Below, piece after piece: positions 1 through 64,000 of a stretch of DNA of 64,000 nt. Every line of letters starts with the position of its first letter. Position 1 is the stretch's first letter. A program made the position numbers and the translations under genes. Under the pieces are notes generated by a model, which was given only the letters and a program-made list of their open reading frames with translations, was not told the origin of the DNA and searched no databases. Location of the stretch: positions 1 to 64,000 of the forward strand of contig CALXDM010000002.1 in assembly GCA_944387065.1 (NCBI GenBank), written 5' to 3'. This DNA comes from an uncultured Oscillospiraceae bacterium. GTDB taxonomy: Bacteria; Bacillota; Clostridia; Oscillospirales; Oscillospiraceae.

Positions 1-77
1 AGGCGTAGAACTCCGTGGAGCCGTCCGCCTTGACAATGCCAATGATCCGCCCCCAATCGTCCAGCTGGTAGGTGGTG
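1..77 (-). pseudogene. rhs YD-repeat fragment at the window edge
   Basis: These bases match positions 12960-13036 of the large VgrG-Rhs gene base for base by eye, and the match ends abruptly after position 77. They encode a piece of YD-repeat shell on the minus strand. The fragment lies just beyond the last immunity gene seen here, so it is probably either a scrap left by cassette insertion or the start of another rhs copy outside the window. Confidence 0.85.
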
Positions 78-118
78 GAAATAAGCTGTTACACATGGGG
101 CTTTATCAATACTTAATG

Positions 119-595
119 TCAGCCACTAGCCTCTAACCCTTCGTTTACTAACTCTAATAAGAATTCTCCCAAGTCAGAAGCAATCACCTCATCACATTCA
201 TATTCTTCTCCATTATAAGAACCTAATATAATTCTAGGTTCATGTTCCTCATTTAGATTTGCAAAATCTAAATACGCAAGAGTTCCATCATCATAATTGT
301 ATATAGGAATCCATTCTTTAGGGAGTCCATATTCCTCCCTATCATTTAGAGCATATGCAACAGAATTGCCTTCCAATTCGCCGGAATCGTCATTAGGATC
401 AATCCCAAAGATTTCGTGTCCGAAAAAGGATAAATAGCCACAATCTCTATAAAATTTACGACATTGTTTTGAGAATTGGATTCCTAGCATCTGTTCGGAT
501 TTCTCTATATCCTCACTAGAAACACCTCCATCGGTCGTATAAAATTTGCACTTAGGGGCCAATTCTAACGCTTTCTCCAAATCTTGATAACTCAT
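119..595 (-). CDS. SMI1/KNR4 (SUKH-1) family immunity protein
   Basis: This 158-residue acidic protein has the SUKH pattern: an N-terminal helix, then a segment around residues 26-55 (VSSEDIEKSEQMLGIQFSK) with the typical 'LG..FP..y..fy..cG.l.F.G.EIFGI' character, and a C-terminal helix after residue 130. SUKH proteins are the commonest immunity proteins in bacterial polymorphic toxin loci, where they bind and block nuclease toxins. It follows a toxin-tip remnant (617-802) on the same strand with a 21-base gap, so I infer that it was that toxin's antidote. It would act in the cytoplasm. The family call is firm; the partner is inferred from order only. Confidence 0.85.
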   Translation of the reverse strand: MSYQDLEKALELAPKCKFYTTDGGVSSEDIEKSEQMLGIQFSKQCRKFYRDCGYLSFFGHEIFGIDPNDDSGELEGNSVAYALNDREEYGLPKEWIPIYNYDDGTLAYLDFANLNEEHEPRIILGSYNGEEYECDEVIASDLGEFLLELVNEGLEASG

Positions 596-616
596 CTTTA
601 GTCCTCCTCATAAATG

Positions 617-802
617 TTATTCTGACTTCAAAGTTAAATATAGATTATTTGCGCGCCATTTCCAGTAATTTCTTCTCCAACGCGCAAATTCTCTTCTATT
701 AATTCGAGATGGCGCTTGTCCAGTATTAGGATGTAGCTTACTATAATCCTGCTGATGTTTCGTAGCTGTAATCTCCATTACGTCTCCAGAAGTCGTAGGC
801 AT
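617..802 (-). pseudogene. Truncated nuclease toxin tip (HNH-like C-terminus)
   Basis: The 61-residue open frame lacks any Rhs shell. Its centre (DYSKLHPNTG, then SRINRREFARWRRNYWKWR) resembles the C-terminal end of HNH/endonuclease VII-type toxin domains found on Rhs proteins. A toxin tip normally has 130-240 residues in this locus, so this is most likely the surviving 3' end of a cassette whose rhs part was replaced by the neighbouring one. The intact SUKH gene just downstream supports this. The motif assignment is from memory of the family and not certain. Confidence 0.6.
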
Positions 803-853
803 ACTCCTGCTAAATAGAGCCTGTGTAACACAATATTAAATGACTTCTCACTT

Positions 854-1219
854 TTACTCCAACTCCATTTTTTCGTAATCAATCATTGAATCAATAACAT
901 ATTTCAGCCACATCCAAATATCGGCATATATCTCTTTTTGTTCATATCCATCGCTTGCAAAATCATGAATAATAAATACCTCTTCGGAATCTGTACTGAG
1001 GCATGCAATATCATCATTGTCGCTTCTCCGCGCAAATGGAATTAACACCCTGTTTGGATACCGTTTTCTCAACCCTTCTAATCGCTTCATTCCGTTTTGC
1101 TTATCAAATAAATACCAAATATCGAAATTTACTAAGCCTAATTCAATAATTTTCTTTAAAGACCTAGGGTAAGCAAAATTCATTGGCAATACTTCTGAGT
1201 CTAATAATTCAATCTTCAT
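854..1219 (-). CDS. Probable immunity protein, SUKH-like, for the ParB-like tip
   Basis: I choose the ATG at 1219, giving 121 residues, because it overlaps the upstream toxin's stop as TGATG and has a GGAG site about nine bases upstream; an in-frame ATG at 1234 is an alternative. The C-terminal half (IPFARRSDNDDIACLS, then VFIIHDFASDGYE and an aromatic helix) resembles short SUKH-type proteins that bind toxin tips. The stop/start overlap with the toxin implies translational coupling, as expected for an antidote. The immunity role is inferred from position; the fold is a tentative call. Confidence 0.65.
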   Translation of the reverse strand: MKIELLDSEVLPMNFAYPRSLKKIIELGLVNFDIWYLFDKQNGMKRLEGLRKRYPNRVLIPFARRSDNDDIACLSTDSEEVFIIHDFASDGYEQKEIYADIWMWLKYVIDSMIDYEKMELE

Positions 1220-2034
1220 CAGTTTCCACTCCATCCTGTATATTGAGAACCATATGGATAAATAGTCCTAAACTCTTTATTTTGATTTCCTATTCTTAGA
1301 GTTATGGCATCTCCCCAAGTAACTGGTATCTTTCCTTTAGGTGTAGTAAATCTTTCCACCATCTCGCTTGGTAATATATCATCAAATTTGTGAATAATTG
1401 AATGTGTATCGATTCCAGCATATCTAGCTGCAACTACCCGAGTGTTATCAATGGTCGTTATTTTATTATCTGGCATAATTACTACATCTATGGGCGTGCC
1501 TTTCCACCCATGTTCTTTCATGATGCTAATAATCTCTTTTGCACCATTTACACTACTTTGACTAAACCTTATCTCCTTCGGATTTATTTTAGTATAAACA
1601 TCCTTCTCATTCCCGCTTGGATCCACATAGAACACCGGGTTATTCGCACAGTACGCATACAGGTTCAGCCCATCGCCGCGGTAGGTGTCCTCCTGGGTGA
1701 ACCGGGCAATGACCGGGTTGTAGAACCGGGCCCGCAGATAATACTGCTGGGTCACCGGGTCAAGCTGCTGCCCCGTATACTTGAAGCGGTTGGGGATGGC
1801 CTCCTCCTGGGCCGTGAGATTCCCCCATGCGTCATACTCGTAGCGGTTCTGGACGTTGCCATTTTCGTCGACGATGTGGGTGGTTGACCCCATCTCGTCG
1901 GAAGCATAGTGGTAGTACGTCCGGGCCGCATCCGTGTTCCGGGCAATGAGCGCACTGCCCCGGATCAGGCGGATAATCCCCGTACTGTCCTCCTCAGTGA
2001 CAGCCTCCCACGGTTCTAAACCATAAACATCCAC
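1219..2034 (-). CDS. Orphan Rhs tip with ParB-like toxin domain
   Basis: The open frame gives 271 residues. Bases 1612-2009 encode the conserved end of the Rhs shell, ending DPSGN; homology to the other copies stops near 2009, so the first residues come from unrelated DNA and the annotated start is probably incidental. Bases 1219-1611 encode a 130-residue toxin tip. It contains PIDVVIMPDNKITTIDNTRV followed by an alanine-rich helix, which matches ParB-like nuclease toxins (Tox-ParBL type) in spacing and character. A promoter or start of its own is not evident, so it may be a silent reserve cassette. The immunity gene overlaps its stop. Confidence 0.7.
   Translation of the reverse strand: MDVYGLEPWEAVTEEDSTGIIRLIRGSALIARNTDAARTYYHYASDEMGSTTHIVDENGNVQNRYEYDAWGNLTAQEEAIPNRFKYTGQQLDPVTQQYYLRARFYNPVIARFTQEDTYRGDGLNLYAYCANNPVFYVDPSGNEKDVYTKINPKEIRFSQSSVNGAKEIISIMKEHGWKGTPIDVVIMPDNKITTIDNTRVVAARYAGIDTHSIIHKFDDILPSEMVERFTTPKGKIPVTWGDAITLRIGNQNKEFRTIYPYGSQYTGWSGN
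1612..2009 (-). repeat. Conserved Rhs shell-end repeat, one of six copies
   Basis: A nearly identical segment encoding the end of the Rhs shell (from about TEEDSTG through YYLRARFYNP to DPSG) occurs at 1612-2009, 3243-3640, 5814-6210, 7270-7660, 9161-9560 and 11500-11900, always immediately before a different toxin tip. Shared DNA of about 400 bases is long enough to recombine, which is the accepted way Rhs systems exchange tips. Some copies extend much further (3243 to about 4640). Confidence 0.9.
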
Positions 2035-2169
2035 AGATACTGCACTTGAAAACTGTCCCTATGCCACCTTCTTTTAAATATTACCACGATGGTACACGCT
2101 CCTGCACTTCATCACCATATTGAAATTTATCACACCGACACGGTTCCATTGATCCGCCCATCCCATGTC

Positions 2170-2688
2170 CTAAGATTGCGAAGATTGACTCTGGCCTTCC
2201 TTCCCTGCCTGGTTCTGCGCTCCGCCATATATGTTAGCCGCAGCCGCTTCCAAAAGTTCAATCTGAGGGTGCGGCGCATGAGTAAATTTAGCGTAGTAGA
2301 GCGGGGTGTGTTGAGGTGTTCTGCCCAGTGTTGGATCTGCGCCATGCTGCAATAACAACTTAACGATGTCCTCTGTGTTTTTCGTCTGCTTTAAAAACAC
2401 ATAGGATAGTGGAGGAACCCCTAAATTATCTTCAATATTTGGATCTGCGTCATTTTCCAATAGAAGCTTAATAACTTCATATTTATATTGTTGAACCGCT
2501 ATCGATAGATAGGTCATTCCATTTCTATCCTTATGATTAATATCAGATAGATTTTTAATTAGTTTTTCTAATTCGTTAAGCTGTTGCTGAATACTTCCAA
2601 CCCCAAGTTTAGTACCATAGACAGCTAATTTATTTAAAAATTGTTCTGCCTCCATAGAATTATTTTTGTGTTTCAGCATAATTCTCAT
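2170..2688 (-). CDS. Ankyrin-repeat protein, probable immunity protein for the GH-E tip
   Basis: The 172-residue protein contains two to three ankyrin repeats: residues about 57-85 (DRNGMTYLSIAVQQYKYEVI followed by LLLENDADPN) and a second with LLLQHGADP. The C-terminus is low-complexity Gln/Ser. The ATG at 2688 overlaps the toxin stop as ATGA; a second ATG at 2679 has a better-spaced AAGGATGAG site and may be used instead. Ankyrin proteins are known immunity partners of polymorphic toxins. The 135 bases downstream (2035-2169) hold no gene I can support, though the minus strand there keeps a short stop-interrupted protein-like stretch that could be a decayed gene. Confidence 0.75.
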   Translation of the reverse strand: MRIMLKHKNNSMEAEQFLNKLAVYGTKLGVGSIQQQLNELEKLIKNLSDINHKDRNGMTYLSIAVQQYKYEVIKLLLENDADPNIEDNLGVPPLSYVFLKQTKNTEDIVKLLLQHGADPTLGRTPQHTPLYYAKFTHAPHPQIELLEAAAANIYGGAQNQAGKEGQSQSSQS

Positions 2689-4610
2689 CCTTTATTAATT
2701 AGATAGCGTTTGGGATCAACTGGCGTTTTATCCTCGTCTATATGGCTCATATTTCTTATTGGATCCTCATAACGATAAAACTCTGGGTGCGTATTCATAT
2801 ATTCGTTAAACTCTGCTTGGGTCATTCCCTGCTGCTCAGCCAAATTACGTAATCTCCAAAACTCATTGCCCGGAGTATGACCAATGTGAGGATTTTGGCA
2901 TTTATAAAGTCTGCCATCTATACCGACTACTATTTTATCTGGATTTTGGGCATTTAGGGTATCAATAATATATTTTCTAACCGTAGGTCGATGTAAATAA
3001 TGCTGGGTTTTATTAGGCCCCACTTGCGTTGCCTTATATTTTTCATATTCCGCACTCATTTCACTTCTAGTCCATTTTCCACGGTTTGCGTGTTGAAATT
3101 CATTCCATGACATAGGGGGCTTTGGCGGATTTTGCCCCGTTGCCACTGGATATTCAGAGAGCGTGCTCTCTTTTGCCTCACGACCAAAGCCAACCTCTTG
3201 ACGCATTTTATCAGAGGCATCCTTGACACATTGCGAAACATTCCCAGTCGGGTCGGAATACAACACCGGGTTATTCACGCAATACGCATACAAGTTCAGC
3301 CCATCGCCCCGGTAGGGGTCCTCCTGGGTGAACCTGGCAATCACCGGGTTGTAGAACCGGGCCCGCAGGTAGTACTGCTGAGTAACCGGGTCCAGCTGCT
3401 GGCCGGTGTACTTGAAGCGGTTGGGGATGGCCTCCTCCTGGGCCGTGAGATTCCCCCATACGTCGTACTCATAGCGGTTTTGGACATTCCCCGCTTCGTC
3501 GACGATGTGGGTGGTAGACCCCATCTCGTCGCTGGCATAGTGGTAGTACGTCCGGGCTGCATCCGTGTTCCGGGCAATGAGCGCACTACCCCGGATTAGG
3601 CGGATAATCCCCGTGCTGTCCTCCTCAGTGACAGCCTCCCGCTCCTGATTGAAGATGAACCGCACCAGGTTCCCGTTCTCCTCCATCTCGTACCGCAAGC
3701 CCTCCGCGTCGTAGCGGTTGCGCTGCACGTTGCCGTCAAAGGCCTCCACCTGGGTTGTCCGGTTGAAGGCGTCGTAGCTATACCGGGCCTTGTCATCCAC
3801 CAGCAGGTTACCAGCGTTGTCGTACCGGAAGGGGGTGGTCACGCCGTTTTTCGTGTAGGCCGTCAGCCGGTTCCGGGGGTCGTACTGGTACAGCTCCTCC
3901 ACGCCACGGGCAATGCGCTTGGTGCGGTTGCCCGCCTTGTCGTAGAACAACTCCTCGGTGTAGCCGGGGTAGTCCACCTTCTTCACTTGGTTCAGCGGGT
4001 CATAGTGGTAAAGCGTCTCACCCCCCAGCTGCTTTTTCCGGGTGCGGTTGCCGTTGCCGTCGTACTGGTACTGGTTGTCCGCCAGTACCGCGCCCCCGGT
4101 GCGGACGGTCAGCCCCGTCAGGTTCTTGTCCAGGTCGTAGGAATACTCCTGCCGGATGGGGCCGCAGGCCACCCACTTGGGCGTGCCGTCCAGGTTGTAG
4201 TCATAGGCCGCCACCTCCTGCCCATCGTCCCACACTTTTTCCACTAAATCAAGGGAAGAATAGGCGTATTGCGTCACCTTCCCCGTCACGTCGGCCTGCC
4301 TGATCTTGTTCCCGTTCTTGTCGTAGGCCAGGGCCAGCAGCGTCCGCCCGCTGGCGCTCTTCCGGGTCAGCCGCCCCATCTCGTCGTACTCGTAGGCGTA
4401 CCGCATCCCCCCGGAAATGGCGCACTTGAGCAAGCCCTCCCGGGTGTATTGGTAAACATCACCCAGAGCGCCGTCTTTCTCGTTTTGGAATAGGGGTGCC
4501 CCGTACAGGTTGTACCCAAACTCCACCGTCACCCCGTTGCGGTCGGTCCGGGCGGCCAGGCGCCCCTCCCCGTCGTACCGGTAGCGCTCCTTCTCCCCCG
4601 TGGGGTCCAC
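2685..4610 (-). CDS. Orphan Rhs tip with GH-E nuclease-like toxin domain
   Basis: This 641-residue frame carries the longest orphan shell piece, bases 3243 to about 4640, made of YD repeats nearly identical to the corresponding stretch of the VgrG-Rhs gene. The toxin part (2685-3242, about 185 residues) contains NPHIGHTPGNEFWRL, then MTQAEFNEYMN and a late SHIDE. Invariant Gly-His followed by a distal Glu is the signature of the GH-E family of HNH/endonuclease VII-fold nucleases. Rhs homology ends near 4640, where DNA of unknown origin begins; the first methionine is therefore incidental. It has no spike domain and probably cannot be exported alone. The immunity gene overlaps by ATGA. Confidence 0.75.
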   Translation of the reverse strand: MDPTGEKERYRYDGEGRLAARTDRNGVTVEFGYNLYGAPLFQNEKDGALGDVYQYTREGLLKCAISGGMRYAYEYDEMGRLTRKSASGRTLLALAYDKNGNKIRQADVTGKVTQYAYSSLDLVEKVWDDGQEVAAYDYNLDGTPKWVACGPIRQEYSYDLDKNLTGLTVRTGGAVLADNQYQYDGNGNRTRKKQLGGETLYHYDPLNQVKKVDYPGYTEELFYDKAGNRTKRIARGVEELYQYDPRNRLTAYTKNGVTTPFRYDNAGNLLVDDKARYSYDAFNRTTQVEAFDGNVQRNRYDAEGLRYEMEENGNLVRFIFNQEREAVTEEDSTGIIRLIRGSALIARNTDAARTYYHYASDEMGSTTHIVDEAGNVQNRYEYDVWGNLTAQEEAIPNRFKYTGQQLDPVTQQYYLRARFYNPVIARFTQEDPYRGDGLNLYAYCVNNPVLYSDPTGNVSQCVKDASDKMRQEVGFGREAKESTLSEYPVATGQNPPKPPMSWNEFQHANRGKWTRSEMSAEYEKYKATQVGPNKTQHYLHRPTVRKYIIDTLNAQNPDKIVVGIDGRLYKCQNPHIGHTPGNEFWRLRNLAEQQGMTQAEFNEYMNTHPEFYRYEDPIRNMSHIDEDKTPVDPKRYLINKG

Positions 4611-4640
4611 AATGGCCGCCAGCCGCCCCTGGTGGTCGTA

Positions 4641-4787
4641 GGTAGTCTATAGTAATTGCCATACCTTGAATGGATCGCTTGTCAGTCACCCTATTCTACC
4701 ACGAGATGAAGGTTACTGTGGAGTCTCTCTCTGGGTGTTAATCTTGATTTTACAATCAACCAAATATACTTTATAACAGTTCTTTTC
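4641..4787. other. Spacer between two cassettes, no gene seen
   Basis: Between the end of rhs homology (about 4640) and the next immunity gene lie about 150 AT-rich bases. No convincing frame, terminator or insertion-sequence end was found. The stretch may be the 3' flank of a previously inserted cassette. Confidence 0.5.
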
Positions 4788-5228
4788 TTAAATCTTCTCA
4801 ATAACACTCATATCGATTTTGTGTTGTTTTATCACATCCAATGCTTTTTCGCTTACAATCAGTTGTTTGTATTCGTTATAATAGAAATCATACTTCAAAC
4901 TATTTAAATTTTTTTCATATGAATTCTCACAAATCATTTCCACAAAATTAGGAAATTTTACATCTCCATAAAGCTCATAAAATTCTTCAGATACTGTCAA
5001 TAGCATCTTCCTGAATTTCACTCCTGTTAATTTTTGCTTTAGGATATCATTTCTCAAGCTTTCTGTTACAATTAAACATGGGTGTGTGCGTAATAGCTCG
5101 TCCCCTTGCCATCCATACATCTTATATTCTAAAAATAAAACTTCCTTAATTCGTCCATTTTCATATCTTAATCTGCTCTTATCGCCCAGTTGCCCTGCTA
5201 CTTCAGGTTGTATTAAATAATAATCCAT
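4788..5228 (-). CDS. Probable immunity protein for the HNH-like tip
   Basis: The 146-residue protein is rich in Tyr, Lys and Glu and AT-rich in sequence, unlike the GC-rich rhs DNA around it. It starts with ATG (MDYYLIQPEVAGQL) 12 bases after the stop of the toxin at 5241 and has an AAAAGGAGAACAGT site upstream. I do not recognise its family. Its place directly after a toxin tip on the same strand, its size and its cytoplasmic nature (no signal peptide or membrane segment) fit an antidote. It is inferred to bind the HNH-like tip. Confidence 0.65.
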   Translation of the reverse strand: MDYYLIQPEVAGQLGDKSRLRYENGRIKEVLFLEYKMYGWQGDELLRTHPCLIVTESLRNDILKQKLTGVKFRKMLLTVSEEFYELYGDVKFPNFVEMICENSYEKNLNSLKYDFYYNEYKQLIVSEKALDVIKQHKIDMSVIEKI

Positions 5229-5240
5229 ACTGTTCTCCTT

Positions 5241-6485
5241 TTATCCTTGGGGAGGATTAAAAGCCCCTCCATATAAACTATCAATTTCTGCAGCCTTTTT
5301 TAAAAACTCTTCCTTTTTCAAGGATATTTTCCCCGCATCAACTGCTCCATAAAAATCATCCCATGCTTTTCTTATCTTTGACAAATGAATATCATTATTC
5401 ACCTCTTTAGGAATACCTCGCAACATACTGCATTCATTAATTTCTTCAATGGTAAATAGCCCCGGATATCTAGTTATTATCTGTTGCTCAATAGAATGAT
5501 GGACAACGACCCGTCCTTTTAGATCTGGATACTGCTCAAAAAATACCTTTTGATAATCTATTCTATTCGCATTAGGTACATTTGAATAAAGTTCATAAAT
5601 AGGTTTCGGTACGAACCTCCCGTCTGTTCCTTTCCATCTATTATGGCCTCCAGTCACCAGCCCTTGCTGACGCAGAATTTCAGATTCTATATTATCTTTA
5701 AACTTTGCAAATTCCTCTTGACTCTGAAGTGCCCTTAGAATTTCAATATCATCTGCATCTGGCTGTCCTTTTTTATATCGCTCTATTGCATCTTTAACGC
5801 AATCAGGCGTATTCCCACTGGGATCCACATAGAACACCGGATTATTTGCACAGTAGGCATACAGATTGAGCCCATCGCCCCGGTAGGTGTCCTCCTGGGT
5901 GAACCGGGCGATCACTGGGTTGTAGAACCGGGCCCGCAGGTAGTACTGCTGGGTCACCGGGTCAAATTGCTGCCCGGTATACTTGAAGCGGTTGGGGACG
6001 GCCTCCTCCTGGACCGTTAGGTTGCCCCAGGCGTCATACTCGTAGCGGTTCTGGACTGCTCCAGCTTCATCGACGATGTGGGTGGTAGACCCCATCTCGT
6101 CGCTGGCGTAGTGGTAGTACGTCCGGGCTGCGTCGGTGCTCCGGGCAATCAGCTCTGTGCCCCGGATGAGGCGGGCCAGGCCCGTGCTGTCCTCCTCCAC
6201 CACTGCTTCCCGGTCGGGATTGAAGATGAACCGCACCAGGTTGCCGTTCTCCTCCATCTCATACCGCAGCCCCTCCGCATCGTAGCGGTTCACCTGCACA
6301 TGGCCGTCAAAGGTCTCCACCCTCACCGTCCGGTTGAAAGCATCATAGGTGTAACGGGCCCTGTCGTCCGCCAGACGGGCCTCGGTCAGCAGCTCACCGT
6401 CGTAGGCATACCGCACCGTCCGGCTGCCCGTCCAGCCGCTGGAGCAGAGCAGAATATGATGAATTAATTTTGAGCTTATAGCCAC
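5241..6485 (-). CDS. Orphan mosaic Rhs tip with HNH-like toxin domain
   Basis: The frame has 414 residues. The toxin part (5241-5813, about 190 residues) ends in a pattern VVVHHSIEQQ, then NECSMLRGIP and NNDIHLSKIRKAWDDFY. Paired His followed by N.RGIP and HLS.IR..W is typical of HNH/AHH-type nuclease toxins. The shell part is a mosaic: DNA from near the shell end (main-gene position about 12050) is joined at about 6370 to DNA from the shell start (about 15380), and at about 6432 to a third piece (about 13172). The annotated start lies inside the neighbouring immunity gene, so it is not a real one. Probably silent unless recombined onto the VgrG-Rhs gene. Confidence 0.7.
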   Translation of the reverse strand: MAISSKLIHHILLCSSGWTGSRTVRYAYDGELLTEARLADDRARYTYDAFNRTVRVETFDGHVQVNRYDAEGLRYEMEENGNLVRFIFNPDREAVVEEDSTGLARLIRGTELIARSTDAARTYYHYASDEMGSTTHIVDEAGAVQNRYEYDAWGNLTVQEEAVPNRFKYTGQQFDPVTQQYYLRARFYNPVIARFTQEDTYRGDGLNLYAYCANNPVFYVDPSGNTPDCVKDAIERYKKGQPDADDIEILRALQSQEEFAKFKDNIESEILRQQGLVTGGHNRWKGTDGRFVPKPIYELYSNVPNANRIDYQKVFFEQYPDLKGRVVVHHSIEQQIITRYPGLFTIEEINECSMLRGIPKEVNNDIHLSKIRKAWDDFYGAVDAGKISLKKEEFLKKAAEIDSLYGGAFNPPQG

Positions 6486-6724
6486 CCATATAAACGAACT
6501 ATGCTAGGATACAATTTAACCGCCGCTTCACTCAAAAAAGATACTCCATTATCTATAATAAAATTTTCTAAAAATTGCTTTAATTCTTCGCGATATTCCG
6601 ATGATGTAGTAAAATTGATGCTTCCAAAGAACAAAAAATCTTTATAATACTTATTATCATGTGGCAATCGATTCGCAATATATTTCATAAGATTTTTCGC
6701 ATCTACTAAATTTTCAAATTCCAT
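6476..6724 (-). CDS. Probable immunity protein for the ART-like tip
   Basis: I place the start at the ATG at 6724 (MEFENLVDAK, 82 residues) because GGAGGATAT lies just upstream. An in-frame ATG at 6766 overlaps the toxin stop as ATGA and would add 14 residues. The protein is small, mostly helical and without membrane segments. I do not recognise the family. Its position immediately after the toxin at 6763 gives the immunity call. Its 3' end adjoins rhs scraps of the next cassette. Confidence 0.6.
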   Translation of the reverse strand: MEFENLVDAKNLMKYIANRLPHDNKYYKDFLFFGSINFTTSSEYREELKQFLENFIIDNGVSFLSEAAVKLYPSIVRLYGWL

Positions 6725-6762
6725 ATATCCTCCGATATCTATTGACTTTTTGCAATATGTTG

Positions 6763-7740
6763 TCATCTAATAACACTAAATGCATCTAATTTGACTCCAA
6801 AAGCCGGAGTTACAACTTCGATGCCACCACCACGATTTCCGTTTAGTCCTGGGGCTGGTCTTGTAATAAATTCTGTTCCCGGAATCACACTACCCCTTTC
6901 AATAAATTCCATTTTGCTAAAATCAACACCATATCTATCTGGATAGCCTGGAGTAGATGGATGTTCCGCTGCCCAAAATTGTCCTTCAGCCGCTGCAGAA
7001 CGGCCAAGTGTACCTCCACGGTATAGATGGCCTCCATTAACCACATAGTCACGCATCAATAAAGCACTTTCATCAAAGCTCTGTAGCGCATATCCATAAT
7101 TTGTTTTTACATACCCAAATAGTTCATCAACGCCGTACTCATTAGCCCATTCCTGCAAAATGTCGATTTCTCCCTTAGTATGGGCTCCATCATGTAAATT
7201 TAATTCATCAATCAAATCAGAAAGGGCATCAACATCTGTTTTTGTTTTGCCTAATACATCCTTCTCAAACCCGCTCGGATCTACATAGTACACCGGGTTA
7301 TTCGCACAATACGCATACAAGTTCAGCCCATCGCCCCGGTAGGTGTCCTCCTGGGTGAACCTGGCAATGACCGGGTTGTAGAACCGGGCCCGCAGATAAT
7401 ACTGCTGGGTCACCGGATCCAGCTGCTGACCCGTGTACTTGAAGCGGTTGGGGATGGCCTCCTCCTGGGACGTGAGATTCCCCCATGCGTCGTACTCGTA
7501 GCGGTTCTGGACGTTGCCATTTTCGTCGACGATGTGGGTGGTAGACCCCATCTCGTCGGAAGCATAGTGGTAGTACGTCCGGGCCGCATCCGTGTTCCGG
7601 GCAATCAGCGCACTACCCCGGATTAGGCGGATAATCCCCGTGCTGTCCTCCTCAGTGACAGCCTCCCGCTCCTGATTGAAGATGAACCGCACCAGGTTCC
7701 CGTTCTCCTCCATCTCGTACAAATCGTCGGGGCCCACCAC
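6763..7740 (-). CDS. Orphan Rhs tip with ADP-ribosyltransferase-like toxin domain
   Basis: The frame has 325 residues. The shell copy spans 7270 to about 7719; beyond that the DNA switches to a 19-base scrap of another part of rhs. The toxin part (6763-7269, about 168 residues) has GGHLYRGGTLGRS, then EGQFWAAEHPST and GNRGGGIEVV. An Arg on the first strand, a Ser/aromatic motif on the second and a Glu near the end is the R-S-E layout of ADP-ribosyltransferase toxins, which modify target proteins with NAD+. The assignment is by eye and could be wrong. The immunity gene overlaps its stop. Confidence 0.65.
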   Translation of the reverse strand: MVGPDDLYEMEENGNLVRFIFNQEREAVTEEDSTGIIRLIRGSALIARNTDAARTYYHYASDEMGSTTHIVDENGNVQNRYEYDAWGNLTSQEEAIPNRFKYTGQQLDPVTQQYYLRARFYNPVIARFTQEDTYRGDGLNLYAYCANNPVYYVDPSGFEKDVLGKTKTDVDALSDLIDELNLHDGAHTKGEIDILQEWANEYGVDELFGYVKTNYGYALQSFDESALLMRDYVVNGGHLYRGGTLGRSAAAEGQFWAAEHPSTPGYPDRYGVDFSKMEFIERGSVIPGTEFITRPAPGLNGNRGGGIEVVTPAFGVKLDAFSVIR

Positions 7741-7745
7741 CGTTT
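7727..7745 (-). repeat. 19-base rhs scrap at a cassette boundary
   Basis: These bases (starting cgtcggggcccacc) equal a piece of the VgrG-Rhs gene near 13235-13253, a part of the shell far from where the neighbouring tip homology ends. The scrap sits between the shell end of the ART-like tip and the stop of the next immunity gene. It marks the 3' recombination scar of the upstream cassette. Confidence 0.75.
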
Positions 7746-8534
7746 TTATAAATTAGTGATACCCCACACAAAATCTAATGCTGTATGTTCTAGTGTTTGC
7801 ATTTCATAAAATATTTTTTTCTGCATATCCTCATCTCCTTCCTGCATAATTGAAAGCAACTTTATGATAGCATCATAATTTTCTTGCTTTCCAGATGTAG
7901 ATTCCTCATTCATCTTATTCAGTTGCTCAAGCGATCTTCCATATCCTTGCGCTGCCCTTTCTAATAAAGGGACACTTGCTGATAAGTTGCCAAGCCAAAT
8001 CTCATTATATGCCATAGTGAGATAACGCAGTGCATCATTTGTTCCTGGCGAAGAACAATATCTTAATGTTCCATCTCCTCTTTTTTGCTTTGATAGTTCA
8101 ACAAATTTTAGAAAATTAAACTTATCAAAATAATCTATCATACTTTCTTGAACTTGGACAGAAATCGCTTCATTCCAAGCTTTCTCTATTTTTTCAGGAG
8201 AATAATACCTTTTTGATGTTATTTTATCCTCTATTGCTAATTTAGAATAAAAATTATGTGGCTGATTTTTATCATTCGTTTTCCATGGTGCAATTCTATT
8301 ATCAAAATAATAATATTTTGCAAAAGAGCTTGTTGATGCAACTTGCATATGAAACCAGGTTTCCATATATATTACTTCAGGGAAAATGATCTCAACATAA
8401 TGCTCCTTAATTCTTATAAGTGTTTTACGATGCTTTGGAGTTACTTTAAATCCATGTTTTTTACATAAATCTCTAAGCTGTTTAAATAAATAGTGGTTTG
8501 TTTGGGAAGAAGTCCACAATGATTCATGCTCCAT
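7746..8534 (-). CDS. Probable immunity protein for the PD-(D/E)XK-like tip
   Basis: The 262-residue protein has no signal peptide or membrane segment and is AT-rich, with Lys/Tyr-rich composition. An AGGAGG site lies about 12 bases before its ATG, and it begins 17 bases after the stop of the toxin at 8552. I do not recognise the family. A helical stretch near residues 160-200 (LRYLTMAYNEIWLGNL followed by LLERAAQGYG) resembles a TPR-like helix pair. The immunity role is inferred from order. Confidence 0.6.
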   Translation of the reverse strand: MEHESLWTSSQTNHYLFKQLRDLCKKHGFKVTPKHRKTLIRIKEHYVEIIFPEVIYMETWFHMQVASTSSFAKYYYFDNRIAPWKTNDKNQPHNFYSKLAIEDKITSKRYYSPEKIEKAWNEAISVQVQESMIDYFDKFNFLKFVELSKQKRGDGTLRYCSSPGTNDALRYLTMAYNEIWLGNLSASVPLLERAAQGYGRSLEQLNKMNEESTSGKQENYDAIIKLLSIMQEGDEDMQKKIFYEMQTLEHTALDFVWGITNL

Positions 8535-8551
8535 ACTGTAAATATACCTCC

Positions 8552-9550
8552 TTACCTAGTTTGTATTGGAGAAACATTCCCTGGGTTAAATTGCCAGTGA
8601 GTAACTTTTTGACCATTATTTTGATCGCCAAAAACATTACGCTCATTTTTATCCATTTGTTTTTCACCATATGTACTACCTGACTTAGTTTTTCCAGTTT
8701 TAATATCTCCCATATAATAATTATTTTCATTAACCATTGGATTATTGCCTTCAATTTCTTGAATAAGAATGTCTATTCTTGATGAGCCTTTCGACCCATT
8801 TCCTATATCTCTATCTTTGTAGCTTACTTCAGTATAAATTATCAAATTTTTAAAATTTTGATTATTAACCCATTCATCCATTTTTTTAGCAACATCTGCA
8901 TGTACATAAATACCATGAATTCTAGCACTGCTACCACCCGTAGCAGCATCCGATTGATTCACCAATATCTGATACTTTTGCATTGCTCGATGTACTTCTA
9001 AGTCAATCTCAGCACGATTTAATGCATCAGCGTCAGACATTCCCTTGTCTTTATTTCTTTGATAGAATAAATCTCTATTTGCTGCATTAAGAGCCTCTTG
9101 TGGCGATATGCCTTGTTCACGATGCTTTTTGTAGGCATCTTTCACACATTGTGATACATTCCCGCTTGGATCTACATAGTACACCGGGTTATTCGCACAG
9201 TACGCATACAGGTTCAGCCCATCGCCCCGGTAGGGGTCCTCCTGGGTGAACCGGGCAATGACCGGGTTGTAGAACCGGGCCCGCAGATAATACTGCTGGG
9301 TCACCGGATCCAACTGCTGCCCGGTGTACTTGAAGCGGTTGGGGATAGCCTCCTCCTGGGCCGTGAGATTCCCCCATGCGTCATACTCGTAGCGGTTTTG
9401 GACATTCCCCGCTTCGTCGACGATGTGGGTGGTAGACCCCATCTCGTCGGAAGCATAGTGGTAGTACGTCCGGGCCGCATCCGTGTTCCGGGCAATCAGC
9501 TCTGTGCCCCGGATGAGCCAGGCCAGGCCCGTGCCGTCCTCCTCCACCAC
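8552..9550 (-). CDS. Orphan Rhs tip with PD-(D/E)XK-like nuclease toxin domain
   Basis: The frame has 332 residues beginning at a GTG inside shell homology, which extends to about 9571. The toxin part (8552-9160, about 202 residues) contains GSSRIDILI and then MGDIKTGKTKSG. An Asp after a Gly/Ser/Arg turn followed by D-I-K-T-G is the layout of the PD-(D/E)XK restriction-endonuclease fold, so a DNA-cleaving toxin is likely. It lacks the VgrG part and its own start signal, so it is probably a reserve tip. The neighbouring gene at 7746 is the expected antidote. The 90 bases upstream (9572-9662) hold no gene. Confidence 0.7.
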   Translation of the reverse strand: MVEEDGTGLAWLIRGTELIARNTDAARTYYHYASDEMGSTTHIVDEAGNVQNRYEYDAWGNLTAQEEAIPNRFKYTGQQLDPVTQQYYLRARFYNPVIARFTQEDPYRGDGLNLYAYCANNPVYYVDPSGNVSQCVKDAYKKHREQGISPQEALNAANRDLFYQRNKDKGMSDADALNRAEIDLEVHRAMQKYQILVNQSDAATGGSSARIHGIYVHADVAKKMDEWVNNQNFKNLIIYTEVSYKDRDIGNGSKGSSRIDILIQEIEGNNPMVNENNYYMGDIKTGKTKSGSTYGEKQMDKNERNVFGDQNNGQKVTHWQFNPGNVSPIQTR

Positions 9551-9662
9551 TGCTTCCCGGTCGGGATTGAAATAGTATCAATGCGGGGTAAAATTGTATG
9601 CAAACACTAACAACTCTAATCTCAATACAATGCATGGGTGCGATAGTTTGTCTGTAGAATCA

Positions 9663-10760
9663 TCAATTCTGAATTTGCTCCCATTCCTCTCTCCAAACAG
9701 GAATAATTTTGTCATAATCAGTAATTCGAAATCGAGGATCATTTAAATTGAGAACCATATTTTCCCGGTCTCGATATATGGATGGGCTTAAATAAAATGG
9801 GCCATAATGTTTTTCCTCTAATCTGCAAAAGTTGTGTTTTATTGCTAATTCAAAGTCAATATAAAGTTGATCTCCAAAGGGATTATCTGATCCAATAGCA
9901 CTGCTCATATTGATAATTTTTTTTCTGCTATCGTAGAAGTCATCTATAGATAAGTAGATAAACATACGACTGACTTCAGCATACACCCAAATTTGACGGA
10001 CACCCATGGGCCGACCATCCATATTTTCAAGTGATTTTGCCGAATGAAATATGTTCTGAGTATGAATGATTTTCCCTCGATGAATAGTTTCAACATATTT
10101 GATCTTATACTTCGATTCTAACTCTGAGAGAATTTGCACTAAATCAGATACAGAGGTGAAAAATTCAATTTTTAACTTTGACGATTGGTAACACTCCTTA
10201 TTTTTCCCTTTCCGTAAATACCAAGTGTCAATGTCTATGGGAATATGTTTATTCGAGTCATCAAAGCACCATGCAGGAGACAAAAAGTTATAATCACGCT
10301 GAATAAAAAGATATTCATTACGATTAGAGTATACACCTGGGTCAATATAACAATAACCAGATTTAACAAAACATTGCACAAAGAAATGCTTAATATCCTT
10401 GTAAAGTGCTCGCGGTAAAACCTCCTTATTCTCTGGCGATAAAAACAACACGCCTTCACAAAGAACATGGTTATCTTTTAAATATACAGGAGGACCGCTA
10501 AACCTCAGAGAAATAGGAGTATTGCTTTCAATAGAAGTGTCATCAGGTGTATATATCCAGAAACACGGCGTCCCAGAATAGGCTTTCCCAAAATCATGAA
10601 ACTCTCGATAAGAATTTAACGGTTTCCGAAGTGGAATATCAATTTCCGCAATACTTGGGGCCTTTCCAAAGAACGGCTGATAGATAAGAGAATATTTTTG
10701 TTCAATTTCACAAAATAATTCTTTCAACTTATGTGGTAAACAATAAAAGAAAATCTCCAA
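9663..10760 (-). CDS. Probable immunity protein of the VgrG-Rhs effector
   Basis: The 365-residue protein is AT-rich and rich in Tyr, Phe and Ile. It starts with TTG, supported by an AGGTGAT site five bases away, 19 bases after the VgrG-Rhs stop. No signal peptide or membrane span is seen, and I do not recognise its family. It may hold two related halves, since both contain a short Glu-rich helix followed by a beta-rich part, but I could not verify this. As the first gene after the toxin tip at 10780-11499, it is the expected cognate antidote. Confidence 0.65.
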   Translation of the reverse strand: MEIFFYCLPHKLKELFCEIEQKYSLIYQPFFGKAPSIAEIDIPLRKPLNSYREFHDFGKAYSGTPCFWIYTPDDTSIESNTPISLRFSGPPVYLKDNHVLCEGVLFLSPENKEVLPRALYKDIKHFFVQCFVKSGYCYIDPGVYSNRNEYLFIQRDYNFLSPAWCFDDSNKHIPIDIDTWYLRKGKNKECYQSSKLKIEFFTSVSDLVQILSELESKYKIKYVETIHRGKIIHTQNIFHSAKSLENMDGRPMGVRQIWVYAEVSRMFIYLSIDDFYDSRKKIINMSSAIGSDNPFGDQLYIDFELAIKHNFCRLEEKHYGPFYLSPSIYRDRENMVLNLNDPRFRITDYDKIIPVWREEWEQIQN

Positions 10761-10779
10761 ATAATATCACCTCAATTCA

Positions 10780-13700
10780 TTATCGGCAACCATCCCGCGG
10801 ATTTGTATACCCTCTATGGTTCCCTTGCCCTAAAATCAAAAGATCGGAACTTTTCTTGGCTGCAACATAATCAGAGATTTGTTTGGCAGCGTCTTTCCCT
10901 GCCTTTTTCTCCGCCGCCATTTTTTGTAGTCCGTTTAAAATATTCATTTTGCTCTCATCAATTTTATCGCTTCCCCACGAAACTGAAAACGGGTCCGGAA
11001 TATCCACAGTCACCAACTGTTTTGTTGTAGGATCAGTATATGTAAATTTACCACTAACAATTTCATAAGTGACTTTATCAACCAATATAATAGGAGGTTG
11101 TACCAAACTATTCTGCTGCGAAATTTGGCTATTTATGCGTGCAGCATTTTGAAGTTCTCGTGCTAATTCGGTAGATGGACTCATACTAATAGTATTAATA
11201 TTCACTTCAAGTGGCGAACTCATTAAAGTTTTATCACTAATTTGGAATGTAAGATCAGTGTAAGAGCCACCTTTCCGTCCTCCTGTTGAGGAAGGAAAAG
11301 ACCGTTCCTTACCAACATTACCACCGTATGTTTGCCTTATTGATCCAACACCAGGATCCAACGCTTGACCTTCAGCCCCAAAAACGTTTGCAATTAAAAC
11401 ATTGAGCTCCCTAGTTGGAGTAGTTCCATATCGTCCTCCACTCTTTGAAAGATAATCGGGAGTTACATTGGCATATCCAACTGTATTCGTGGATGCAAAC
11501 CCACTGGGATCCACATAGAACACCGGATTATTTGCACAGTATGCATACAGGTTCAGCCCATCGCCCCGGTAGGTATCCTCCTGGGTGAACCGGGCGATCA
11601 CCGGGTTGTAGAACCGGGCCCGCAGGTAATACTGCTGGGTCACCGGGTCAAATTGCTGCCCGGTATACTTGAAGCGGTTGGGGACGGCCTCCTCCTGGAC
11701 CGTGAGGTTCCCCCATGCGTCATACTCGTAGCGGTTTTGGACTGCTCCAGCTTCATCGACGATATGGGTGATAGACCCCATCTCGTCGCTGGCGTAGTGG
11801 TAGTACGTCCGGGCTGCGTCGGTACTCCGGGCAATGAGCTCTGTGCCCCGGATGAGCCGGGTCAGGCCCGTGCCGTCCTCCTCCGTTACTACCTCGCGCT
11901 CCTGGTTGAAGATGAACCGCACCAGGTTGCCGTTCTCCTCCATCTCATACCGCAGCCCCTCTGCATCGTAGCGGTTCACCTGCACATGGCCGTCAAAGGT
12001 CTCCACCCTCACCGTCCGGTTGAAAGCGTCATAGGTGTAACGGGCCCTGTCGTCCGCCAGCAGGTTGCCCCCATTGTCGTACCGGAAGGGGGTGGTCACC
12101 CCGTTCTTGGTGTAGGCCGTCAGCCGGTTCCGGGGGTCGTACTGGTACAGCTCCTCCACACCACGGGCAATGCGCTTGGTGCGGTTGCCCGCCTTGTCGT
12201 AGTACAGTTCCTCAGTGTAGCCGGGGTACTCCACCTTCTTCACCTGGTTCAGCCGGTCGTAGTGGTAAAGGGTCTCGCCCCCCAGCTGCTTCTTCCAGGT
12301 GCGGTTGCCATTGCCATCGTAGAGGTACTGGTTGTCCGCCAGCAGCTCCTCGCCGCTGTGGATGCGGATACCTGTCAGGTTCTTGTCCAGGTCGTAGGCG
12401 TACTCCTGCAGGATGGGGCCGTGAGCCAGCCGCCGAATGGCGCCGTCGGCGTTGTAGTCGTAGGCCGCCACCTCCTGCCCATCGTCCCACACTTTTTCCA
12501 CTAAATCAAGGGAAGAATAGGCGTATTGCGTCACCTTCCCCGTCACGTCGGCCTGCCTGATCTTGTTCCCGTTCTTGTCGTAGGCCAGGGCCAGCAGCGT
12601 CCGCCCGCTGGCACTCTTGCGGATCATACGTCCCATCTCGTCGTACTCGTAGGCGTACCGCATCCCCGCCGAAATGGCGCACTTGAGCAGGCCCTCCCGG
12701 GTGTATTCGTAAAAATCACCCAGAGCGCCGTCTTTCGCTTTTTGGAACAGGGGGGCCCCGTACAGGTTGTACCCAAACTCCACCGTCACCCCGTTGCGGT
12801 CGGTGCGGGCGGCCAAGCGGCCCTCCCCGTCATATTGGTAGGTCTCCTTCTCCCCGGTGGGGTCCACCATGGCCGCAAGCTGCCCGTCCCGGCCGTACTC
12901 GTACCGGGTGGTCCGCCCCTCCCCGTCGGTGGAGCTGGTCAGGTTCCCCGCGCAGTCGTAGGCGTAGAACTCCGTGGAGCCGTCCGCCTTGACAATGCCA
13001 ATGATCCGCCCCCAATCGTCCAGCTGGTAGGTGGTGCGGTTCTGGTTGCCGTCCTCCACCCCCACGATGTTCCCTCGGGCGTCATAGGCCAGCTTCTGGG
13101 TGGCCCCGCCCCTGGTCTGGATCTTCGTGCGGCCGCCCGCCAGGTCGTAGGTATACGCCGCCCCGCCCTGCTGCCCGTCCAGCCGCTGCACCAGTCGCCC
13201 GTCCCCGTCGTAGGTGTTGCTCTCCAGCACCCGCCCGTCGGGGCCCACCACCGTGAGCACACGGCCCCCGTGGTCGTAGGTGTACTGGTAGCCCGCCCCG
13301 TCGTCTGCCTGGGCGTCGTACTGGTTGGGCCGCACCACTTTGGCCAGCTTCCCGTTGCCGTCGTAGAAGCGCCGGGTTACGCCGCCGTCTTTCTCCATAC
13401 GCCGGATCTCCCGGTTGAGCAGGTCGTACTCCACCCGGGTCTTGCGGCCCTGATTGTCCGTGATCTCCACCAGATTCCCGGCCTTGTCGTAGGCAAACTC
13501 CGTCCGGTTGTGGATGCCCGCCCCCTTGTCGATGTGGGTCTCCGCAATCAGCCGGTCCACCCCGTCGTACTCCCGGAGAATTTGGCCGCCCGTGGGCGTC
13601 TGCACCTTCACCACGTTGCCATTCTTGTCATAGCTGTACCGGCTCACCGCAAACCCCCGGCTGCCGTCCGGCCGCTCCACGCTCCGGGCCTGCTCCACCA

Positions 13701-16700
13701 TGCGTCCCGCCAGGTCGTACTTCCAGTGGAACACCTGGTACAGTCCATCCCCAAGCTTCCGCTTCTCCATCGTGCGCTGGTTGCGGCTGTTATAGCCGTA
13801 CTCCACCGCCGCCCCTGTGGTGTCGCTCACCCTCACCAGACGGTCCGCCTGGTCATAGGCGAAGAAAATGCTCAGCACAGGGCCGGCCCCGCTCTCTTCC
13901 CGCTGGAAGTCCCGGTACCGCCGCTCTTCCACCAGGTTCCCCGCTCCGTCGTAGCGGTAGGCGGTCAGACGGTAGAGCACCTCTCCCCCGTCCCCCTGCT
14001 TGACTGGTTCCCGCTTCTCTGTCAGCCAGCCCGTCACGTTGTAGCGGTACAGAATGCCCACCCGTGCCTCGTCGCTCTCCCCCGATTGGTACCCTGCGGC
14101 GTCTATCACCTTGATGATGTTCCCACGCAGGTCGTACACATACCGCTTCTCCACCGTACCGTTGGGCGCGGTGATCTGCACCAGACGGTTGACCTCATCG
14201 TACTCGTAGGTATACCCCGCTCCGTCATCTGCCTGGGCGTCGTAGTCCATGGGCTGCACCTTTTTAACGACGTTGCCTGCCGGGTCGTAGAAGATCCGCT
14301 CCACCCCGCCGTCCGGGTAATGGATGCGGATGCGCCGGTCCTCCCCGTCGTAGTCGTAGACGATCCCCGCCCCGTCCTGCGTCGCCCGGTCATAGGTGTT
14401 GGGATTGATTTCCTTGTGGACGTTGCCGTAGCTGTCCCGCTGGGTGGCATACACGCTGCCCACCGAGTCTACCCTGGCCACCAGCTTGTCCATGGCGTCG
14501 TAGTAGTACCGCGTCCCCATCCCGTCCTCTGCCGCCCCATCGGCTTGGTTGGGCAGCACAAACCGGATCAGGTTGCCCAGTCGGTCGAACTCCCATCGGG
14601 TGCACAACCCCATGGGATCCACCGACTGGCACAGAAAGTCCAAGTTGTTGTAGCTGTACCGCCGCTCCTCCCCGCCGCTGCGCACCGATAGGCAGCGTCC
14701 CGCCGCGTCATAGGTATACGTAATCTCCCGCCCGTCCGGCAGGGTCACGCTGCTGGGGGAGGAACAGCCGCCGGTGTAGCTGTACCGCAGGCTGTTCCTG
14801 TTGGGGTCGGTCAGCTCCACCAGCCGCCCGTGCGTGTCGTAGGCGAACCGGTACACCCCGTACCGCTCCCCCTCCAAACGCACCCGCATCTCCACCCGGT
14901 TGCCCTGCCCGTCGTAGCGATAGAACGTCTCCCGGCCACTGTTGTCCCACTGCCGCAGCAGGTTCCCCTCCCCGTCGTACGCATAGGACGTAATCAACCC
15001 GTTGGGCAGGCGCTCCTCCAGCAACTGACTCTGCCCATCATACACTCGGACCAGCTCCCCGCCCCTCCGGTCCTTCTGCCACACCACGTTCTGGTTGGCG
15101 TCGTACCGCTTCTCCTCTGTGGTACCGTCTGGGTACACCTGCTTCTCCACCAGATTGTCCTTGTTGTAGTGGAACGCAATCTGATCCCCTTTGCCCACCG
15201 TCTGGAACGTGTTGGTCCGGTTTGCATCGTCGTAGAGCACCACGAATTCTTCCCCCGTGGCCAGGAACTGCCGAGTTACACGCCCAGTCAGATCGTATTC
15301 ATTGCGCACATACTCGTGCCCGTTCTGGTCAATGACGCTGGCTAGCCAGCCCTCAGGAGTGTAGGCGTAGTGGATGGCCCCCTCGTCCGCCAGACGGGCC
15401 TCGGTCAGCAGCTCACCGTCGTAGGCATACCGCACCGTCCGGCCCAGAATGTCCGTGATGCCGGCTAGCTTATTGTCCTGATATGTAAACTCCAGCACCT
15501 GCCCGCAGGAAAACTCCATGCGTTGAATGGCACTACCCAAATAGCGAAACCAAATCCGGTTATCATTCCGGTCGATCATCATAGAGAGGTAGCCCCTGCG
15601 GTCATACTGGTAGCGGATTCTTTCCCGCACCAATGCCAGGCAGAACCCAGCGTCCGTCTCCGTCAGACGATATATCCCTGCCCCGGACCTCTCGTTGCTC
15701 CACCCATGTTCCGTCCTGATGAAGTGCTCCAGGTGCATATCCGGCAAAATCGCCACCGCTTTTTCGCCTTCCAGCCAAATCCGCGTCTCGATGTTCAGAA
15801 ACCAGCGGGAGCCCAGCAGTCCGCCCTTGTTTTCGTACCGGGACTCATAGATGCGCACCAGCCGGAAATCTTCCCCAAGCTCCTTGACGATAAAGTCGGT
15901 GTTCGCCATGCGCTGGCTTCCGGTAACCATATCAATGGGGTCGCCACATTTTGGCTTGTTTTCGGAGGACTGGCTATCACCCTCTCCCGGCTCTGCGTTG
16001 CGGACTTTTTGACCGTCGGATTCCGGCCCTTTTCCCGCGTCTGAGTCATGATCGGGCTTTTTATCGGGCCCTTCTGGCTTTTTTGTGCTGCTCTGCCAGG
16101 AATCACGCAAGCGGTGCTTCATATTACTGACTGGCCCAATGTAGTTTTTTATTTGGTTGAAAAAGTCATACGATGCATCCCATTTTTCCTGCCAGGAGGC
16201 GTCGCTGAACGCCACCACTAAGAAGTTCCCCAAAGAAGCAATTGCGTCTTTGGAACCAATGACCAGCTGTGTGCTGTCGATGAAGTCGGAGATTTTTCCA
16301 AACCACTTCAGCGCGGATGCGGCAACTTTTAATTTGCTGGAGCCGCTCACCGCTTTCTGTGCAATCTTCAGCACGGAGCACCCAGGGATGCACCCAATAA
16401 GATTCATGGCAGCACCGGCATAGTCCCCACGCAACAGCGAAATCGTTGCGTTTACTGCTCCAGCCACTATGCCCACCACAGGGCACGCTATCCCAACAAT
16501 CCCTATAATATCCAGACCCAGCTGGATGCCGTCCAGCAGGTTGTCCATGAAAGTGTTCGTGCTCTCTTCCAGCTGCTCATACGTCCGGCCACGGTAGAAA
16601 CCCAGCTCATGGAACACAGGACTTTGCCCATAAATATTGAGGCTGTCGATCATCAGGTAAGAGTCCTGCACCTGTAGCTTACAACAATTCAGGCCAAAGA

Positions 16701-18339
16701 CCAAGATCTGCTTGTCCTCCACCTCAGCGATCTTGATGCTGTTGTCTGTGCCCTCGCTACCACCGCCTCCGGCAGCCTTAAGCCAGGAGCCCACTGTGTC
16801 AAACGGAGACTTTAATTCATCAAATACGCCGGCAGAAATGTCCAATAGCGCATCCAGGCCAGCCGCCGCCAGGGACGGGTCCTCCGGCACACCTCCGTGG
16901 ATCACCTGATAGTTTGCCCCCGCTTTCTCGGCGCTCTGGAACTGGGCCGCCTTAGCCGCCTGCCCGTCCAGAATCGCCTGGCTTTTGCTGGGGCTGTTCG
17001 CATCCTGCTCCACGCCTTGAATGTAAATATTTTCCTCTGCGTAGAACGTCACATCCTTTGTGGCCGCGATCTCGATGCCCTTCTCATCCGACAGGATGAT
17101 TTTCAGCTGCATCCCACCCTCGCCGTCCATCTCTCTCCGGTTCCCCGTGATGTCCAGTTCCGCGCCCTTGAATTTGACCATCCGGTTCGTTGAGGTCAAA
17201 ACCTTTTCCTCCGGATGGCTGAAGTCGCTACGGCTATTGTCCGCGTGTTTGCTGCCCAGGCACACAAAGGTCCCGTCATTCTCAAAGTAACAGAATACCG
17301 TGTCTCCAATGTCCGGCATCACATACATGCAATCGCTGAGGGTGCTGGCATAGGGTATCCACCGCGTGCCGCTACCCGAGTCAAAGCGCACCTTGACCTC
17401 GCAACCCGATACCTCCAGCACCTGTCCGCTGATGATATTGCTGCTGTACAGCCTGGGTGCCGGCCCGCGCGGTTGATCGGTATTTCCCCAGCTCCCCGCA
17501 ATATCCGCCGTGGGCCCCTGCGCCGGCTCCGGCAGCGCGCCGGACCGGCTCACACATTTGATATGATTGCGCAAGACGCCCAATGAGGCCACGATCTCAC
17601 TGTACACGATCATGTACTGTCGTCCATCCTTTTCTAGCCCGTGCCCGACGCCCAGCCCCAGCTCCGCCACAGCTCCCCCATACTGTGCAACCTCAAAGGC
17701 CATCAGCTGCGGGTTGGCCGTCTGCTGCTGGACCCGCAGGGCCTGGATGTCCTTCTCCACGCTCTCGTTGGGCAGCGCATCTACAGGATGGACTGTAAAC
17801 GGGACCGCGCCCACGTTGAGCTGAAACCCAGCCGCTTTCCCATTCACAAACAGGCTCAGCCCAAACTGGTTGGCGATCCGCCTTGCAAACGCCCAGTCCG
17901 TCTCGTTCTGCTGGTATATCATCTGGGACACTACAGGATCCCGCTCTAGCGTCATCAAAACCCCGTAGGGGCTGAGCACCTGCTCCAGAATGCTCTGGAG
18001 CGTCTTGCTCTCGCTCTGGAACGTGAGGCTCTTGGGCGTGATATCTGCCAGATACGATCCCGTGACAGCCTCCACCCGTAGCTCCTGGTACTGCCCAAAC
18101 TGCTCTGCGCTGTACCCAACGCACACCCCGCAAAATACCCACTCCCCATCCAGCGTCCGCACGGTGATGGGAGCCTGCTCCAGGCGGCTCATATCTAGTA
18201 CTGCATCCCCGTCCATCACCAGGTGGAGATGCAACCGGCCATGCTCGTCCTGCCGCTCCGTCACGGTGATGTTTTTTATGGTCCGATAGGGTACCGGCCC
18301 CTGCACGATCAACTGGCCAAGGTCGTATATCTCTCCCAC
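10780..18339 (-). CDS. VgrG-Rhs fusion effector with polymorphic toxin tip
   Basis: This 2519-residue protein starts at a GTG with GGAGGTGAGG upstream. Residues 1 to about 460 are VgrG-like: a gp27-type hub, with NETDWAFARRIANQFGLSLF matching the stand-alone VgrG, then a gp5-like OB fold and beta-helix (KGIEIAATKDVTFYAEENIY). Residues about 600-640 form a hydrophobic segment. From about 800 (DPIDMVTGSQRM) to 2280 it is Rhs shell with dozens of YD repeats, ending RFYNPVIARFTQED and DPSGF. The last 239 residues (10780-11499) are the toxin, whose family I do not recognise; KGGSYTDLTF then LEVNINT could be a divergent restriction-endonuclease fold. Rhs shells encapsulate and self-release toxins. 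Fused to a spike, it should ride on the contractile tube. Alternative: a cell-surface Rhs, but no signal peptide is present. Confidence 0.85.
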   Translation of the reverse strand: MGEIYDLGQLIVQGPVPYRTIKNITVTERQDEHGRLHLHLVMDGDAVLDMSRLEQAPITVRTLDGEWVFCGVCVGYSAEQFGQYQELRVEAVTGSYLADITPKSLTFQSESKTLQSILEQVLSPYGVLMTLERDPVVSQMIYQQNETDWAFARRIANQFGLSLFVNGKAAGFQLNVGAVPFTVHPVDALPNESVEKDIQALRVQQQTANPQLMAFEVAQYGGAVAELGLGVGHGLEKDGRQYMIVYSEIVASLGVLRNHIKCVSRSGALPEPAQGPTADIAGSWGNTDQPRGPAPRLYSSNIISGQVLEVSGCEVKVRFDSGSGTRWIPYASTLSDCMYVMPDIGDTVFCYFENDGTFVCLGSKHADNSRSDFSHPEEKVLTSTNRMVKFKGAELDITGNRREMDGEGGMQLKIILSDEKGIEIAATKDVTFYAEENIYIQGVEQDANSPSKSQAILDGQAAKAAQFQSAEKAGANYQVIHGGVPEDPSLAAAGLDALLDISAGVFDELKSPFDTVGSWLKAAGGGGSEGTDNSIKIAEVEDKQILVFGLNCCKLQVQDSYLMIDSLNIYGQSPVFHELGFYRGRTYEQLEESTNTFMDNLLDGIQLGLDIIGIVGIACPVVGIVAGAVNATISLLRGDYAGAAMNLIGCIPGCSVLKIAQKAVSGSSKLKVAASALKWFGKISDFIDSTQLVIGSKDAIASLGNFLVVAFSDASWQEKWDASYDFFNQIKNYIGPVSNMKHRLRDSWQSSTKKPEGPDKKPDHDSDAGKGPESDGQKVRNAEPGEGDSQSSENKPKCGDPIDMVTGSQRMANTDFIVKELGEDFRLVRIYESRYENKGGLLGSRWFLNIETRIWLEGEKAVAILPDMHLEHFIRTEHGWSNERSGAGIYRLTETDAGFCLALVRERIRYQYDRRGYLSMMIDRNDNRIWFRYLGSAIQRMEFSCGQVLEFTYQDNKLAGITDILGRTVRYAYDGELLTEARLADEGAIHYAYTPEGWLASVIDQNGHEYVRNEYDLTGRVTRQFLATGEEFVVLYDDANRTNTFQTVGKGDQIAFHYNKDNLVEKQVYPDGTTEEKRYDANQNVVWQKDRRGGELVRVYDGQSQLLEERLPNGLITSYAYDGEGNLLRQWDNSGRETFYRYDGQGNRVEMRVRLEGERYGVYRFAYDTHGRLVELTDPNRNSLRYSYTGGCSSPSSVTLPDGREITYTYDAAGRCLSVRSGGEERRYSYNNLDFLCQSVDPMGLCTRWEFDRLGNLIRFVLPNQADGAAEDGMGTRYYYDAMDKLVARVDSVGSVYATQRDSYGNVHKEINPNTYDRATQDGAGIVYDYDGEDRRIRIHYPDGGVERIFYDPAGNVVKKVQPMDYDAQADDGAGYTYEYDEVNRLVQITAPNGTVEKRYVYDLRGNIIKVIDAAGYQSGESDEARVGILYRYNVTGWLTEKREPVKQGDGGEVLYRLTAYRYDGAGNLVEERRYRDFQREESGAGPVLSIFFAYDQADRLVRVSDTTGAAVEYGYNSRNQRTMEKRKLGDGLYQVFHWKYDLAGRMVEQARSVERPDGSRGFAVSRYSYDKNGNVVKVQTPTGGQILREYDGVDRLIAETHIDKGAGIHNRTEFAYDKAGNLVEITDNQGRKTRVEYDLLNREIRRMEKDGGVTRRFYDGNGKLAKVVRPNQYDAQADDGAGYQYTYDHGGRVLTVVGPDGRVLESNTYDGDGRLVQRLDGQQGGAAYTYDLAGGRTKIQTRGGATQKLAYDARGNIVGVEDGNQNRTTYQLDDWGRIIGIVKADGSTEFYAYDCAGNLTSSTDGEGRTTRYEYGRDGQLAAMVDPTGEKETYQYDGEGRLAARTDRNGVTVEFGYNLYGAPLFQKAKDGALGDFYEYTREGLLKCAISAGMRYAYEYDEMGRMIRKSASGRTLLALAYDKNGNKIRQADVTGKVTQYAYSSLDLVEKVWDDGQEVAAYDYNADGAIRRLAHGPILQEYAYDLDKNLTGIRIHSGEELLADNQYLYDGNGNRTWKKQLGGETLYHYDRLNQVKKVEYPGYTEELYYDKAGNRTKRIARGVEELYQYDPRNRLTAYTKNGVTTPFRYDNGGNLLADDRARYTYDAFNRTVRVETFDGHVQVNRYDAEGLRYEMEENGNLVRFIFNQEREVVTEEDGTGLTRLIRGTELIARSTDAARTYYHYASDEMGSITHIVDEAGAVQNRYEYDAWGNLTVQEEAVPNRFKYTGQQFDPVTQQYYLRARFYNPVIARFTQEDTYRGDGLNLYAYCANNPVFYVDPSGFASTNTVGYANVTPDYLSKSGGRYGTTPTRELNVLIANVFGAEGQALDPGVGSIRQTYGGNVGKERSFPSSTGGRKGGSYTDLTFQISDKTLMSSPLEVNINTISMSPSTELARELQNAARINSQISQQNSLVQPPIILVDKVTYEIVSGKFTYTDPTTKQLVTVDIPDPFSVSWGSDKIDESKMNILNGLQKMAAEKKAGKDAAKQISDYVAAKKSSDLLILGQGNHRGYTNPRDGCR

Positions 18340-18345
18340 GGATCC

Positions 18346-19086
18346 TCACCTCCGGTTTTTGAGCTTCGATTTTAGCTTCCGTGCTCCGACTACCGCGCCC
18401 ATAACTATGGCCACTGCCAGCACTAGGCGAAGCCCTTTATCCAGCATCCAGGGGCCTTTCCCATCCCGGTACATGTCCAGCACCAACGTTGGGTCCACGT
18501 CGTAGTCTTTTGCCATCTCGTAGAGCATCTGGTACTCGTCGCCTGTACTTCCCCTCACATAGCCGGTGGGCAGTTCCACTTCCCCGCCCATGATGTTCTG
18601 GAGCATATGGTAATCGTCAAAGAAGGCACAGAGATAGGAGCCGTCCTCCAGTTGGACCAGATAATATGGATTGTAAGAAGCCGCCCCGGAGAAAAATGTA
18701 ATCACTTTTTGGAGCGGGGTAATCGGGTAGTCCAGTTCATAATACTCGGTGATCTCGACGCCGCGCTTCGTTCTGGAAATGTGGTTCCAGCTTCTGTGCA
18801 GGCCCTCCTCGTCGCTATCCCGAAGCCTCATCAAAGGGCATTGGACAAATACCTCGCCCGTAACAGTGGCGGGAATCTGTCCCGAGAAGAATTCCCGGGC
18901 ATCCTCTTTACGTTCAATCGCCCGCACCTCCGAACCGGGCCTTTGCCCCTGCTGGGTGCCGGTTCCAACTCCTAAATCGTACAGCCAGCCAGTGGGAAAA
19001 GCCCCCATGACCATCCAGAAGGAAAACAACACTCCTACTATTACCGTCATCACTGTGCCAACTGTCACTTTCTTCTTTTCTTCCAT
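18346..19086 (-). CDS. Membrane protein with two transmembrane segments, unknown function
   Basis: The 246-residue protein has a hydrophobic helix at residues about 9-29 (VGTVMTVIVGVLFSFWMVMG) and another near 220-238 (GLRLVLAVAIVMGAVVGA), with about 190 residues between that probably lie outside the membrane. The ends are Lys/Arg-rich and likely cytoplasmic. It lies seven bases before the VgrG-Rhs start on the same strand. I do not recognise the family. A role in docking, in effector handling at the membrane, or as an accessory immunity protein is possible, but this is inference from position. Confidence 0.65.
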   Translation of the reverse strand: MEEKKKVTVGTVMTVIVGVLFSFWMVMGAFPTGWLYDLGVGTGTQQGQRPGSEVRAIERKEDAREFFSGQIPATVTGEVFVQCPLMRLRDSDEEGLHRSWNHISRTKRGVEITEYYELDYPITPLQKVITFFSGAASYNPYYLVQLEDGSYLCAFFDDYHMLQNIMGGEVELPTGYVRGSTGDEYQMLYEMAKDYDVDPTLVLDMYRDGKGPWMLDKGLRLVLAVAIVMGAVVGARKLKSKLKNRR

Positions 19087-19116
19087 ATTGACGTCCGTCC
19101 TCTCCCGGCACCGATA

Positions 19117-19443
19117 TTACAGGCTCGGAAGCCCAGCCTGCAGAAGCCAGATTTTTAATTTTTTAGCTAGGAAGCCTGTAAACTTAAAGTTCTCCCCGTT
19201 CCTACTGTAAATTTTTATTTCAGGAACAAAAAAACTTTTCGACGCCGTGAAGCCTCTAATCTCCGATAGGGGAAGATCCATCATGGAGATCCCCGTCATT
19301 GACATGCGGAAGAAAGCCCTTTGGTTTGTAATGTAGATGTTTCCATGCCAGGAGCGGTAGCGAAGCATCCCCTCCGGTTCCTGATACGCCATCATGCCGC
19401 TGCCAATAATCGACTCACCCGCATTGAGCTGAAGTTTTGCCAT
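19117..19443 (-). CDS. Small PH/GRAM-like domain protein
   Basis: I take the ATG at 19443 (MAKLQLNAGESIIGSG, 108 residues) because AAGGGG lies at good spacing; an in-frame GTG three codons earlier has no room for a site. The pattern of an N-terminal 'GE.i.......g....Y......G.iyiTNqRa.F' stretch followed by short strands and a C-terminal helix resembles bacterial PH or GRAM-like domains, which bind lipids or proteins. It lies in the same operon, 30 bases before the membrane protein gene. Its role in the injection system is unknown. Confidence 0.6.
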   Translation of the reverse strand: MAKLQLNAGESIIGSGMMAYQEPEGMLRYRSWHGNIYITNQRAFFRMSMTGISMMDLPLSEIRGFTASKSFFVPEIKIYSRNGENFKFTGFLAKKLKIWLLQAGLPSL

Positions 19444-19481
19444 ATTGTGCACCCCTTTCTTTCCAACACATGACCACCAAG

Positions 19482-20018
19482 TTATACTAAATCCACTGCC
19501 TGCAACTGAAACCCTGTCGCACTACGTTTTAACATACTCTCCGCAACTGGGAGAGATACCACTGTAATGCGTTCTAATAGACCGGCCACTTGGAATATAT
19601 GCCGTCCCTGCACCGCCTGAAATTGGAGCACCAGGCGTTTAATTGATCTGTCTGGATACCGTTGCGTCCCCACATCCATACAGGAAATGGAGTCAATCAT
19701 GGGGCACCAATACATCGGCGCTACATTGATTCTTGTATCATTTGCAAACACCTGGACGCCCTTGTATTTCATGTGCGGTTCATAAAACTGCCACAACTTC
19801 TTAATTTCACTTTTCACGAGAAGAACTGGCCGGAATAACACATCGCATATCTCCACCTGGGGAGAATACTCAAAGTAAGCCACCTGATGTTTCGGGACAC
19901 TTCCCGGATCAATGGGCTTTCCTGCTGTGTAGTCTCCCTCCACCGCGAAATGGAAAATCCTTATGGGCATACTTAAACTGGCATCTTCTTTCAATTGAAA
20001 ATATTGAAATGAGTTCAC
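19482..20018 (-). CDS. Operon protein, possibly Imm11-like fold
   Basis: The start is the GTG at 20018 (178 residues): AGGAGG lies nine bases upstream, overlapping the stop of the pentapeptide-repeat gene. The longer frame reaching 20234 overlaps that gene and is rejected. The region around residues 55-110 (EICDVLFRPVLLVKSEIKKL, then VFANDTRINVAPMYWCPMID) resembles the Imm11-like domain that accompanies spike and Rhs genes in some Firmicutes. Translational coupling with the pentapeptide protein suggests the two work together, for instance in effector loading. Function not established. Confidence 0.6.
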   Translation of the reverse strand: MNSFQYFQLKEDASLSMPIRIFHFAVEGDYTAGKPIDPGSVPKHQVAYFEYSPQVEICDVLFRPVLLVKSEIKKLWQFYEPHMKYKGVQVFANDTRINVAPMYWCPMIDSISCMDVGTQRYPDRSIKRLVLQFQAVQGRHIFQVAGLLERITVVSLPVAESMLKRSATGFQLQAVDLV

Positions 20019-20022
20019 GCCC

Positions 20023-21090
20023 CTACACCTCCTCGGCGGCCTGATCCTGTAAAGAGGCACATAGGTCGCTCTCCAATACATGGAGCTTAATAAATTGGCA
20101 ATTCTCAATTTTTGCATGTCTAAGCTCTGCATTGCAAAAGCTGACCTTCTCCAACAAACAGTTTGTGAATCTGGTGTGTCCTCCGGACAAGAAGTCCCCC
20201 GGTTGCCGGCTTTGTCCAGTTTCTGACCAGACACGCTTGAAGGAAGAATCAGTCAGTCGTGTGGCATAAATTTCAGTCCCCATCAAGCTTAAATCCGAAA
20301 ATGTGCAGTGCTCAAACGTGCAGTCAACGAATTGTGCATCGCTAAGAGAACACGCCAGAAAATCCACATATTGGAAAATGCAGTGTTGAAAAACGGTATC
20401 AGATAGCGTCAAGCCCTCAAATTTCTGATTCCGGAACACTTTGTCCTGAAATTTTGCAAACTGAGCACTGCTGTTGGGCTCTAAGAGCGCCAAATCGACC
20501 TCTTCCCGCTCCCCTATCAGAGCGTATTGGCGTTCCATATACTCGCCAAGCGTAATACAAAAAAGCGGTCCCTTGTTTAAGCTGCGCCACACTGGCAACT
20601 CCGGGATTCGTCGCAGGTGCGACTTCATGGCAATCCAATAGAGGAAGATAATATCGCGTGCTGCCTGAATTGCCTTGGCCTTGATTTCTGGCCTCCTGAT
20701 ATAGCTTCCAAGCTCCATCTCCCCACATGTTTGGATCAGGGCATCTACAAACTCGCTCCAGCGGTAAAACATCCATGGCGCCGGCACTCGTTCTCCTATC
20801 ACCGGGTCATGCATGAACGGTTCTCCTGTATAAGCTTCTATCAAAATTGCCGGAGTCCCTTCCAACAGCGAGGTCCATAGGATCGAGCAAGTGATGACGC
20901 TTAATGGGACATCAGCCAGACGCTGCAGTTTGGACACAGTGTTGAGGAATTGTTCCACATAAGTTACAAATCGAGTCTCATTCTTTTGAAACTCAGCGCC
21001 ATATTGTTCTGTAACTTCCTGTATCCAGGCCCGAAAAAGTGGATCATAGCACTTTTCTATAAACGCCTTTTCCGCCTCTGCCCGCTCCAT
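20023..21090 (-). CDS. Pentapeptide-repeat protein, possible effector-loading adaptor
   Basis: I prefer the ATG at 21090 (355 residues) with AGAGGGTGA upstream over a GTG at 21111. The first 200 residues are helical and unrecognised. From about residue 215 there is a run of degenerate A(D/N)LXX-like pentapeptides (FRNQKFEGLTLSDTVFQHC and onward) forming a right-handed quadrilateral helix to about residue 345. In Proteobacterial T6SS loci pentapeptide-repeat proteins beside vgrG act as adaptors for effectors. Here the gene starts 26 bases after the vgrG stop and leads to the VgrG-Rhs gene, which fits that role by inference. Confidence 0.7.
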   Translation of the reverse strand: MERAEAEKAFIEKCYDPLFRAWIQEVTEQYGAEFQKNETRFVTYVEQFLNTVSKLQRLADVPLSVITCSILWTSLLEGTPAILIEAYTGEPFMHDPVIGERVPAPWMFYRWSEFVDALIQTCGEMELGSYIRRPEIKAKAIQAARDIIFLYWIAMKSHLRRIPELPVWRSLNKGPLFCITLGEYMERQYALIGEREEVDLALLEPNSSAQFAKFQDKVFRNQKFEGLTLSDTVFQHCIFQYVDFLACSLSDAQFVDCTFEHCTFSDLSLMGTEIYATRLTDSSFKRVWSETGQSRQPGDFLSGGHTRFTNCLLEKVSFCNAELRHAKIENCQFIKLHVLESDLCASLQDQAAEEV

Positions 21091-21115
21091 GATTTCACCC
21101 TCTCTGTTCACGATT

Positions 21116-22504
21116 TTATGTCAAAATGATATTTTCGCCTGTCATTGTAATGCCCTCTTTGCGAATGTCCACATAAGCAGATTCCGTGCCGAGAAGAATA
21201 TGGTTTTCCGCCTGTAAATTAATCGTATTGCCCGCCTGAATATTGACATTGCTGGCAGACGTGATGGTAATGTTTTTGTCAGAAATGATTTCGATCCCTT
21301 TTTCATCTGTGAGGCCAATAAACAATTTCCCTTCACGCCCAATGATCATGAGCCCTTCTTCTGTTAGCAGAATTTTCTTTCCATTCGGTCCGCTCCAAAT
21401 TTTATCTGTTACCTTTGCGCCTGGGGTTTTCTGTACCGAACTGCCTACAAAGGCATCTTTTTCGCTTCCTGATGGGAAAAATACGCGTACTTCATCCCCT
21501 ACCGCAGGCATACTATACCAGCCGCTTCCATCTTGAGAGGAATACGCAGTGGAATAGGGAAACCACCAGTCCCCACCCCCATCATAGGATTGGTCAATGG
21601 AATTAAAGAATACCTGCACCTTATCCCGCTCAACAGCCTGAACAATACCTGTCATCATTTTCCCTGATGCTTGGGTGTTGGAAATTGCCGGTGCAACAAA
21701 ACCGGTCTTTCGCCCCACCCCATATTCACAAACCAAGTTCCCATCTTTTAGGGAGGCCTTTACAGTTTTGATATAAAGCATTTTCCCATTTAGGTTTAGT
21801 TGGTCGCCGATATAGGCATAGTCGAAGGATGTGAGCGAATCGTCGGCAAAGTCGTCTGCCATAGCGCCTGTCTGCATTGCAGAGAAAGTATTGTAAGTGG
21901 AGACGCTCTTTTCAGAATGATACTCTACAGTTCTCATTTCCCTTGTTTTGCTAACCGGCGGCGGTCCAACATAGATATATGGTTTTTTGGCTGTAATATT
22001 GGCACAGGCTGGCACGCCAAGCGCGGAAGCCATGCGGATCATAAACTGCCAGTCAGTCTCGTTGCACTGGATGATGAAAGCGCCGGTCGGCTTATCTGTG
22101 GCAGTCACGGTCACAGTGCCCCTACCCCCAACCAATTTACTTAAAAGTTCGCCATACGTCATAGTGGTCCTTTGAAACGTCTTGTTCATAGGTGCTACGT
22201 CCAAAATCACACTGGTCGTTTTTGCCTCTACCGTAACAAGGGCAAAATCATTCTGCTTTTCATGGGATAATTGGGTAATGAGGCCGTAGAACAATTGCCT
22301 TGGCTGTCCTTGTGCAGAAGTCGTAATATCAATGGCGAACGCTTCGTCTACCCTCTGCACAAATTCCAGCGCGTCCTGATATGGGATTAATCCGGTCAAT
22401 TTTACCATGCCATGCTGATTTGGTGCATGGCTGATTTCCAGCTCCCTAAGCTGAGAAAATGGTACGCCAGCAATATTTATGTTTTCGTATGTGATCGTAC
22501 TCAT
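21116..22504 (-). CDS. vgrG: VgrG-like spike protein (gp27/gp5 type)
   Basis: The 462-residue protein carries a gp27-like hub (residues 1 to about 260; CNETDWQFMIRMASALGVPA is the classical 'E.D..F..rl....G' motif), an OB fold (GIVQAVERDKVQVFF to about 360, with PAVGDEVRVFFPSGSEKDAF) and a C-terminal beta-helix of short repeats (KNITITSASNVNIQAGNTIN). It is shorter than typical VgrG (600 or more residues) but complete in layout. VgrG trimers cap the tube and pierce the target. It overlaps the DcrB-like gene as ATGA and is related to the N-terminus of the VgrG-Rhs fusion, so the locus has one spike without and one with cargo. Confidence 0.85.
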   Translation of the reverse strand: MSTITYENINIAGVPFSQLRELEISHAPNQHGMVKLTGLIPYQDALEFVQRVDEAFAIDITTSAQGQPRQLFYGLITQLSHEKQNDFALVTVEAKTTSVILDVAPMNKTFQRTTMTYGELLSKLVGGRGTVTVTATDKPTGAFIIQCNETDWQFMIRMASALGVPACANITAKKPYIYVGPPPVSKTREMRTVEYHSEKSVSTYNTFSAMQTGAMADDFADDSLTSFDYAYIGDQLNLNGKMLYIKTVKASLKDGNLVCEYGVGRKTGFVAPAISNTQASGKMMTGIVQAVERDKVQVFFNSIDQSYDGGGDWWFPYSTAYSSQDGSGWYSMPAVGDEVRVFFPSGSEKDAFVGSSVQKTPGAKVTDKIWSGPNGKKILLTEEGLMIIGREGKLFIGLTDEKGIEIISDKNITITSASNVNIQAGNTINLQAENHILLGTESAYVDIRKEGITMTGENIILT

Positions 22505-23127
22505 TTTTGGGTATCCTCCTTCACCACACGAAAGGATTCCACAATTTCTTCTGCAATGGGCAATAATCTATCTTTATATTTTCGATCAAACATAATGGTG
22601 CCGATCATCAACCGCCCCTCAAGAATCGTATAGAAGATATCAGAGTAGCTGACTCCCTGTAGCGCGTTTGCTAAAACTTCCATAACGCCGATATCTCCCT
22701 CACCTCGTTTTTTTATGTCCGTCTGAATCACACGTGTCTTTGGTCCCATTCGCTCCATCATCTGCTTTGCAAAGGCCAAAAGATCTGGGATATTCCCCTC
22801 CGCTATTGGATGCTCCGTCCAATGGAACGCGAGAATAAATGGGGCGTAGCTATTCCCATATAATTCCTGCGGTGGATTCCCGAACGGAAACAGAATCTTA
22901 ATTTCCTCTTCTGGTCTGGCCTCAAAATCAGTTGGCATATAAATTCGCACTTTACCATGAAGCACCACTTTCTCTTCAAACTTTGTAGGAATTTTGAAAA
23001 TCTCAACAAAGTCATCATAGATGGATTGCTTTTTTTCATGCTCCACTGTTTTGGGGCAATATCGCGACTTGTCCGCATCCTCTGCTCTCTTGCGGGCTTT
23101 CAAAATTTCTTCATCAAAGTGTTCCAT
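22501..23127 (-). CDS. DcrB/DUF1795-like protein, probable EagR-type effector chaperone
   Basis: The 208-residue protein has a charged N-terminal helix and then, from about residue 50, a DcrB/PsbP-like pattern: VVLHGKVRIYMPTDF, a hydrophobic strand, a central helix (IPDLLAFAKQMMERMG), and a final strand-helix ending IVESFRVV. DUF1795-type Eag chaperones bind the hydrophobic segment of Rhs-type T6SS effectors and load them on VgrG. The VgrG-Rhs protein here has such a segment at about 600-640. Fold assignment is by eye; the chaperone role is inference from family and context. It overlaps vgrG by ATGA and the DUF4280 gene by 14 bases. Confidence 0.7.
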   Translation of the reverse strand: MEHFDEEILKARKRAEDADKSRYCPKTVEHEKKQSIYDDFVEIFKIPTKFEEKVVLHGKVRIYMPTDFEARPEEEIKILFPFGNPPQELYGNSYAPFILAFHWTEHPIAEGNIPDLLAFAKQMMERMGPKTRVIQTDIKKRGEGDIGVMEVLANALQGVSYSDIFYTILEGRLMIGTIMFDRKYKDRLLPIAEEIVESFRVVKEDTQK

Positions 23128-24397
23128 TCTGAACCCCCCATTTTTTCGGAATTATCATGAGGGAAAAGGAATTTATACATTGATCCTGCGGTAACGTTCG
23201 ATAGGACATCACCCCTCGTTCTAAAGAAAGGCCTATCGCCACGCCCTGACCCTCCGGGACGGTTTCGCCTGGGAGAAAAAATTTCACTCCACAGCCCTGT
23301 TTGGCAAGGTAGTCCGATAGGCCTGTCGCAAACACCCCATTGGGAGTTTCCACAGCCCCATAGGTCTCCATATCAAACATGACCTGCGGAAAAGATGGGG
23401 TGGACTGTGAGTCCAGCTGCTTCATCGCGTTGTAAGCAGCCACTGCACCTCCACCAACTATGCTGGCAGGCCGCTGGAACATTTTGAATTCATCCAATTT
23501 GGAGATGTCCGTAATTAAACCTTGTCCATCCAAAGCATCAGCCGGTATATCAACATTCTGATTTTGAGCCAGCGCCTCTGACCGCTGTGCCATATCGCTG
23601 TGGATCGGCGTACAACTGTCTGCAGATAACCCTTCCACCCCCAGTGCTGGCATGACATGACTGGAAATACTTGCTGGATAGGTGGCCATGGCAGCCATGG
23701 CTACCATTCTTGCTGCCACAGCGGCGCCTGTCCCGGCAGAACCCCCCGCCGCCCCACCGCTACCTCCCCCGGCGACGGTGTCACCCGCTGCCATTTCAGG
23801 TAATCCCGCTGATTCAATCTTTTGCATCGCTGCATCAAAAGCCTCTTTGGCCTCAGAGGAAACGACATCCGCTTCTTGACTTTCTGCAGCTTGCCCCTCT
23901 TCCTGTTCTGAATTTTTTGAACTTTCCTGATCCTCCATAATCGTAATAATACCGCCGTTGCGGCAATATAGGACACTGTCTTTCGTCAGGATTGGAGCTC
24001 CATCTAAAATATGATCCTCGTCCCCCATCTGCCACACCTGCGGCGTATCAGGCTCGCATATACAGCTGATGATCCCCATGCTGGACAGATGCTCTACCAC
24101 GCCCTTCCCGGAGACCGCTTTCACAATCAGATTTAGGGGGTTTCCGCCAACCAGAAAATTTAAGATCCCTGCTTGGATTTGTAATTTTGGGTTGGCCGCA
24201 GACGTGCAGTTTCCAAAACTGAATACTGTATCTTTTGTGTGGTCATTGGTATTGAGGACAGGCTGTTGATCGGCCCCAGCTACCACACCATGGTCTACAC
24301 GGATGTTTAAATACTGACCTTTTGGCGCAGTACTACAGCTACACTTTGCCTTCATACCCCTGGTAACATAAATGGGTCCATTTGTTATCTCGCTCAC
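23114..24397 (-). CDS. DUF4280 PAAR-like spike-tip protein with long C-terminal extension
   Basis: I take the GTG at 24397 (GAGGGATTACG just upstream, 427 residues); a TTG at 24412 overlapping the previous stop is an alternative. The N-terminal 130 residues carry DUF4280 features: VTRGMKAKCSCSTAP, a mid-section GNCTSAANPK and CICEPDTP, with cysteines that may bind metal like PAAR tips. A Glu/Ser/Ala/Gly-rich linker follows (about 145-240, including a GGGSGGAAGG run), then an unrecognised C-terminal domain of about 170 residues. DUF4280 proteins are thought to sharpen the VgrG spike. The extension is unusual and may be a cargo or docking domain. Confidence 0.8.
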   Translation of the reverse strand: MSEITNGPIYVTRGMKAKCSCSTAPKGQYLNIRVDHGVVAGADQQPVLNTNDHTKDTVFSFGNCTSAANPKLQIQAGILNFLVGGNPLNLIVKAVSGKGVVEHLSSMGIISCICEPDTPQVWQMGDEDHILDGAPILTKDSVLYCRNGGIITIMEDQESSKNSEQEEGQAAESQEADVVSSEAKEAFDAAMQKIESAGLPEMAAGDTVAGGGSGGAAGGSAGTGAAVAARMVAMAAMATYPASISSHVMPALGVEGLSADSCTPIHSDMAQRSEALAQNQNVDIPADALDGQGLITDISKLDEFKMFQRPASIVGGGAVAAYNAMKQLDSQSTPSFPQVMFDMETYGAVETPNGVFATGLSDYLAKQGCGVKFFLPGETVPEGQGVAIGLSLERGVMSYRTLPQDQCINSFSLMIIPKKWGVQNGTL

Positions 24398-24408
24398 CGT
24401 AATCCCTC

Positions 24409-25194
24409 TCAATCCACCAGTATCATCTTACGCGCCGATTTTGTCTTGCTGGGTTCCTGCTCATGCTCGTTTTTCAACTGCTCCAACCGCGCCATCAGTC
24501 CTTGGAACAGGGTTCTATTATCCACTTCCTGCCCCGGATCTACGCACGAAAACCGGGCAAGATAACGCTTGATCATTTGTCTTGATACGGCAAATTTTTG
24601 GTCCAGCCACTGTATGCAAAGCGCTGCATCGAGATCTGGAATACCTCCAATGGCGAGTGCCTCTTCTGCGTAAGCTGCAACAATATCCGGAGACAAGCTT
24701 GTTCCCCCAGGGGCTGACCAGCTCTCGTGGATTGTATTCAGCGTATCATATAGTGTTTCTCGGTCGCGGAAGTCTGTGTACGCACACCGTAAGTATGCTC
24801 CTGGCTGGAGTCGAAACCGACATAATTCCAATTCACCGGAACCCAGCCGTTCATGGGCGGACAGCATAAGGGAAAACCTCCGCATATCGCAGGTATCATC
24901 CCCTTCATTGCTCCCAATGTACAATTTGAGATACCGAATTTCATCGGTAGGGTAATATTCCACACTTACCGGCTCGCGCACCCCAAACAATTCGCCTTCA
25001 AAGCATATGATGCCAGGTCCCATGGTCACCGTGTCCGTGGTAGTAAACAACTTACAGCCTGCCAGAATACCGTTTCCCCATCCCTGAAAAAACAGGTGCG
25101 GGAAGTCAAAGCATTGCCATTCCAGGGCTGACATATGCTCTGCTCTGAGCAGTTTCCCTGATGAGAATCGCGGTCTTTTGTAATAGGGACTCAC
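24409..25194 (-). CDS. Probable baseplate-associated protein with F-S-G-K-L-L N-terminus
   Basis: The 261-residue protein starts at a GTG with GGAGGCGATATT upstream. Its opening (KRPRFSSGKLLRAEHMSALE) resembles the 'F..G.LL.a.d' start of baseplate and receptor-binding components of contractile injection systems, followed by a beta-rich core to about residue 150 and a helical C-terminal half with a Lys/Glu-rich tail. I cannot name a family. It lies between the Hsp70-like gene (20-base gap) and the DUF4280 gene (stop overlaps the alternative start), so it is probably made with the spike parts. Confidence 0.55.
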   Translation of the reverse strand: MSPYYKRPRFSSGKLLRAEHMSALEWQCFDFPHLFFQGWGNGILAGCKLFTTTDTVTMGPGIICFEGELFGVREPVSVEYYPTDEIRYLKLYIGSNEGDDTCDMRRFSLMLSAHERLGSGELELCRFRLQPGAYLRCAYTDFRDRETLYDTLNTIHESWSAPGGTSLSPDIVAAYAEEALAIGGIPDLDAALCIQWLDQKFAVSRQMIKRYLARFSCVDPGQEVDNRTLFQGLMARLEQLKNEHEQEPSKTKSARKMILVD

Positions 25195-25214
25195 AATATC
25201 GCCTCCTTTGGACC

Positions 25215-27833
25215 CTACCTGGTTCCATCAAAGAAATTAGTTACCCATCCCTCCGTTTCAAAACGGAAAAACTGCTCTGGCCCTAATTGAAGCTGACCGT
25301 CCCGGCGCAGGACGGGGACCACTGTAAATCCCCAACGGCTCTCGTCAGCCAGAATAAAAAGCTTTAGCTCCTTGTCCACAATATCGTCCAGATCATCCTG
25401 CCTGATCTGGCCTCCAAATTTGGCCACGATATCCTCTGGCTGCTCGTTCTCGAACTGCGTGGGATCACAGATACAATTGTAGACATACCGCTGCCGCCCT
25501 TCCGAGTCTTTTAGGAACAGCTTTAGTGTCAGATCAGCCATGTTGCGGGAGATAAAGCCGCGAATTTTAGAACGGTCAAGGCTATGGATCAATATCTTTT
25601 CCTCGTTGGTATGTGTGAACGCTGTTACCACATAAGGAAAAGCGGCCTGACTGTGATTGATCTGCACATCAGCATAGCCGAATTTGCAATCTTTCAGGTA
25701 CTTGATCGCACCATTTAGACAAATTAGTTTTAATTCATGAAGCCGTTCGCCATCCTCCTGGCGTCTGGATGATTCGATGATCTTCCCAGGGATAAACTCC
25801 TTTAGCGCCTCACGGAAAATATCAATTCTGCAGGATTGGCCGGTGAGCCGCAGGATTTCATAGTCCTGCAATCCGTCCCTTTCATATGGCCCTTCCAAAA
25901 ACTGTCGGACAATCCCATAGATATCCGCACGCAGAAGAAGATTCAACTCATAAATGTTGATATACGCTGTGGGAATATCTTTCAGCGTCTGTAAGCATCC
26001 GTTCTGCCGGGCGGAAAGTTTCCAGCGGTCCACTATCAGGCATTCTGTTGCCGTTTCATGGAGTGGAACACTGGAAATGGCCATACGTAGGATATTACTG
26101 CGGGTATAAAACGTTTTTTTCACACGTTCCGCAGTTTCAAATAGGAAATAGAAATTATTTTTAACGGCGTAATAGTCCGCACGACTGCTGTGCTCATAAT
26201 CTCGGAAGCGAGTTGGCAGGATCTGTTCTGCCTGCTCATAGGCTCTGTCCAGACCAGAGTACACAGCATCCACACCGTCACGATCCACATGCCGAAACAC
26301 GTCCACATCAAAATCTCGAATCAGTTCTCCTGGATCTGGGATACCATCGCCACCCAACTGGCGGGCTAGGTTCAGCTTAAGCATCTGCATCACTCGATAC
26401 GTCAGGTTATTGCCGCCAAAATCAGTATTGCCATTCTCATATGCAGTCGTAATGTCGATTTTATAGGCCACACGCCGGTCAGAGATGCGGAACCGGCACG
26501 ATGAGAGATCTGTGGTACCGCCTCCACAGTCGATAATGAGCGCCTGGTAAAACTGCCCGTCCGTGTACCGCTTTTCAGCAACCATCTCGGAGATTGTATT
26601 GTAAAGGACTGCAACACCTTCGTCTAACATGTTCTCATTTTCAATCTGGTAGTCAGGCAGGATGTCCTGAAAGAAGCGGGCAAAGAGTGGCTTTTGCTTG
26701 ACAGGTGCCGAGATGTGGATAGATTTGAAGTTACACTTGAATCTCTGTCGGGCGCAGCTAATTACAAACTCTAGGTATGCCTTGATAATATCCCTGCGAG
26801 GTGCATAGGCCCGGCGGCCCTGGCGGTCTACCAGTTCTTCGGTTCGGTCAGCGTCACCCACCCATCGCTTTAGATCATAGAACACACAGAAACCCTCGTC
26901 AATATAGCTTAAGTGGAACAGGCGGTTGGCCTCATGTCCAAATGCGTAGCGAACTTCACCGTTGTCAATACTGACTACTGCGGCCACCGTTGGCAAAATC
27001 AGAGTCTCCGCATCATGATGTTCCACATCTAGGTAAGATACATAATTGATTTGATCCCGTTTTAAAATCTGGGTGATCGGATCGCCATTGAGCCCTTCAA
27101 AATAAGTGTTGTCTAAGTAAATGCCAGCAGTAGTATTGGAAGATCCAAAGTCAATGGCCAGTGGCATCCTACTTTCCAGCAGCGGCCGCACCTCAAAATT
27201 GAGGACTGGAACCACGTAGAAACGAAGATGTTCCGGGACAATGGGCGCCTCCTCCATATAAATTTTGTAGAGAAGATCCGACTGTGTCCTGTCCATACAA
27301 TATAGGGTATAGTTGCGGACCTTCGATTCTTTGCAGTCCAGTCCCGCCGCCTTTGTGATAAAGAGTTCCTCGAAACTGTTTCCATAGGCACGCAGGTTAA
27401 AGATCGCGCATAGTTCTCCATCACTGATTAACAAAGCGTTGGTATCCGCTAGTTCTGGCATGTATCCAATGGTAAAATGATCAAAGTATTCAATAGATGT
27501 CCCGTTATAGGCCGTGATTTTAGCACAACCGCGCAGAGTTCCGGGACTGTTTAGATTCAGCCGCGCAGAGGAAAGTAGGCTCTCTAACCGCTCCCATCCA
27601 CCCTCTACTGGTTTGGTAATAAAGAGCCGATCCTCCCGGCCGCGGAAGCGTATGATCTGCCGGATCAGCACATCCTTATCCAAAGGGGCATGGATACCGT
27701 TAATCAGCCGTTCCTGGCGGCAGATTTCCCGAAGCTGGTAGGTGGTCATCAGCTCCAGCTCCTCGCGGCTATAGTAGTTCAAGGTTTCCTTTTGAATCGC
27801 GCCGCGATTGAGTGTATAGCTGTACCTGCTCAA
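25215..27833 (-). CDS. Hsp70/actin-fold ATPase with SAP-like N-terminus
   Basis: The 872-residue protein starts at TTG (AGGCGG site). Residues about 25-70 (TTYQLREICRQERLING) resemble a SAP-like helix pair. The actin/Hsp70 phosphate-1 loop is LAIDFGSSNTTAG (about 225-236) and phosphate-2 is LIIDCGGGTTDLSS (about 433-446). These residues are intact, so ATP binding is likely. A long C-terminal region (about 600-872) has a helical part and a beta-rich end. It is longer than DnaK (about 640) and has no clear substrate-binding domain. A J-domain gene in the same block makes a chaperone pair plausible. It may assemble or recycle the sheath in place of an AAA+ ATPase; that is speculation. Confidence 0.8.
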   Translation of the reverse strand: MSRYSYTLNRGAIQKETLNYYSREELELMTTYQLREICRQERLINGIHAPLDKDVLIRQIIRFRGREDRLFITKPVEGGWERLESLLSSARLNLNSPGTLRGCAKITAYNGTSIEYFDHFTIGYMPELADTNALLISDGELCAIFNLRAYGNSFEELFITKAAGLDCKESKVRNYTLYCMDRTQSDLLYKIYMEEAPIVPEHLRFYVVPVLNFEVRPLLESRMPLAIDFGSSNTTAGIYLDNTYFEGLNGDPITQILKRDQINYVSYLDVEHHDAETLILPTVAAVVSIDNGEVRYAFGHEANRLFHLSYIDEGFCVFYDLKRWVGDADRTEELVDRQGRRAYAPRRDIIKAYLEFVISCARQRFKCNFKSIHISAPVKQKPLFARFFQDILPDYQIENENMLDEGVAVLYNTISEMVAEKRYTDGQFYQALIIDCGGGTTDLSSCRFRISDRRVAYKIDITTAYENGNTDFGGNNLTYRVMQMLKLNLARQLGGDGIPDPGELIRDFDVDVFRHVDRDGVDAVYSGLDRAYEQAEQILPTRFRDYEHSSRADYYAVKNNFYFLFETAERVKKTFYTRSNILRMAISSVPLHETATECLIVDRWKLSARQNGCLQTLKDIPTAYINIYELNLLLRADIYGIVRQFLEGPYERDGLQDYEILRLTGQSCRIDIFREALKEFIPGKIIESSRRQEDGERLHELKLICLNGAIKYLKDCKFGYADVQINHSQAAFPYVVTAFTHTNEEKILIHSLDRSKIRGFISRNMADLTLKLFLKDSEGRQRYVYNCICDPTQFENEQPEDIVAKFGGQIRQDDLDDIVDKELKLFILADESRWGFTVVPVLRRDGQLQLGPEQFFRFETEGWVTNFFDGTR

Positions 27834-27853
27834 GTAGATCGCCGCCTTTCTAA

Positions 27854-28546
27854 CTAATAGATTTCCATGTTGTCAGCATGCATTGTGATATCAACACCGA
27901 TGACACCAAAATGGTGCTCCCAAAACACACGCAACCGGTGACTGATGGGGAGAAACAGATCTTCAATCAGGTGTATATAATGCTCCATCCGCTCATCTTT
28001 TTTGTGCGCGACAAAGAGAAGGAGCTGCTTGGGATCATAGCGTTCCTGATAAAGCAGTGCGTCCGGAAACAGCAATACGGTTGCTTTTCGGAACAATAGC
28101 AGGGAGGAACCAACCTGGATTTGCACCAAAGCCAATGCGGCCAATCGTTCTCGTTTCTCAGGATTGACCGCTTGGAGATGCGCGGCAATGGACGCGCCAA
28201 ATCCTCCGCCTTCCATCTCCCGCATCAGGCAGCGAACATAAAATTCCCGCTTTGTAAGCCCATGGTGGAGATCTGTATAGACCAGATAGTGGGACACCGC
28301 ATCAAATAAATATGTTTGGACAGTTGGGAGGTCGGTAAAATCCTCCCGCAGCAGATCATGGAACATGGAGTCAAACCGGTAAAGCGGATTGTACTCGATC
28401 TCCGGCCCCTCGGCTTTGGTCTCGTTCAGTATAGGAAAAGCCTGCTCATACCAGGGGCTCCTATCTTTTGCCGGGCGGAAAAATAGGTTTTCTTCACTGG
28501 AGCCATTCTGTTTGGCATTCAGCACAATGTCCCAAATAAAATTCAT
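27854..28546 (-). CDS. Injection-system operon protein, unknown (230 residues)
   Basis: I do not recognise a family. The protein is soluble and mixed in structure, with a helical middle (LYRFDSMFHDLLREDFTDLP) and a C-terminal part LFLPISHRLRVFWEHHFGVIGVD. It starts at ATG with GGGAGG upstream. It lies 12 bases after the 433-residue gene and 20 bases before the Hsp70-like gene. Its constant place among putative tube, spike and chaperone genes suggests a baseplate or assembly part (for example a TssE- or TssG-like role), but nothing in the residues proves it. Confidence 0.6.
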   Translation of the reverse strand: MNFIWDIVLNAKQNGSSEENLFFRPAKDRSPWYEQAFPILNETKAEGPEIEYNPLYRFDSMFHDLLREDFTDLPTVQTYLFDAVSHYLVYTDLHHGLTKREFYVRCLMREMEGGGFGASIAAHLQAVNPEKRERLAALALVQIQVGSSLLLFRKATVLLFPDALLYQERYDPKQLLLFVAHKKDERMEHYIHLIEDLFLPISHRLRVFWEHHFGVIGVDITMHADNMEIY

Positions 28547-28558
28547 CTCCAGACCTCC

Positions 28559-29860
28559 CTAAACCAGCTTCCCCTGGCAGACATACTCTGGAAAGAAGCA
28601 CTGCACCTGTGAAACCAGGAAGCTCACAATATCCAGGGTGAGAAAATCATCAGGACGCTTCGTGGCAAAGAGGAGTGTCATCGCCATACCAGACTTCTGC
28701 GTCCGCAGCTCATCCACAATAAAGTCATCCATAGAATAAGTCTGACCTTTTGCACCAGCAAGAGGTTCCAAAATGACATCTTGAAAAATTGCGTAGTCCT
28801 CATAGCCATAGGCAGACAAGATCCGGGAAATTTCAGCCCTGGTTTTCACCCCTCTTCGGTAACGGTCAGACAAATTCCCAGCAAAACTCTCCCGGCTCAG
28901 GTTAGAGAGGACTGGGTATATCGTATGGGACCGTTTGCTGGGAGGGTCCACTTGGTAGAGCTCCCATTGATGCGGGTTTTCCTGCGGGCAGGTAATAATG
29001 AGATCACCATTCACACGGCGGATATTGACAATTTCTACATCTGTATTTACAACTAGGTATTGCCGGCCCTCGTCCAGGCGGTGAGCAAAGATACGGTGGT
29101 CATAAATTGTCCGGTCCACGCATGGTTCTGGATAGGTACTGGTTTTTTCAAAGATAGGTTTGAGGTTCCACAGCGGAAAACAATCATAGCGGACGTAAGC
29201 CGCATAGTCCTCAAAGTCCACACGGATCTCCTGAATCGTTTCCTTTGGATCAATATCCTCTACGGAAATTAACTCTACCCGCAAAAATTTGTGAAGGTAG
29301 GCTTCACATACCGTAGACCATGGACGAAAATTTGTAATAAAAATTTGATAAAGGGCCGCGAGTTGCTTGGTATACGCAGTGTCTGGCCGCACTGTGAACT
29401 TGGCGCGATATTGACCGTGCTCCGTGTAGACAACACCATGATAGATATGGCCTGGATCAGAAAATGCCTGAATTGTCTGGTAGTCACTCTCCAGAAAGAT
29501 CGAATACAGGGGATAGGGGCAATTGTTGCTCAAGCACTCCCACAGATCTTCCACCGAATAAACCGGCTTTTCAGTATCTGAGGCTAGAATCGGATGGAGA
29601 AACGGGTCAGTAGCGTCATAGTGTGCTCGATCCACCATCCCAATATAAATTGCATAGTCGCTCTGCACCGACTCCAACTCGCCAAATATCCGAGTCTCCA
29701 GCTCAGAAAACTCATGCTGCGTGTATCTGTACAATTCCAGCAGCATTTTCTCTGTAATATCCTTGAATATCTTGCGCTCTCCTAGATCCTGGATTTCCAG
29801 CGCCCGTTTTGCTAGATATTCTTCCATGTTTAAGCCCAGTTCAAATACACTTTCCGCCAT
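28559..29860 (-). CDS. Injection-system operon protein, candidate baseplate component (433 residues)
   Basis: The ATG at 29860 with GGGAGGGATT upstream is preferred to an in-frame start at 29899. The N-terminal helices (ERKIFKDITEKMLLELYRY) are followed by beta-rich segments through the middle and a helical end. I see no signal peptide, membrane span or catalytic motif. By size and position it could fill the place of TssF, the large baseplate wedge protein, but I see no conserved TssF motif. The 253 bases on its downstream-of-TPR-gene side (29861-30113) hold no gene; they contain a short inverted repeat around 29966-29997. Confidence 0.6.
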   Translation of the reverse strand: MAESVFELGLNMEEYLAKRALEIQDLGERKIFKDITEKMLLELYRYTQHEFSELETRIFGELESVQSDYAIYIGMVDRAHYDATDPFLHPILASDTEKPVYSVEDLWECLSNNCPYPLYSIFLESDYQTIQAFSDPGHIYHGVVYTEHGQYRAKFTVRPDTAYTKQLAALYQIFITNFRPWSTVCEAYLHKFLRVELISVEDIDPKETIQEIRVDFEDYAAYVRYDCFPLWNLKPIFEKTSTYPEPCVDRTIYDHRIFAHRLDEGRQYLVVNTDVEIVNIRRVNGDLIITCPQENPHQWELYQVDPPSKRSHTIYPVLSNLSRESFAGNLSDRYRRGVKTRAEISRILSAYGYEDYAIFQDVILEPLAGAKGQTYSMDDFIVDELRTQKSGMAMTLLFATKRPDDFLTLDIVSFLVSQVQCFFPEYVCQGKLV

Positions 29861-30113
29861 AATCCCTCCCAGGCGTCTCACGTCGAAGTGCTGCGGCACT
29901 CTACAGGAGCACCGTCAGCTGTGCGCAAAGACGGCCGCTTCCCGGTCAGCGGCGACCCGTTTTTATGTGTGAAGAGTGGTAGAAGATCATCACACATCCC
30001 TTATTAGTTCCATGCGTGGCTTAGCTATTCTCCAATCCTGCCAGTGCCAGCTCTGGCGGAACCGCTTCCCGCCCATCTTGACTTCTTTGCTCCCCGTTTT
30101 GCTCGGTCTGCTC

Positions 30114-31931
30114 CTACTCTATTCCCGTCTGCTCCTCTTCTACTTTTCCATCAGTCTCTTCAGCCGCCTGAGCCTCCTCCTCTGCACTAATCCCCATTTC
30201 CACTAGTTCCATCTTGCGCAAGACTTCGGCGACTTTATCATCATTTTGTATGCTAGCGTATACATCCTTCGCCAACAGATAGTATTTTTTTGCCTGAACA
30301 TAATTTTTCTCCGCATAAGCAGTCTCGGCCAAACCCATATATTCTTCCGCTTCTGCTGCCCGTTCGCGCTGTGCAGCCAGCTTCTCTTCTGCTGCGGCAA
30401 TTTTGATCGTCAAGGCAGTGACCTGCGCTTCATCCTCCAGTGCTATATACTTTTGGTGGGCGGTCGTATAGTAGGCTAACGCGGCGGTGTAGTCTCCGCT
30501 GGCAAAGGCTGTGTCCCCTGCGGACAATACACTTGCAGCGGCTAACTGATCCTCAGTTGTCTGCTGGGCAGCCGCCTCATTATCCTCCTGCTCTTGCTTC
30601 ATAGATTGATACAACCGTTCCAAAGCTGTGGTAGCGCTGTCTCTCCCTTCGGTGAAGTGGATATTTCCAGCCAAAAGCTGTGCTGCCGTATACTGCGCCT
30701 CCGCCTTATCGTATTGGAGATTATTCGCCAACGTATCACCAAGTGAGATCATGTCATAGACAGTGAGATACTGCCCAGTTTGATCCAGGCGCTCTTGAAT
30801 GTAGTCTGCACCAAGGTTATCCGCATAGCGTGACCGAATTTGTGCATTGCGATAATTGCGCTGGGCATCCCGATAATCCCCTGAATCAAGGTCGGAATCT
30901 CCAGCCATTACGCTTTCAATTAACTTCATATAATTGGATGCGTCATCCTGTATCTCTTGGTTTTTTAGTTTGCCGGCCAGATCAAGCGCATTCTGGCATT
31001 CACTCTGGGCCCGTGGGTAATTGTCAGCCTGAATGTACTCTATAGCATTATAAAAGCTCTGCTCCATATCAGCGATATCGTTTTTACGGTTATTGTAGAT
31101 GACAAACAACGTAACGGTCAGAATAGCTATCACGAGTATTGTAGGAATGGCAATCATAAGGATTCTACGAATTTTCCGCTTTCGGTTTGGGTCAACAAAG
31201 ACCTTGTTAAAAAAGATTGCCGCGAAGGTGTACTTCTCCAATCCTTTGGGCTGACGCGAGAGGAGCATATCTTCCACAGAGTCCACAACAGACTGCGGTT
31301 CATCTGCGGCATCGGCAAATACGTCCTTTAGCTCTCCTTCATCGATATTTTCCCAAATGCCTCGTGTGTAGAGAATAGCGGCATCGGCGTTTATCAGTTT
31401 AAATTTTTTAGATATGTAGGGGGAAAAGCCTTTTTCCTGCCCAATATAGCAGAAAAGATTGTGTCGTTCCGCGTGCTGGGCAAGCTTATCTTCCTCCAGC
31501 TGCTCCTCATGAACCATGTCCATACTTAGGGAGCTATCCCGGCTTTGCATTCGCAAGAACCCATCACGGTATAGACGGAAGCGGGTGTTGCCGGCCTGCC
31601 CATAGCGAAGTTTTACATAATTTGTGACAAGCACAGTCACAGATGCTTTCAGCTTCATTTTGCTTCTGGCACTGAGCAGGGCGCGGTTTGCCGCCCGCAA
31701 ATACCTCCGAACAGCGCGCTTGCCCATGGATGGAGCTTCCAAAAACGCCGAGACAATGCTATCTACCGCTAGTCTGGCGCTGATGGCATCTACATTATCG
31801 TCAATTCCGTCTGCTATGACATAGCAAGCGAATTTATCTAGCTCTACAAACCCGAAAAAATCCGTATTTTTTAACTTCCGACTGGCTTCTGAGGTAAATG
31901 CAGTTAAAAATTCGGAATTTTGCTTTCTCAT
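30114..31931 (-). CDS. Membrane PP2C-like protein with degenerate active site and extracellular TPRs
   Basis: The 605-residue protein has a PP2C-like N-terminal domain (residues 1 to about 255), one transmembrane helix (about 265-288, ILMIAIPTILVIAILTVTLF) and about 300 residues of helical TPR-like repeats outside, ending in a Glu-rich tail. The usual ADGMGG is ADGIDD (40-45), the later S/T-D-G metal motif is YTRGIWENI with Arg in place of Asp, and the final D-N motif reads EKYT. It probably does not hydrolyse phosphate. It overlaps the active PP2C gene by ATGA. I infer a sensor or scaffold linking outside signals to the phosphoprotein circuit. Confidence 0.7.
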   Translation of the reverse strand: MRKQNSEFLTAFTSEASRKLKNTDFFGFVELDKFACYVIADGIDDNVDAISARLAVDSIVSAFLEAPSMGKRAVRRYLRAANRALLSARSKMKLKASVTVLVTNYVKLRYGQAGNTRFRLYRDGFLRMQSRDSSLSMDMVHEEQLEEDKLAQHAERHNLFCYIGQEKGFSPYISKKFKLINADAAILYTRGIWENIDEGELKDVFADAADEPQSVVDSVEDMLLSRQPKGLEKYTFAAIFFNKVFVDPNRKRKIRRILMIAIPTILVIAILTVTLFVIYNNRKNDIADMEQSFYNAIEYIQADNYPRAQSECQNALDLAGKLKNQEIQDDASNYMKLIESVMAGDSDLDSGDYRDAQRNYRNAQIRSRYADNLGADYIQERLDQTGQYLTVYDMISLGDTLANNLQYDKAEAQYTAAQLLAGNIHFTEGRDSATTALERLYQSMKQEQEDNEAAAQQTTEDQLAAASVLSAGDTAFASGDYTAALAYYTTAHQKYIALEDEAQVTALTIKIAAAEEKLAAQRERAAEAEEYMGLAETAYAEKNYVQAKKYYLLAKDVYASIQNDDKVAEVLRKMELVEMGISAEEEAQAAEETDGKVEEEQTGIE

Positions 31932-32767
31932 GATCCGCCTCCATTCCAGCGTATCAGGATCACACTGGCATTGTCCTTATGCTCAGCCGAACTGGTATTG
32001 ACCCGCTCTGTAATCTCAAACGCCATACGCTGGCAGTCCTGGCCATGGGCAAGAATATCCTCAATATCTCGCCAGGGGATCATATCGTACACGCCATCGC
32101 TCATCAGCACGATGATATCGCCTTTATGTAGGCATATGGGCCGGTCAATATACTCCACATCCTTAAATCCGTCCTGGCCGATATAGTTATACAGGCGGTG
32201 AGTTTCCAACAAGATCAGAGCATCTTCACGGGAAAGCCGCCCAATCCGGAATTTCTCCTCAGCCAGAACGTCCAACGTATGCCCTGCAGACATCGGAACC
32301 AAATCCCCATCACGGTAGACGCAAATTTTCACATTGCCAACCACCGCGTAGTACAGCCATCCCTCCCGCACGATAGCAGCGCCTACACTGGCAGATCCCC
32401 GCCGCTCATCGCCCAATATCCGTAGAATAGCCCGGTTCGCGGCATTAAACGCTTTCCGGAAATAATATTGGGGGTTGTCAAAGGCGTTGTAGTCTTTGAA
32501 GAGATCCAAAAAAACTTCTACTGCTGCCCGGCTGGCAATCCGACCTCCATACTCCTTTCCCATACCATCAGCCAAGACAGCCAGCAACCCGGATCGGGTG
32601 AAGAGGGTATCGACCTGATCCTCCTGCACCTCTCGGCTTCCAATTGTCATAGAGGAGCCAACATCTGTCCCACTGGATATCCGATGAGTTCTCAAAGCAA
32701 TGAACCGAACCAGCAGCAGTATGGATGCCAAACAGCCCAATCCCCACAGAATCATTTCAGGGGTCAT
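31928..32767 (-). CDS. Membrane-anchored PP2C-type Ser/Thr phosphatase
   Basis: The 279-residue protein has an N-terminal membrane helix (residues about 7-25) and a full PP2C domain. Metal-binding motifs are intact: SREVQEDQVD (E49-D50), LADGMGK (D67-G68), LMSDGVYDMI near 227, and the final KDNASVIL near D265. PP2C enzymes remove phosphate from Ser/Thr using Mn2+ or Mg2+. In the Pseudomonas T6SS, PppA of this family counteracts a kinase that phosphorylates the FHA protein. Here two FHA genes follow on the same strand. A kinase is not visible in the window. It acts at the cytoplasmic face. Confidence 0.85.
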   Translation of the reverse strand: MTPEMILWGLGCLASILLLVRFIALRTHRISSGTDVGSSMTIGSREVQEDQVDTLFTRSGLLAVLADGMGKEYGGRIASRAAVEVFLDLFKDYNAFDNPQYYFRKAFNAANRAILRILGDERRGSASVGAAIVREGWLYYAVVGNVKICVYRDGDLVPMSAGHTLDVLAEEKFRIGRLSREDALILLETHRLYNYIGQDGFKDVEYIDRPICLHKGDIIVLMSDGVYDMIPWRDIEDILAHGQDCQRMAFEITERVNTSSAEHKDNASVILIRWNGGGS

Positions 32768-32782
32768 GCGGTTTGCTCCCTT

Positions 32783-33304
32783 CTATTTGATGTCATTCTG
32801 TTTTTGCCCCCACATGAAGTGGTCTCCACAGAAAGAAATAAACAAGAATTTGGACTTACCCAGTTCAATTTCATCATACGGATTTAGGGGGGTTGGTGCA
32901 TAGAGCGCGTTGCCGTTGAGATAGACAATACCGTTTGCATCACCCGGTAGCAGGACAGTTTCCCGCTTTTTGGGGTCAAAGACGATAACGGCGTGATTCC
33001 GACGGGATATCTCGTTGTCACCCAGGATCTGAATGTCCATGTCGTCCGCCCGTCCCACAAAATTCTTACCTTGGACAACCTGGTAGTCTTTCCCCTGGCG
33101 CGGGCCGTCAATGCACACGATCCAGCCACATACCGGCTTCACATCTTCTCGGAATAGGTCTTCTTCAATCTCAACCTGTGTCCGCTGAACCTCTTTCTTT
33201 TCCTTGGTTGACGTCTCAATATTGCAGTAGGGACACACCGTCCCATACCTGCGTTTACTGAACATGTGCCCATTCTGGCAACGGATCAAATTGGATTCCC
33301 CCAT
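32783..33304 (-). CDS. Zinc-ribbon FHA-domain protein
   Basis: The 173-residue protein begins with a zinc ribbon-like knuckle (C9-H13 and C24-P-Y-C27), followed by a charged linker and an FHA domain at residues about 58-165. The phosphothreonine-binding residues are present: G84-R85, S100 with RRNH (H104) and the later N130-G131. FHA domains bind phosphothreonine peptides; in T6SS loci the FHA protein turns on assembly when phosphorylated partners are present. It has no membrane span, unlike the neighbour at 33452. ATG start with AAGGAG upstream. A 147-base gap separates the two FHA genes. Confidence 0.85.
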   Translation of the reverse strand: MGESNLIRCQNGHMFSKRRYGTVCPYCNIETSTKEKKEVQRTQVEIEEDLFREDVKPVCGWIVCIDGPRQGKDYQVVQGKNFVGRADDMDIQILGDNEISRRNHAVIVFDPKKRETVLLPGDANGIVYLNGNALYAPTPLNPYDEIELGKSKFLFISFCGDHFMWGQKQNDIK

Positions 33305-33451
33305 AGCACAATCTCCTTATATTATCAGATTTGCAAGCGAGACGACGCAGACCTGCGCGACTGCCATGCATTCATCATTCCTAAAAATGCCCGTCATCCT
33401 TCCATAGATATAGCACAGTTATGACAAGCTTCTTCGCTTTATTTGAGGTAC

Positions 33452-34003
33452 TCACCGAATCAGCAGCCGCGCCAGCCCAACATGGATCATATCACCAGCA
33501 TCTAATTTGCAGGGATGAAACGGCGCCAGTTTGTATTTCCGTCCATCTTTTCTGGATTGTATGCTCACACCATTATGAGAGGCCAAATCTTCTATATACC
33601 ATGTCCCATCGGTATAATTTAGCACAGCATGTTCCGCGTCCACTGTACTGGCGTAGGTGGAGGAACTAAGGCTAATATCAACCTGGTTCTCTCCGGCATC
33701 CCTACCGATGACCATACTTGCCTTTCCATACAGAGTCCAGGAAGCAAGCGGCCGATCTTCCTCATTCAATAAAACAGCCTCAGTAACTTTAGCGGCCGGC
33801 TGCATGTGGAACATAGGGGCGCTTTCCTGCAATGGGCTGCGAGACTCATCCCAAATCGCGCAGATCAGAAATGTGAGCAACAATATACCGCTGACAATTA
33901 CTATCACCCAGCGGAGTTGGCCTTCCAAGTAAAAATAGCTAATCAGGATTATGGTGCTTCCAATTAAAACCAGCATGAGATCCATCACTCGTCGTAGCTT
34001 CAT
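33452..34003 (-). CDS. Membrane FHA-domain protein
   Basis: The 183-residue protein has two closely spaced membrane helices (about 8-24 and 31-50) and a cytoplasmic FHA domain at about 88-180. The key residues are G100-R101, the Ser run 111-115, H125 and N144-G145, so phosphothreonine binding should be intact. It probably recruits phosphorylated partners to the membrane and may stand in for the membrane anchor of the injection machine, since no TssJLM genes are seen. Start ATG with AAGGAG nine or so bases upstream. The 97-base gap to the J-domain gene holds nothing obvious. Confidence 0.85.
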   Translation of the reverse strand: MKLRRVMDLMLVLIGSTIILISYFYLEGQLRWVIVIVSGILLLTFLICAIWDESRSPLQESAPMFHMQPAAKVTEAVLLNEEDRPLASWTLYGKASMVIGRDAGENQVDISLSSSTYASTVDAEHAVLNYTDGTWYIEDLASHNGVSIQSRKDGRKYKLAPFHPCKLDAGDMIHVGLARLLIR

Positions 34004-34100
34004 GTCCGCGACTCCTTTTTACTTTTTCATTATCTCGTATGCTGAGCGGGACTAGTTCCCCAACTGAGAGATAAATGTTTTGCAATACTTTAAAATCTCA

Positions 34101-34541
34101 TCATCGAAATCCCATAAATTTCTCAAACATGTCGGACATATCCAATGGATTCTTTTCCCGATTCTCCCCAGAAATCTTGGTCTCATCGGTTATCAATCCA
34201 GTGTCGGGATCAAATCCAAAAAACTGTGCGAATCCGCCAGACACCTGAGCAAAATCCATAGGCCTACCACTTGGAGGGCGGGGAGTTTGCCGTTTGGAGC
34301 CTGGTTTGTTTCCCTTCCGTTCTCCCTGAGACGGACGCTGCGACGTATCGTAGGATGCCCGTTTATCTGGGTCACTTAGAATTTCATAGGCCTCGTTGAC
34401 CGCCTTGAACTTTGCCTCAGCATGAGGATCATTTGGGTGTAAATCCGGGTGCAGTTGCTTCGCCAGCTTCCGGTAAGCCATCTTAATCTCTTCTGCCGTA
34501 GCGGACAATGTGACTCCTAGCCGCTGATACAGCTCATTCAT
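34101..34541 (-). CDS. J-domain (DnaJ-like) co-chaperone
   Basis: The start is the ATG at 34541 ([12 protein letters not shown]), five bases or so after GGGAGG; the frame is open further upstream but carries no site. The 146-residue protein has a canonical J domain at residues 1-65 with the HPD motif ([10 protein letters not shown]) that stimulates Hsp70 ATPases, then a basic Gly/Pro/Ser-rich linker and a C-terminal Phe/Met-rich tail. It lacks the zinc domain of DnaJ. Its likely partner is the Hsp70-like protein at 25215, in the same block. It may guide assembly of tube or sheath subunits; this is inference. Confidence 0.85.
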
Positions 34542-34570
34542 TTTGTTGATCCTCCCTATTGCATGGCCCT

Positions 34571-34608
34571 CGCGCAAGGGCCGCCAAAACGACTGCGACC
34601 CTTGCGCG
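34571..34608. terminator. Hairpin between tube and J-domain genes
   Basis: A 10-bp perfect stem (cgcgcaaggg at 34571-34580 with cccttgcgcg at 34599-34608) with an 18-base loop lies in the 188-base gap. A second stem (aagggcg/cgccctt) lies around 34632-34667. Neither has a clear U run. They may act as attenuator or RNA-stabilising structures that keep tube and sheath expression above that of downstream genes. Confidence 0.5.
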
Positions 34609-34729
34609 GCGGTCATGGAAGACAATTTTGAGAAGGGCGAGCCCAACCTATGAAGCCGGGCGCGCCCTTTGCCTTGTGCGAATTGCTGCGCCGTGCCATC
34701 ATCGCCCAAGTGGGAGGGGCCGCCTCAAA

Positions 34730-35158
34730 TTAAGTGGCGGGATACCCTCCCTCAATGGCGATATTGGCAAGCTTGTCCTTTTTCTGCTTAACATTTAAGT
34801 GGAACGTACCCACGCCCTCAGTGTCACCGAAATCCTCGGTATAGTTGACTACAAACGCGTTTGGGAAAGTGTACTTTCGCTCCACAATGCCGGCCTGAAT
34901 AATCTCCACCGTCACCTTGCGGTAGCAGTTGGAAGTTTCGGCCGGAACCATAGACCACAGGCCTATCTGGCGCGTGGAGTCCTCAGGATCACCGTCCACG
35001 GCAGTCAGGATTTTTCCGGAAATGTCCAGTGTGCAGCCCACATCCTTGGTGCGGGCGTTGGAATCCAGAGGGATGTCCGTCTTGTAGACAACCTTTTCCA
35101 CGCATTCCTTAGCCACCTCAAAGCTGCCCTGGCCCTCAATGGTAACTTTCAAAGACAT
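34730..35158 (-). CDS. Hcp/tail-tube-like protein, copy 2
   Basis: The 142-residue, all-beta protein (MSLKVTIEGQGSFEVAKECV opening) is a paralogue of the next upstream gene: same length, same SNARTKD/SNARATD motif at about 33-39, the same NAFVVNY/NAFVMEY strand, and the same FHLNVKQKKDK ending. Size, fold pattern and position directly after a sheath-like gene fit Hcp or phage tail-tube proteins, which form the rigid inner tube. I cannot confirm the Hcp family without a profile search. Strong GGAG site and ATG. It is 20 bases from copy 1 and precedes a hairpin-rich gap. Confidence 0.7.
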   Translation of the reverse strand: MSLKVTIEGQGSFEVAKECVEKVVYKTDIPLDSNARTKDVGCTLDISGKILTAVDGDPEDSTRQIGLWSMVPAETSNCYRKVTVEIIQAGIVERKYTFPNAFVVNYTEDFGDTEGVGTFHLNVKQKKDKLANIAIEGGYPAT

Positions 35159-35178
35159 CGTTCAACCACTCCTTTCTG

Positions 35179-35607
35179 TTATTCACCGCTGAAACCACCC
35201 TCAATGGCGGTGTCCGTTGTCTTGTCCTTTTTCTGCTTGACATGCAGATAAAATTCACCCACACCAGTCTTGTCATCCAAACTCTCAGAGTACTCCATCA
35301 CAAAGGCATTGGGCAGCGTAATCTGGCGCACCACTTGGGAGGCAGAGATCACATCCACCTTTACCTTTCGATAGCTGTCAGCAGACTCACTGGGCACCAC
35401 GCTCCACTTGGCCAGGTTGAGCGTGGAATCCTGCTCCTCACCCCCAAGAGAGAAAAGCATTTTTCCCCAGATCTTCAACGAGGCGCCATTATCGGTGGCA
35501 CGGGCATTGGAGTCCTCCGGAATTTCGCTGCGAAACTCTACGTTTTTGATACAGCGTTCGCTCAGTTTGACAGGTCCGGACCCATCAATTTCCAATCTGA
35601 ATCCCAT
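35179..35607 (-). CDS. Hcp/tail-tube-like protein, copy 1
   Basis: The 142-residue paralogue of copy 2 (MGFRLEIDGSGPVKLSERCI opening) shares its whole layout, including RNAT motif equivalents, a KWSVVPSESADSYRKVKVDV strand pair and the GEFYLHVKQKKDK end. It lies 22 bases downstream of the sheath-like gene and has AGGAGG before its ATG. Two adjacent tube genes recall R-type systems where the tube and an initiator differ, or mixed-tube extracellular injection systems. Function is inferred from fold pattern and context. Confidence 0.7.
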   Translation of the reverse strand: MGFRLEIDGSGPVKLSERCIKNVEFRSEIPEDSNARATDNGASLKIWGKMLFSLGGEEQDSTLNLAKWSVVPSESADSYRKVKVDVISASQVVRQITLPNAFVMEYSESLDDKTGVGEFYLHVKQKKDKTTDTAIEGGFSGE

Positions 35608-35629
35608 TGTTACATTACCTCCTGATCAC

Positions 35630-37813
35630 TTATGATTTTTTAGAAGAAAGGCGGTTGATCTCGACTTCCAGATTGCGCGCGTTGCCATCAAAATAGATGG
35701 TCAAATCGCATAAGCCGGTGGACTCGTCAATCGAGTAGTCCAGATCGTCACCTTTATCTAACACTGCATTGATGCAGTCCTGCTTTGCCACCCACTGGCT
35801 CTTCTGGCTGGCAGGATTGTTGGAAAAGAACATTTTGATTCGGTCTTCCTTGAAATCTCCAGTGGTATGGCGCAGGATACGCTCGATATAAGTAGTTACC
35901 TGCGTCTTATAGGCAGGCTCATAGGTGGCGCGTTCAGGGTCATACAACAAATTACGGGCCTTATAAACGGTAATTTCCGTAATATTTCTACCGTCGATGG
36001 CAGCGTTTTCGGATGCAAAAACCCAGCCAAAGTTGCGGCGGTTAATCTGATCCTTGATCGTATTGGTAAACCCGGTAATCTCCTTTGGCATGGTAGTCCG
36101 GGTCCGAAGCGCATGATCGCCCGATTCCACATCATAGCGCACACCGGGCAGCTCAGAATCCGCTTGCTTGTTGCGATAGTGGTCATGTAAATAATCGGGG
36201 CACTGGCATGCAGCGCGGAAGCCAGCGGCGATATAGGCGGAGCCGATATACACGCCCTCAATCCATAGGCGCATAATATCCTCTTTGGCATCCGACAACT
36301 GGGCAATCCGCTCATCGTTAATAGTCATAAGCTTGTCCAATGTCACGCCGGATTTGTTCTTCGGAATCACGGTGAAATTAGGAATACAGGGAATCGCAAA
36401 CTCGCTATAGGGGCGTCCCACCAGAGGCTCGCACCGGTCCATGTATTTTTGAATCCCTTCAGATGCAACATTGTCAAAGGTGGTGTCGTCCCGCCCTTCA
36501 AAGGAGAAAAAGGTCTCCACCTTATAGTCCTTTAACACATCCAGCAAGGTTGCCAATGTTTCCATGCTGTTCACATCTTCGCTCTGCTTGTGGATGTTTC
36601 CAGCAAACCGCTCACGGCGGAGCTTAGTTCCCTCCTTTGGGCTGATGGAGACATTTGGGCATATCGCATACCAGACGGTATCTGAAAAATTGTTTTTGCT
36701 GTTGGTGCTGTTTAAATAGGCATGAAGGGCAGGGAGGTTCGTGCTCTTCGCTAGCATCTCAGGACGGATATTGGCAACCAACAGGGCGGGAACCATTCCC
36801 TTCACCCGGCACTTATACTGGTCAAAGAACATTTTTACGCCCAGCATCTTCTCTACCAACGGCTTGACCACTTTGATAAATGCGTCCTTAGCTTCCTTAT
36901 AAAACTGGAGATAGGAATTGTAGTTGGCCACCTCTTGCTCCACGTCAATTTCTGTCTGAATGGTGGAGGGGAGCGGGCAAAATGTCCGAACCACAAGGCT
37001 CTGAACATAGTCGGAAGGGGCCTCGTTGACCGCCTGATAATCTTCCTCCAAGGCTGACACCAGCCCAGTGTTGATGTGGTCGTCAATGGCAGCCAGAGCG
37101 GTAGTTTCCTGCTTAGGGGCCTCCAGCACCTTCAACTCCCCGTTATCTCCCATAGTCAGCATGCCAAGCGCGACTTGGTTTGGGTCAGTACCCTTATCTC
37201 CGGCTCCCAAAAGCAAGCGCGTCTTAATGTCCTCGATAGCCAGAGGCAGCATGGCCAGGACATTGTTATAGTTATCGCTGGCCTCCTCGAACAAAACATT
37301 CAGCTTGTCACCCACATCCAGGCGAGCGGGGTCACCTTCCTCCAGTTCGGCGTATTTGCTGTAATTATAACGAATTTCTTTGCGGATCTGGCGGATATCA
37401 TCCATCACCTTCTTGGGCGAGATCATATCCAACAGCTGCTCAAACCCAAAGTCTACATTGAGGACGCCCTGCGACTTTTTGGATTCTATCAGGGAAAACA
37501 GCATCTTTAGGAAGTCGTTCTGTTGCGTCAGGGGAATCTCAGTGAGCATATTTTCCGGAACGCTCTCCGGTTTTTTCAGGGTGTAGCGAACGGACTGCGT
37601 GTTCGCATCGAAAAAGCTGTAGATACAGGGAGCGAACTTTTGCTGGAATTCCTCATAACTGCGACATAGCAGAGTCTCGTTGATTTCTTTGACTTTGTCA
37701 TCGCTGAGGCTGTCAATCCCCCGCACATCACCAATCATGGTGATCAGATCAAGCTTTTCCGGATTGAGCTCCTCCAGAAGCATGGTTCGGTTAGTCTGGT
37801 TGATAATCTTCAA
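35630..37813 (-). CDS. Sheath-like (TssC/phage-sheath type) protein
   Basis: The 727-residue protein begins at TTG and is followed by the two tube-like genes. The first 270 residues are helical. From about 330 it resembles TssC or phage sheath proteins: a long mixed domain, then INRRNFGWVFASEN and ITVYKARNLL, and a C-terminal domain YKTQVTTYIERILRHTTGDF ending in the strand LTIYFDGNARNLEVEIN, the layout of sheath subunits. It is larger than TssC (about 500) and may combine TssB- and TssC-like parts in one chain. No separate TssB gene is seen. This is my best reading, not a certain one. Confidence 0.6.
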   Translation of the reverse strand: MKIINQTNRTMLLEELNPEKLDLITMIGDVRGIDSLSDDKVKEINETLLCRSYEEFQQKFAPCIYSFFDANTQSVRYTLKKPESVPENMLTEIPLTQQNDFLKMLFSLIESKKSQGVLNVDFGFEQLLDMISPKKVMDDIRQIRKEIRYNYSKYAELEEGDPARLDVGDKLNVLFEEASDNYNNVLAMLPLAIEDIKTRLLLGAGDKGTDPNQVALGMLTMGDNGELKVLEAPKQETTALAAIDDHINTGLVSALEEDYQAVNEAPSDYVQSLVVRTFCPLPSTIQTEIDVEQEVANYNSYLQFYKEAKDAFIKVVKPLVEKMLGVKMFFDQYKCRVKGMVPALLVANIRPEMLAKSTNLPALHAYLNSTNSKNNFSDTVWYAICPNVSISPKEGTKLRRERFAGNIHKQSEDVNSMETLATLLDVLKDYKVETFFSFEGRDDTTFDNVASEGIQKYMDRCEPLVGRPYSEFAIPCIPNFTVIPKNKSGVTLDKLMTINDERIAQLSDAKEDIMRLWIEGVYIGSAYIAAGFRAACQCPDYLHDHYRNKQADSELPGVRYDVESGDHALRTRTTMPKEITGFTNTIKDQINRRNFGWVFASENAAIDGRNITEITVYKARNLLYDPERATYEPAYKTQVTTYIERILRHTTGDFKEDRIKMFFSNNPASQKSQWVAKQDCINAVLDKGDDLDYSIDESTGLCDLTIYFDGNARNLEVEINRLSSKKS

Positions 37814-37867
37814 ACAATCACATCCCTTTGTTATAAAAATAGTATTTAGACCATGGCGTGCTGAACC

Positions 37868-39691
37868 TTAGCGAGGCTCTCCCGCCAGAAGCCTCATATC
37901 ACTGGGCCTCACATCTCTGTATTGGAGTGCAAGCTCGCTGCGTTCATCCTCAAATGTGATATCAACCTTAGAGTTTGGTCCAATCTGATAACTATGGCCT
38001 TTCATCAAAATTTCACGTCTATGTATCAGCGTACAGTCCGATTCATTGGTCAGCAATAGGCAATGTCCGGCCGCTGGCTGAAAAAAAATCTTATCTGCTC
38101 CCTCAAACGGCTCATCCACCTCACAACTGTCCAGAATCTCCTGCAGGGACAGCCTTTTCCCATGTGGGATGCGAAATAAATTATAGGTAAGGGGCGAAAA
38201 ATCACGGCCGGACCGTGTGCTGGTAATATAGAGATTCAGGCGGCCGGAGAAGTGATAGCGGCTGGCCAGTGAAGGCTGTGCAGGGCTGGCATTCGGGAGA
38301 GGCACTACTTCCCTGCGGCGGGATGCGAGCAGTATTGCGAAAACCGAGATGAGCGCAAGCCCCCCCAATATAGCAATAATAATTTGCGGCCGAGCATCGA
38401 CCGCGGGAAGGGATGGCGCGCCTTCCAGAGACAGGGAGACAGGTTGCTCCAGAATCAAATTTGTGTCCAGCCCGCTCAAATCAACGAAGACGGCTTGATT
38501 GCCGCTTTCTGCAACAGGGATCTGAAACGAAATTGTCCCATTTTCCAGGGATGCTGGAATGGCCACACTGTCAACTGTCACAGGAGATGACAAACCTTGA
38601 AAGGCCGTATCTGTCAAAACCTGTCGCTCCGGGTTCTCCACATCATAAAAAGCGAGGGTGACGTGTGCAATCCGGGCATAGTGCGTGGCGCCTTCTTCTT
38701 CAGGCCCTGCATCCTCATAGGTCACTTGCGGAACTACCGCCACATGGTATTCGGTGATTACATCCACTTTGACCTGGCTACCGTCCACCCCTTGAAAGGT
38801 AACGTGGACGCGCCCGTCTGTGGGGCGAGGCAGTTCCAATAGTGTATAACGGGTTCCGGAAACCTGTCGGGCATTGCCGGCGTTAAAGTCGGCGTTCAGG
38901 TTTCGGATAGGACTGTCGCTGATAAATAGGATCCTGACATTTGAGACGTTTGCACTTGGAATGGTAATATCCAGTTCTTCCGTCCCACCATCTGCGTCTA
39001 CAACAGCTGCCGTAGTTTTCTTAACATCCAACTGATCAAGTAGAATGGCGGCCAACGCCTGTTGAATACCCTCCGCCCTGGGCGTATGATAATTGGACCC
39101 ACCGGTCTGCACCGAAGCAGAGAAAATCGTGTTGGCGCTGTTTTCCATGTCAGAACCCAGCCCAATCACATGAATACGGACGCCCTGCTCTCCGGCCTGT
39201 GATACCGCGGCTTCAAATTGGCCGAAGGACTCGGCTGTAGCTTCATCACTACCCATAATGATCTCACCATCTGAGAACATGACCACCGTTTTTTCAACTG
39301 CTTGCGATGTGCTTAGCAGTTCCATGGCTCTCGCAAGTCCAGCCCCCGCATTGGTATAGCCGGTATAACGGACGGAATTCGCTGCCTCTACAACAAGATC
39401 CCGGCCCCTGCTGTCAGCCATTCCAACAGCGGAAACCACATCGGTGTTATAGGCAGTAAAGCCCACCGTGTAGTTGGAAGGGAGGCTGTAAGTCAGCTGT
39501 GCGATACTGTCAATCGCAAGCCGGTTGCCATCGTTGCCGTTCATGCTGTTGCTGGCATCCAACAGGAACACAACGGCCTTAGAGGTGGTTTTGCCAAGGT
39601 CCATCGCGGCAGCCTGCAGCGGGATATGGAGCACCAGAAAACAGAGTAAACTGACCAAGCATATTTGTTTTTGTAAATGCTTCCATCTCAC
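37868..39691 (-). CDS. Exported VWA-domain membrane protein with FHA-like C-terminus
   Basis: The 607-residue protein starts at GTG (GGAGGG site) and has a signal peptide (residues 1 to about 29). A VWA domain follows with an intact metal site DASNSM (45-50), a Thr loop near YTGYTNAGAGL and FSDGEI. A beta-rich stalk leads to a membrane helix at about 440-462 and a cytoplasmic C-terminal domain of about 130 residues that is beta-rich and FHA-like but lacks the full phosphothreonine motif. VWA domains bind protein ligands through metal. As the first gene of the block it may anchor the machine in the membrane or sense contact. Confidence 0.75.
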   Translation of the reverse strand: MRWKHLQKQICLVSLLCFLVLHIPLQAAAMDLGKTTSKAVVFLLDASNSMNGNDGNRLAIDSIAQLTYSLPSNYTVGFTAYNTDVVSAVGMADSRGRDLVVEAANSVRYTGYTNAGAGLARAMELLSTSQAVEKTVVMFSDGEIIMGSDEATAESFGQFEAAVSQAGEQGVRIHVIGLGSDMENSANTIFSASVQTGGSNYHTPRAEGIQQALAAILLDQLDVKKTTAAVVDADGGTEELDITIPSANVSNVRILFISDSPIRNLNADFNAGNARQVSGTRYTLLELPRPTDGRVHVTFQGVDGSQVKVDVITEYHVAVVPQVTYEDAGPEEEGATHYARIAHVTLAFYDVENPERQVLTDTAFQGLSSPVTVDSVAIPASLENGTISFQIPVAESGNQAVFVDLSGLDTNLILEQPVSLSLEGAPSLPAVDARPQIIIAILGGLALISVFAILLASRRREVVPLPNASPAQPSLASRYHFSGRLNLYITSTRSGRDFSPLTYNLFRIPHGKRLSLQEILDSCEVDEPFEGADKIFFQPAAGHCLLLTNESDCTLIHRREILMKGHSYQIGPNSKVDITFEDERSELALQYRDVRPSDMRLLAGEPR

Positions 39692-39982
39692 AGCATATTC
39701 CCTCCTGGGCTTACTTTCCTCGTTATAGGGAACGTGGATCGCAATTTCTTCCTCTCTGCAATGTATATGTCACAAATTGTCGATTTGGGGACAAAAATAT
39801 TTCATAAAATTCCATGGTATTTGTGACATAATTATAGGGGCTGTTACAATATCCACTTTTTTGTATATAAAATAACAATTTTATACAGGCCGAATTTTTA
39901 TAGCGTGCCACATAGCAAAGATGTGGCACGCTATGTTGGAATGGTTCGGGGCGATAGATAGAGACTTTTGGGGGAGGGACGC
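39692..39982. other. Divergent intergenic region between injection block and ABC operon
   Basis: The AT-rich gap must hold the promoter of the minus-strand block and that of the plus-strand ABC operon. A 13-bp perfect inverted repeat (tagcgtgccacat at 39901-39913 and its complement at 39921-39933) may be an operator or terminator. I see no unambiguous -35/-10 pair. Confidence 0.5.
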
Positions 39983-41585
39983 ATGAGAAACATCGTTCAA
40001 CTGCATCTGAAGCGCTTGTTCCGGTCAGGATTTTTCCTGGCCGCTGTTTTGCTGACGCTGGGCTGTTTCCTGGGCTTTTCTTTGATTGGGATCGAGAGTG
40101 GGGGCGTCACATTTGTCTCATACATCATCAAATTTGATTATTATGCCTATTTTGAAGTCGTGTTGACCGTGATTGCCTTCTGCACCGCCGTATACTTCTT
40201 CCGGCAGGAATCCATGCTGGAGGTCATCTGCTTTTACCCCAAGGCAAAGGTCCTGTGGGGGAAAATGCTGGCCACCTTGGGCGGCTCCCTGTCCCTGTGC
40301 GTGATCCCGGCGGCCTTTGTCCTGATCCATGCGGCCATGGAACAGACGGAGCTCAGCTTCACGGTGGCGGCCCTCCTGTACGCGGTGATCCGGTGGGCGC
40401 TGATCATCCTTACGGCGCAAAGCACCGCCTTTCTCGCCGCGTACCTGATCAGGAGCCCGGCGGTTTACGCCCTGTCCCTGGCCGCCTGCGTCCTGTTTAC
40501 GTACTTTAATAATACGATCCTCACCTGGTTATTCGATTTTGATGAGACCGGTGAGAAGCTGTCGAACTTTTTCAGCATGCAGCAGCCATTCATGACAGGC
40601 ACAGACGTGGAGTATGTGGGCGCCAGGCTGGACCTTTTCCTGTGGAGCAAGGTGCTCTATGTGGCCCTGTTTACTGCCGTCGTCTTCGCCCTGATCTGGG
40701 TGCTGTGCGGCCGGCACAAGAAACTGCCCGCCGTCCTCCTGGCGGCGCTCCTGCTGGCGCAGGCGGGGAGTATTTCCGCCTGGTTCATGCTCTATCCGCG
40801 CCATTACGCCTATGAGGAGAAGCTCTTTCCCACGGCCGCCGCGGAGCAGGCCGCCTCCATCCGCTTCTACCGGGGCAGCCTGGAGCTGTCTGAGTTCAGC
40901 CAATTTGCGTGTGAGGTGGAGCTGTTGCCTGCGGGGGCGCAAACCGTCACCTTCCGGCTGGACGCGGGCTTGGATGTCACCGAGATCACCGGAGACGGGC
41001 AGGCGCTGCCCTATACCCGGGAGGGGGAGTATGTGACGGTGGAGCTGCCCCAAGGGGCCAGCGACCCGGTGCGCCTCTCCTTCCGGTATGCCGGGCGCAT
41101 CTACTATGTCAGCAATATTTCTTCGGTGAATATCTATTCCAGCCTCAACGGCGCCGCCCTGCCCCCCCCTCTTGGCGTTCCTGCCGGTGATCGACGGGGA
41201 CGACACAGAGAAATCCTACCAGCTGGACGTCCAGGCCCACAACACGGTGGTCTCCAATCTGGACGTGCGGGAGACCGGCCGGCACCGGTATGAGCTGACC
41301 GGGGAGGCGAGGACCTGCTGCATCTTTTCCGGGTATTTTTCGGAATACGAAGAGAACGGGATCACGTTTTACCGGGCGAAGTACAACCAGATAACGGACT
41401 ATCCGGGGACCTATGCGCAGTCGCTGACGCGCCGCTACTTTGACGCGTTTTCCCAGGAATATGTAGAAGGCCCCTACCAGCAGCCGGAGAAAATCTTCCT
41501 GATCTATTCCAGATATGGGATCTGGGGGCTCCCCATCGTATATGACGACTACGTGTTGGTGAACTACGGGGATCCACCTTCCTAA
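39983..41585 (+). pseudogene. ABC transporter permease, frameshifted at a C8 run
   Basis: The first gene of a three-gene ABC operon. It starts at ATG 39983 with GGGGGAGGG upstream. The first part (to about 41161) encodes a membrane protein with around six to seven spans (FFLAAVLLTLGCFLGFSLI is the first) and then an outer beta-rich domain. A run of eight C at 41162-41169 throws the frame by one base; the continuation (AFLPVIDGDDTEKSY onward) runs in another frame to a stop at 41585. Seven C would restore one protein of about 534 residues. This could be a true mutation, phase variation, or a sequencing error. The downstream ABC genes are intact. Confidence 0.8.
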
Positions 41586-41599
41586 GGTGAGGTGAGGTT

Positions 41600-42484
41600 A
41601 TGGTTACAGTAAAAAATTTGTCCTACGGGTACAGAAAAAACAAACAGGTGCTGCACGACCTTTCCTTTTCCCTCCGCCCCGGCATGACGCTGCTGGTGGG
41701 GGAGAATGGGAGCGGGAAGTCCACCCTGATCAAGCTGCTGGTGTCCGCGCTGCCGGCAAAGCAGGATGTTGAAATGGAAGTGGACGGCCAAACGCTGCGC
41801 GGCGTGGCCCTCAAACAGAAGATGGCCTACCTGCCCCAGGGGTTTGAGATCTATCCGACCATGAAAGTGCGGGAGATCCTGCGCTTTGTGGCAAAGGCCA
41901 AGGGAGCCAAGGCAGATATGGCCCCGGATCGGATCCGGGAAATCGCGTGCAGCGTCCACGTGGAGTCCTTCCTGGACCAAAAGTTCAAGGAATGCTCCAT
42001 TGGGACGCAGCGGCGGATCGGCATTGCCACCGCCTTGATCGGGAACCCGGAGATCATCATTTTGGATGAGCCCACCGCCGGGGTGGACCCCAAGGAGCGG
42101 ATTCATTTTTATCAGCTGGTGAAGGAGGCCTTTGCCGGGAAAACGGTGCTGCTGGCCACCCATATCCTGGACGACATGGATGTGCTGGCGGATGATGTGA
42201 TTATGATCTCTGAGGGGAGGATGGCCTATAGCGGGGCGTACCGTGATTTCCGGCACTCCCTGGACGGCCATGTGTATGAGATCCCTACCGATGCTTTGAC
42301 CCAGTCTGAGTCGGACTATGTGAAGCGCAGCGTGCTGCTGGGGAATTATGAAGGTGACGGGGGGCGGGTCTATCGGGTAGCAAACCGGGAAACATCCCCC
42401 GACGCCGCCGACCGCTTTACCAGCGTCAAGCCCACTTTGGAAGACATTTGGCTATACTATCAGGAGATGGGCAGAAATGGGTAG
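41600..42484 (+). CDS. ABC transporter ATP-binding protein
   Basis: The 294-residue protein has all ABC motifs: Walker A GENGSGKST (about 35-43), Q-loop YLPQGFE, a signature ECSIGTQRR (usual LSGGQ replaced by CSIGTQ), Walker B IIILDEPTAG, and the H-loop LLATHILDD. It ends with a short C-terminal extension. It starts 15 bases after the permease gene and its stop overlaps the next gene by eight bases, so the three genes form one operon. Such exporters with two unlike permeases often move peptides or serve in self-protection; the substrate is unknown. Confidence 0.9.
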   Translation: MVTVKNLSYGYRKNKQVLHDLSFSLRPGMTLLVGENGSGKSTLIKLLVSALPAKQDVEMEVDGQTLRGVALKQKMAYLPQGFEIYPTMKVREILRFVAKAKGAKADMAPDRIREIACSVHVESFLDQKFKECSIGTQRRIGIATALIGNPEIIILDEPTAGVDPKERIHFYQLVKEAFAGKTVLLATHILDDMDVLADDVIMISEGRMAYSGAYRDFRHSLDGHVYEIPTDALTQSESDYVKRSVLLGNYEGDGGRVYRVANRETSPDAADRFTSVKPTLEDIWLYYQEMGRNG

Positions 42485-43202
42485 AGGGAAATGGGATTTC
42501 AGGGTAGACGTCAAAGTGGCGTGGCTCCCCTTTTGCTGCTATGTCCTGTTTTTGGTTTGGGTCGTGGCGACGAAAAAAACCGTTTACATAGGCTCCCTGA
42601 GGGAAATAGAGGGCGTCATCTTTGTGAGCAGCGACATCCTCTATTATTTCCAATTTATTGTCAGCTTCTTTGTCATCTTCCTGACAACCAGTGTGTTTGC
42701 AGAGACCTATCGCCCCATCTCCAACTCTCTGATCCGCACCTTCCCGCTCAGCATTCATCAGATTTGGAGTGTGCGCACCCTCAAGCTGTGCGCGGCGCTC
42801 TATGTTGTGATGGTGCCGGTGATCCTCGTGGGTACGGCGCAGGTGAACGACGGCATCCAGGATTTCATCCAAGGCTTTGATTTGTCCCTTGAGCACGTTG
42901 TGTTCAGCCCGTATCCCATCCTGCTCAACTGCCTGGGGTCCATCGTGTTTCTAGTCTTTGCCACCCAGGCGCTGTTTGCGCTGACCAGGCACCGGGCCTT
43001 GACGACGATGCTACTGTTTGTGTTCTGCGTGCTGGTAGCCGGCCCGCTGTGGAAGCTGTTTGGCCAGTACAATCCGTTCTATGGATGCTTTTCCCCGTTC
43101 CCCATAGAGTCTGTCATATTGCCCAACGTTTGGTCTTTGCTTTCCCTCACCTTGGTTTTGGGCGCGGCGCTGTTTTTCTACTTTAAGTCACTGGTAAAAT
43201 GA
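42477..43202 (+). CDS. ABC transporter permease (second membrane subunit)
   Basis: The 241-residue protein has six predicted membrane spans (AWLPFCCYVLFLVWVVA is the first, ALFFYFKSLV near the end). It overlaps the ATPase gene at ATGGGTAG, which implies coupling. The pairing of an ATPase with two permease genes suggests a heterodimeric export channel together with the gene at 39983. I recognise no specific family beyond ABC-2-like. The operon is closed by a terminator at 43293. Confidence 0.8.
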   Translation: MGRGKWDFRVDVKVAWLPFCCYVLFLVWVVATKKTVYIGSLREIEGVIFVSSDILYYFQFIVSFFVIFLTTSVFAETYRPISNSLIRTFPLSIHQIWSVRTLKLCAALYVVMVPVILVGTAQVNDGIQDFIQGFDLSLEHVVFSPYPILLNCLGSIVFLVFATQALFALTRHRALTTMLLFVFCVLVAGPLWKLFGQYNPFYGCFSPFPIESVILPNVWSLLSLTLVLGAALFFYFKSLVK

Positions 43203-43292
43203 TCTGTGACATAGAGCAGAATTGGCCAGGGGGGCGCAGTTTTCAATGGACTGCGCCAGAATAAATGATATGATTAAATAAAAACAGATGAA

Positions 43293-43330
43293 GCGGGAAC
43301 CCTTGATTTTTCAGGGGTTCCCGCCTTTTT
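43293..43330 (+). terminator. Rho-independent terminator of the ABC operon
   Basis: The stem gcgggaaccc (with a bulge) pairs with ggggttcccgc and is followed by a run of six T at 43325-43330. It lies 90 bases after the permease stop, facing the right way. Confidence 0.85.
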
Positions 43331-44185
43331 TGTTCCTACCGTGTCAATAGTTCAGCGTTCAGCGGCCTAAAATGTTCACCGCCCTGAGCCCTATTTGATA
43401 TGTAATTTGTAATTTCATCTGTAATTTTATTTCTAAAAATGAAAAGCGATTATGGTTATAAAAACCATAAAACCGTTGTGATAAAAAGAAAAATCCGCAT
43501 CTCATTGAAATTCAATGGATGCGGATTTAGTGGAGCGTTGACAAAAAAGATACTCAGCAATAAAGTAAGCTTAAGTCAAGGCTATGGCAAAACATAGACC
43601 TTCAGAGCTGAGAGTCAGGTCACATTCAATTCAGAACGGATAGGAGAGACTCGTCATAGATAAAATTCACTCACACCGCTTTGAATTAAGGTGTTTTCTC
43701 TCCGAACTTCTCTTATAATTCATCACCAAAGTTGCTTCAACTAAAACGCTGAAACTATTTGAATGCCAGTTATTACCGTATGAAACTTTGAATTTCATAA
43801 ATGATAATTTGGTTTTCGTTTGCTTGATGCATTTCACCGATCAGAGCACTATCAAACACTATAGCACTCTCCTGGATATCAATTTTAAGGTGACTCCTGT
43901 ATTTTTTAAGAAGTAATATTGTGGAACTTAGCGACAATCCGTTTTCAGCAAGCAAATGGTAGTGTTTTGCCTTGCTTCCTGAGTGTTGTATATCACCCCA
44001 TTTCCCGACATGTGCAGTACAGCCTGGTTGTATGGCCAAAACCGCCCGCCTGCGCTGCGAGGGTGCAGTTTACTCCTTCCGGAGAGTAGATGCGCTCCCC
44101 CTGTGCACCGGGGCGGATTTTCTTATCTTGTTCTTTCCCAGCTGGTAAGTAATTTGGGGGGAGAGTGTGAGAGGGAGGAAAGCGC
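43331..44185. other. AT-rich region, no supported gene
   Basis: No convincing gene. A long hairpin at 43491-43529 (aaatccgcatc pairs with gatgcggattt, extended by cattgaa/ttcaatg) may be a small mobile-element end or a terminator. A minus-strand frame at 43773-44039 (88 residues) has no good ribosome site and no recognisable domain, so I do not call it a gene. No promoter pair is clear. Confidence 0.5.
43491..43529. repeat. Perfect-armed hairpin
   Basis: An 11-bp outer stem (aaatccgcatc/gatgcggattt) with a nested 7-bp stem (cattgaa/ttcaatg) gives a hairpin of about 39 bases in a gene-free stretch. No T run follows on either strand. Confidence 0.7.
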
Positions 44186-44217
44186 AAAAAACTCCCCGGT
44201 CTGCCAGCCGGGGAGTT
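44186..44217 (-). terminator. Minus-strand terminator
   Basis: A 10-bp stem (aactccccgg with ccggggagtt, loop tctgccag) is followed on the minus strand by a run of T (A run at 44186-44191). It is one of three such hairpins in 300 bases on this strand downstream of the metA remnant. Confidence 0.8.
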
Positions 44218-44349
44218 CCTGAAAAAGGGCGCACTACCCCCTTGTATTTTGAGGGTTTGATTTTGAGCCGTTTGGGGCTTTCGCCAACCTGTCATTTAGA
44301 GGCGCAAACTTCTACACATCTGACAACGGGGAAAAGGGCCGCAGAACGC

Positions 44350-44395
44350 AAAAAAGCGGAGCCTCCGGCCTGAAAAATCAGGTGGAAGCCCCGCT
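44350..44395 (-). terminator. Minus-strand terminator with interrupted stem
   Basis: The stem agcggagcctcc / ggaagccccgct (two mismatches) is extended by an inner cctga/tcagg pair. On the minus strand it is followed by six T (A run at 44350-44355). Confidence 0.7.
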
Positions 44396-44453
44396 TGTGG
44401 GGTTTGCTGCAGATTTTTCGTCCAAAGAGGTGTAAATCCGCATGAATACTAAG

Positions 44454-44483
44454 AAAAAAAGGTTGACATCTTTTTTGTCAACC
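44454..44483 (-). terminator. Minus-strand terminator nearest the HIT fragment
   Basis: An 8-bp stem (ggttgaca/tgtcaacc) with a T-rich loop is followed on the minus strand by seven T (A run at 44454-44460). It sits right at the 5' edge of the plus-strand HIT fragment, so that fragment has no promoter region left. Confidence 0.75.
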
Positions 44484-44491
44484 CTTTATGC

Positions 44492-44680
44492 GGGGAGATT
44501 ACGGTGGACAACGCCGGGGTGGTGGCCCACTGCTTTGAGGTCATCGCCAAAGTGACCCGGGGACTGGACATCACCGACTTCCGGGTGGTGTCCAACTGCG
44601 GCCCCCAGGCGGGGCAGAGCGTGGGATACCTGCACTTTCACGGACTGGCGGGGCGTGGGTTGGGCTGGCCGCCGGGTTGA
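44492..44680 (+). pseudogene. 5'-truncated HIT-family protein fragment
   Basis: The plus-strand frame reads VVAHCFEVIAKV, then DFRVVSNCGPQAGQSVGYLHFH and ends AGRGLGWPPG before a TGA at 44678. This is the C-terminal half of a HinT-like histidine-triad nucleotide hydrolase, whose triad is usually H-L-H-F-H; here the first His is Tyr and the segment after is altered. No start codon or first half is present; upstream is a terminator. The remnant is thus non-functional and points to a deletion or translocation here. Confidence 0.85.
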
Positions 44681-44687
44681 AGCCGCC

Positions 44688-44747
44688 CCATCCAAGACAA
44701 AACAGGCTGTCATGCGCCAGTATGACAGCCTGTTTTGTCTTGGATGG
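44688..44747. repeat. Perfect 26-bp inverted repeat with 8-base loop
   Basis: The left arm (44688-44713) and the right arm (44722-44747) are exact reverse complements over 26 bases. The element lies at the point where metA homology ends, between the convergent HIT fragment and metA. It may be a bidirectional terminator or a MITE/REP-like insertion. Confidence 0.9.
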
Positions 44748-44749
44748 TC

Positions 44750-45415
44750 GGTGGAGAGCAGGGGGAGCCGGCCTGGCCGCTGTCTGCCAGCAGCCGCAGG
44801 TCTGGGCAAGCGGACAGGTCCTGCCCATCCAGCCTGGCCCAGCGGCTGTGGGGGCATAGAAGCGCTCGTCAAAGCCGCGCACCAGCGGGGTGGAGGGCGC
44901 AGCACCCGGTGCTCGAACACGCCGAACAGCTTTTGGGGCAGATGGACCTTCCGCACGCCGAAATGGTAGTAAAGTCCCGCCAACGCACCCCAGCACAGGT
45001 GGAGAGTGGAGTAGACATTGGTCTTGGAGTAATCCATGATGCTGCACAGCTCACCCCAGTAATCCACCCGTTCGTAGGCCATGTCCTCCAGGGGCGCGCC
45101 GGTGATAACCATGCCGCCGTACCGCTCGTGGCGCACCGCGTCGAAGGTCTTATAGAAGGCCCGCATATGCTCCTGGGGGGTGGTGGAGGAATAGGTGGCC
45201 GTCTGCAAAAACGTGAGATGCATCTGTATGGGGCTGTTGGCAAAAAGCCGGGCCAGCTGGGTCTCGGTGACGACCTTGGTGGGCATCAGGTTCAGGATCA
45301 GGATGCGCAGAGGGCGGATTTTCTGACTCTGGGCGCGCTCCCTGCGCATAACAAAGACAGTTTCCTTGGCCAGCGCCTCGTAGGCGGGCAGTTCAGCGGG
45401 AATGATGAGCGGCAT
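44750..45415 (-). pseudogene. metA: Broken homoserine O-acyltransferase gene (metA)
   Basis: The first about 170 residues match MetA well (MPLIIPAELPAYEALAKETV opening, ILNLMPTK, ITGAPLED, HLCWGALAGLYYHFG with the catalytic Cys, FGVFEHRVL). Then two single-base losses in C runs, at about 44902 and 44864, move the frame (the continued protein would read PSTPLVRGFDERFYAPHSR and DLRLLADSGQAG). Homology stops at the inverted repeat at 44747, so about 80 residues at the C-terminus are missing. MetA activates homoserine for methionine synthesis. As written the gene is dead. The frameshifts alone could be sequencing errors, but the missing end cannot be. Confidence 0.85.
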
Positions 45416-45457
45416 CGGAATCTCCCTTGAGTGGGAAGGGGTGGGATGGCCTCAGCT

Positions 45458-46738
45458 TCAAATCTTGTCCAGCGCCTGGGCGATGTCGGCAATCAGGTCT
45501 GCCTTGCCCTCCAGGCCGCAGCTCATGCGCACCATTTCCGGCTTGACGCCGGCGGCGGCCGGCTGGTCGTTGTTCATCTGGCGGTGGGTGGTGCTGGCTG
45601 GGTGCAGGCAGCAGGTGCGGGCGTCGGCCACATGGGTTTCGATAGCGGCCATCTTCAGGTGGCCCATGAAGGCCTTGGCCTCCTCCCGCCCGTCCTGGAC
45701 GCCAAAGCCGACCACGCCGCAGCTGCCGTTGGGCAGGTACTTGCTGGCCAGCGCGTGGTAGGGGTCGCCGGGCAGGCTACAGTAGTCCACATAGGCTACC
45801 TTGGGATGCCCGGCCAAAAACTCCGTCACCGCCTGGCCGTTTTCGCAGTGGCGGGCCATGCGCATATGCAGGCTCTCCAGGCCCAGATTGATCATATAGG
45901 CGCTGATGGGGCTCTGGCTGCAGCCCAAATCGCGCATCAGCTGGGCAGTGGCCTTGGTAATGAAGGCGCTGCCTAGGCCGAAGCGCTCGGTGTAGGTGAT
46001 GCCGTGGTAGCTCTCGTCGGGGGTGGTCAGGCCGGGGAACTTGTCGGCGTGGGCCATCCAGTCAAACTTGCCGCCGTCCCCGATGGCGTCGCCGACAGTA
46101 CCGCCGTGGCCGTCGATATATTTGGTGGTGGAGTGGATGACGATGTCTGCCCCTCGATGGATGGGGCGGCAGTTCACCGGGGTGGCAAAGGTGTTATCCA
46201 CGATCAGGGGTACGCCGTGGCGATGGGCGGCATCGGCAAAGCGGGCAATGCTCAGCACGGTCAGGGCCGGGTTGGCGATGGTCTCGCCGAAAACCGCCTT
46301 GGTGTTGGGCTGGAACACGGCGTCCAGCTCCTGGTCGGGGGAGACGAAGGTGGCGGCAATCTCCATCTTGGCCATGGTGACTGATATGAGGTTGTAGGTG
46401 CCGTCGTAGATGGAGCTGGGGGAGACGATATGGTCCCCCGCTTGGCAGAGGTTGAACAGGGCAAAGAAGCTGGTGGACTGGCCGCTGGAGGTCAGCATAC
46501 CGGCGGTGCCGCCCTCCAGCCGTGCGATCTTGGCGGCCACCAAGTCGCAGATAGGGTTTTGCAGACGGGAGTAGAAATGGCCGCTGGACTCCAGGTCAAA
46601 CAGTTTGGCCATCTCGTCCGAGGTGTCGTATTTGAAGGTGGTACTCTGAATGATGGGGATCTGACGGGGCTGGCCGTTTGTGGGGGTGTAGCCGCCCTGC
46701 ACGCAGATGGTACCCAGGGACTTTTAGCGGTCTGCCAT
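45458..46738 (-). pseudogene. metY: O-acetylhomoserine sulfhydrylase (metY) with TAA at codon 5
   Basis: The protein is a full-length PLP-dependent Cys/Met-metabolism enzyme: GMLTSSGQSTSFFAL, the lysine loop VIHSTTKYIDGHGG and a late THRQMN stretch. It would convert O-acetylhomoserine and sulfide to homocysteine. The best start is the ATG at 46738 (GGAAGGATCTACC site) giving MADR, but the next codon is TAA. From codon 6 on the frame is open (KSLGTICVQGGYTPTNG, the family's conserved opening). A GTG at 46702 could give a protein lacking 12 residues but has no ribosome site. It is 42 bases upstream of metA on the same strand, one operon. Nonsense mutation or base-calling error. Confidence 0.75.
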
Positions 46739-46837
46739 GGTAGATCCTTCCTTTCCGTTAAATTGTGCCCGGGTGCAGCCCGATGGGGCGGTAGGGCGCT
46801 GGGCCAAGGGGGTAGCGGGAAAAAATGTATTGCACCT

Positions 46838-46866
46838 ATTGTATCCGCTGGTAGGACAGATTGCAA
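46838..46866 (-). promoter_or_regulatory. Probable sigma-A promoter of metY-metA
   Basis: On the minus strand TTGCAA (46866-46861) and TACAAT (46843-46838) are separated by exactly 17 bases, close to the consensus. The start of metY is about 100 bases downstream. No S-box riboswitch was seen in the leader. Confidence 0.7.
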
Positions 46867-47398
46867 GAAAAATCGCAAAAGATCCCCCGGGGAGGGGACG
46901 CCCGGCGGGGATGGGAGGACGGCCTGCCCCGCCACGGGCCGCGCGGGGCGAGACGGTTTAGATGAAATGTGTATTGCAACGATGGACATTGGGAAATGGA
47001 GTCCGGTTGTGCAATCTGCGGGTACGGTGTCCAGCCCATTAGACCTACAGATATTACAGATATAAAGGGGATCCTACGCGATCCCGTGTACCCGCGCTGT
47101 GAGCTGGCCCTTGATAACTTTCCAGTTTAGCTGTATAATTTTCTAGAACATGGCCTAGTATCTTCTTCCAAATGTATGATCGTAATTTTATTTTACCGGA
47201 GATCTGCAAACCTTATCTCCCTTTGTTTTGGGTCAGCTTATACTACCTGATGGGGTATTTTGGGGTTTTCATCCAGACCACTAATCTGAAAGCACAACCG
47301 AATCCTTCTATAAGCATGAAAAAGCAATGCTTAATGATTATTTCCATTACTTCTCACAGCACCTATAATTACTTCCAAAAAGGCGGATCGTAAAATAG
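46867..47398. other. Gene-free region between metY and the XRE gene
   Basis: About 530 bases separate the divergent genes. The part from 47100 on is AT-rich and presumably carries the promoter of the XRE gene, but I cannot pick a clear box pair. A plus-strand frame at 47172-47393 has no ribosome site and no recognisable content and is not called. Confidence 0.5.
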
Positions 47399-47743
47399 AT
47401 GGAAAATTTGAGGAAGCAGATCGGAGTCAATCTGAGAAAATACAGGTTGAGAGCGCAATTAACGCAGGAACAAGTTGCGGAAAAGGCTGGGATCTCAGTC
47501 CCGTTTTACGGGAATATTGAGAGCGGGAACCGCCTGATGAGTATGGAAACGCTGATTGCTCTGGCCAATGTGCTGGGCGTTAGCACAGATTGTATTCTTT
47601 TGGGTGAAAATGAAAACATTCATATTGAAAATATTGGTGCGCTTTTGAGGGACAAACCGGTGCCTTTCATAATAAAAGTTGAAAAGGCCGTTCGATCTAT
47701 CGTAGAGATCTTCCTCAAGGAGGAAAGTGGCGATATGCCGTAG
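47399..47743 (+). CDS. XRE-family helix-turn-helix regulator
   Basis: The 114-residue protein has a Cro/C1-type HTH at residues 8-62 (IGVNLRKYRLRAQLTQEQVA, then VPFYGNIESGNRLMSMETLI), a DNA-binding domain that usually acts as a repressor, and a helical C-terminal tail of about 45 residues. It starts at ATG with a weak site and its end overlaps the sigma-factor gene by 17 bases, so the two are co-translated. It may control the following sigma/secreted-protein cluster. Target unknown. Confidence 0.85.
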   Translation: MENLRKQIGVNLRKYRLRAQLTQEQVAEKAGISVPFYGNIESGNRLMSMETLIALANVLGVSTDCILLGENENIHIENIGALLRDKPVPFIIKVEKAVRSIVEIFLKEESGDMP

Positions 47744-48266
47744 TAGATTATATTCCATGTTTGGGTGTGAGACAGTGGGTAATGGTATGCCAGATGAGGA
47801 TTGGGTCTCTGGACTGTATCGGGAAATGTATCGGCGGATGTTCACCTATGCATTCAGCGTGCTGCAAAACAGTGATTTGGCGGAAGAAGCCGTCCAAGAT
47901 ACATTTTGTATTTTGTGCACCAAAGCGGATGAGGCGTTTCAAAAGGAAAATCCAAATGGATGGCTTATGCGCGCGCTTCAAAATGTGATGCGCAATATGA
48001 AGCGTCAGCGCGCGGCAATGAACCGCCTCATCATGACATCATTGCAATTGGAAAACCTGGAAGAAATTTTGGTCTACGATAAGGAAGACATCGATATTTT
48101 ATATGGGGATATTTCGGGGCATTCCGATTTCCAGTTGCTCAAGCTAGTTGTCTTGAGCAATTATAGTATGTTGGAAGCTGCAGAAGAATTTGGGATTTCT
48201 GTGGAAGCATGTAAGAAGCGAGTGCAGCGAATAAAAAAACTTCTGAGGAAGAAATTTAAAGTTTAA
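47727..48266 (+). CDS. ECF-type sigma factor
   Basis: The 179-residue protein has region 2 (LYREMYRRMFTYAFSVLQNS, then EEAVQDTF) and region 4 (LLKLVVLSNYSMLEAAEEFG, ending CKKRVQRIKKLLRKKF), the two-domain layout of extracytoplasmic-function sigma factors. AGGAGG precedes the GTG at 47727 at very short spacing; an ATG at 47757 or 47788 is an alternative start. It directs RNA polymerase to a small regulon. The next gene encodes a membrane protein that probably holds it in check. Confidence 0.85.
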   Translation: MAICRSRLYSMFGCETVGNGMPDEDWVSGLYREMYRRMFTYAFSVLQNSDLAEEAVQDTFCILCTKADEAFQKENPNGWLMRALQNVMRNMKRQRAAMNRLIMTSLQLENLEEILVYDKEDIDILYGDISGHSDFQLLKLVVLSNYSMLEAAEEFGISVEACKKRVQRIKKLLRKKFKV

Positions 48267-48322
48267 AAGTAATGTCCCCAAACGGGTTTTTTTCTACATA
48301 TATAATGGAAGGGGGGGATTCG

Positions 48323-49255
48323 GTGTCCGAGCGCAAGGATCAGAATAGATGCGACTATTCAAAATATGACGAGATGAGCACGGAAGCGTTGGAACAGATT
48401 CTGCGCCTGGACTTTCAGGCATCAGAAGAGGAGCAGTCTGATGTAGATGCTATTTTATACATTACGGAGGTGATCGCAAAAAGAAAGGGGCAGCCTACCG
48501 GATCTGACCCAGGTGCCGCTTGGCAGCGGTTTAAAACTAAGTATCGCCCTTATGCGGATGGGCGTTCTCTATACGATTTTGACGATGAGTATGTTGCTTC
48601 GGCTCAAAAGTCGGCAGAGGACTTGCCCAACGATCTGGCTGGCGCCCATATGCATCCTCGGTGTCACCGGACATGGCGCCGATTGAGGTTGAGGCGTTTG
48701 GTGATGTTGGCTGCTCTTTTAGCTGCCTGTTTATTCGGCGGGCTAATGGTGGCCCAGGCAGCTGGAATCGACGTGCTGGGCGCCATTGGGCGCTGGACAG
48801 ATGAGACGTTCCGTTTTGTCACCACTGGTTCTGGAGAATCATCCGCTCATAAGGTGGATGAGGGATATGTTGCACAAGTTGAGTCCGTTCTCAGTGAGTG
48901 GGGGGCAAATGAGGCCCTTTTCCCGACACGGCACCCCGAGGGGTTTATAGCGCAGGAACCAAGAATGACAAGCAATGGGAACAGTGCTGCACTGAACATG
49001 CGCTTCAGAGGGGGCGATAGGACCTATTCTGTGAGGATTATTCATTTCCGTGGTCCGAGTGAGTTAACGGGAACATTTGAAAAGGATGGCAGTCCTGTCG
49101 AGGAATACGTCCATAATGATAATCGGTTTTACATTTTTTCGAATATCGACACAGTTACTGCAACTTGCTATACTGGAGAATTTATGATCACAATAGCTGG
49201 TACACTTACGATAGATGAAGTAAAAGATATCATTGACTCGATTGGAGGAGAGTAG
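48323..49255 (+). CDS. Membrane protein with DUF4367-like domain, probable anti-sigma factor
   Basis: I take the GTG at 48323 (310 residues) with a strong GGGGGGG site; an in-frame start at 48272 is weaker. The N-terminal 120 residues are acidic and cytoplasmic, a membrane helix lies near residues 130-150 (LVMLAALLAACLFGGLMVA), and the rest is outside with a DUF4367-like C-terminal domain (YIFSNIDTVTATCYTGEFMI). DUF4367 membrane proteins often accompany ECF sigma factors. It lies 56 bases after the sigma gene and one base before a secreted protein gene. Confidence 0.75.
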   Translation: MSERKDQNRCDYSKYDEMSTEALEQILRLDFQASEEEQSDVDAILYITEVIAKRKGQPTGSDPGAAWQRFKTKYRPYADGRSLYDFDDEYVASAQKSAEDLPNDLAGAHMHPRCHRTWRRLRLRRLVMLAALLAACLFGGLMVAQAAGIDVLGAIGRWTDETFRFVTTGSGESSAHKVDEGYVAQVESVLSEWGANEALFPTRHPEGFIAQEPRMTSNGNSAALNMRFRGGDRTYSVRIIHFRGPSELTGTFEKDGSPVEEYVHNDNRFYIFSNIDTVTATCYTGEFMITIAGTLTIDEVKDIIDSIGGE

Positions 49256-49256
49256 T

Positions 49257-49676
49257 TTGAAGCGCGTAGTTTCCGTTTTTATTTCTATGGCATTTTTGGT
49301 TACTTGCTGCATGGGAACTGCCTTGGCATATTCTGAAATAGAACCCTATGCTAGTCTCACCCTTTCCTACTATGCTGTCGATATGGTAGGGGGGAATGGG
49401 ACCGCTTACATTGATTTCTCCGTAGGTGCTAGCAAGTTTGCAGATGAGGTCGGAGTTGATTCGATTAGGATCTATAAGTCAAACGGGGCCTATGTCAGAA
49501 CCGTGCGTGGATCGGCCTCAAATGGGCTAATTTTTTTTGATTCGGATTGGCATAGCGATAGATATGCGGTATCGCTTTCCTCTGGTCTCTACTATGCGGA
49601 AGTGACGGTATTTGCAACGGTAGGCGCAATTACGGACAGCAGAACGATCACCACGTCTACGGTCAGAGTCGCATAG
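49257..49676 (+). CDS. Small secreted protein, TTG start
   Basis: The start is TTG at 49257, five bases after GGAGGAG, giving 139 residues; an in-frame ATG 24 bases upstream lies inside the previous gene and lacks a site. A signal peptide is clear (KRVVSVFISMAFLVTCCMGT, cleavage near TALAYS). The mature part is about 110 residues, beta-rich with Ser/Tyr, and I do not recognise a fold, though it may be an immunoglobulin-like sandwich. It is the last gene of the sigma-factor operon and may be the main regulon target. Confidence 0.75.
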   Translation: MKRVVSVFISMAFLVTCCMGTALAYSEIEPYASLTLSYYAVDMVGGNGTAYIDFSVGASKFADEVGVDSIRIYKSNGAYVRTVRGSASNGLIFFDSDWHSDRYAVSLSSGLYYAEVTVFATVGAITDSRTITTSTVRVA

Positions 49677-49858
49677 GAGAAGCGCTGGGAAGCCACAGGT
49701 AGGTTTCGCTTAGTCCGTATGGGAGCGTGGTGTCCGCTGGAAAAATAACCAGGCGTCTGGGCAAATGGGCGGGCGGATCAGTGTTGGGAGCTGGTCCGTC
49801 CGCTTTTGCGTTAAATGTTCCCACAAAAATGTCCCAACAGCATCCAGCAAGTATAATA

Positions 49859-49900
49859 GCCGCCATCTCAGTGCTGCTGCACTGAGATGGCGGCCTTCTT
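49859..49900 (+). terminator. Terminator of the sigma-factor operon
   Basis: A 15-bp stem (gccgccatctcagtg with its complement, loop ctgctg) at 49859-49894 followed by cttctt. It lies 180 bases after the secreted-protein gene. The 260 bases beyond (to 50161) hold only a 37-residue frame at 49948-50061 (start MDSFYQAAGRLPCLN) with a fair site; I do not call it a gene. Confidence 0.75.
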
Positions 49901-50161
49901 ATTGGAGGGACTTAATGTGTTTTATCCATGGAAAAGGGGATACATACATGGACAGCTTCTATCAAGCCGCTGGCCGGTTGCCATGCCTTAATTTCAAGGA
50001 CACTATGTTGGGGAAGGCAGAAATATTATTAAAAAGCATTTTATTAATTTATTTATTATAAAACCATGGTAACATCATGTCAAGTGGTGGTGTAGAATGA
50101 AATTTGAAAACAGTTGATCCAAATCAAGTCTTATTTATTAATAGTCATAACTTAGTGTCTT

Positions 50162-51334
50162 CTAGATCCCCTTTATCTTTTTCAGCATTTTTTCATGCAC
50201 AAATACCATAAGGGCCAAAATCAACAGCAAATACAGCGGCAGTAACCCAGCGCCGATCTGGTTTGCGATCAGGCCAAACACCGGCGGCATGAGGCAGGTT
50301 CCAACATAGGCGGACGCCATTTGCACGCCAATCATGGCCTGTGATTTTTCTGCCCCGAAATGTTCTGGTGTGGAATGGATAATGGACGGATAGACCGGAG
50401 CACACCCCAATCCAATCAGCACCAATCCGGTCAGCGCACTTCCGCTCCCAACTGGCAGAATCAAAAAGATAATGCCAGATAAGATAATCCCTTGCCCCAG
50501 TCGAATCATTTGTGTATCATGAAACCTTAAGGTCAGAAATCCGCTCAGCGCCCTGCCTGTGGTAATGCCTACAAAAAACAGGCTTGCCAAGCCGGCCGCA
50601 GTGTCTGCAGACAGCCCGTGGCTCAACACCAGATAACTGCTTGCCCAAAGGCCAGCGGTCTGCTCCAGCGCGCAATAGCAGAAAAACGCCACCATGACCT
50701 CTTTTGCCCCGGATATATGAAGGATTTCCCGGAGAGAAAGGGGCTTATCACATCCCACACTGTGGGTAGGCCCGCTTTTTGATTCCCGCCCTCTGCTCCA
50801 TAGCGGCAAACTGATCAAAAGGATAGCGGTCAAAGCCATTTGCAGAATCGAAATATACCGATATCCCATGTTCCAACCCTGTCCTCCGGACAACGCATAT
50901 CCCATCACATACGGCCCCAACGAAGCTCCAATCCCCCACATACAGTGAAGCCAGCTCATGTGCCTGCTCTTGTAATGAAGGGCAACATAGTTGTTCAGAG
51001 AAGCGTCTACGCTGCCGGCTCCCAATCCATATGGAATTGCCCATAGACACAGCGCCATGTAGGAGTGGCTGATGGAAAATCCAAATAAAGCAGTCGCAGT
51101 CATAAGCACGCTGAATGCCGTCACCCTGCCCGTTCCGAATTTTTTGGTAAGCCGGTCGCTCTGCAAGCTGGAAACAACCGTCCCAATCCCAATAATCATG
51201 GAGATTCCGCCCACATAGGAAACAGGTACGGAAAGCTCCTGATACATGGCAGGCCACGCAGAACCTAAAAGCGAATCTGGGAGCCCCAAGCTGATAAAGG
51301 CCAGGTAAATAATAGCTAACAATAGTTGAAACAT
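50162..51334 (-). CDS. MFS transporter
   Basis: The 390-residue protein has about 12 membrane spans and the major-facilitator loop SDRLTKKFGTGRV between spans 2 and 3, with the second-half motif ALSGFLTLRF. It is a proton-driven carrier of unknown substrate; distant similarity to sugar or fucose permeases is possible. It is divergent from the AraC regulator, whose 124-base intergenic region holds both promoters, so the regulator probably controls it. Confidence 0.85.
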   Translation of the reverse strand: MFQLLLAIIYLAFISLGLPDSLLGSAWPAMYQELSVPVSYVGGISMIIGIGTVVSSLQSDRLTKKFGTGRVTAFSVLMTATALFGFSISHSYMALCLWAIPYGLGAGSVDASLNNYVALHYKSRHMSWLHCMWGIGASLGPYVMGYALSGGQGWNMGYRYISILQMALTAILLISLPLWSRGRESKSGPTHSVGCDKPLSLREILHISGAKEVMVAFFCYCALEQTAGLWASSYLVLSHGLSADTAAGLASLFFVGITTGRALSGFLTLRFHDTQMIRLGQGIILSGIIFLILPVGSGSALTGLVLIGLGCAPVYPSIIHSTPEHFGAEKSQAMIGVQMASAYVGTCLMPPVFGLIANQIGAGLLPLYLLLILALMVFVHEKMLKKIKGI

Positions 51335-51458
51335 TGTATCCTCCTCCTATGTTTTCTTCATCAAAAGAATACCGCCATATGCAACTTGATACAATTCATA
51401 TTTAGCCATATAATATAATAAAATCGCCATCAAAAACAAGAGAGAGGGAACTAGATTC

Positions 51459-52355
51459 ATGGCACTGCAAGAATGCGGATTAAATTTAAATAGAGTATCC
51501 AGGGAACTTCAACCCCATGGAAGCCTTGAATTCCCCTGTGCCGGCTATTCTTCACACCACATCGAAAGGGTGGAAGACGTCATTCCCTGGCACTGGCACA
51601 AAGAAATTGAAGTCGTCTATATAGCGCAAGGGCAGATGCACCTAAAAACATCCGAGGTCTCTTTTATGTTAAGCAAAGGTGATTTAGCAGTTATCAATTC
51701 CAACATGCTTCATTATGCTGCCGCTGCTCCAGAATGTACCTTGCGTTCCCTCGTTTTCAGCCCAACACTGATTACCGGAAACAATGATTCCGCATTTGCA
51801 ACAAAATATATTCAGCCGCTCTTATCCTGCACTTCTTTCTCTGGCTATCAGATTGATTCCACTGATCGTAAAATGGTATCAGATTGGTTCACCCGCGCGT
51901 TTGAAGCCCTTGCAAATGACAGCTATGGTTTTGAATTCACTGTGCGAGAAAACCTGTCCCGTATCTGTTTCTTTCTTTACGGAAAATTCGAACCGCAGAT
52001 TGACACCAAATCTTCCTTTTTGAAGCAAGATCATATCCGTATCAGGAAAATGCTGAACTATATTCACAAGCATTTCTCTGACAATATGTCTCTGGTGGAA
52101 ATCTCCGGTGCGGCAGATATTAGCAAACGGGAATGTCTGCGCTGCTTCCAAAAGACGCTTCAGGTTTCTCCGATTCAATATTTGTTGAAATACCGGGTTA
52201 TGCGGGGCGCAGAAATGCTGCTTGCAAATCCTACAAGCAGCATTTCTGAAATCGCAACTTATTGTGGTTTTGACAGCCCCAGCAATTTTACAAAAATATT
52301 CAAACGTTTTTATCGCTGCACTCCACGGGAGTATAGGAATATCAACGGGGAATAA
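51459..52355 (+). CDS. AraC-family regulator with cupin ligand domain
   Basis: The 298-residue protein has an N-terminal cupin barrel (HWHKEIEVVYIAQGQMHLK at about 45-65) and a C-terminal AraC double HTH (SLVEISGAADISKRECLRCF, then ISEIATYCGFDSPSNFTKIF) ending with the conserved PREYR. AraC proteins of this type bind a small ligand and activate nearby catabolic or transport genes. Start ATG with AGAGAGGGA nine bases upstream. Divergent from the MFS gene, likely its target. Confidence 0.9.
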   Translation: MALQECGLNLNRVSRELQPHGSLEFPCAGYSSHHIERVEDVIPWHWHKEIEVVYIAQGQMHLKTSEVSFMLSKGDLAVINSNMLHYAAAAPECTLRSLVFSPTLITGNNDSAFATKYIQPLLSCTSFSGYQIDSTDRKMVSDWFTRAFEALANDSYGFEFTVRENLSRICFFLYGKFEPQIDTKSSFLKQDHIRIRKMLNYIHKHFSDNMSLVEISGAADISKRECLRCFQKTLQVSPIQYLLKYRVMRGAEMLLANPTSSISEIATYCGFDSPSNFTKIFKRFYRCTPREYRNINGE

Positions 52356-52392
52356 CGGGTTGGTGTTTGTCAAATTCTGAGGTGAACGCCGC

Positions 52393-52440
52393 AAAAAGCA
52401 GGGCGCCGGCGGGGGATTCCTCCCTGCCGGCGCCCTGCTT
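52393..52440 (-). terminator. Terminator of the sortase gene
   Basis: A 15-bp GC-rich stem (aagcagggcgccggc with its complement) is followed on the minus strand by five T (A run at 52393-52397). It lies 31 bases after the sortase stop. Confidence 0.85.
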
Positions 52441-52471
52441 GCGCTTGACGTTATGATAGGCGTGCTGAATC

Positions 52472-53287
52472 CTACTGCGTCAACTTGCCCACTACGAAAT
52501 AGCGGGTGGTCTCCAGGCCTTCATCGGTACACAGCACGAAGGTCACAATGTGATCGTCCGCATGCACCGGCACACCACTGGAGAAATCCGATTGCGCTTT
52601 CGCCTGCTCCACATACTGCAAAAACGCTTCGTCACCACTGAAATCCAGCGCCATGTCATAGCCGCCGCCCACATATTGCTCATACGCGGCAAATAGCTCC
52701 ACCGTGTACTGCCCATCAGGTGTGGCCAAGCTCACTGTGGGATAGGCGTTGTAATAAGCCTGATCCGCATACTGTGCCATGGGCGACAGCATAGTGCCGT
52801 CCTTCATGTTGTGGCCATAAATCACCGTGTGCCGGTCGGATAGGTCTCCCGCGCAGCGATAATCCAAAAAGATGGATCCCGCGATGTTGTACGTGCCATC
52901 CAGCAGGTGCCGCAGGTAATAGCTGTTGTTATTGCCTTGCACCACTGGGTAGCTTATACCATCTTCCCCGTGCAGCCACATCCGCACGTCGGGATTTGTC
53001 CGGAGCAGTGTGTCCCAGTCCACCCTCATCTGCTGAGTTCCCTCCTGCCCAGGTGTGGCCATCTCCACGGCATCCCGCGCCCAGGCCGTGTAGGCGGCGT
53101 CCGCCTGACGGTAGCCCGCCAGAGCTTTCGCCAGCCACACGCCTCCTGTCAGCATCACCGCCAATCCCAAGGCGGTTATCACCCACAGAGCACGGGAAAT
53201 TTGCCTGCTCTGCCGTCTTCTTCGAGCCGGGGCCGGCCTTTTCTGTCCAGGCCTGTTTGCAGCTCCCTCACTTTGCGCTGTGTTCAC
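52472..53287 (-). CDS. Class-B-type sortase
   Basis: The 271-residue protein has a membrane anchor near residues 30-55 and a sortase domain with class-B features: YPVVQGNNNSYYLRHLLDG, GSIFLDYR, the catalytic His in VIYGHNMKDG, the Cys in TFVLCTDEG and the Arg in TTRYFVVGKL. The usual TLSTC motif is FVLC. Sortases link surface proteins to the cell wall through LPXTG-like signals. Its start overlaps the 3' end of the adhesin gene by 20 bases, so it is almost certainly the dedicated enzyme for that protein. Confidence 0.9.
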   Translation of the reverse strand: MNTAQSEGAANRPGQKRPAPARRRRQSRQISRALWVITALGLAVMLTGGVWLAKALAGYRQADAAYTAWARDAVEMATPGQEGTQQMRVDWDTLLRTNPDVRMWLHGEDGISYPVVQGNNNSYYLRHLLDGTYNIAGSIFLDYRCAGDLSDRHTVIYGHNMKDGTMLSPMAQYADQAYYNAYPTVSLATPDGQYTVELFAAYEQYVGGGYDMALDFSGDEAFLQYVEQAKAQSDFSSGVPVHADDHIVTFVLCTDEGLETTRYFVVGKLTQ

Positions 53288-56200
53288 ACTTTCCCCCTCT
53301 TTTTTTCAGCCAAACCCACGGCATCCGGTCACGGAAGCACACCGCATTGGCCACCAGCGCCGCAACCGCCAGCGCAAAGCCGCCCAGTACACACCCAATC
53401 ATCAGGGCCAGGTTTGTATCATCGCTGGTTTGAGGCACGACCACATCGGGATTGCTTGGCGTCTGCGGGGTACCCGGATCCACGACTGGCACACTTGGGT
53501 CGCTGGGATCACCCTCATTACCTGGCGTGCCCGGGTTGTTGGGGTCATTCGGGTTCACAGGCACATTCGGATCGCTGGGATCGCCAGGCTCGCCTGGATT
53601 GTTGGGATCATTCGACTCCACCGGCGGGCTCGGCTCACTTGGATCGCTGGGCTCTACCGAGGGATCACTAGGCTCCACCGGGGGATCGCTGGGCTCCACC
53701 GGAGGGGTGCTGGGCTCCACCGGAGGGGTGCTGGGCTCCACCGAAGGATCGCTGGGCTCCACCGGGGGATCGCTGGGCTCCACCGGGGGATCGCTGGGCT
53801 CCACCGGAGGGGTGCTGGGCTCCACCGGAGGGGTGCTGGGCTCCACCGGGGGATCGCTGGGTTCCACCGGGGGGGTGCTGGGCTCCACCGGAGGGGTGCT
53901 GGGCTCCACCGAGGGATCGCTGGGCTCCACCGGCGTAGAGGGTATCTCCTCAAAGGAAACGCTCACATCCAGAGAGGTCGGCAGATCGTCCAGGTACACG
54001 TCCACCCGAGTCACATTCCCATCGGCATCGTACTGGTATTCCACGCGTCCCGTCACCGTGGTCTCCCCTGCATTGGGGTCCTCAACGGTCATGGTAAACT
54101 TACCATCCGCGTCCGGCCAGATTGTCTCATACCTGTGGCTGGAAGGATGCTTAATCCCGATCTCATCGGTGTCCACCCGCCAGCCCTCGTCCGCCTGACC
54201 AAAGGCATGGGTCTGCTCATCCTGGCGGCCGTCTTCCACATTGTTCAGCGTGCCGCCCTCCAGCGAGACCTTTCCTCCATCGTCATTGAGTTGGACATTC
54301 TCAATCAGCAGCGAGGGCACAAAGTGCACCTCCACCTGGGTTGCAAAATCCATCAAGATTGCCGCCGGAGCCAGCGTCAAAGTAATTCTCTGATCCGCAC
54401 CGACAGTCACAGTTACGCCCGGCAGCTTATCCTCCAACTCCGCCTTCAGAGCAGCCACGTTCACCCGGCCATTGGGCTGTTTTGGGATATTCACCGTCAC
54501 GCTCCGCGCCGGGGTATTATCTTTCATCTGCTGATCCGTGTCAAAGTAATTCACCACGAAGGAATCGGCGTGGCTCCAATACTCATCAGGCCACCAGCTC
54601 ACTTGTCTCTCTTGCTCCTTATAGGGCCGCTCATCCCGATCCTCCACCCCAGCCAACTCCACAAAACCTCCCAAGTCTGTCTTTGTGGTGTCGTTGGGGC
54701 GCGGCAACACATTGTCAATCATCAGCCAGTTTGTGTAAAAATTGGTGATGGTCAGTCCACCGTTCGGATTGGCTGTATAGCCGGGAACGTAGCCCTCAAT
54801 CTCCGTCTCCTCCACGGTGTAGGCGATGCGCGCGCCCGTCGGGTCGTAAGCGGGTAGGCCTGTAAACGCCCCCCGCCATCCGACAGCCTCATCCAGCGTC
54901 AAGGTCTGGCTTGTCGGCACGCCGTTTTCCAGCAGCGTCACCGTCACGCTGGTGATCCCGGCAGGCAGATGGGTGGGGCTGGTCACAACTATGCCGCCCT
55001 CGACCCACACCTTCTCCACGGGCACCTCGATGGCCACCACGTTCACAAACTCGTTGTCCGCCACGGCCCTGATCGCCCCGGGCTCCGGCATCACGTTGCC
55101 GGCCGCGTCCACTGTTACCAGCCCGTTGGCCAACACAGTGCGCCCCGTGATGGGCGCGCTGGGCACGATATACCCCGAGGCTGTCTGTTCCGTCACCCGG
55201 TAGTCCGTCTCCTTGGGCAACTGAGTGAACACAACGGTGTCCCCATCCTGCACCCCGGTGATCTCACCGGCGGCAGTCGTGTGGCTGCTCCAGCTCCCGG
55301 CACTGGCGCTGTACACCCAGTAGGTGCCGCTGTATGCCGTCCAGGTTCCACCGCCCTGGTCATACTCCAGCAGGAAGCTGAACGTATCACCGTCGTTGCT
55401 CGTGTCCCCGCCGTCGTGGACGGTCTTGGTGAAGCCGCCTAGGCTGGCCAGGATGTTGGTGAAGTCGCTTCCGCTGGCCACCGAGATGTACGGGCTGTCC
55501 GCAGACAACACTTCCTCCACGCTGTAGGCAATGGGCTGGGAACCGTCGGTGGTGTAAGCCGTCAAGTTGTCGATGGTGTACGTCCACACGTCTGGGTTGG
55601 TGATCTTATCCCACTCCAGGTAGTTGTCCCCGGCGGGGTTGGTGGTTTGCAAGGTGATCACTTCCGACGCGCCCACCCCGTCCAGAGCGGGCGTGGCAGT
55701 CACCCGCAAGGTAATATCGTCAGGCCGCCGACCGGCAGCGTCGCTATTGTCGTTCCAGGTCTTGGTGCCCGTAATCTCAGACACCCCCGCCAGGATATTG
55801 TTGACGGTGAAGCGGTAGCTGTTGCCCCCGTCCATGGTGACACGGCTCACATAGTCGGTAAGCCCGGAGGTCTCCGCCACGGTGTAGACGATGAGCGTGC
55901 CCGCCGCGTCGTACTTGTACAGGTTACTCCAAGTGGCTGTCCACGCCCCCGTCTCCCCGTCGGAATCAGCGGTACCGTCCAGGGTGATGGCCGCCCCGGC
56001 GGGGGCTGCCTGAGGACCCCGATGGTCGGCGGTGATGGCCGCGCCTCCGGCGGACAAGGTGAAGGTGACGCTGGCGGGCCGGCGGCTGGGGTCTGCACTG
56101 TCCGACCAGGTCTTGGTGGCGGTCACGTCCACCAGCTCCCGGTTGCGGAAGGTACTTCCTGCCGTCCCCGTCTCATCTTCATAAGTAGGTGTGCTCACCA

Positions 56201-58316
56201 GGAGCCGTCCGGTGGTAGGATCCTCGGTCACTTCCACCGTGGCCGTGACTGTGTCCATAGCCATGGCGTAGTCCACCCCATCCACGGTGACCACCCCGCC
56301 CGTCCCACCGATCTCGGTGAGGGTGAAGGTATAGGTGCCAGGCTGATACAGCTGGATGGTGGGGAAGGCAATCTCCCCGGTTGGGGTGTTCCGGACAGTG
56401 GCCGCCCCCTGGCCCTCGGTTGAATTGAGGTTAACGAAGGTACCCGCCGCCGTCTCAACCTGCACGTCGCTGTCGGTAAGGGCAGCGGTTCCAGTGTAAC
56501 CAGTTGCCGGATTAAAGCCCAGGCCAAAGGAGAAGGTGGGCAGATCGTTGGCGCGGCCGTCCACTTCCTTCTCCGCCTCCAGATCCACCGTCACTGGCAG
56601 CCGCTTGTTGGTCTGGGAGAGCGCGCCAGTCAGGTCAAAGCCTGCCGACACCGTGACGTTGGCATACTCGCTGAAGGCGGTTTCGGCGTAGGTCTCCGCC
56701 GCGGCGAGGACCGCGTCCGCATCGGCATAGCCGCTGCCCACGGTAAAGGTCTGGGTTTCATCCCCGGTCAGGGTGATGCTGTTGCCCTGGGTGCGGGTGA
56801 CGGTGATGGAGACCAGGGAGCCGCTCGTCTGCGCGCCCCCAATGGTCAGCGTGGGCAAGGTGAGGTTCAAATTGACGTCGGCAGAAATTCCGCCTGTTAA
56901 TGGAGCTCCACTATAATCCACCTGGGCTCCGCCCAAAACGAACGCACCCTCTGTATTGTCCGTATATGATTGCTCGGCCTGTGCGCCTGAGCCATCATTG
57001 GGGGTCACGCTCTGTACCACATTGCCGTTGTAGTCCACAGACACCCCGCCAGGGGTCACAGTGAATTCTAGCGGAGTTCCATCCAACTCGTACCCCTCCG
57101 GCGCCTTCGTCTCCGTCAATGTAAACGTGCCGCCTTGCAATACCTCAGCCGGCAGTTGAAACGTTCCATCAGGACCGGTTACCAAGGCGCCCCCAATCAC
57201 CGAGCCGCCTTGCGTCAAGGTGTATTCCGCGCCGGCTAGGGCTTTCTTATCGGTGTCTGAGGTGAATGTATTGGTTTTAGTAAAAATCAACGACCCGGCG
57301 ATTTTATTGACTTGGTTTAGGGCTAATGTATTGTAAATTTCAACGGAAATGGGGGCCACAAATTTGATGGTTTTGCTCTGTATAGTGACCACCGTTCCAC
57401 CACCCGATGTCCAATATGAAAACTGATAGGATCCATCCATACCGGTTTCGATAAAACCCCTGCCGTTTCGATTCACTCCAGAGATCAAAAATGCATTTCC
57501 GGTCTGCTCCAACTTCCCCCCCATAGCTGGAACATCCTCTCCGTCAAACTCGAACCCAGACGCGCTGTATCTAAGATTATCCGCTCCATCCAAGAAACTA
57601 CCAGATATCAACTCTACCATGTTGCCATCCAATTGAATGTCGTCCATTGTGTAGGGCACATCAAAAGATGGCACACCGCCCGTCGCCACAAAGGAAAAAT
57701 CCACTACAGGGTAAATCACCGTACTCATGCCGTTTCCCGCAAAGTCCAAGGCCCCACCCATATCCTCCGGGAAAACGTGAAGCCGGTTCCCTGTCACATC
57801 CAAGCGCACATTCCCTCTGCGTCTTGGGTCGTTGGGGGTACTATTATAATAAGAGCTGTAGTCCTCAACCGTGCTGGGGGCCCTGACCGGCGTCAAATCT
57901 TCGATTAGGTTATTTGATAAGATAATCTCGCGCGCACTTTTAAGATAATGAATCCCCGTAATATCCGCAATCTTTTCCCCGCCTGGCTTCCCATCACCAG
58001 AGGCGTTGATGGTACCGTTGTAGTTGTTCAGCAGCTCTTCATAGCTTCCAAAGTCATCCAGCGAAATGCCATTTAAAAAGATGTTTGGATTGTCCAGCAT
58101 GGACTGGGCCACCGCCAGAGCAAAGTTTGCATCCTCAAAGGGGCCTTCCGCGTCAGCGAAGTTGGCCGGGTCCAGCAGCTCCTGGGCAAGTTCCGACGCG
58201 GTTGTGGGCGCGCTCAACCGTGCCCCCGATGCGCGGGCAACCTGGACAAAGGCGGCGGCCACCACCGATCCACACAAGGCTAGCGCCAGCAGCGCCGCTA
58301 TCCATCTCCGCTTCAT
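53268..58316 (-). CDS. Large Cna-B repeat cell-wall adhesin with VPQTS sorting signal
   Basis: The 1682-residue protein has a signal peptide (AALLALALCGSVVAAAFVQ), a short leucine-rich stretch (ITGIHYLKSAREIILSNN), a domain with KTNTFTSDTDKKALAGAEY that opens a series of Cna-B-type folds (FTLTETKAPEGYE, then TATKTWSDSADPSRRP and TGTKTWNDNSDAAGRR), a Pro-rich VEPS spacer, and a C-terminal signal VVPQTSDD followed by a membrane helix and a KKRGGKC tail. Cna-B domains form rigid rods often stabilised by isopeptide bonds. The VPQTS signal resembles class-B motifs. It is probably an adhesin or pilin-like stalk. ATG start; the upstream 350 bases hold no gene. Confidence 0.9.
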   Translation of the reverse strand: MKRRWIAALLALALCGSVVAAAFVQVARASGARLSAPTTASELAQELLDPANFADAEGPFEDANFALAVAQSMLDNPNIFLNGISLDDFGSYEELLNNYNGTINASGDGKPGGEKIADITGIHYLKSAREIILSNNLIEDLTPVRAPSTVEDYSSYYNSTPNDPRRRGNVRLDVTGNRLHVFPEDMGGALDFAGNGMSTVIYPVVDFSFVATGGVPSFDVPYTMDDIQLDGNMVELISGSFLDGADNLRYSASGFEFDGEDVPAMGGKLEQTGNAFLISGVNRNGRGFIETGMDGSYQFSYWTSGGGTVVTIQSKTIKFVAPISVEIYNTLALNQVNKIAGSLIFTKTNTFTSDTDKKALAGAEYTLTQGGSVIGGALVTGPDGTFQLPAEVLQGGTFTLTETKAPEGYELDGTPLEFTVTPGGVSVDYNGNVVQSVTPNDGSGAQAEQSYTDNTEGAFVLGGAQVDYSGAPLTGGISADVNLNLTLPTLTIGGAQTSGSLVSITVTRTQGNSITLTGDETQTFTVGSGYADADAVLAAAETYAETAFSEYANVTVSAGFDLTGALSQTNKRLPVTVDLEAEKEVDGRANDLPTFSFGLGFNPATGYTGTAALTDSDVQVETAAGTFVNLNSTEGQGAATVRNTPTGEIAFPTIQLYQPGTYTFTLTEIGGTGGVVTVDGVDYAMAMDTVTATVEVTEDPTTGRLLVSTPTYEDETGTAGSTFRNRELVDVTATKTWSDSADPSRRPASVTFTLSAGGAAITADHRGPQAAPAGAAITLDGTADSDGETGAWTATWSNLYKYDAAGTLIVYTVAETSGLTDYVSRVTMDGGNSYRFTVNNILAGVSEITGTKTWNDNSDAAGRRPDDITLRVTATPALDGVGASEVITLQTTNPAGDNYLEWDKITNPDVWTYTIDNLTAYTTDGSQPIAYSVEEVLSADSPYISVASGSDFTNILASLGGFTKTVHDGGDTSNDGDTFSFLLEYDQGGGTWTAYSGTYWVYSASAGSWSSHTTAAGEITGVQDGDTVVFTQLPKETDYRVTEQTASGYIVPSAPITGRTVLANGLVTVDAAGNVMPEPGAIRAVADNEFVNVVAIEVPVEKVWVEGGIVVTSPTHLPAGITSVTVTLLENGVPTSQTLTLDEAVGWRGAFTGLPAYDPTGARIAYTVEETEIEGYVPGYTANPNGGLTITNFYTNWLMIDNVLPRPNDTTKTDLGGFVELAGVEDRDERPYKEQERQVSWWPDEYWSHADSFVVNYFDTDQQMKDNTPARSVTVNIPKQPNGRVNVAALKAELEDKLPGVTVTVGADQRITLTLAPAAILMDFATQVEVHFVPSLLIENVQLNDDGGKVSLEGGTLNNVEDGRQDEQTHAFGQADEGWRVDTDEIGIKHPSSHRYETIWPDADGKFTMTVEDPNAGETTVTGRVEYQYDADGNVTRVDVYLDDLPTSLDVSVSFEEIPSTPVEPSDPSVEPSTPPVEPSTPPVEPSDPPVEPSTPPVEPSTPPVEPSDPPVEPSDPPVEPSDPSVEPSTPPVEPSTPPVEPSDPPVEPSDPSVEPSDPSEPSPPVESNDPNNPGEPGDPSDPNVPVNPNDPNNPGTPGNEGDPSDPSVPVVDPGTPQTPSNPDVVVPQTSDDTNLALMIGCVLGGFALAVAALVANAVCFRDRMPWVWLKKRGGKCEHSAK
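53645..53938 (-). repeat. Tandem 21-base repeat encoding PPVEPS(D/T)
   Basis: About 14 copies of a 21-base unit, GC-rich and differing by a few bases, encode a 7-residue Pro/Val/Glu/Ser spacer between the last folded domain and the wall-anchoring signal. Copy number is likely to vary between strains and may trouble assembly. Confidence 0.9.
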
Positions 58317-58669
58317 ACACGATTCCTCCCCAAGTCATCAAAATTTTCAAACGGGCGATCTGAGCCGCCCAACCCACCTGGCACCGGGGCCAGGAGCGCG
58401 CCACGGGCCGGGGTGCAATAGAGTCCACTCACCTTGAGCCGATGATGACGCACACATATATTTCCATCATGCAGTTGTAGCATGATTTCCGACTTTTGTC
58501 AACCCCCCCATCTATTGGGCGAACTTCCACCTACTCCCAGATCAGAGGCGCCTGATGATTGGCCAAGCCCGGATGAAAGCGGCGGGCGACAACCCTGGTG
58601 GGAAGTCTGGACGGTCGGGGCGCGCGTAAAAAGCCGTCCCTGGCGGGACGGCTGGATGGGACAACGTGT
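58317..58669. other. Gene-free region upstream of the adhesin
   Basis: About 350 bases with no supported gene. The first 150 bases should contain the adhesin promoter, but I cannot point to clear boxes. A terminator for the small gene that follows on the same strand lies at 58628-58653. Confidence 0.5.
58628..58653 (-). terminator. Terminator of the 61-residue protein gene
   Basis: A 9-bp stem (agccgtccc/gggacggct, loop tggc) is followed on the minus strand by five T (A run at 58628-58632), 17 bases after the small gene's stop. Confidence 0.85.
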
Positions 58670-58855
58670 TTATTGATCCTGCGACGGGGAAGGCTTATGG
58701 TGGTAGACCTTTGTATCCGGGCCGCTGGTGCCAGGAATGATGGGCTTGGCCTTTTCCTTGCCGTGCTTTGCCTTGCCCTGGAGTTCCGGCACTGGCGGGG
58801 CGTCGTTCTTCGGCGCTTTTGTCCAATCAGGCCGGGCCATACCCTGTTTTGCCAT
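58670..58855 (-). CDS. Small conserved-looking basic protein of unknown function
   Basis: The ATG at 58855 (MAKQGMARPDWTKAPKND) is preceded by GAGGTGATTTGT, a strong site, so translation is likely. The 61-residue protein is basic and Lys/Pro-rich with no membrane span and few hydrophobic residues, ending with VYHHKPSPSQDQ, and is likely disordered. A terminator follows at once. I do not recognise it. It lies between the adhesin promoter region and rnfB with its own signals, so it is probably an independent gene. Confidence 0.65.
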   Translation of the reverse strand: MAKQGMARPDWTKAPKNDAPPVPELQGKAKHGKEKAKPIIPGTSGPDTKVYHHKPSPSQDQ

Positions 58856-58991
58856 ACAAATCACCTCTGCCATAGTGTACCCCATGGAGCGGGAAGCATT
58901 CTACCCAGAGGGGAGATGTCCACAGGGCATCTACGGGGGCGCGCATCTCAGCAAGGACGCTCTGCCGGGCGCTCCCCGGCTTAGCGATAGC

Positions 58992-59021
58992 GGGGAGGGG
59001 CATCCGCGGATACCCCTCCCC
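58992..59021. terminator. Hairpin downstream of rnfB
   Basis: ggggagggg (58992-59000) pairs with cccctcccc (59013-59021) around an atccgcggat palindrome. A T run follows only on the plus strand. It lies 50 bases beyond the rnfB stop and may help end the rnf transcript or protect its 3' end. Confidence 0.5.
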
Positions 59022-59073
59022 TTTTCGTTTGGCGCCCCTGGGTCACTCCCCTTTCGTCGGTTCCAGACAGCCG

Positions 59074-59907
59074 TTACCCCTCTTTCCCCGCAGCCGCTGT
59101 CGCCAGGTTCAGCCCGATGATACAGCCGGCGGGGCACACCTCCACGCATTTCCCGCAGCCCACGCACTTCTCGTAGGTCACGCTGGCCAGGTTGTCGGTG
59201 ACGGTGATGGCCTCGGTGGGGCAGTTGCGCTCGCACAGCTTGCAGCCGATGCAGCCAGCGGTGCAGATCTTGCGCACATCTGCGCCCTTTTGGGGGCTGT
59301 TGCAGTCCACCACGACCTTGGCATTTGCCGGGCGGATGGCGATGACGTCGTTGGGGCAGGTCTTGGCGCACAGGCCGCAGCCGGTGCACAGCTCAGGCTC
59401 CACCCGGGCGATGCCACCCACCAGGTAGATGGCCTGCTCGGGACACACCTGGACGCAGTCGCCCAGGCCGGCGCAGCCGTAAACACAGCTCCCGCTACCG
59501 CCAAAGACCAGCTTGGCCGCGGTGCAGCTCTCGATGCCCTCATAGTCCATCTTGGCAGAGGTGGCCGCGCAGGTGCCACCGCAGCGCACCTCAGCCACCA
59601 TCCGGGCCACGTCGCCCCCCTCCCGGCCCAGCACCTGGCCCAGCTGCTGGGCCGCGCCCGTCCCGCCGGGCACGCACAGGGTGATGGACAGGTCGGGATC
59701 CTCCACCAGGGCGGCGGCGTAGCCGTCACAGCCGGCAAAGCCACAGGCGCCGCAGTTGGCCCCGGGCAGGCACTCGCGCACCTGGGGGAAGCGCTCATCC
59801 TCCTCCACCGCCATGAACTTGGAGGCCACGGTGAGCATCACCCCGCAGATCAGCGCGATCAGGGCCAGCACCGCCACGGCGATGAGCACCACTTGCATGA
59901 TTTCCAT
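59074..59907 (-). CDS. rnfB: Rnf complex subunit B (iron-sulfur ferredoxin-like)
   Basis: The 277-residue protein has an N-terminal membrane anchor (VVLIAVAVLALIALICGVML), a CGACGFAGCDGYA iron-sulfur motif near residues 50-65 and several ferredoxin-type clusters (CTGCGLCAKTCPND, CIGCKLCERNCPTE, CVGCGKCVEVCPAG). RnfB receives electrons from ferredoxin and passes them to the membrane core. It is the last gene of rnfCDGEAB, 14 bases after rnfA. Confidence 0.95.
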   Translation of the reverse strand: MEIMQVVLIAVAVLALIALICGVMLTVASKFMAVEEDERFPQVRECLPGANCGACGFAGCDGYAAALVEDPDLSITLCVPGGTGAAQQLGQVLGREGGDVARMVAEVRCGGTCAATSAKMDYEGIESCTAAKLVFGGSGSCVYGCAGLGDCVQVCPEQAIYLVGGIARVEPELCTGCGLCAKTCPNDVIAIRPANAKVVVDCNSPQKGADVRKICTAGCIGCKLCERNCPTEAITVTDNLASVTYEKCVGCGKCVEVCPAGCIIGLNLATAAAGKEG

Positions 59908-59921
59908 GATTCACACCCTCC

Positions 59922-60536
59922 TTAACCCAACAGGTTTTCCACCAGCCCGGCAAAGCCCATGAAGGACACCGACAGGATGGAGGCGGACAGCAGGGTGATG
60001 GGCATCCCCTTAAAGCACGCCGGGCAGTTGCACCGCTCCACCCGAGTGCGCACCCCGGCGAAGAGCACCATGGCCAGCAGGAAGCCCAGGCCGCTGCCAA
60101 AGGCGTTGAACAGCGCGTGGGCGAAGCTCAGCCCAAAGGCCGCGCCGGGCAGCAGGTAGCTGTCCACGTTGCTGATGCAAACCCCCAGCACCGCGCAGTT
60201 GGTGGTGATCAGAGGCAGGTACACGCCCAGGGAGGCGTGCAGGGCGGGAATGTACTTCTTGAGCACGATCTCCACCAGCTGCACCAGGGCGGCGATGACC
60301 AGGATGAACACGATGGTCTGGAGATAGCCCAGGCCGTTCTGGTCCAGCACGAAGTACTGGATGGGATAGGTCACGGCGGTGGCCAGCACCATCACGAAGA
60401 TGACGGCGATGGACATACCAGTGGCCTGGTCCAGCTTCTTAGACACGCCCAGGAAGGGGCAGATGCCTAGGAACTGGCTGAGCACGTAGTTGTTGACCAG
60501 GACTGCGGTCATGATAATGGCGATAATTTCCTTCAT
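59922..60536 (-). CDS. rnfA: Rnf complex subunit A (membrane)
   Basis: The 204-residue membrane protein has six spans (IIAIIMTAVLVNNYVLSQFL opening, with the GICPFLG cysteine motif) and the second half-motif TNCAVLGVC. With RnfE it forms the transmembrane core that holds an iron-sulfur cluster and couples electron flow to Na+ or H+ transport. Its ATG overlaps the rnfE stop by ATGA. Confidence 0.95.
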   Translation of the reverse strand: MKEIIAIIMTAVLVNNYVLSQFLGICPFLGVSKKLDQATGMSIAVIFVMVLATAVTYPIQYFVLDQNGLGYLQTIVFILVIAALVQLVEIVLKKYIPALHASLGVYLPLITTNCAVLGVCISNVDSYLLPGAAFGLSFAHALFNAFGSGLGFLLAMVLFAGVRTRVERCNCPACFKGMPITLLSASILSVSFMGFAGLVENLLG

Positions 60537-61228
60537 TTCGCAGCGACCTCCTTCCCATCACCGGCGCAGCTCAGCCCGCCGCCGCAGGCTGCCGCGCTGG
60601 GACAGCTGGCGCAGCCGAAGTCCTTTACCCTGGGTGCCTTGCCCTTGGTGGCCTTGTTGATGATGGCGATGAGCACACCGAAGATAGCAAAGCCGCCGGG
60701 GGCCATGATCATGATGGAGATGTTATTGTCCACGAGCACCGGCAACTCCATGCCAAACCAGGTGCCGCTGCCTAGGATCTCCCGGATACTGGCCATGACC
60801 AGCATGGCCAGGGTGTAGCCCACCCCCATGCCGATGGCGTCCAGGGCGGAGTTGAACACGCCGTTCTTGCCGGCGAACATCTCCGCCCGGCCCAGGATGA
60901 TACAGTTGACCACGATCAGCGGCAGGTAGATCCCCAACGCGTCGTTCAAGGCGGGGAGGAAGGCCTGCACGATCATCTGCACCAGGGTGACGAAGGAGGC
61001 AATGACCACGATGTAGCACGGGATGCGCACCTTCTCCGAGATGACCTTGCGCAGCATAGAGATGAGCACGTTGGAACACAACAGTACGAAGGTGACCGCC
61101 GCGCCCATACCGATGGCGTTGGACGCCTGGGTGGTGACAGCCAGGAAGGGACAGGTCCCCAGCACCAGCACTAGGATGGGATTTTCCCGGATGATGCCGT
61201 TGGTCAATATTTTGAGCCTGCTACTCAT
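60533..61228 (-). CDS. rnfE: Rnf complex subunit E (membrane)
   Basis: The 231-residue membrane protein resembles RnfA (ENPILVLVLGTCPFLAVTTQ opening, VNCIILGRAE motif) with about six spans. It ends with a cysteine-rich tail (DFGCASCPSAAACGGG) that is longer than in many RnfE and may hold a metal cluster. It lies two bases after rnfG. Confidence 0.95.
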   Translation of the reverse strand: MSSRLKILTNGIIRENPILVLVLGTCPFLAVTTQASNAIGMGAAVTFVLLCSNVLISMLRKVISEKVRIPCYIVVIASFVTLVQMIVQAFLPALNDALGIYLPLIVVNCIILGRAEMFAGKNGVFNSALDAIGMGVGYTLAMLVMASIREILGSGTWFGMELPVLVDNNISIMIMAPGGFAIFGVLIAIINKATKGKAPRVKDFGCASCPSAAACGGGLSCAGDGKEVAAK

Positions 61229-61229
61229 T

Positions 61230-61778
61230 TCACTCAGCCTCCTTTACCAGGTCATAGGCCGTAAAGGCATCCCGGATGGCGTTGATGTAGTAATTGGACG
61301 AGATGGTGGCGCCGCCGATGGTGTCCACGTCTTCCAGGCCGGCGTCCTTACCCACGAACTGGCCCCGGAAGTCGTCCCCGGTGACCCGGGAGCCCAGGCC
61401 CACGGTCTCATTGTGGCTGATGACCTGGGTGTCGGTAACCAGCCCGTCCGCGCCGATGCCGCAGATCAGGTTCAGAGTGTCCCGTCCGCCGTAGCCATCG
61501 CTGGTGAGCATGAACACATAGCCCACGCCGTTTGCAGCCCGATAGACCTCGGTGACCGTCTCGGGCAGGCCGTCCACCTCCAGCAGCTCGAAGCTGTCCG
61601 CCTCGGGCAACACGGCGATGCGGGCCTCCTCCTGGGCACGGGCCTGGGACTGGGCGATGATGGGGGCGGTGACATTGTTGGTCATGGCCAACAGAGCGGA
61701 GGCCACGACGCAGATCAGCAGCAGCACGCCGATGGGGAGCACGAAGTCGGAGAACACGGAGCTTTTGGACTTTGTCAT
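61230..61778 (-). CDS. rnfG: Rnf complex subunit G (covalent FMN)
   Basis: The ATG at 61778 overlaps the rnfD stop as ATGA, giving 182 residues; longer frames upstream lie inside rnfD. One N-terminal membrane helix (FVLPIGVLLLICVVASALLA) anchors an outside domain with the flavinylation motif GGATISS, whose Thr carries covalent FMN. RnfG passes electrons between the membrane core and RnfC/D. Confidence 0.95.
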   Translation of the reverse strand: MTKSKSSVFSDFVLPIGVLLLICVVASALLAMTNNVTAPIIAQSQARAQEEARIAVLPEADSFELLEVDGLPETVTEVYRAANGVGYVFMLTSDGYGGRDTLNLICGIGADGLVTDTQVISHNETVGLGSRVTGDDFRGQFVGKDAGLEDVDTIGGATISSNYYINAIRDAFTAYDLVKEAE

Positions 61779-62734
61779 GCCTTCACACCTCCCAGGGGTT
61801 TGGGCTGCGTCCACGCGCAGATATACGGGTTGAGGATATTCATGAGCAGGATGGAGAAGGACACGCCCTCCGGATAGTTGCCCCACACCCGGATGGCCAC
61901 GGTGATCAGCCCGCAGCCAAAGCCGAAGATCAGCTTGCCCGCCGGGGTGGGCGGAGAGGTGGTGTAGTCGGTGGCCATGAAGATGGCCCCGAGGAGCAGC
62001 CCGCCGGCCATCATCTGATACAGGGGCTGCTGGCCCAGCAGGGCGGAGAGCACGCCCACGGTGGCAATGAAAGCCACGGGGGTGTGCCAGGTGATGACTC
62101 TGCGGGCAATGAGGTACAGCCCGCCCACCAGCAGGGCCAGACAGCTGGTCTCACCCAGGCTGCCGCCCCGTGCGCCCAGGAACATCTCTCCCAGGCTGGG
62201 CAGCCAGTCGCTGCCCTGCTTGAGCAGGGCCAGGGGGGTGGCGTAGCTCATGGCGTCCACGGTACTGGAGCTGACCGCCTCCACCGCCTGGGCCAGGTTG
62301 GGCTCCACCCAGGTGGTCATGGTGCCGGAGAAGGCCACCAGCATGATGACCCGGGCGGTGATGGCGGGGTTGGCAAAGTTAAAGCCGATGCCGCCAAACA
62401 TCTGCTTGACCATCACGATGGCCACAAAAGAGCCAAAGGCCGCCTGCCACAGGGGGATGCCCACGGGCAAGTTGAGGGCCAGCAGCAGCCCGGTGACAGC
62501 GGCGGACAGGTCGGACACGGTGACCGGCCGCTTGCAGATCTTCTCAAAGGCCCACTCGCACACCACGGCCACCGCCACGCATAGGGCCTCCACCAACAGG
62601 GCCCTGGGTCCGAAGAACACCACGGAGGCCGCCACCGCCGGCAGCATTGCCAGCAGCACGTCCCGCATGATGGTCTGAGTGGTCACCCCGTCATGGAGGT
62701 GAGGGGAGACCGATACGGTTAGATTCTTAGCCAT
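61775..62734 (-). CDS. rnfD: Rnf complex subunit D (membrane, covalent FMN)
   Basis: The 319-residue membrane protein has about eight to nine spans and the FMN-attachment motif SYATPLA, equivalent to the SGATPL of RnfD/NqrB. It overlaps rnfC by eight bases and rnfG by four, which fits translational coupling. RnfD is the main electron carrier and ion-pumping part of the complex. Confidence 0.95.
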   Translation of the reverse strand: MAKNLTVSVSPHLHDGVTTQTIMRDVLLAMLPAVAASVVFFGPRALLVEALCVAVAVVCEWAFEKICKRPVTVSDLSAAVTGLLLALNLPVGIPLWQAAFGSFVAIVMVKQMFGGIGFNFANPAITARVIMLVAFSGTMTTWVEPNLAQAVEAVSSSTVDAMSYATPLALLKQGSDWLPSLGEMFLGARGGSLGETSCLALLVGGLYLIARRVITWHTPVAFIATVGVLSALLGQQPLYQMMAGGLLLGAIFMATDYTTSPPTPAGKLIFGFGCGLITVAIRVWGNYPEGVSFSILLMNILNPYICAWTQPKPLGGVKA

Positions 62735-64000
62735 TCACCCTGACCTCCTCTCCCTTTTTCGCCTTGGCTTTCTCCTCCTGAGCCCGCAGCTCGGCATTGT
62801 ACTGGTTGAGCATGGCCTTGGACAGCTTATGAACCTGCACCAGCGGCCGCTTGGCCGGGCAGACGTAGGAGCAGCAGCCGCACTCCATGCACAGGTTGAC
62901 CTTCAAGGCCTTGAGCGTCTCGGGCTCATTGTTGCGGTAGGCCGTCTCGAAGGAGGCGGGCTGCAGCTTCAGGGGGCAGGAGGCCGCGCAGCGGCCGCAC
63001 CGGATGCAGGGGGTGGTGGCGGGGGCGGCTGCCTCCCGCTCGGCAAAGGCCAGCACTGCGTTGGTGTTCTTCATCACCGGGGCGTCCAGGCTGGGCACGG
63101 AGATGCCCATCATGGGTCCGCCGTACATCACCTTCCGGGGTTCCGCCTTCAGCCCGCAGAAGTCCAGCACATCCTTCATGCTGGTCCCCACCGGGACAAT
63201 GACGTTCTGTGGCTTTTCCACGGCCGAGCCGTCCACCGTGACCACCTTTTCCACCAGGGGCATTCCGGTGTTGATGTACTTGGCGATGATCGCCAGGGTG
63301 GTGCAGTTGAGCACCAGCACCCCCACGTCGATGGGCAGCTTGCCCTCGGGCACCACCTTGCCGGTGGTGTGGAAGATGACCACCTTCTCCCCGCCCTGGG
63401 GGTAGATGGCGGGCAAGGCCGCCACCTCAAAGCCGGGCACATCCTTGCCCGCCTGGCGCATCCGCTGGATACACTGGGGCTTGTTGTCCTCGATGGCCAT
63501 GATCACCCGCTGGGCAGCATAGTACTTCTGGAGCAGAGCCGCCCCCTGGGCAATGCTCTCGGCGTCGTCCAGCATGGTGCGGGTGTCGGAGGTGATGTAA
63601 GGCTCGCACTCCGCGCCATTGATGATGATTTCCTGCACCTGCTCGGGCTTGACCTTCAGCTTGATGGACGTGGGGAAGCCCGCGCCGCCCAATCCAACGG
63701 AGCCGCTGGCCCGCACCGCCTCCACAAAGCTGTCCAGGTCGCTCACCTGGGGCGGGGCCAGGTCCTCACACACCCGCTGCTCCCCGTCCGTCTCGATGAC
63801 AATGGCAGTGTCATACCGGCCGTTGGAGCTCAGCACCTGGTCCAGCTTCTTCACCTTGCCCGACACCCCGGAGTGGATGGGGGCGGACACCGGCCCGCCG
63901 GCCTGGGCGATCAACTGGCCCACCTTCACCTCATCCCCCACCTTGACCACGGGCTGGGCCGGCGCGCCGATGTTCATCGACATGGGCACCGTGATCACGG
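62727..64000 (-). CDS. rnfC: Rnf complex subunit C, N-terminus cut by the window
   Basis: About 424 residues are present; the family's usual N-terminus (roughly 20-40 residues) lies beyond base 64000. Seen are the biotin-carboxyl-carrier-like start (VKVGDEVKVGQLIAQAGGPV), the NADH/FMN domain with GGAGFPTSIKLK and NGAECEPYI, and two ferredoxin clusters (CIRCGRCAASCPLK and CMECGCCSYVCPAK). RnfC is the peripheral subunit that reduces NAD+. It is the first gene of the operon in this window. Confidence 0.95.
   Translation of the reverse strand, partial: VITVPMSMNIGAPAQPVVKVGDEVKVGQLIAQAGGPVSAPIHSGVSGKVKKLDQVLSSNGRYDTAIVIETDGEQRVCEDLAPPQVSDLDSFVEAVRASGSVGLGGAGFPTSIKLKVKPEQVQEIIINGAECEPYITSDTRTMLDDAESIAQGAALLQKYYAAQRVIMAIEDNKPQCIQRMRQAGKDVPGFEVAALPAIYPQGGEKVVIFHTTGKVVPEGKLPIDVGVLVLNCTTLAIIAKYINTGMPLVEKVVTVDGSAVEKPQNVIVPVGTSMKDVLDFCGLKAEPRKVMYGGPMMGISVPSLDAPVMKNTNAVLAFAEREAAAPATTPCIRCGRCAASCPLKLQPASFETAYRNNEPETLKALKVNLCMECGCCSYVCPAKRPLVQVHKLSKAMLNQYNAELRAQEEKAKAKKGEEVRVNG

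What the first reader, a model, noticed from the sequence alone, without database searches (positions are those of the whole stretch)
10780..18339. VgrG fused directly to an Rhs toxin cage
One 2519-residue chain joins a complete-looking VgrG-type spike (residues 1 to about 460) to a hydrophobic segment, an Rhs shell and a 239-residue toxin tip. In known T6SS, Rhs effectors more often carry PAAR domains or bind VgrG separately. The hydrophobic segment matches the need of the EagR-like chaperone gene at 22501.
Basis: partly seen in the sequence, partly recalled or inferred. Interest (0 to 1): 0.8.

Follow-up and report, generated by a model that had tools for sequence, protein, structure and literature searches.

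The report
Spike-toxin fusion in Gram-positive injection operon
A gut-type Gram-positive bacterium makes one giant protein that is a syringe-tip spike joined directly to a caged toxin; the same design recurs in unrelated Bacillota, inside an operon that looks like the phage-tail-like injection machine that two earlier papers only guessed at.

Summary
The minus-strand ORF 10780-18339 is intact (2519 aa, good ribosome-binding site). Residues 1-460 are a VgrG spike, 799-2280 an Rhs cage, and the 239-residue tip starts right after the DPSG motif. It is not an assembly join: Anaeromassilibacillus An200 carries the same junction, and VgrG::Rhs fusions of 2521 and 2431 aa lie deep inside large contigs of two other genomes.

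The genome has no TssC hit; its only classical sheath genes belong to two prophages. The fusion closes a tight operon whose 142-aa protein is an Hcp-like tail tube (Pfam TssD in 13 of 23 relatives, best 3.2e-5; Foldseek hits are nearly all Hcp or tail tubes). The operon also has a DUF4280 PAAR-like tip, a plain VgrG, FHA and PP2C regulators, an Hsp70-like ATPase and a 727-aa protein, next to the tube in 31 of 31 loci, that I infer to be the sheath. About 3% of sampled Bacillota carry this marker.

So this is an evolved-VgrG/Rhs toxin of a probable Bacillota tail-like injection system, suspected in print in 2016 and 2021 but not described in papers I could search. The Eag-chaperone claim stays unproven.

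The parts
16960..18339 (-). VgrG-type spike, residues 1-460 of the fusion
   Evidence: PDB profile hits; hhalign to E. coli IAI1 VgrG, E 2.8e-7 for the joint profile and 5.8e-4 for the fused lineage alone
16573..16959 (-). linker after the spike, residues 461-589, partly beta-rich
   Evidence: translation; low-confidence model shows strands at 535-571
16240..16572 (-). hydrophobic, pre-toxin-like segment, residues 590-700 (peak 611-629)
   Evidence: hydropathy; the G718 fusion has Pfam Pre-toxin TG at the comparable place
11500..15945 (-). Rhs cage, residues 799-2280, opening with DUF6531 and ending at DPSG
   Evidence: Pfam and NCBIfam; motif scan
10783..11499 (-). variable toxin tip, residues 2281-2519, activity unknown
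   Evidence: tip begins where all five orphan cassettes diverge
9663..10760 (-). candidate immunity gene for the tip, 365 aa, no family
   Evidence: position only
1219..9550 (-). five orphan Rhs tip cassettes with neighbour genes (candidate immunity proteins)
   Evidence: 84-96% identical to the end of the cage, diverging at the DPSG region
18346..19086 (-). 246-aa protein with two membrane segments, kept in An200
19482..20018 (-). Imm11-like accessory protein present in nearly every VgrG module
   Evidence: weak Imm11 match; synteny; start by analogy with An200
20023..21111 (-). pentapeptide-repeat accessory protein
   Evidence: Pfam
21116..22504 (-). plain VgrG, 462 aa
   Evidence: Pfam/NCBIfam weak matches; in profile A5
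22501..23127 (-). small protein of possible DcrB/DUF1795 fold
   Evidence: insignificant full-length PDB matches
23114..24412 (-). DUF4280 PAAR-like tip protein with C-terminal extension
   Evidence: Pfam 9.1e-18, above cut-off
24409..25194 (-). conserved 261-aa protein, candidate baseplate part
   Evidence: synteny only
25215..27833 (-). Hsp70/actin-like ATPase, 872 aa
   Evidence: motifs DFGSSNT and DCGGGTTD read in the translation; no Pfam match
27854..28546 (-). conserved 230-aa protein, candidate baseplate part
   Evidence: synteny only
28559..29899 (-). conserved 446-aa protein, candidate baseplate part
   Evidence: synteny only
30114..34709 (-). regulators: PP2C-like/TM/TPR, PP2C, two FHA proteins, DnaJ
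   Evidence: Pfam
35179..35607 (-). Hcp-like tail tube, 142 aa
   Evidence: Pfam TssD in 13 of 23 relatives, PDB Hcp1 sole hit E 0.0037, fold search
35630..37813 (-). 727-aa protein, inferred sheath
   Evidence: next to the tube in 31 of 31 loci; no sequence match
37868..39691 (-). VWA-domain membrane protein
   Evidence: Pfam

Best explanation
The protein is an evolved VgrG: a tail-spike subunit carrying its own Rhs-caged toxin. It most likely trimerises with the plain VgrG encoded in the same operon (21116), so that one cage hangs from the side or end of the spike, while the DUF4280 protein (23114) caps the point. The trimer sits on a tube of the 142-aa Hcp-like protein; the 727-aa protein is the inferred sheath that drives tube and spike out of the cell. 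The cage then cleaves at DPSG and frees the tip into a neighbouring cell. Shown here: spike, cage, motif, tube fold (likely), PAAR-like tip, conserved operon, recurrence. Inferred: heterotrimer, sheath, contraction, cleavage, the target (other bacteria), and the role of the hydrophobic stretch in crossing a membrane.
For: Spike homology. Rhs domains. Independent VgrG::Rhs chains: G718 2521 aa and G790 2431 aa, both inside large contigs, plus G751 and G993 cut by contig ends, and An200. Other spikes in the same place carry nucleases (Endonuclea_NS_2, AHH) instead of Rhs. Most modules pair one plain and one extended VgrG. Tube: Pfam TssD, PDB profile and fold search. DUF4280. 727-aa gene and tube adjacent in 31 of 31 loci. 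Tip array with candidate immunity genes as in antibacterial Rhs systems.
Against: No sequence or profile method identifies the 727-aa protein as a sheath or the 446/230/261-aa proteins as baseplate. The tube model is of middling confidence (pLDDT 57.7) and profile comparison with a seven-row T6SS Hcp alignment gave no signal. No structure of the fusion could be made. Nothing shows expression, assembly or toxicity.
Confidence: 0.72

Rival explanations
1. A canonical T6SS or eCIS effector: the fusion is fired by an ordinary T6SS or eCIS encoded elsewhere in the genome.
For: Closest solved spikes are T6SS VgrGs and eCIS hubs.
Against: No VipB/TssC in the genome; the two Phage_sheath_1 loci are prophages with terminase-, portal- and tape-measure-like genes. 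The fusion sits in its own tube-bearing operon.
Confidence: 0.06
2. The operon is a tube-and-spike apparatus that does not contract (a sheathless, assembly-type surface structure), and the 727-aa protein is a scaffold or anchor; the fusion is still displayed or exported on the spike.
For: No sheath homology for the 727-aa protein by any method used; Hsp70-like ATPases and no ClpV-like gene in the operon.
Against: Gene order 727-aa then tube matches contractile tails (sheath, tube) and is constant in 31 loci; in the compact loci the spike follows directly.
Confidence: 0.15
3. The Rhs chain is secreted by another route (Sec or type VII) and the VgrG part is a relic or adhesive stalk.
For: Rhs proteins can use other exporters, type VII among them (stated for Rhs in general in PMC8636562).
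Against: No signal-peptide-like start in the translation; spike and linker are 71% identical to An200 over 766 residues and keep the conserved spike motifs.
Confidence: 0.06
4. The fusion is an assembly artefact or recent frameshift join.
For: The window begins at a contig end inside Rhs sequence.
Against: Same junction in An200 and equivalent fusions within a 5.1-Mb single contig (G718) and a 3.5-Mb contig (G790).
Confidence: 0.01

Closest known systems
Evolved (specialised) VgrG effectors of T6SS
   Same: N-terminal spike with a C-terminal toxin on one chain (definition as in PMC10673891, PMC7861908).
   Different: Here the cargo is a whole Rhs cage plus tip, and the genome has no recognisable T6SS sheath gene.
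T6SS PAAR-Rhs effectors such as Photorhabdus Rhs1 (PMC8636562)
   Same: Rhs cage with DPxG boundary and variable tip, mounted at the spike, hydrophobic segment before the cage.
   Different: There Rhs carries PAAR and binds VgrG and EagR as separate proteins; here VgrG is covalently part of the chain and the PAAR-like protein is separate.
Firmicutes DUF4280 (PAAR_H2)/Phage_GPD loci (PMC8651086; also PMC5349215)
   Same: DUF4280 protein beside a GPD-type VgrG with DUF2345-like tail in Bacillota, without T6SS or eCIS marker genes. [quoted passage not shown]
   Different: Those papers name no tube, sheath, ATPase or operon in the parts I read; this work proposes them. Subtype H2 itself was not tested.
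eCIS (Afp, PVC, AlgoCIS, Streptomyces CIS)
   Same: Spike and tube resemble theirs.
   Different: No Phage_sheath_1 gene in the operon; no recognised baseplate genes; Hsp70-like ATPase.

Membership tests
VgrG / gp27-gp5 spike | gp27-like hub followed by OB domain | tested here: met
   PDB profile hits over positions 57-445; fused lineage alone hits hub domains at 14-170
VgrG / gp27-gp5 spike | beta-helix needle after the OB domain | tested here: inconclusive
   DUF2345-like match in the plain VgrG and relatives, none in the fusion itself; model failed
Evolved VgrG | VgrG N-terminus and variable toxin C-terminus on one chain | tested here: met
   toxic activity of this tip not tested
Rhs polymorphic toxin | YD repeats, Rhs-associated core, DPxG boundary, variable tip | tested here: met
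Type VI secretion system | TssB/TssC sheath | tested here: not met
   no VipB (PF05943) in the genome, while a control genome rang; TssB not searched in the genome
Type VI secretion system | TssJLM membrane complex and ClpV | not tested
   no such families among the operon genes scanned, but the whole genome was not searched for them
Type VI secretion system | Hcp tube | tested here: met
   Pfam TssD in 13 of 23 relatives, not in the window protein itself
Type VI secretion system | PAAR tip | tested here: met
   DUF4280 PAAR-like domain, 65.3 bits vs cut-off 26.3; not a canonical PAAR
eCIS | Phage_sheath_1 sheath in the cluster | tested here: not met
   only two prophage loci in the genome
Eag chaperone (DUF1795) | DUF1795/DcrB fold beside an effector with transmembrane segment | tested here: inconclusive
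   PDB DcrB E 0.75, DUF1795 E 0.91; no Pfam match
Firmicutes DUF4280/Phage_GPD system of PMC8651086 | DUF4280 gene beside a VgrG, no T6SS/eCIS genes nearby | tested here: met

The most novel reading that the evidence does not exclude
The operon at 18346-39691 is a distinct lineage of tail-derived injection machines of Bacillota: own sheath (727 aa), own Hcp-like tube, VgrG pair, DUF4280 tip, and Hsp70/actin-like ATPases in place of ClpV. VgrG::Rhs is one of its heavy cargoes. It would be the unknown Gram-positive phage-like translocation system suspected in PMC5349215 and PMC8651086.
Probability: 0.6. Interest if true: 0.87.

Novelty: new variant of a known kind. Interest (0 to 1): 0.7.

Why it matters
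It gives a concrete operon, with a testable tube and a candidate sheath, to the open question of whether Gram-positive bacteria have their own T6SS-like weapon. The marker gene is in about 3% of sampled Bacillota (13 of 398) and 29 of 151 genomes of one order. Covalent VgrG::Rhs also shows a second way to mount a toxin cage on a spike, without the PAAR domain that T6SS Rhs effectors such as Photorhabdus Rhs1 carry.

Tried and rejected
Assembly join: rejected by the other genomes. Sheath identity for the 727-aa protein: PDB profiles A1, A3, A8, Pfam on 16 members, hhalign to TssC, TssB and one prophage sheath: nothing; the best, TssB, had P 0.018 among 60 comparisons, so not used. Baseplate identity of the 446/230/261-aa families by hhalign to TssE/F/G/K and Pfam: nothing. 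Viral, phage and plasmid collections hold no relative of the 727-aa protein at the sensitivity used. Phage_T4_gp19 was not found in the genome, but no control rang, so that says nothing. E. coli REL606 was fetched as a T6SS reference but has none at that site; IAI1 was used instead. A correlation of the 22501-type gene with hydrophobic stretches: not strict. Ten literature searches found no VgrG::Rhs fusion and no description of this operon; bioRxiv and most subscription papers are not held.

Full report
The observation. The named stretch holds one minus-strand ORF of 2519 codons without a stop. The start is a GTG preceded by GGAGGTGA, six bases after the upstream gene ends. Pfam gives RHS repeats (E 6e-98), DUF6531 at 799-873 and a sub-threshold Phage_GPD match at 35-167, and no PAAR domain. 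The DPSG motif at 2277-2280 leaves a tip of exactly 239 residues.

The spike is real. A profile built from plain and fused spikes of this family finds VgrG and CIS hub chains almost exclusively in the PDB, best E 7.9e-20. It also aligns with E. coli IAI1 VgrG at E 2.8e-7. A profile of the fused lineage alone is weaker but points the same way: its four best hits are a CIS spike (1.6e-4), a Mu-type tail protein, a VgrG-like chain and a phage hub. Identity between this spike and the other VgrG of the genome is 28%.

The fusion is not an artefact. Anaeromassilibacillus sp. An200 has the same gene order and reads through the same spike-linker-DUF6531 junction at 71% identity before its contig ends. 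G718 carries a 2521-aa and G790 a 2431-aa VgrG::Rhs chain inside contigs of 5.1 and 3.5 Mb; Pfam recognises both ends of each, with Phage_GPD above its cut-off in G718 and a Tox-SHH tip in G790. G751 and G993 carry further copies cut by contig ends. G872 has the two halves as neighbouring separate genes. In a tree of 34 spike domains the window, An200 and G751 fusions form one fully supported clade, apart from the others, and strongly supported branches force at least two changes of the Rhs label. Some branches are long, so the exact number of fusion events is open.

The setting. The fusion ends a co-directional run of genes from 39691 down to 10780, mostly with gaps under 25 bases, the larger ones being 54, 97, 147, 214, 395 and 469 bases. 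It includes a VWA protein, FHA and PP2C proteins, DnaJ, an Hsp70/actin-like ATPase, a DUF4280 PAAR-like protein and a plain VgrG. The genome has no VipB/TssC, and its two Phage_sheath_1 genes lie in prophages.

The tube. The 142-aa protein at 35179 has no family of its own in Pfam or NCBIfam, but 13 of 23 relatives match Pfam TssD, best 3.2e-5, and three match T4 gp19 weakly. In the PDB the best profile hit is Hcp1 of Flavobacterium, with E falling from 0.086 to 0.029 to 0.0037 as more distant relatives were added, the last time as the only hit. A model from the window protein and two viral-contig relatives reached pLDDT 57.7 and pTM 0.56. Foldseek's first PDB hit is again Hcp1 (prob 0.99) and its leading hits are nearly all Hcp, tail tubes or tube-like baseplate proteins; VIA-align gives Z 4.5-5.6 for the same folds, which on its own would be middling. 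Together these make a tail-tube identity likely. Profile comparison with a small set of proteobacterial Hcp showed nothing, so the relation is distant.

The inferred sheath. The 727-aa protein at 35630 is highly conserved (50-65% identity between families) and lies next to a tube gene in all 31 loci examined (28 by the automatic count, the other three found by tblastn). In the compact divergent loci the order is 727-aa, tube, VgrG, 446-aa, 230-aa, with 727-aa and tube at most 18 bases apart. That is the order of a tail operon. No method identified its family, so 'sheath' is inference from place and size only.

How widespread. The 727-aa gene is in 9 of 391 genomes of the class, 13 of 398 of the phylum and 29 of 151 of one other order; it was not found in the plasmid, phage and viral collections at the sensitivity used. 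Spike modules without it nearby occur, as on a Paenibacillus polymyxa plasmid.

How it probably works. Most modules hold a plain VgrG and one with a C-terminal extension: Rhs, a nuclease, choline-binding repeats or unknown. This pairing suggests a mixed trimer with one cargo arm, as known for some T6SS spikes (own knowledge). The cage would shield the producer until cleavage at DPSG. Five orphan tips downstream share the end of the cage at 85-95% DNA identity and diverge at the same point, each followed by a candidate immunity gene. This is the usual tip-swapping arrangement of Rhs loci and suggests antibacterial use.

The chaperone question. The gene at 22501 belongs to a family placed just before the plain VgrG. 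Its profile reaches DcrB and a DUF1795 protein over full length but at E 0.75 and 0.91, with an unrelated protein ranked above them. Several VgrG fusions have a strongly hydrophobic stretch, but the G718 ones do not although G718 has two copies of this gene. An Eag-like role is possible and unproven.

Literature. [quoted passage not shown] PMC5349215 raised the same possibility in 2016. PMC3482391 notes that VgrG may be fused to toxins in T6SS. PMC8636562 describes Rhs mounted through PAAR and EagR. No held paper that I found describes VgrG::Rhs or this operon.

Verdict. The fusion is a new variant of evolved VgrG/Rhs effectors. The operon is probably the missing Bacillota tail-like injector, pending a structure for the 727-aa protein.

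Noticed in passing
window 1-9550: Array of five orphan Rhs tip cassettes with SUKH, ankyrin, Imm43-like and unknown neighbours; one tip is a GH-E nuclease followed by an ankyrin protein, a pair also listed on the P. polymyxa plasmid (L057). The array runs into the contig end (bases 1-77 are identical to the main Rhs gene).
   Followed up: partly
window 5241-6485: Orphan cassette whose 5' part is a mosaic of two distant stretches of the main Rhs gene (97% and 84% pieces), a likely scar of an earlier recombination.
   Followed up: no
L085, L087, L165-L173: Divergent compact form of the operon, several with a row of Hsp70/actin-like genes; no DUF4280 or effector was recognised in the stretches fetched.
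   Followed up: partly
L137:7884-9026 and L175-L178: 380-aa protein in viral-collection contigs with an N-terminal domain related to the tube and a C-terminal extension, like an evolved Hcp effector.
   Followed up: partly
L104-L108: VgrG or VgrG-effector genes beside recombinase-like and prophage-like genes in IMG/VR contigs, suggesting prophage insertion next to spike modules.
   Followed up: no
L094:2704-7011: VgrG fused to about 22 choline-binding repeats in the single-contig G718 chromosome.
   Followed up: no
window 19482-20018: Imm11-like protein conserved in nearly every VgrG module whatever the effector, so more likely an adaptor than an immunity protein.
   Followed up: no
G000:C1:236000-256000 (L013) and G000:C2:145000-165000 (L012): Two prophages with contractile-tail genes in the same small genome.
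   Followed up: partly
window 53268-58316: 1682-aa Cna_B/SpaA/FctA surface protein, pilus- or adhesin-like.
   Followed up: no
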